Source of the DNA: a virus
Length of the DNA stretch: 20,787 nt
Reading direction: 5' to 3' (one strand)
IMG/VR virus record: IMGVR_UViG_3300021963_000791
Location: 1-20,787 of that record
How positions within the stretch are numbered: position 1 is the first letter of the stretch; the number at the start of each line of letters is the position of its first letter. Under the pieces are notes generated by a model. It had not been told where the DNA came from and did not search any database. It saw only the letters and a list, made by a program, of their open reading frames with translations. Positions 1 through 20,787 of the stretch are shown here, one piece after another. The translations under genes were made by a program, and so were the position numbers.

Positions 1-6
1 ACCAAA

Positions 7-696
7 ATGCCTAGAAAAAGAGTACCTAGAATGTACTTCACAAAAGATACGGAAGATGCTATCATAGAATATAATAAAAGTGAAGACCAAAACATAAAAA
101 ACAAACTATATAGAGATAGAATTCAGCATTCATTTGATAAGTTAGCAGAAATTGTTTATAACAAATGGAAGTTTAGTTATTTTGATGATGACCCACAAGA
201 TGTAATGGCGGAAGTTGTTGCATTTATGGTTGAAAAAATACATATGTACCAAGAAGGTAAGGGAAAAGCATTCTCTTACTTTACTATTGTTGCAAGAAAT
301 TATCTTATCTTAAATAATAATTCAAACTACAAACGATATAAAGATACCGATGTAATGTCATCTTTACCCGATAATTGGGATACTGAAAATAATTGGGCAG
401 AAGAAGTTCGTAATGAAGAACATAGAACTTTCAATAATAGGATGTTAGCATATTGGGATACCCATTTAGAAAATTTCTTTCCAAAGAAAAGAGATATGCA
501 AATTGCAGATGCTGTTTTAGAATTATTCCGTAGAGCAAATTATATAGAAAGTTTCAATAAAAAATCCCTTTATCTACTTATTAGAGAAATGACAGGTCAC
601 CCAACCCATTATATCACCAAAGTTGTTAATAAAATGAAAGAAAAACAAATGGCACTTTATAATGAGTTTGATAGAGAGGGCGATATAAAAATTTAA
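7..696 (+). CDS. gp55: T4 gp55-like late-transcription sigma factor
   Basis: Probable phage RNA polymerase sigma factor for late genes. The N-terminus reads MYFTKDTEDAIIEY (from residue 9), as expected for gp55-like proteins. Residues ~44-112 resemble sigma region 2: a helix ending in EKIHMYQEGKGKAFSYF, then TIVARNYLI, matching the core-binding and -10-recognition segment. Residues ~160-215 (LELFRRANYIESFNKKSLY, then LIREMTGHPTHYITKVVNKM) look like a C-terminal helix-turn-helix. At 229 residues it is longer than T4 gp55 (185). The ATG at 7 fits the basic N-terminus (PRKRVPR); an upstream extension beyond the window edge cannot be excluded. No SD is visible in the six bases present. It is followed four bases later by the carbamoyltransferase. 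In T4 the late sigma needs the sliding clamp and gp33; neither is in this window. Confidence 0.8.
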   Translation: MPRKRVPRMYFTKDTEDAIIEYNKSEDQNIKNKLYRDRIQHSFDKLAEIVYNKWKFSYFDDDPQDVMAEVVAFMVEKIHMYQEGKGKAFSYFTIVARNYLILNNNSNYKRYKDTDVMSSLPDNWDTENNWAEEVRNEEHRTFNNRMLAYWDTHLENFFPKKRDMQIADAVLELFRRANYIESFNKKSLYLLIREMTGHPTHYITKVVNKMKEKQMALYNEFDREGDIKI

Positions 697-700
697 TATT

Positions 701-2410
701 ATGGTTTTATTAGGTATTTCCGCATTTTATCACGATTCTGCGGTTTGTTTATTTGAAGATGGAAAAGTAATAGCAGCGATAGAAGAAGAAAAATTATCCG
801 GCATTAAGCACGATAATTCTTTTCCAATTAAAGCAATTAAATGGGTTTTACAATATTCAAAAAAAAGTATATCAGATATTGATACGATATGTTGGTATGA
901 GGACCCACAATTAAAATTCGATAGAGTAAAAAATACATTAGGTAAACGTTGGTGGAAAAATCGTAAGACTTGGAAAAAATTCAAAAAAGAGTTTGATAAT
1001 ACTGAAGGTAATTTAACAACATATTTGGCTAAAAAATTAAACTTTACTGGCAAATTAGAATATGTAAAACATCACAATTCACATTTAGCATTTTCATATT
1101 ATACATCACCATTTAATGATGCGGTTGGTATATCAATTGATGGTGTTGGTGAATGGGAAACCGCATTGGCTGTAAAATGTAAAGATAATACTTTTGAAGA
1201 AATTAATTCTATGAAATTTCCAAACTCATTGGGATTAGTTTATTCAACTATTACTGCGTATTTAGGATTCAAACCAAATAATGGTGAATATAAAGTAATG
1301 GGATTAGCACCATATGGTGATGCATCAAAATATAAACACATATTCGATAAAATATTCAGATTTGATAAAAATGGATTTATAGAAATAAATCAAAAATATT
1401 TTACTTGGCAATACTCCAATACAGATATGTACACATATGATTTGGTTAAACTAATTGGTATAGAACCAAGAGAACCTGAATCAAATATAGAGCAACATCA
1501 TATGGATATAGCAGCAGCTTTACAAAAGTGGTATGAGAGCTGTTTTTATTTTTTTGTAAATAATTGTATGCAACAATCCGATTCTTCCAATTTAGTATTA
1601 GGAGGTGGCTCTGCTTATAACGGAACTGCTAATGGTAAGTTACAAAAACATACATCGATTAAAGATTTATGGATTCCATTTGCACCATCCGACGCCGGTT
1701 CTGCTATTGGTGCTTGTTTATATTATTGGCATAATATATTAGATAATCCAAAAGTAATTGATGGTGATAATATTTCACCATATTTGGGACCACAATGGAC
1801 TAGAGATGAAATAGTTAATATCTTATCAAAAGCAAAATCCGAACACAATGAATTGGATGTTAAAATTTATAATGATAAAACCAAACTATTAACTAAAGTT
1901 TCTAAATTAATAAATGATGGTAATATAATTGGTTGGTTTCAAGGTAGAACTGAATTTGGTGCAAGAGCATTGGGCAATCGTTCTATTTTAGCAAATCCAC
2001 ATTTGCCGGATGTTAGAGATAGAATTAATAGGGTTGTTAAAAAGAGAGAAATGTTTAGACCATTTGCTCCATCGGTAACTTTTGAAGATTATGAAACATA
2101 TTTTTCTTCCGAAAGTGAAGTTCCATATATGAATCAAGTAGTTAAAGTAACAAACTACAAATCAATACCATCTGTAACGCATGTCGATGGTTCTGCTAGA
2201 ATTCAGACTGTTAAACGAGAAATGAATCCATTATATTATGATTTATTAAAACACTTTGAAAAAGTATCAGGAACACCAATACTTTTAAATACTTCATTCA
2301 ATTTAAGAGGACATACAATGACAAATGACCCACAAAAGGCAATTTGGACATTTTTAAATTGTGATATGGATTATTTAGTAATTGGTAATTTTATAATTAG
2401 TAAGAAATGA
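701..2410 (+). CDS. NodU/TobZ/CmcH-family carbamoyltransferase
   Basis: Predicted O-carbamoyltransferase. Family members use carbamoyl phosphate and ATP to form carbamoyl-adenylate, then transfer the carbamoyl group to a hydroxyl, usually on a sugar or antibiotic. Both family domains are present in 569 residues, close to the usual length. The N-terminal Kae1-like domain has GISAFYHDSA (5-14), the metal-binding H124xxxH128 in VKHHNSHLAF, SIDGVGEWET (145-154), YKVMGLAPYGD (197-207) and GGGSAYNG (301-308), with D331 in APSDAGSAIGA. The C-terminal YrdC-like domain has GRTEFGARALGNRSILA (415-431), FRPFAPSV (452-459), HVDGSARIQTV (494-504) and LLNTSFNLRGH (528-538). No key motif is missing, so it is probably active. 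Its stop overlaps the start of the SGNH-like gene (ATGA), pointing to coupled translation and a shared pathway. The acceptor is not evident; a surface glycan or a modified nucleotide are options. Confidence 0.92.
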   Translation: MVLLGISAFYHDSAVCLFEDGKVIAAIEEEKLSGIKHDNSFPIKAIKWVLQYSKKSISDIDTICWYEDPQLKFDRVKNTLGKRWWKNRKTWKKFKKEFDNTEGNLTTYLAKKLNFTGKLEYVKHHNSHLAFSYYTSPFNDAVGISIDGVGEWETALAVKCKDNTFEEINSMKFPNSLGLVYSTITAYLGFKPNNGEYKVMGLAPYGDASKYKHIFDKIFRFDKNGFIEINQKYFTWQYSNTDMYTYDLVKLIGIEPREPESNIEQHHMDIAAALQKWYESCFYFFVNNCMQQSDSSNLVLGGGSAYNGTANGKLQKHTSIKDLWIPFAPSDAGSAIGACLYYWHNILDNPKVIDGDNISPYLGPQWTRDEIVNILSKAKSEHNELDVKIYNDKTKLLTKVSKLINDGNIIGWFQGRTEFGARALGNRSILANPHLPDVRDRINRVVKKREMFRPFAPSVTFEDYETYFSSESEVPYMNQVVKVTNYKSIPSVTHVDGSARIQTVKREMNPLYYDLLKHFEKVSGTPILLNTSFNLRGHTMTNDPQKAIWTFLNCDMDYLVIGNFIISKK

Positions 2411-3180
2411 AATTATACGCATACGGAGATAGTTGGACAGAAGGACAAGGTTGTAGGTTAGAGGATGAATCTAATTTAAAAGATAGAATTATTCTAAAGG
2501 ATTTTAGAAACAAACATTCTTGGCCAATCAAATTAGCTAATAAATTAAATTGTGACCACGAAAACAATGGTTGGAGTGGTAAAGCAAACAACTTAATATT
2601 CAATGAAGTTATTAACGATTTAAGAAATGGAAAAATACATAAAGGCGATTTAGTAGTAATTATGTGGAGTTCTTCTCTAAGAGACCATGTACATTTTTTA
2701 CCAAAGGGAGAATGGATTAGTTGGTCTATAAAAGAGCTTACATTATTACCACATAAATTTTTTGAATCATATAAATTTGGCGATGATAAATACAATTCCT
2801 TTTTAGAAGATTATAAACGATTCTTTTTAGAGAATATGTTTAACCAAAATTATTATAATATTATAAATCAAAATTATATCGTTTTTTTACAAAAAATGTT
2901 AGAGAGTTATGGTGTAAAATGTGTAATGTTAGATGCTTTTGATATGATGGTGCAGGATTTAAATAAAGAAGATGATATAACTCATCTGATAAATAAAAAT
3001 AACTATTGGGGATTCGGAAAGCAAACAATTAGAGATTACTTAGTAAAAGTATCAGATGAATCGGCTTGGGAATATCCACATCCATTTGAAGAAATACCAT
3101 CTAAACATCCAAATGAAAACGGATATAATCTAATAAGTGAAGAACTTTATAATTATATAGTAAAGAATAACATAATTTAA
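2407..3180 (+). CDS. SGNH/GDSL-hydrolase-like protein
   Basis: 257-residue protein with the outline of the SGNH esterase/acyltransferase fold. Block I is YAYGDSWTEG with candidate nucleophile S9. Block II is NNGWSGKANNLI (53-64), matching the family's N-G-x-x-G-x-x-N pattern. Strand LVVIMWSSS (82-90) stands where the block III GxND would be, without a clear Asn-Asp. Block V is HPNENGYNLISEEL with H234. The usual Asp three residues before that His is a Pro (P231), so the catalytic triad is incomplete or uses another acid such as E228 or E229. No signal peptide is seen, so it should act in the cytoplasm. The ATG overlaps the carbamoyltransferase stop by four bases. Known SGNH proteins add or remove acyl groups on carbohydrates, which would fit a partnership with the carbamoyltransferase; that partnership is inference. 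Confidence 0.72.
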   Translation: MKLYAYGDSWTEGQGCRLEDESNLKDRIILKDFRNKHSWPIKLANKLNCDHENNGWSGKANNLIFNEVINDLRNGKIHKGDLVVIMWSSSLRDHVHFLPKGEWISWSIKELTLLPHKFFESYKFGDDKYNSFLEDYKRFFLENMFNQNYYNIINQNYIVFLQKMLESYGVKCVMLDAFDMMVQDLNKEDDITHLINKNNYWGFGKQTIRDYLVKVSDESAWEYPHPFEEIPSKHPNENGYNLISEELYNYIVKNNII

Positions 3181-3181
3181 T

Positions 3182-3586
3182 ATGGGAGCAGAATTTCAAT
3201 TATTCGATGGTAAAAACCTATCATCGTTATTTAAAGATATATACGAAAACCAACAAAACAAAAAGAAGAACATTTCAGAAATGATTGAATCACTTCGTAA
3301 GTTAATTAAGAATGTTGGCGAAGCAACTGTACTTGCACCAATCATTAGAGATTTAATAGATACATCGGTTAAGAATGATGACCATTTAATTAAACTCGCA
3401 ACAATTGCACAAAGATTAGCAGCAGCTGAAGCTAAAGGTATTGGTGAAGATGGTTGGTTAAGTGAGCACGAAAAAACTCAATTACTTACTGAATTGGAAG
3501 ATACAGTTAATGAGTTAGATAAAAAGAATGAAGAAAAGTTGGTTGATATTCAAATAGAATTGGATGATATTAAATCAAAAATATAA
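3182..3586 (+). CDS. Small helical protein of unknown function before the spike gene
   Basis: 134 residues, not recognised. After MGAEFQLFDGKNLSSLF the sequence is almost wholly predicted helix: a basic amphipathic stretch (25-60), a segment LIKLATIAQRLAAAEAKGIG (69-88), and an acidic coiled-coil-like tail (100-134, rich in E, D and K). No membrane segment or enzyme motif is visible. It starts one base after the SGNH-like stop, and its own stop overlaps the next start (TAATG). Tight linkage to the gp5-like gene suggests an assembly helper or hub-associated protein, comparable in size and position to small T4 hub chaperones, but no homology can be claimed. Confidence 0.75.
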   Translation: MGAEFQLFDGKNLSSLFKDIYENQQNKKKNISEMIESLRKLIKNVGEATVLAPIIRDLIDTSVKNDDHLIKLATIAQRLAAAEAKGIGEDGWLSEHEKTQLLTELEDTVNELDKKNEEKLVDIQIELDDIKSKI

Positions 3587-4818
3587 TGGCAAGTATTGAA
3601 TCATATTTAGCAACAGTAAATAAAGTATTTCTTATAGATATGGATTTAAACCCATATGAAACGGGAGAAGAGGCTGATTATGTTTCTGTATATAATAAAA
3701 ATAAAGATTTTTCAGATAAAGATGCTAGATTATATGGTGCTATAACTTACATATATCCTGAAATGACAACTGAATATTATGCTTATCCATTTGATAAGAA
3801 TAATTTTACAATGCCAATTAAAGGAGAAACTGTAATAATATTAGAAATAGATAAAAATAATATATTTTGGTTACCATATTCCATAACTCCATATTCCAAT
3901 TATAGAAGGGATTATGTTACATATACCGATTTAAACCCAACAGACAATTCTAAGCCAGAATCCACAAATGAAGGAGGTAAATCACTTAGGGAAACCAAAG
4001 ATTCAGGTGGACAAACAAACTCTACAAACAAAAAGAATTCTACCGATGATTATAAAGTAAATGAAAAAATTAAATTCTTAAAACCAAAACAAGGTGATAC
4101 TATTATAAGTGGTAGAGTTGGTAATACTATTCGTTTTAGTGAGTTCTTTTTAACCGAAGATGGTAAAACCTCATCATCTGGTATTTTTATTCGTAATAAA
4201 CAAAATCCGGAATTAGATTCTAAAAAAATTGGAGAATTGGTTGAGGAAGATATTAATAAAGATGGTACATCTATTTATATTACATCTAACAAAATAAAAG
4301 TTCCATTTAAAGAAGAGGTAAAAAAAGAGAAAAAAGCATTTAAGGATTATCCAAATTCTAAAGACTTAAGTGGAGACCAATTATTTGTAAATTCAGATAG
4401 AATAATTTTATCAGCTAAAGCAAATGAATTCATAATATTTGGTAAAGGAAATACTGGCATTTTAACAGATGGTAATTTTTCAATAGATGCTGAAAAGGAA
4501 ATATACTTACATAATAAAAAGAATATAACAATCCATTCAGAAGGCTCTAATCAAATATTTCTTAATTCTGAAAATGGAAAAGTATATTTGGGTAAAAATA
4601 AAGGTGAAGGCGCAGCCGGCGCAGATGTTCAAAAAATGGTATTGGGTGGGGAGTTGGTAAAACTAATGGGAGAATTAATAGATGCTATTACTAAACAGCA
4701 ATACCTAACACCATCTGGACCAACATCGGTTGGTCCAACAAATGTAGCACAATTTGGTAGTATAAAGAGTAAATTGAATACATTATTATCTGCTAAAAAC
4801 TTTTTAAGTAAATCATAA
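3586..4818 (+). CDS. gp5: gp5-like baseplate hub/tail-spike protein
   Basis: 410 residues with a spike-like architecture. Residues ~44-100 (ARLYGAITYIYP, then MPIKGETVIILEI and FWLPYS) look like the OB-fold that docks to the hub. A low-complexity Ser/Thr/Asn/Lys linker spans 115-157. Residues 169-185 (QGDTIISGRVGNTIRFS) match the segment preceding the shaft in gp5-like proteins. Residues ~265-337 are short alternating beta repeats (RIILSAKANEFIIFG, FSIDAEKEIYLHNKKNI, NQIFLNSENGKVYLG), as in the gp5/VgrG triple beta-helix. A helical tail with a Pro/Thr-rich segment (371-385) ends it. No lysozyme domain lies between OB-fold and shaft, unlike T4 gp5 (575 residues), so the lytic function must lie elsewhere or be absent. 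Expected as a trimer at the tail tip. Starts by TAATG overlap with the preceding gene. Confidence 0.7.
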   Translation: MASIESYLATVNKVFLIDMDLNPYETGEEADYVSVYNKNKDFSDKDARLYGAITYIYPEMTTEYYAYPFDKNNFTMPIKGETVIILEIDKNNIFWLPYSITPYSNYRRDYVTYTDLNPTDNSKPESTNEGGKSLRETKDSGGQTNSTNKKNSTDDYKVNEKIKFLKPKQGDTIISGRVGNTIRFSEFFLTEDGKTSSSGIFIRNKQNPELDSKKIGELVEEDINKDGTSIYITSNKIKVPFKEEVKKEKKAFKDYPNSKDLSGDQLFVNSDRIILSAKANEFIIFGKGNTGILTDGNFSIDAEKEIYLHNKKNITIHSEGSNQIFLNSENGKVYLGKNKGEGAAGADVQKMVLGGELVKLMGELIDAITKQQYLTPSGPTSVGPTNVAQFGSIKSKLNTLLSAKNFLSKS

Positions 4819-5366
4819 TGTCTTGGACAACATTCAAATCGACATTATTACCACAAATGCAAAATAACTCATACGGAAGTATTAGTGATTTTGCAAAAGC
4901 ATTTACGTTTGCTTACGATGTTGCAATTAAATCGGGAATGGACCCGATAAATAAAGTACCATTATTAAAGGGCAACCCAATATTAATGCAAGAATCTATT
5001 ATAAAATTTTTAGAACAAACTCAAAAAGCAAAAGTTTTAACATTTTTAGAAGTAGTTGGACCTGCTGTTATTATTTATTGGATAGGTGGAAAAATGTCAC
5101 CATTCCCAGCACCAATGATTCCCGCACCCGGTTCTATAAAAAATATAGCAACTACAAGCGGAATCGTATTAAAGCCAGGAAATTGGACATCTACTAAAGT
5201 TCCACCAAATAATAATCCCGAACAATTTTTAAATTCATTTATCAATTCAGCTAAAATACATTTAACAACTGTATCGGGTATCTATTCAGTATTAGCACAA
5301 TATCCACCACCATCGCCACCTGCTCCAGGTATTGTTAACTGGTCTGGATATAAAGTTCCTGATTAA
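4818..5366 (+). CDS. Proline-rich baseplate-associated protein, unknown function
   Basis: 182 residues, not recognised. Residues 1-70 are helical (SISDFAKAFTFAYDVAIKSG). Residues ~72-92 (KVLTFLEVVGPAVIIYWIGG) are strongly hydrophobic and could be a membrane segment or a buried beta-helical core. They are followed by a Pro-rich loop KMSPFPAPMIPAPG (92-105), and a second one, YPPPSPPAPG, lies at 162-171 near the C-terminus. It starts by one-base overlap with the gp5-like stop (TAATG), so the two are likely made together. The context suggests a small hub or spike accessory, but a membrane-acting role at DNA entry cannot be excluded. It is the last gene of the first transcription unit. Confidence 0.72.
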   Translation: MSWTTFKSTLLPQMQNNSYGSISDFAKAFTFAYDVAIKSGMDPINKVPLLKGNPILMQESIIKFLEQTQKAKVLTFLEVVGPAVIIYWIGGKMSPFPAPMIPAPGSIKNIATTSGIVLKPGNWTSTKVPPNNNPEQFLNSFINSAKIHLTTVSGIYSVLAQYPPPSPPAPGIVNWSGYKVPD

Positions 5367-5380
5367 ATTTAATCTTTTTA
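5361..5380 (+). terminator. AT palindrome followed by T-run, possible weak terminator
   Basis: GATTAAATTTAATC is a perfect 14-base palindrome covering the stop codon of the preceding gene. It is followed by CTTTTTA. The stem would be nearly all A-T, so it is a poor intrinsic terminator by itself. Its position between two transcription units and just ahead of a candidate promoter makes a termination or operator role possible. Confidence 0.3.
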
Positions 5381-5395
5381 TATTTATTATTAAAC
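5379..5395 (+). promoter_or_regulatory. Candidate late promoter (ATATTTAT...TAAAC)
   Basis: TATATTTATTATTAAAC lies in the 44-base gap before the gene at 5411, with the ATATTTAT core ending 23 bases before its ATG. The same core occurs in the other four gaps of more than 20 bases. The likely recognising factor is the gp55-like sigma encoded at 7-696. Read on the minus strand it is AATAAATA, close to the T4/cyanophage late -10, so the direction of firing is not settled by sequence alone. Confidence 0.5.
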
Positions 5396-5410
5396 ATACA
5401 CACAATTATT

Positions 5411-5908
5411 ATGGATTCAAAATTATTAGTAGGTCTAATTAAAGAGGTTGTTAAAAGTGAAGTCAAACAACAAGTTAAAGAAGAATTAGCTAAATTAATT
5501 AAATCTGGTGCGGTTACATTAAACTCACAAAGAAAAACAACATCTCCATCGTTGAGAGAGATGACAGAAGTTACTCCTACAAATGTTAGAAAGCAACAGC
5601 CAACTATACAACAAAGACCTCAAATCAAAAAGGAATTTTCAAAAGACCCTATGATTAATGAGATTTTAAATATGACTCAACCATTTACTGCAGAACAAAG
5701 AAAAGAGGGTGCACAGGCTGTGGGAAGTGTATTGGATATGATTAAGCCTGAATTGAGAGTTGATGAGAGTGAGTGGGAAACTATGGATTTTAGAGATGTA
5801 AATGTACCAAGCGGTACACCAACTTTTGAATCAACGGGCGATGGATTACAAGATGCTACAATAAAAGCATTGACAAGAAATTACGCAGATTTAGTTAAAA
5901 GATTTTAA
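5411..5908 (+). CDS. Virion-associated protein of unknown function
   Basis: 165 residues, first gene of the second unit, not recognised. A charged N-terminal helix (1-32, alternating K, E and V) is followed by a disordered, Gln/Thr/Pro-rich linker (40-75) and helices from ~80 to 112 (INEILNMTQPFTAEQRKEGA). The acidic segment ESEWETMDFRDVNVPSG (119-135) precedes a terminal helix ALTRNYADLVKRF. The helix-linker-helix layout with a defined C-terminal tail resembles scaffold or tail-assembly adaptors, but this is only an impression. The start has an AT-only leader without SD, preceded by the candidate promoter at 5379. The gp25-like gene follows two bases after the stop (TAATAATG). Confidence 0.72.
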   Translation: MDSKLLVGLIKEVVKSEVKQQVKEELAKLIKSGAVTLNSQRKTTSPSLREMTEVTPTNVRKQQPTIQQRPQIKKEFSKDPMINEILNMTQPFTAEQRKEGAQAVGSVLDMIKPELRVDESEWETMDFRDVNVPSGTPTFESTGDGLQDATIKALTRNYADLVKRF

Positions 5909-5910
5909 TA

Positions 5911-6345
5911 ATGGCAATAGAGCTTGGTAAAGTTAATGTAACGGATTTAGTTGAAAATGACTATAAAGTATTAGGAATTGGTATAAACCAATCTTCCAAT
6001 AATAACGGTATATTTTCAACAAACTATACGACTTTAACTCAAGCAAAAAATAATTTAATAAATCTGATTCTTACAAAAAAAGGTGAAAGATTGATGCAAC
6101 CGGATTTTGGATGTGATGTTTGGAAAATTTTATTTGAACCAATTGATGATAATATAGAAGTTTCAATAGAAAATTCTATAATAAAAGCGGTTTCTATTTG
6201 GTTGCCTTATTTAAATATAAATGAAATAATATTTGATTATGATGAAAATGATATAGATACTAATAGAATTGCATTAGATATAAAATTCTCATTAACATCT
6301 AACCCAGCATTATCAGAATCAATACAAATAAATGTAGAAAAATAA
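5911..6345 (+). CDS. gp25: gp25-like baseplate wedge protein
   Basis: 144 residues, matching the small gp25/gpW wedge family (T4 gp25 is 132). The family signature is clear: TLTQAKNNLINLILTKKGER (41-60), then LMQPDFGCDVWKILFEP (61-77), including the Pro-x-Phe-Gly-Cys turn and the E-P ending of the conserved EPR-like motif (Arg replaced by Ile). In T4 it forms the wedge core with gp6 and gp53 and contacts the sheath initiator. The next gene is the gp6-like one, one base downstream, the conserved wedge order also seen in P2 (W then J). Confidence 0.88.
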   Translation: MAIELGKVNVTDLVENDYKVLGIGINQSSNNNGIFSTNYTTLTQAKNNLINLILTKKGERLMQPDFGCDVWKILFEPIDDNIEVSIENSIIKAVSIWLPYLNINEIIFDYDENDIDTNRIALDIKFSLTSNPALSESIQINVEK

Positions 6346-6346
6346 A

Positions 6347-8371
6347 ATGGCAATAAATCCAATTAAAAAAACATTTGGGACTAAAAGAACATTAAACTAT
6401 TTGGGAAAGGATTTTGATTCTTTCAAACAAAATTTAATAGATTATACCAAAACGTATTTCCCAAACACATATTCAGATTTTAATGAAGCATCTCCGGGTA
6501 TGGTATTCATCGAACAAGCAGCTGCTTTGGGTGATGTGTTATCATTCTATCAGGATACCCAATTAAAAGAATCAATGTTAGCACATGCTACAGAACGTAA
6601 AAACGTTTTAGCATTGGCACAATCTATGGGGTATAAACCAAAGGTAACATCTCCAGCTATAACTACATTAAATGTTTATCAACTAATTCCATCAAAGGGA
6701 GCACCTAACTATGAACCAAATGAATTATACTATCTTAAAATAAAAGATGGTATGGAAATAGAATCATCTACAAATAATTTAATTACGTTTAGAACAACTG
6801 ATAGTGTTGATTTTTCAAATCCAACTGATAGAGAAATAGATGTATATGAAAGAGATGCAAATGGCGTACCTTTACAATATTTAATAACAAAAAAAGTAAA
6901 AGTTATATCGGCTAGAGAAGTATCTACTCAAATTAATTTTGGAGTATATGAAGAATATCCTACAATTACTTTAAGTGATAGTGATATAATTCAAATAACA
7001 TCTGTAACATCCGATAATGGTACTATTAAATGGTATGAAGTACCATATTTAGCACAAGAAAGTATTTTTGTAGAAACGGCTAATATTGAAACTAATAATG
7101 GTGAATTAAGTTTATCATCATCAACTGTTCCATATATTTTAGAAGTACAAAAAGTACCATATAGATTTTCTGTTAAAGTAAATTCTGATAACACAATGGA
7201 TTTACAATTTGGAAGCGGTGATACTTCATTGGATGATGGAAAAATATTACCGAATACAAAAAATGTAGGATTGGGATTAGCAAATTCAGTTAATAGATTG
7301 AATCAGGGTATTGACCCATCTAATTTTTTAAAAACAAATACATTTGGTGTGGTGCCAGTTGGTAAAACATTGGAAATAAAATATTTAGTAGGGGGTGGTA
7401 TTAAATCTAATATTAATCAAGGTGATTTAGTTTCCATTCGTAAAATAGAGTTTGAAGAAGATTTATTATCATTTAATTCTAATGCGGAATTAATCTCATA
7501 CAATGCTACAAAAGGAACTGTTGCAGTAGAAAATTTAGAATCTGCTGTTGGAGGTAGAGGTTCTGAATCAATTGAAGAAATAAGACAAAATGCTTTAGCA
7601 ATGTTTGGTTCTCAAAATAGAGCAGTTACCAAACAAGATTATATGGTTAGAGCATTATCTATGTCAGAACGATATGGTAGTGTTGCTAAAGTATATGTAT
7701 CTCCTGATGGCGAGATTGATAATAATTCACCATCATCTATTTTATCATCACCAAATAACATAGCAGAGTTTGTAGGAATAGTTGAAGGATTAAAAGATAA
7801 GCCAAAGCAAGAAATACAAAAAGAATTAGTTAAATATCTTACACAAAAGAAAACATCGATAGCAGAAGTTAATAACCCATTTGCAATTAATATGTATGTA
7901 TTAGGATATGATGTTGATAAAAAACTTACTCAAATAAATCAAGCAGTTAAACAAAATCTTAAAACTTATTTAGGTGAATATAGAATGATGACTGATGCCG
8001 TTAATATCATAGATGGATTTATTGTAAATATTGGAGTTGATTTTGAAATAATTTCCTATTCAAATTTTAATAAGAGAGAAGTTCTTGCAAATTGTTTAAC
8101 CGAAATACAAAACTATTTTGATATAGATAATTGGGCATTCAATAAACCAATAAACATTTCGGAAATAGAATTAATATTAGCAAACGTAGAAGGAGTAATG
8201 AGTGTACCATCTGTTAAAATTTCAAATCTATGTGGAGGTGATGGTAATTATTCTCCAAATAGATATAATATAGAACAAGCAACAAAAGGAAAGATTGTCT
8301 ACCCTTCCTTAGACCCTTGTATCTTCGAAATTAAATATCCAAACAAAGACATTAAAGGGAGGGCTTTATAA
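6347..8371 (+). CDS. gp6: gp6-like baseplate wedge protein (baseplate J family)
   Basis: 674 residues, very close to T4 gp6 (660). The N-terminus (LNYLGKDFDSFKQNLIDYTK, then FNEASPGMVFIEQAAALGD and QDTQLKESMLAHATER) is typical of gp6, which begins with the helical segment that pairs in the wedge. Residues ~408-440 (SIEEIRQNALAMFGSQNRAV, TKQDYMVRAL) are the hallmark of baseplate J proteins. The C-terminal part (EIQNYFDIDNWAFNKPINIS, then ELILANVEGVMSV) matches the end of the family. In T4, gp6 dimers form the continuous ring of the baseplate. The gene ends within AAAGGGAGGG, which is also the only good ribosome binding site seen here and serves the next gene, whose ATG overlaps this stop. Confidence 0.88.
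   Translation: MAINPIKKTFGTKRTLNYLGKDFDSFKQNLIDYTKTYFPNTYSDFNEASPGMVFIEQAAALGDVLSFYQDTQLKESMLAHATERKNVLALAQSMGYKPKVTSPAITTLNVYQLIPSKGAPNYEPNELYYLKIKDGMEIESSTNNLITFRTTDSVDFSNPTDREIDVYERDANGVPLQYLITKKVKVISAREVSTQINFGVYEEYPTITLSDSDIIQITSVTSDNGTIKWYEVPYLAQESIFVETANIETNNGELSLSSSTVPYILEVQKVPYRFSVKVNSDNTMDLQFGSGDTSLDDGKILPNTKNVGLGLANSVNRLNQGIDPSNFLKTNTFGVVPVGKTLEIKYLVGGGIKSNINQGDLVSIRKIEFEEDLLSFNSNAELISYNATKGTVAVENLESAVGGRGSESIEEIRQNALAMFGSQNRAVTKQDYMVRALSMSERYGSVAKVYVSPDGEIDNNSPSSILSSPNNIAEFVGIVEGLKDKPKQEIQKELVKYLTQKKTSIAEVNNPFAINMYVLGYDVDKKLTQINQAVKQNLKTYLGEYRMMTDAVNIIDGFIVNIGVDFEIISYSNFNKREVLANCLTEIQNYFDIDNWAFNKPINISEIELILANVEGVMSVPSVKISNLCGGDGNYSPNRYNIEQATKGKIVYPSLDPCIFEIKYPNKDIKGRAL
8355..8363 (+). 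promoter_or_regulatory. Strong Shine-Dalgarno sequence, unusual for this window
   Basis: AAGGGAGGG ends seven bases before the ATG at 8371 and lies inside the 3' end of the gp6-like gene, encoding part of its C-terminal IKGRAL. Purine-rich anti-SD complementarity of this strength is absent before every other start in the window, so it may be coding coincidence or may set a higher level for the DNRLRE protein. Confidence 0.5.
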
Positions 8372-9438
8372 TGCATATATTTTATACATCATCGTATGAC
8401 GCGAGTATATATCTTCAACAACCTGAACAAAACGCAGGTAGAGATGAGATATTAGAAGTAGGTAAACTTTATTATGGTTCTACTATGGATGTTGCTAGAA
8501 CTTTAATAAAGTTTAATGTTTCAAATTTAGAAACTGGCAGCGGATGGAAAGCTTATTTAAATCTTAAATCAGCTAATTCAGAAGAAATACCATTAGAATA
8601 TACTATTTACGCAAATGCAATTTCTCAAAGTTGGACTATGGGAACTGGCACTAAATTTGACAATATAACATCAGATGGAGTTAGTTGGTATTATAAAAAC
8701 GGAACTAATAAATGGATGGATTATGTGGCAATACCAAATTCATATGTGAGTGGTTCTGATACGGGTTCTATATCAAATGGAGGTGGTGGTACTTGGTACA
8801 CTGCATCTATGGCATCCCAATCTTTTAGTAATGAACCGGATGATATTAGAATGGATGTTACTAATATTGTAAATTTATGGGTTAGCGGTAGTTTAAACAA
8901 TAATGGATTTATAATTCACCATCATACATCTGCGTCTGTTGATTCAAATGATTATGGCGTTCTTAAATTCTTTTCAAAAGAAACTAATACAATATATCAA
9001 CCAAAATTAGAAATAGTTTGGAATGATACATCTATTAATACTGGCAGTTTAGCACCAACAACGGGTTCAGCACAGGATGGATATAAAGTCATATTAACCA
9101 ATCTTAAAAATAAATATATTAAAGATAGTAAGGTAAAAATAAGAATAAAAGGTAGAGATATGTACCCATTGAAATCATTTGGTACTACATTTGAATACGA
9201 CCAAACTAAATATTTACCATCTACTACTTATTATCAATTAGAAGATTATGTAACATCGGAAGTAATATATCCATTTGGAATATATACACAATTAAGTTGT
9301 GATAGTACTTCTAATTACTTTAATATGAATTTAAACACACTTCCAGCTAATAGAACATATAAATTAAAAATAAAAATAGTAGAAGGTGGTATATCAACTA
9401 TTATTGATGATAAATTAATATTTGAAATAGTAGAATAA
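8371..9438 (+). CDS. DNRLRE-domain-like beta-rich baseplate/fibre protein
   Basis: 355 residues. Residues ~1-220 resemble the DNRLRE/CBM96-type beta-sandwich: strand DASIYL (10-15), DVARTLIKFNVSNL (40-53), the conserved SQSWTMGTGT followed by DGVSWYY (85-108), a spacer rich in G, S and T (125-150), then MDVTNIVNLWVSG with NNGFIIHHH, and closing FFSKETNTIYQPKLEIVW. Such domains are known in bacterial surface proteins and some carbohydrate-binding modules. Residues ~225-355 form a separate Ig-like or beta domain (KVILTNLKNKYIKDSKVKIR onward, ending DDKLIFEIVE). No signal peptide is present. Directly after the gp6-like gene, it is probably a peripheral baseplate protein that may contact host glycans; function is inferred. 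Both ends overlap neighbours by one base (TAATG). Confidence 0.7.
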   Translation: MHIFYTSSYDASIYLQQPEQNAGRDEILEVGKLYYGSTMDVARTLIKFNVSNLETGSGWKAYLNLKSANSEEIPLEYTIYANAISQSWTMGTGTKFDNITSDGVSWYYKNGTNKWMDYVAIPNSYVSGSDTGSISNGGGGTWYTASMASQSFSNEPDDIRMDVTNIVNLWVSGSLNNNGFIIHHHTSASVDSNDYGVLKFFSKETNTIYQPKLEIVWNDTSINTGSLAPTTGSAQDGYKVILTNLKNKYIKDSKVKIRIKGRDMYPLKSFGTTFEYDQTKYLPSTTYYQLEDYVTSEVIYPFGIYTQLSCDSTSNYFNMNLNTLPANRTYKLKIKIVEGGISTIIDDKLIFEIVE

Positions 9439-10577
9439 TGACAGGATTAGAAGCAATTGCACAAAAATTAGAAGAAAAAAGACAATCCGATTTAGAAAAC
9501 ATATTATCTATATCGGGTTCACAAGCTATTGCTAAAAATGAATATGGAGTTACGATTGTTAATGAAAATAATGTAGCATCATCATTGGTATTTAAAGAAC
9601 TAACAAAGCCAAAATACGATAATGATGAACTTATAAAAGCTATTGACTTAAATATCAAAGAATTAAAGCCTGATATTCCTAAACCAAATTTAGATTTAGT
9701 TCCTAAATTAATATATGATGCCGAAGTTGTAACTAATGAAGATTTAAGAAAGCAAGTTTCAAATTTAACAACAGAAATTTCTACTCTTAATACTACTATA
9801 ACCGATTTAAAAGCACAAGTTCAAAGCGAAATAAATAATAAATTAGCAATTGAACAATCAAATGATGCATTAGTTAATCAGTTAAATACATTAACACAAA
9901 CGATTGATGATTTTGCATTACAAATACAAAATTCATTACAAAAATCAGTAGAAGAAGGAATTCTTAGAGCATCATTACAATCACAAAATACCGGATTTAA
10001 AGCACAAATTCAGGCATTGATTAAACAAATTGACTCATTGAATTCAATTATAGAAGGTTTACAATCGCAATTGGGAGCAGTTCAAAATCAACAAGCCATT
10101 GTACAAGGTACACAAGCTCAAGCTATGGCTGCTGGAGCAGATGTAATAAATGATGTAGCAATTGTTAAATTAGAACCAAAAGAAGATGCAAACGCTTTAG
10201 ATTTATGGGCTAGATTTAGTGCTAATGGCGATAACCAATGGAAAAATGGAAAAAAATTATCAATAACAAATAATGATAAACAACCAATAACAGTAGTAAT
10301 TACAACAACCAATCCAAAAAATAGAGAATTTTATAAAATACCCACAAAGAGTTTTACAATTGATGCAGGGCAACAAAAGGATGTAGAATTTACATTAGAT
10401 TCAAATGCAGTTGGTGATTTAGATTCTCGTAAAAAAGGAGGTTGGTTTAATGGAAAATCGCATTCTGCTGAATATAAAGATGGTTCTTTGAAAGTAACAA
10501 TAACACGTTCTGATGGAACGGCTAAATCAAAAGAATACACCACAGGCTTTGGTAAATATCATCCAGATTCATACTAA
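9438..10577 (+). CDS. Long coiled-coil structural protein with C-terminal beta domain
   Basis: 379 residues, family not recognised. After a helical start (TGLEAIAQKLEEKRQSDLEN) and a Pro-containing linker (70-88), residues ~98-225 form a long coiled coil rich in Q, L, I, N and S with heptad-like spacing (LRKQVSNLTTEISTLNTTIT through SIIEGLQSQLGAVQNQQAIV), suggesting a rod of roughly 130 residues. An Ala/Gln hinge (QAQAMAAGA) leads to a beta domain (~240-379) with KLSITNNDKQPITVVITTTN and KSFTIDAGQQKDVEFTL, resembling an Ig-like fold, ending in a Gly/Lys-rich segment. Likely a trimeric rod or short fibre on the baseplate. It begins by TAATG overlap and ends in tandem stops (TAATAA). Confidence 0.72.
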   Translation: MTGLEAIAQKLEEKRQSDLENILSISGSQAIAKNEYGVTIVNENNVASSLVFKELTKPKYDNDELIKAIDLNIKELKPDIPKPNLDLVPKLIYDAEVVTNEDLRKQVSNLTTEISTLNTTITDLKAQVQSEINNKLAIEQSNDALVNQLNTLTQTIDDFALQIQNSLQKSVEEGILRASLQSQNTGFKAQIQALIKQIDSLNSIIEGLQSQLGAVQNQQAIVQGTQAQAMAAGADVINDVAIVKLEPKEDANALDLWARFSANGDNQWKNGKKLSITNNDKQPITVVITTTNPKNREFYKIPTKSFTIDAGQQKDVEFTLDSNAVGDLDSRKKGGWFNGKSHSAEYKDGSLKVTITRSDGTAKSKEYTTGFGKYHPDSY

Positions 10578-10582
10578 TAAAA

Positions 10583-11944
10583 ATGAGCATTAAGAAATAT
10601 ACAAATATAGATAATATAAATAATAATTCAGAAAACGTTGGACAATTTTTGCAATCTGAAGATTTATTTATTGTAAATCAAAATCAAATAGAAGATACTG
10701 ATTTTGGAGATTGTAGATATGATGTAATGGAGGTATCGGTGTATGATATTAATAATAATTTACTTCCTCATAAATCTGGCAAAAATGTTGCTTATATTAA
10801 AACGGGCGATATTAAAAACTATATGTACAACCTTACTAATAAGGGTGGGCAAAAAGAATTGGCAATTGATATTGAAAAATTATTAAATGATTTAGGATTT
10901 ACAAATGGTATTCTTAAAGTTAATATCAACTTTGTTAGAAATAGAGTAGGTAGCGATAATGAATTGACTAAAGTTTGGATACATGAAATATCACCATCTA
11001 GAACAGAAATTAGAATATTACCATTAAAAACTAAAAATGATAATATTAATAATATTACTAACAAAGAATTTAAAAATGTAAATAATTTAAATAAAGATTT
11101 TAAATATTATAAAAAAAATATATTAGATTCTTTGGATGGAATTGAAAATACTTATTTAACTTCTATTGCCAATGCAATGACTAATAAATTTGGCAACGAT
11201 TTTGAATCTATTTTACGAAAAGATTTTGGATTATCCGATTTTAATGGATTTAAAAAAAGAGTATTTTCAGATTTTAAAACGAGCATAAACTATTGGCTTA
11301 ATAATAAAGAGTATATTATATCTCAATCGAATTATGGTAAAAAATCTATAATTAGATTTGAAGATTGTGAGCAATATGATTTTCAATTTTTATTAAATGA
11401 AATTCCAAATATTTTAAGAGATTGTATAGATTATCATACTAAAACTTTAAAAAGACGAGATATTACAATTAAAGCTTTACCTAAAGAATTTGAAATTACA
11501 ACAATCAAAAAACAAACACAAGATTTAGTTGGAAGTATTTCTATAAAAGAAGAAAAAATTAGAAATATATACAATCCACAAAATGTTAATTTGAATGCAA
11601 GAGGAGTTGGCGGATATAATCCACCAAAAGATATAGTAGTTCCAATAGAACTACCTACTGTTCCAATAAAAACAGAACCATTGCCAATCAAACCATTGCC
11701 AATAGAAGAAACTCCAATTAAAGTAATAAAACCAACTCCGGAGCCAGAACCTAAACCAATAGTTAAAAAAGAACCAATAATTGAAGAGCCAACAAAGCCA
11801 ATCGAAGATATTATACCAACACCATCATATGGAGGTGGAGGTGGTGGTGGTGGATACACCGGAGGTGGATATGAGGATGGTCGTGGTGGATTAGGAAGAG
11901 AACCATATCTCTATGAAATCAATCAAAGAGAAAATATACAATAG
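10583..11944 (+). CDS. Baseplate-associated protein with Pro-rich and Gly-rich tail
   Basis: 453 residues, family not recognised. The N-terminal domain (1-150) is beta-rich, with DVMEVSVYDINNNLL (48-62), INFVRNRVGSDNELTKVWI (115-133) and a distinctive EISPSRTEIRILPLKT (135-150). The middle (~170-310) is helical and Asn/Lys/Phe-rich. From ~346 to 416 it is a long Pro-rich linker of repeated P-I-x-P/E-P units, followed by eight consecutive glycines and a second GGG run (418-430). The final ~20 residues are charged. The linker should be extended and flexible, as in tethers. The next protein has a similar Gly-rich/Pro-rich stretch near its N-terminus. It is the last gene of the second unit. Confidence 0.72.
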   Translation: MSIKKYTNIDNINNNSENVGQFLQSEDLFIVNQNQIEDTDFGDCRYDVMEVSVYDINNNLLPHKSGKNVAYIKTGDIKNYMYNLTNKGGQKELAIDIEKLLNDLGFTNGILKVNINFVRNRVGSDNELTKVWIHEISPSRTEIRILPLKTKNDNINNITNKEFKNVNNLNKDFKYYKKNILDSLDGIENTYLTSIANAMTNKFGNDFESILRKDFGLSDFNGFKKRVFSDFKTSINYWLNNKEYIISQSNYGKKSIIRFEDCEQYDFQFLLNEIPNILRDCIDYHTKTLKRRDITIKALPKEFEITTIKKQTQDLVGSISIKEEKIRNIYNPQNVNLNARGVGGYNPPKDIVVPIELPTVPIKTEPLPIKPLPIEETPIKVIKPTPEPEPKPIVKKEPIIEEPTKPIEDIIPTPSYGGGGGGGGYTGGGYEDGRGGLGREPYLYEINQRENIQ

Positions 11945-11960
11945 GATATTTATAATAAAC
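11945..11960 (+). promoter_or_regulatory. Candidate late promoter before the giant gene
   Basis: GATATTTATAATAAAC occupies most of the 25-base gap between the stop at 11944 and the GTG at 11970; the ATATTTAT core ends 16 bases before the GTG. It matches the motif at 5379 and 20459 including the AAAC tail. On the minus strand it contains a perfect TATAAATA. Confidence 0.5.
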
Positions 11961-11969
11961 TAACAAAGA

Positions 11970-14900
11970 GTGGTAAAAGCATTAGAAAATATTTTTGGAG
12001 GAGAATCTACATTAACTTCATATAATGGTAATGGTTCGTATGAAGCGTTTCCATCTATGGATTTAGGCGGAGGTGGTGGTGGCGCCGGCGGCGGATATAC
12101 TCCACCTGTTACACCAAATCCAATATATGTACCACCAACATATTCAGAACCAATATTAAATAATATTATTAAAATAGTATTATCATCTAATACTGGTGAA
12201 GTTGAATTTTTAGAAAATGGAATTTCAAAAGGATATGGCGTAAATAACACTATAACATATTCACCATCTACTTCATTTAATAGTTCTAAAAAATATGAAG
12301 TAATTAAGAATGGATACAAATCAAATCAGTATTATGAAGTTTCTATAAAAAAAACATATCAAAATATTGATTATAACTATTCAAACAACTATGTAAATAA
12401 TGGGAGTTATAATGTAGCCGATGCATTTGGATTAAATACATATCAAAATTCAAATATATTCAATTGGAATTATAATATTCAACCAACTGTAACCGCAATT
12501 GATTACCAATATTCGGAGATACTAAGTGTACAAGAATATACATTACAATCGGATGGTAGTTATATACCAACTAATACTAATACATTTAATTTTGGTACAA
12601 TTCCTTTAAATTTTAATTTAATTGGCAATAATATACCAATATCCGATAATCCAATATTAGATGAACCAATTATAATTAATAATCCACCACCATTACCAAG
12701 AGTAGTAGAATATGAAATAGCGTTTTCATCAAATTTTAGACAAGAACTATCAGAAAATGTAGTACTTTCTTATACAATTTTTAAAAATGATGGTAGTGTA
12801 TCCGATACTGGTAATTTAAATTTATCAAATAGTAATATTATCAGAGAAATTGATAGTAGTAATTTAAATGGTAGAGTTGATTTTAAAATAGAATATGTAA
12901 ATAAACCAACTGAATATAGTTTAGTAAATATATATCAAACAACAAACACTGCTAAATTAGCAGAAGCACAGCCTGATTCTATTGATTTTGCAAAATGGAA
13001 TACACAAAATTCTGCATTTTCACTTCCAGCTCAACAATTGCAATCCGGTGTATCTATTGTAGTATTTTTTGAAAAAGAAATAAATGTAGCTAGACCTATA
13101 ATAAGTTTAGATACTACACAATATAGTGTACAAGTTAAAGATTCAGATTTAGAAAAAGAAATAAATATTCCATTCAATACATCTAATGCGGATAATGTAA
13201 GAGTTTATATTGATGGAAAATCGGATACAACTTTAGTTTCTGCACAAAATGGATTTGTAAAATTATATTTCCAAAAAGACTTTAGTGAAGTATATGGAAC
13301 TAAAAAAATAGTTTTAGTAGCCGAAAGTTCTCGTTATGGAACGGGTGATTCGGTTACCGCTTTAGTTACATTTATAGCTGTAAATGATTTCCCATCTATT
13401 ACCGAAATAACATATCCAACATCTTTGGATATACCATCGTTTTCGGATTTTAATATAGATTTAAATTATGAATACATAACATTTGCATCATCTACAATAG
13501 ATGTAGATTTAAAAGCAAAAGATGGTAGTAGAATATCTTTATTTAAAAACTTAATACCAAACGGAAATATTTCTATTAATATAAAGACATTAAGGGAAAG
13601 ATTTTCAAATTGGAATGGAAGCGATAACGTTACTTTAATATTTAAACCATTTAATAGAAGTGGTTCTGAAGAATTAATTGGTAATGAATATGAAGTAAAG
13701 ACCAATTTAATGATTCCATCTATTCAATTAGATGAGAATATATTTTCGACAGCTATATTTGAAGCATTTTCAAACATACTAAGTGTAGTTGAACCTGAAA
13801 AAGAAAGTAAGTATTTAACCCATCTTGCTAATTTTGATAACAACGAACAAATTTTAATTTCTACTTGGGAAAATGATAATTGGACATTATCATCTAAAAA
13901 AGAAGATAATTTAGGTAATATTTTAATTGAAAATGAAGTAGATAGTATTTTATTAAAATTATACGAACCAATTCCATCCAATGTTATTCCAAATTCTACA
14001 TTTTGGATTACAAAATTAATGGCAAACCCATTAATTGAAACAATAATTTTAAATGAACAATCGAACATAACATGTCCTCCAATAAAAGGACCAAATTTTA
14101 GTTTAGATTTAGATTATGTAAAAGGACAATCTACAAATTTTGAATCTTTAGATAATATAATTCTTAGTGGTTCGATTTCATCTAATCAATTAGTTACCAC
14201 ATATTTAAGTTCATCCATAATTAATACAGATTCTTTAAATATAGAATATGTAAGTGGTTCTATTTATTTATGGCATAATTTTGTTCATTTTAGTTCAGCA
14301 AAAGAAAGAGTTGATAATTTTATTTATAAAGTTCAACTTATTGAAGTTTATGAAAATGCCATATCGGCTAGTAATGCTTCTATATCTTCTTCTGTTTTAA
14401 ACGATGTACAGGAAAGAGAAAGACAACTGATAAAGAAAAATGAATTATTAACTGGCTTTGACGGCTTTGAAAATTTCTTATATACATCATCTTCTTTATA
14501 CACAACAAACAACAATAATTCTATTACTTGGCCATACAATAATGGAGTTAGAGTTGAATCCACTTCTCCAACAATATCAAACACATCAAATACGGGTTGG
14601 TATGATAATTTAATTACCTTAGCAGAAGAGTTTGATATAGAGAATTCAAATTGGGTTCAAAATAATATACCACAATATATTTTAAATAATTCTGAAAACG
14701 AAAGTTTATTATTATTTTTATCAATGATTGGACATCATTTTGATAATATATACTTCCACACTAAATCGATAGAAAAAAGTAGAGGATTAGGATATAAATC
14801 TAAAGATGGCATTTCTGATAAATTATTATTTGATGTTTTAAAATCATTCAATTGGGATGCAAAAAATCTTGCAGCAGATGAACAATTGTGGGAATATGCA

Positions 14901-17252
14901 TTTGGATTAAACAATGATGGAAGTCAAAAATATAAATCATACGATTCAACTGGCAAATTAATAAATACAACTTCAGCTAAACAAAGAACATATGAGGTTT
15001 GGAGAAGAATTGCAAATAACTTACCATATCTTTTAAAACATAAGGGAACAAGAAAGGGTGTATATGCTTTATTGAGTTGTTATGGAATACCATCATCAAA
15101 TCTTTCAATTTTAGAATTTGGAGGACCAGAAGTAACTGAAACTACTAAGGGTAAATTGGTAATGGATAATCTTACTACTGCTCTTAAATTTAATAATGGT
15201 GCATCTATTGAAATGGATTGGAAAGATACCAATAAAAATAGAAAGCCAAATACAATTGAATTATTTATTAAGCCAGCCGAAGAATCTAATTTTAGATTAT
15301 TATCGGGAAGTAATTGGAATGTAGAAGTTAGCGCATCTACAACTTCATCTTATGGCAATGTTGTATTTAATTATAGTGGTTCTAATAAAATATCATCCAC
15401 ATTATTACCAATATTTAATAATAAATTCTTTGGTATATCTGTAAGTAAAGGTACTTCAAATGAAATCAAACTTGCTGTAAGGCAATCTGATAAAGAAAAA
15501 ACAATATTTGAAGAATCTATAACTACAAGTTCAATTGTAACTAATTGGGAAAATGATTCCAAATTAAAAATTGGTGGAAACTATATTGGAAGTTTAGATG
15601 AATTCCGATTATGGTCAGAAGTTTTAGATAATGAAAGATTCTATGAGCACGTTTCATTTCCTGAAATGATAAATGGTAATAGTATTTCATCATCAACTAA
15701 TGATTTATATTTCCGTTTGGATTTTGAATATCCAAAAAATTTAAATACAACATCTTCATTAATAAATGTTGATACAAACATATATTTTAGTAGTAGTATT
15801 AGTAGAAATGATTTAGAAAGAGGTATTGTTCCAATTATTTCAGGTTCAACCATATTATCGGAAAATGTAAAAGCATTATATTCCGCTAGTGCAAATGGAT
15901 TTACATCAATAAATTCATACCCACACAACTTTGAAGCAATTGATAGAAGTATAGTATTAGAAATACCTGATTTAGGCGCCGGTAGATATTCTACAAATAA
16001 AGTTAGATTTGAATCACAAGAATTAATTTCAGATTTATCTTCAAAAAATAGAGCAACTAAAAAAGCATTTGACCAATCGCCAACCGATTCAAATAGAGTT
16101 GGTTTATTCTTTTCTCCTACAAAAGAATTGAATATTGATATTGCTAAATCTTTAGGTGGATTAAATTTAGATAACTATATTGGTGACCCATCCGATGAAT
16201 CCAAATCCAATTATAGTAGATTGGATTCTTTAAGAAATTACTATTTTCAAAGATTCGATGGTAGAGATATTTACGCATATATTAATTTAATCAAACTATA
16301 TGAGAAATCTATGTTTGAAGATATTAAGAATATGTTGCCGGCAAGAGTTAAAGCAACTACGGGTTTATTAATCGAACCACATATCTTAGAAAGAAGTAAA
16401 GTAGCAAGAAAAAAACCTTCAGCAGATGAATATCAAAAAGAAACATCTATACATTTTTCCGATACTACAATATTTTTAGCAGAAAATCAGCAATATGAAA
16501 CAACTATTAATGGTGATTTATCTGAAAATTTATTTGCTGAAAATAATCAGTATGATGGTACAATATACACTGCTTCAATAGATAAAACATTTGCAGAATC
16601 ATATCAATTAAATAGTTTAATCAATCCAAATGATAATTTGAATCAAATAGCAGAATCGTTTCAAAACGATGTTACAATTGATGCTGGATTAGGCGAAGCT
16701 AGTATTTTAACTGAAATTGATATTTATGATGTAAACACATTCGTTGGACAAAGTGATTATGAGACTGTTGGGTTTGGTATATATGCACAAAACGGACATG
16801 CAATCAGAACATATTTTGATAAAAATGGTAGACGTGTTAAAGAAAGAATTAAAGTAGATTTAATCAAAGAACAAAAGCAAAGAGATGTAGTTGCATATAA
16901 TATAACGATAAATGGTAAAGGTGACCCACGTGGTGGTTATCATTTAACATCTTCTATTTATTATGAAACAAAATTAAATATTCAACCATATTCCGGTTCA
17001 AAAGTAATTAATGCTGGAACAGGAAGTATAGTTGAAGTAACAAAAGTAAACGGATATTTACCAACACATTATAGAAATACTTCCGATTTAACAAAAGGAT
17101 TAGAGAATTCTTTTTATAGAGGTTCAAAAAATACGGCTGCAACTACTTTAGATGGTAGTTCTCCTATTGAAACATTTGTAACTAATCCAAATACGTTAAG
17201 AGTTAATAAGACTGGAAGAGATAGTTCTGAACCAATTTTGGAAGTTGAGTAA
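11970..17252 (+). CDS. Giant baseplate protein: gpI/gp7-like core, LamG-like domain, 19-residue repeats
   Basis: 1760 residues, by far the largest gene. The in-frame stop at 11961 forces a start at or after 11964, so GTG 11970 is chosen; the first in-frame ATG would remove ~29 residues. N-terminal Gly-rich/Pro-rich linker (~32-60), then beta-rich repeats with likely Ig-like domains (~60-590). Residues ~785-840 are helical. Residues ~880-1050 (EEFDIENSNWVQNNIPQYIL, later RRIANNLPYLLKHKGTRKGV, YALLSCYGIP) recall the tail protein I region in which a disc-like helical core carries K-G-T-x-x-G. Residues ~1094-1225 (TIELFIKPAEE to GSLDEFRLWSEVLDNERF) look like a LamG/concanavalin-type sandwich. Five 19-residue repeats follow at 1485-1579. 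The order gp25, gp6, this protein parallels W-J-I of P2 and 25-6-7 of T4, suggesting a gp7-like wedge role. T4 gp7 is 1032 residues; the excess may be host-binding domains. Confidence 0.7.
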   Translation: MVKALENIFGGESTLTSYNGNGSYEAFPSMDLGGGGGGAGGGYTPPVTPNPIYVPPTYSEPILNNIIKIVLSSNTGEVEFLENGISKGYGVNNTITYSPSTSFNSSKKYEVIKNGYKSNQYYEVSIKKTYQNIDYNYSNNYVNNGSYNVADAFGLNTYQNSNIFNWNYNIQPTVTAIDYQYSEILSVQEYTLQSDGSYIPTNTNTFNFGTIPLNFNLIGNNIPISDNPILDEPIIINNPPPLPRVVEYEIAFSSNFRQELSENVVLSYTIFKNDGSVSDTGNLNLSNSNIIREIDSSNLNGRVDFKIEYVNKPTEYSLVNIYQTTNTAKLAEAQPDSIDFAKWNTQNSAFSLPAQQLQSGVSIVVFFEKEINVARPIISLDTTQYSVQVKDSDLEKEINIPFNTSNADNVRVYIDGKSDTTLVSAQNGFVKLYFQKDFSEVYGTKKIVLVAESSRYGTGDSVTALVTFIAVNDFPSITEITYPTSLDIPSFSDFNIDLNYEYITFASSTIDVDLKAKDGSRISLFKNLIPNGNISINIKTLRERFSNWNGSDNVTLIFKPFNRSGSEELIGNEYEVKTNLMIPSIQLDENIFSTAIFEAFSNILSVVEPEKESKYLTHLANFDNNEQILISTWENDNWTLSSKKEDNLGNILIENEVDSILLKLYEPIPSNVIPNSTFWITKLMANPLIETIILNEQSNITCPPIKGPNFSLDLDYVKGQSTNFESLDNIILSGSISSNQLVTTYLSSSIINTDSLNIEYVSGSIYLWHNFVHFSSAKERVDNFIYKVQLIEVYENAISASNASISSSVLNDVQERERQLIKKNELLTGFDGFENFLYTSSSLYTTNNNNSITWPYNNGVRVESTSPTISNTSNTGWYDNLITLAEEFDIENSNWVQNNIPQYILNNSENESLLLFLSMIGHHFDNIYFHTKSIEKSRGLGYKSKDGISDKLLFDVLKSFNWDAKNLAADEQLWEYAFGLNNDGSQKYKSYDSTGKLINTTSAKQRTYEVWRRIANNLPYLLKHKGTRKGVYALLSCYGIPSSNLSILEFGGPEVTETTKGKLVMDNLTTALKFNNGASIEMDWKDTNKNRKPNTIELFIKPAEESNFRLLSGSNWNVEVSASTTSSYGNVVFNYSGSNKISSTLLPIFNNKFFGISVSKGTSNEIKLAVRQSDKEKTIFEESITTSSIVTNWENDSKLKIGGNYIGSLDEFRLWSEVLDNERFYEHVSFPEMINGNSISSSTNDLYFRLDFEYPKNLNTTSSLINVDTNIYFSSSISRNDLERGIVPIISGSTILSENVKALYSASANGFTSINSYPHNFEAIDRSIVLEIPDLGAGRYSTNKVRFESQELISDLSSKNRATKKAFDQSPTDSNRVGLFFSPTKELNIDIAKSLGGLNLDNYIGDPSDESKSNYSRLDSLRNYYFQRFDGRDIYAYINLIKLYEKSMFEDIKNMLPARVKATTGLLIEPHILERSKVARKKPSADEYQKETSIHFSDTTIFLAENQQYETTINGDLSENLFAENNQYDGTIYTASIDKTFAESYQLNSLINPNDNLNQIAESFQNDVTIDAGLGEASILTEIDIYDVNTFVGQSDYETVGFGIYAQNGHAIRTYFDKNGRRVKERIKVDLIKEQKQRDVVAYNITINGKGDPRGGYHLTSSIYYETKLNIQPYSGSKVINAGTGSIVEVTKVNGYLPTHYRNTSDLTKGLENSFYRGSKNTAATTLDGSSPIETFVTNPNTLRVNKTGRDSSEPILEVE
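16422..16706 (+). repeat. Five tandem 19-codon repeats in the giant protein
   Basis: Units start at 16422, 16479, 16536, 16593 and 16650, exactly 57 bases apart. Each begins Ala-Glu (Ala-Asp in the first). Ala1, Gln5 and Ile10 are invariant in all five units, Glu2 in four. Positions 6-9 read like Y-E/D-x-T, and the last residue is L, F or I. The DNA copies are diverged, so this is protein-level conservation, not recent duplication. The pattern suits a repeating beta structure in a fibre-like shaft. Confidence 0.85.
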
Positions 17253-17267
17253 TAATTTTTATAAAAT

Positions 17268-17281
17268 GTATATTTATTAAC
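17268..17281 (+). promoter_or_regulatory. Candidate late promoter before 17302
   Basis: GTATATTTATTAAC lies in the 49-base gap after the tandem stops of the giant gene (TAATAA at 17250). The core ends 24 bases before the ATG at 17302. It lacks the extra spacing of the other copies, so the AAC follows directly. A 10-base AT palindrome, TTTTATAAAA, precedes it. Confidence 0.5.
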
Positions 17282-17301
17282 AAATGATATAATACAAAAC
17301 T

Positions 17302-17925
17302 ATGGGATATTTAAGTAATACAGAATTAACAGTTGATGCAATCCTTACAAAAAAGGGTAGAGAAAAACTGGCAGCTGGACAAGGATTAAACATTACTCAA
17401 TTTGCATTAGCAGATGATGAGATTGATTACTCTCTTTATGAGCCAGCACATCCATTGGGTTCTTCATACTATGATGCAGCAATTAAAAATATGCCTGTAT
17501 TAGAAGCTAACCCCGATGAAACACAAGTAATGAAATACAAATTAGTAACATTGCCAAAAAATACAACTCGTATTCCGGTTGTTGAATTTGGTGTTCCTAA
17601 TATTGCAGTAAATCAAAGAAGTGGTGAAGTTTCATTATCACCAACAACATCTCCAGCCGGAAATAGAAGAATGGGATATACCATTATCCTTTCTAATAAA
17701 AGCGCAGGTGATATTGTAGGAGAAGGAGTTAGTGCTGATGTTGGTACTGTGCCAGTATTTATTGGTGATGATGTATCAGCAACCGCAGCAATCGCAAAAG
17801 GATTATCATTTAAATTTATTCCAAACCCATCTTTAACATCGACTATCAGAACAACGATAACTGTTTATGGTAACGAAACGGGTGGTTCACAAACAATTCC
17901 AGTAACCGTAACATACGTTCAATAA
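17302..17925 (+). CDS. Phage structural protein, LTKKGRE-type N-terminus
   Basis: 207 residues. The N-terminal domain carries ELTVDAILTKKGREKLAAGQ followed by ITQFALADDEIDYSLYEPAH and PLGSSYYDAAIKNMPVLEA (up to ~69), a pattern I associate with conserved uncharacterised virion proteins of T4-like environmental phages; I cannot name the family. Residues ~85-207 are all beta, with PKNTTRIPVVEFG and SLTSTIRTTITVYGNE, resembling an Ig-like domain that ends in IPVTVTYVQ. It probably forms a tail or baseplate decoration. First gene of a two-gene unit; the leader is A/T-rich with no SD. Confidence 0.75.
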   Translation: MGYLSNTELTVDAILTKKGREKLAAGQGLNITQFALADDEIDYSLYEPAHPLGSSYYDAAIKNMPVLEANPDETQVMKYKLVTLPKNTTRIPVVEFGVPNIAVNQRSGEVSLSPTTSPAGNRRMGYTIILSNKSAGDIVGEGVSADVGTVPVFIGDDVSATAAIAKGLSFKFIPNPSLTSTIRTTITVYGNETGGSQTIPVTVTYVQ

Positions 17926-17933
17926 TATAAACT

Positions 17934-19193
17934 ATGGCATTAATTAGAGATAATAGAGGACAACTCTTAGCAAGTAATTTATCACAATACTTAGCAGGCG
18001 CAGCAAATACAGCAGGCACTCCAATAGATACTAACGAAATGGTTAGAATCTTAAACCAATTTTTGGGCGAAGGAGAGCAAATCAGCTCCGACTTAACAAC
18101 TGTAACGAATGGTATTTACAAAAAATTTGGTGCTATTGATAAAGTAACTAATAGAACCGAAATCGTAACTTCAGGAATTTGGAGTGGTGAAACGGGTTCA
18201 TTGGATGTAAATTCTACATACACATCATCTGCACAAATTGCAAGTGTAAGTGGTAAATATTATATTAATGTTTATAACGGATTAACAGCATCTGATGCAT
18301 CTGAAGTTCAATTTTCAATTGCATATGGTGATAAAGATGGATATGGTGCACCAACTTTACAACAAACTGATTCATCTACAATGCCAACCAAAGCTACTTA
18401 TAATCAATATGCAAACGTATTATTAGAAAGTGGTGATTCTTATTTTAGTGTGTATAGTGGTACAACCGCTGGTGGTTTGGATTTAAGAAATTTCTACGCA
18501 ATCAATATTAATAGAGCTAGATATAAAGAAAGATTAGACCCAGGTAACATCTCAATTGATTTATCGGGTTCATTAAGAAGTATTACTTTAATTGATGATA
18601 GTGGTGGAACTGATGAAAATGTAACAACTGCAGGAAGAGTTTACAACTTAGTTAGTGGTTCATTAAATATTGGTTCGGCATTAACCGCATCAATAAATAG
18701 TGCAACCGCATCAAACGGACAGGGATGGGGATTATTCTACCCTGATATGGGAATTATCTTACTAAACCCAGCAGCATTGAGTTCATCTGTTGATGTTAAA
18801 TTAGCACCGGCATATGGTTCACAAAAAGATGTATATCATAACATTGCTTTAAGTGGTTCTACATATAGTGCAAACTCTGGTTCAGTAATGTTATTACGTT
18901 CTTTAGGTGGTGGTAATGATTTCCAAGTTCGTAGAACTGAAAACGTTTCTACATCTCATTATTTCGTAAGAGCAAACAATAGAGAATTTAACTTCTCAAA
19001 CAATCCAACATTTGTAACAGGTTCAACTGGCCAATTTGTACAATCATTATTTGAAAGAGACCCGCATGTTTATATTACAACCGTAGGTTTATATGATGAT
19101 GCAAATGAATTATTAGCAGTAGCTAAAACTTCTAAACCAATTGAAAAATCATTTGATAAAGAAGTAGCAATCAAAGTTAAATTAGATTTTTAA
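17934..19193 (+). CDS. Tail/baseplate structural protein with conserved GLYDD C-terminal motif
   Basis: 419 residues, Ser/Thr/Gly/Asn-rich and beta-rich as expected of virion proteins. It starts MALIRDNRGQLLASNLSQYL, followed by a helical region with EMVRILNQFLGEGEQIS (35-51). The central part (90-340) has many short strands, including RARYKERLDPGNISIDLSGS. Residues ~345-360 read VRANNREFNFSNNPTF. The last 40 residues (YITTVGLYDDANELLAVAKT and on to KVKLDF) align without gaps to the end of the protein at 19276-20457. The gene starts eight bases after the previous stop and is followed by the window's only strong terminator. A role in tail or baseplate structure is inferred from composition and context; the exact part is unknown. 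Confidence 0.78.
   Translation: MALIRDNRGQLLASNLSQYLAGAANTAGTPIDTNEMVRILNQFLGEGEQISSDLTTVTNGIYKKFGAIDKVTNRTEIVTSGIWSGETGSLDVNSTYTSSAQIASVSGKYYINVYNGLTASDASEVQFSIAYGDKDGYGAPTLQQTDSSTMPTKATYNQYANVLLESGDSYFSVYSGTTAGGLDLRNFYAININRARYKERLDPGNISIDLSGSLRSITLIDDSGGTDENVTTAGRVYNLVSGSLNIGSALTASINSATASNGQGWGLFYPDMGIILLNPAALSSSVDVKLAPAYGSQKDVYHNIALSGSTYSANSGSVMLLRSLGGGNDFQVRRTENVSTSHYFVRANNREFNFSNNPTFVTGSTGQFVQSLFERDPHVYITTVGLYDDANELLAVAKTSKPIEKSFDKEVAIKVKLDF
19071..19193 (+). repeat. C-terminal 40-residue module, copy 1
   Basis: Encodes YITTVGLYDD to the C-terminus. Paired with 20335-20457; 19 of 40 residues are identical with no gap, including ITT, GLYDD, AVAK and PI. Confidence 0.85.
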
Positions 19194-19220
19194 AAATAAA
19201 GAGTAACGTTAAATATAACT

Positions 19221-19250
19221 AAAGACCCAACCTTAAAAAGTTGGGTTTTT
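19221..19250 (+). terminator. Rho-independent terminator
   Basis: ACCCAAC pairs with GTTGGGT around an eight-base loop (CTTAAAAA). The outer AAAG can pair with TTTT (one G-U), and the transcript ends in TTTTTG TTT. This is a clear GC-containing stem with T-run in an AT-rich gap, 28 bases after the stop at 19193. The minus-strand reading has a much poorer T-run, so it serves the plus strand. Confidence 0.88.
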
Positions 19251-19259
19251 GTTTAATAA

Positions 19260-19273
19260 GATATTTATATACG
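19260..19273 (+). promoter_or_regulatory. Candidate late promoter just after the terminator
   Basis: GATATTTATATACG, with the core ending only seven bases before the ATG at 19276. If the core is a -10 element, the transcript would start at or within a base or two of the ATG, giving a leaderless message. On the minus strand it holds TATAAATA. Confidence 0.45.
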
Positions 19274-19275
19274 AT

Positions 19276-20457
19276 ATGTTAAAAAGAATACCAAAATCGG
19301 ATATTAGTATTAGGCCATTTAAGGCTTATAAAGAGTGGAGTTTTGATGAAACTTCTACCGAAGTTACTTTATTGGAAGCTTCTGCATCTTCAACGGATAT
19401 ATCTGGTCAATTTCCTAAGAATTCAATATATGGTCAATTAAGAGCGCAATTTTATAATGGTAATGGAGATAATCCATTTACAAGAACAGGCAATAAATCA
19501 TCAACATATTCAAATAAACGATTAACATCTGAAAGATATCTAAGCGGTTCGGCAAAAGTGATTTCCATTCCACAAATTTATGTTGGAGAAGGAATAAAAA
19601 AAGGTTCAGTTATTTTAACAGATAATAAAAGTTTATCAACGGAATTTTCTTATACCGATGACTCGTATGGTAATTTGCAAGATTATAGAGATAAAATTTA
19701 TGCTTCTAGAATCGATGTAGAAAATGAAATATTTAATTTTACCGATTTATCAGAATATGCGTATAGTGCTTCATTAGAAACATACGTTGGTGCATTTGAT
19801 ATACAAAATGGAACATTGGATATTATATACAATGGTCGTCCGCAACCAACGATACAATTGATTAGTTTAGATATTGAATCGGGCATTGCAATTGCAGAAA
19901 ATATATCTTTTTTACCACAAGAATCGCAGGGTATTAAAATTGGTAATGTATTTTATAATCAGGGATTAATAGTAATAACTAGAGATGTAGCTGAGAAATT
20001 ACAAAATCAATGGCAGTTGGATTATAAATCTACAAAAACAATTTACGAAAATGAATATTTATTAATAGTAAATGAAGATGAATTCAATGTTTCACAAAAT
20101 CCAACTGCAATAGTAGAAGTAGGAAAAGAAACGGAATTTATAACTGGTTCGGATGGTAAAATATATAAAACAACCACAAACCCAGGTGTTAAATATATTA
20201 AAAAATTAACAGCATTAGAAAACGGAAATATATTAGATTATAGATTTAGTGGTTCGGTAGGAAATAAAAAAGCAGGATTTGAACACTATGACTTAAGTGG
20301 TTCAATAGATAGTACTGGTTCATTCTTAGCACCTATGATTACAACTATTGGTTTATATGATGATAATTGTGATTTAGTAGCAGTTGCTAAATTACCACAA
20401 CCAATAAAATCAGAACCTGATATACCTGTAAACTTTATTGTACGTTTCGATACTTAA
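19276..20457 (+). CDS. Tail/baseplate structural protein, paralogous C-terminus
   Basis: 393 residues from ATG 19276 (MLKRIPKSDISIRPFKAYKEW). A longer reading from TTG 19249 would begin inside the terminator's T-run and is rejected. The protein is beta-rich with many G, S, T and N residues: SDISIRPFKAYKEWSFDE (9-26), ISIPQIYVGEGIKKGSVILT (95-114), FDIQNGTLDIIYNGRPQP (175-192) and GKIYKTTTNPGVKYIKKLTA (295-314). The last 40 residues (MITTIGLYDDNCDLVAVAK onward) mirror the end of the preceding protein. No enzyme motif is seen. Virion structural role inferred; likely a homologous or sequentially assembled partner of the 17934-19193 product. It is transcribed separately, since a terminator and a candidate promoter lie between the two. 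Confidence 0.78.
   Translation: MLKRIPKSDISIRPFKAYKEWSFDETSTEVTLLEASASSTDISGQFPKNSIYGQLRAQFYNGNGDNPFTRTGNKSSTYSNKRLTSERYLSGSAKVISIPQIYVGEGIKKGSVILTDNKSLSTEFSYTDDSYGNLQDYRDKIYASRIDVENEIFNFTDLSEYAYSASLETYVGAFDIQNGTLDIIYNGRPQPTIQLISLDIESGIAIAENISFLPQESQGIKIGNVFYNQGLIVITRDVAEKLQNQWQLDYKSTKTIYENEYLLIVNEDEFNVSQNPTAIVEVGKETEFITGSDGKIYKTTTNPGVKYIKKLTALENGNILDYRFSGSVGNKKAGFEHYDLSGSIDSTGSFLAPMITTIGLYDDNCDLVAVAKLPQPIKSEPDIPVNFIVRFDT
20335..20457 (+). repeat. C-terminal 40-residue module, copy 2
   Basis: Encodes MITTIGLYDD to the C-terminus; partner of 19071-19193. The second halves differ more (SEPDIPVNF in place of KSFDKEVAI), so the GLYDD half is the conserved part. Confidence 0.85.
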
Positions 20458-20458
20458 T

Positions 20459-20475
20459 TTATATTTATACTAAAC
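20459..20475 (+). promoter_or_regulatory. Candidate late promoter before 20486
   Basis: TTATATTTATACTAAAC begins two bases after the stop of the preceding gene, with the core ending 17 bases before the ATG at 20486. It closely matches the 5379 copy, including the TAAAC tail at the same spacing. Confidence 0.5.
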
Positions 20476-20485
20476 AAAAGATATT

Positions 20486-20695
20486 ATGTCAAAAATTTTA
20501 GAATTATACAAAGCACAACAATCAGCATTAGGTGTTGATAAAATTTCATTTGAAGCAGGTGTAAACGCAAAAACCCCATACACTACAAATGATTTAAAAA
20601 AAATAGATGACCAAGTATTAACTGCCGATAAATTCAAAGTAGGTAGAGGTGGCGCCGTTTCTGAAAAAAAATATTCAGATTCAATAAAAAAATAA
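20486..20695 (+). CDS. Small lysine-rich protein of unknown function
   Basis: 69 residues, not recognised. MSKILELYKAQQSALGVDK is a probable amphipathic helix. A short segment follows with KTPYTTNDLKKIDDQVL, then a basic tail with KFKVGRGGAVSEKKYS. The gene has its own candidate promoter and is followed six bases later by the resolvase start, which supports it being real despite its size. It could be a minor virion protein or a DNA-associated partner of the resolvase. An opposite-strand reading frame over the same bases is a shadow. Confidence 0.7.
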   Translation: MSKILELYKAQQSALGVDKISFEAGVNAKTPYTTNDLKKIDDQVLTADKFKVGRGGAVSEKKYSDSIKK

Positions 20696-20701
20696 CATTT
20701 A

Positions 20702-20787
20702 ATGGCTAAAAAAGTTACAAAAAAAACCAATCCTAAATGGGTTGCTAAAAAATATGGATTTAAATCTGGTTTAGAAGAAACCATTTC
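20702..20787 (+). CDS. T7 endonuclease I-like Holliday-junction resolvase, N-terminal fragment
   Basis: Runs off the window; 28 complete codons are visible. After a basic start (MAKKVTKKTNPKWVAKK) it reads YGFKSGLEETIS, which matches the start of T7 endonuclease I, where F-R-S-G-L-E-D-K-V contains the first catalytic glutamate (E20). The Glu of GLE is present here. The other metal-binding residues would lie beyond the edge. In T7 the enzyme resolves branched DNA and helps degrade host DNA; in a T4-like phage it may act alongside or in place of gp49. The call rests on about a dozen residues and other PD-(D/E)XK nucleases share this start. Confidence 0.65.
   Translation, partial: MAKKVTKKTNPKWVAKKYGFKSGLEETI

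Follow-up and report, generated by a model that had tools for sequence, protein, structure and literature searches.

What starts transcription of the gene blocks in this virus record, and which protein would read the signal? The window, as we call the whole 20,787-base stretch analysed here (20.8 kb), has every gene on the plus strand. These comprise genes for a sigma-like protein and a NolO-like carbamoyltransferase, the gp25 and gp6 baseplate wedge genes and a set of unassigned genes, which are probably mostly structural. In the initial annotation, a short, AT-rich core, ATATTTAT, was taken to mark transcription units and to be a candidate late promoter for the sigma-type protein encoded at 7-696. 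The features on which the analysis turns are the following.

7..696, plus strand: gene for a divergent sigma-70-family protein of 229 aa, candidate late sigma (structure matches, Pfam Sigma70_r2, phrog_234)
5380..5387, plus strand: ATATTTAT core, predicted late promoter ahead of the gp25/gp6 baseplate unit, whose genes begin at 5411; in 41/41 distinct relatives
11946..11953, plus strand: ATATTTAT core, predicted late promoter for the gene of 1760 aa that starts with GTG at 11970; in 4/4 relatives
17270..17277, plus strand: ATATTTAT core, predicted late promoter of gene 17302; in 10/10 relatives
19226..19251, plus strand: intrinsic terminator, CCCAAC-GTTGGG plus T-run, closing the upstream unit (read from the sequence)
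19261..19268, plus strand: ATATTTAT core, predicted late promoter of gene 19276; in 6/6 relatives
20461..20468, plus strand: ATATTTAT core, predicted late promoter of gene 20486; in 5/5 relatives

The GTG start of the 1760-aa gene is likewise conserved in relatives, and the relatives that keep the core ahead of gene 17302 include immuto, an annotated Flavobacterium phage of 160 kb, and Mel-JY01, with a downstream protein 43% identical. The stem-loop and T-run at 19226..19251 are retained in six relatives with a changed stem sequence. Ahead of gene 19276, both the 7-nt distance from core to ATG and the N-terminus (MLKRIPKSDIS or MLKQIPKSDIS) are constant in six relatives; from this spacing a leaderless or near-leaderless mRNA is predicted. 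In the window, the NolO-like gene and a second gene (701-3180) separate the sigma gene from gene 3182. Immuto is without both at that place and has a predicted late box ahead of its 3182 homologue.

The core stands out by position and strand

As had been claimed, each of the five gaps of more than 20 bases holds the motif on the sense strand 7-24 bases ahead of the next start (23, 16, 24, 7 and 17 bases from its end, in order), and gaps of at most eight bases hold none. Over the whole 20,787-base window, forward copies start at 5380, 11946, 16720, 17270, 19261, 20055 and 20461, and five of these seven fall in the five gaps, which make up 228 of the 20,787 bases (binomial P ∼3e-9). The chance that all five gaps would carry a sense-strand core is ∼4e-10, obtained by multiplying the chance probabilities of the single gaps, with intergenic composition modelled to first order. 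Counting both strands of the window showed no overall enrichment of ATATTTAT (9 seen, 11 expected); the signal in the window is its position and strand, not its total count. Two in-gene cores had also been reported, of which the one at 20055 is exact, whereas the one placed near 16729 in fact lies at 16720-16727. The accompanying TAAAC tail is indeed present 2-3 bases past the core in three gaps, but as a specificity element it proved to be a weak tendency only. Across lineages, TAAAC lay 1-4 bases from the core in 9/67 gaps of the window clade and in 3/42, 2/26 and 1/17 gaps of the others, with 1-3% in control positions; this modest enrichment mostly reflects an A-rich leader, and we rejected the tail as a second element.

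We then gathered the sequences upstream of all window genes from relatives. The core was found in 66/66 distinct orthologous gaps, whereas ∼500 sequences taken from upstream of abutting genes held essentially none (one variant). Gene 3182, which abuts its upstream gene in the window and has no box there, has one in 63/86 relatives with a preceding gap versus 1/25 without. None of these counts is phylogenetically independent. To look for words without supervision, 8-mers were counted in co-directional gaps of three lineages, following the suggestion in the initial annotation that gaps of full genomes and relatives be set against a composition-matched expectation. The outcome was strongly positive: ATATTTAT occurred in 83/302 gaps of the window clade (9.5 expected; reverse strand 3), 17/72 in immuto (1.4 expected; reverse 1) and 18/81 in Mel-JY01 (1.8 expected; reverse 1), and was the top or a near-top word de novo in all three. 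In immuto-like contigs CTATTTAT is in use as well (31 sites versus 3 reverse), and the family-wide form of the box is [A/C]TATTTAT. Its median distance from core start to start codon is 29, 30 and 44 bases in the three lineages. The distant 484-kb relative LR756508 has the box once in 16 gaps, too few for a count. As a control, the same counting in the late region of T4 (the region of middle genes was uninformative) ranked TATAAATA first (7 copies against 0.36 expected), with no enrichment of ATATTTAT.

These positions bear on a reading in which the box is an RNA or translation-initiation element of the leader rather than a promoter. It does sit 7-40 bases ahead of start codons, as such an element might. 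However, genes internal to units are translated and have no box, its spacing to the start varies among lineages, it ends 7 bases before the ATG of gene 19276, and it co-occurs with terminators, so that we regard this reading as highly improbable.

Two probable promoter classes occupy different parts of the immuto map

Aligned sites revealed a second, host-type class, with TTG ∼20 bases ahead of TATATTTG (window clade, Mel-JY01) or TATATTTAG (immuto clade), which resembles the Bacteroidetes -33/-7 promoter (PMC6847099). In contrast to this class with its clear upstream element, aligned sites of the ATATTTAT class showed no conserved -33 or other upstream element. In immuto, nearly every host-type site falls at 60-77 kb, where it precedes a small, probably early gene, and late boxes are concentrated at 78-154 kb. 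There, [A/C]TATTTAT precedes the terminase (terL), portal, PhoH, tail sheath, tube, hub and tape-measure genes, and some sites precede genes that are not obviously late. Among orthologues in three genomes, the box stood at 17/43 late genes versus 0/18 replication genes (Fisher P 0.001); it was not found directly ahead of the major capsid and protease genes, and in two genomes primase is preceded by a host-type box. The motif thus tracks the starts of units, as had been proposed, and in the annotated relative it tracks structural genes.

Could the box simply be a variant host sigma-A promoter, with a -7 element TAnnTTTG and no phage sigma? The likeness is real: TATATTTAT resembles TAHHTTTG, the A-n-n-TTT core resembles the -7 box of the Bacteroidetes sigma-A promoter (TTTG / TAHHTTTG), and promoters of Flavobacterium johnsoniae have a weak -33 element (PMC6847099). 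Nonetheless, the box has no -33 TTTG, its first T is dispensable, and the closing G that is near-invariant in host promoters (PMC6847099) is an A here. Moreover, genuine host-type sites (-33 TTG plus TATATTTG or TATATTTAG) are a class of their own and lie elsewhere on the map, and we judge a host promoter variant unlikely.

Two further observations concern the host-type class. Immuto-clade sites end in TATATTTAG-GTAT, not TATATTTG, possibly a host-lineage difference in the -7 box. Mel-JY01, recorded as a phage of the cyanobacterium Microcystis, carries Bacteroidota-type early promoters, TTG-N20-TATATTTG, and it may really infect a Bacteroidota bacterium that was present in a mixed culture.

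The box resembles T4-type late promoters but differs in sequence

A T4-type late promoter is active late, depends on gp55 and starts RNA ∼6 bases downstream. The known boxes are TATAAATA in T4, NATAAATA in S-PM2 and CTAAATA in Aeh1 (PMC1524935, PMC2984593). Like the T4 late promoter, the present box is one 8-base -10-like element with no -35 and an AT-rich start region (PMC1524935, PMC2984593, PMC2988020), and like it stands ahead of structural genes with a variable first position. Aeh1 likewise has C replacing A at one position, which CTATTTAT parallels. The arrangement of a single -10-like box without -35 ahead of late genes is therefore that of the T4 type, whereas the T4-type consensus NATAAATA is not followed: sense-strand TATAAATA is not enriched in clade gaps and was discarded as their motif (5/302, versus 83/302 for ATATTTAT). 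Compared with NATAAATA of S-PM2, NATATTTAT is identical except for the central two bases, AA → TT. If the boxes are aligned in this way, the change falls on -9/-8, the two bases that are flipped into gp55 pockets in the structure from T4 (PMC7892883). As the box would act in the manner of T4 late promoters and yet misses the T4 consensus, it would be a new variant; judged by sequence, it is best read as a one-box late promoter of known kind and new sequence. A literature search, with subscription papers outside its scope, found no late promoter described for T4-like phages of Flavobacterium or other Bacteroidota.

As ATATTTAT partly overlaps the reverse complement of TATAAATA, the sites might instead be T4-type late promoters on the opposite strand that make antisense RNA, and this reverse complement, TATTTATA, is present in 49/302 clade gaps. 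Yet the conserved unit is ATATTTAT, which does not need the extra A of TATTTATA, and the T4 word in sense is rare in the same gaps. The box also follows terminators, a short distance ahead of the downstream start and in constant orientation relative to that gene. Of the readings considered, we hold antisense promoters to be the least probable.

A candidate sigma factor for the late box

The protein encoded at 7-696 had no direct profile match. Among 49 members of its family, however, 21 matched Pfam Sigma70_r2, with weak scores (best E 0.0063), and six matched the late-sigma profile phrog_234; in each of two overlapping searches, >500 stretches that carry the sigma gene were matched. In the immuto genome, phrog_234 has one match only, the 7-696 homologue (E 0.008), and none in Mel-JY01, the 238-kb relative or the window protein. 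Alignment to T4 gp55 with hhalign gave E 0.006 at a low probability of 6%. The structure, predicted from an input with the immuto and Mel-JY01 rows left out, matched mostly sigma factors in Foldseek, including sigma-E region 2 on a -10 element and T4 gp55 (7d7c, prob 0.82), with E-values >0.01. With T4 gp55 (phrog_234) the protein shares a sigma region 2 fold and weak collinear similarity, but it differs in an extra conserved C-terminal helical domain (residues ∼135-229) that has no reliable structural match, and in having no recognisable clamp-binding tail. Region 4 was considered for this C-terminus and rejected, as Foldseek of 135-229 gave only insignificant helical or helix-turn-helix matches. 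By profile and predicted structure, we conclude that 7-696 encodes a divergent sigma factor with a region-2 fold, in agreement with the sigma-type protein noted at the outset. The weak sequence scores and these Foldseek E-values count against the assignment. By analogy with T4 (PMC2988020, PMC7892883), this sigma probably reads the box.

In T4, late transcription needs the replication clamp. Pfam gp45 and beta-clamp models, of which the gp45 models do detect T4 as a positive control, gave no match in immuto, Mel-JY01 or the 238-kb contig, and by eye no clamp-binding epitope or tail was recognised in the sigma protein. Clamp-loader genes are included in the Mel-JY01 annotation, and these phages may have a diverged clamp. 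That late transcription here proceeds through a gp55-like sigma carrying an extra C-terminal domain and does not need the replication clamp, replication coupling being lost or different, seems to us a doubtful though conceivable extension.

Overall, we favour a model, at a probability of roughly 0.78, in which the late promoters of a large clade of Bacteroidota T4-like myoviruses have one -10-like box only, ATATTTAT, probably read by a phage sigma; Bacteroidota are probably the hosts of this group. Counting against the model are the shortness and high A+T content of the core, the late genes that have no box directly ahead of them, the immuto sites at genes that are not obviously late, and the weak scores of the sigma assignment. 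The sigma from 7-696 would bind host RNA polymerase, the resulting complex would melt and read the box without a -33 element, RNA would start on an A ∼5-6 bases downstream, and such starts would switch on blocks of virion genes. For a very large, mostly uncultured group of aquatic phages, this lets transcription be mapped with host-type and late promoters as distinct classes, and puts forward a sigma factor and promoter as a pair that is testable in a cultured phage. The T4 late box is similar to the -10 box of E. coli. Our data suggest that here the late box has been altered at the two bases read by the gp55 pockets and is now like the Bacteroidota -7 box.
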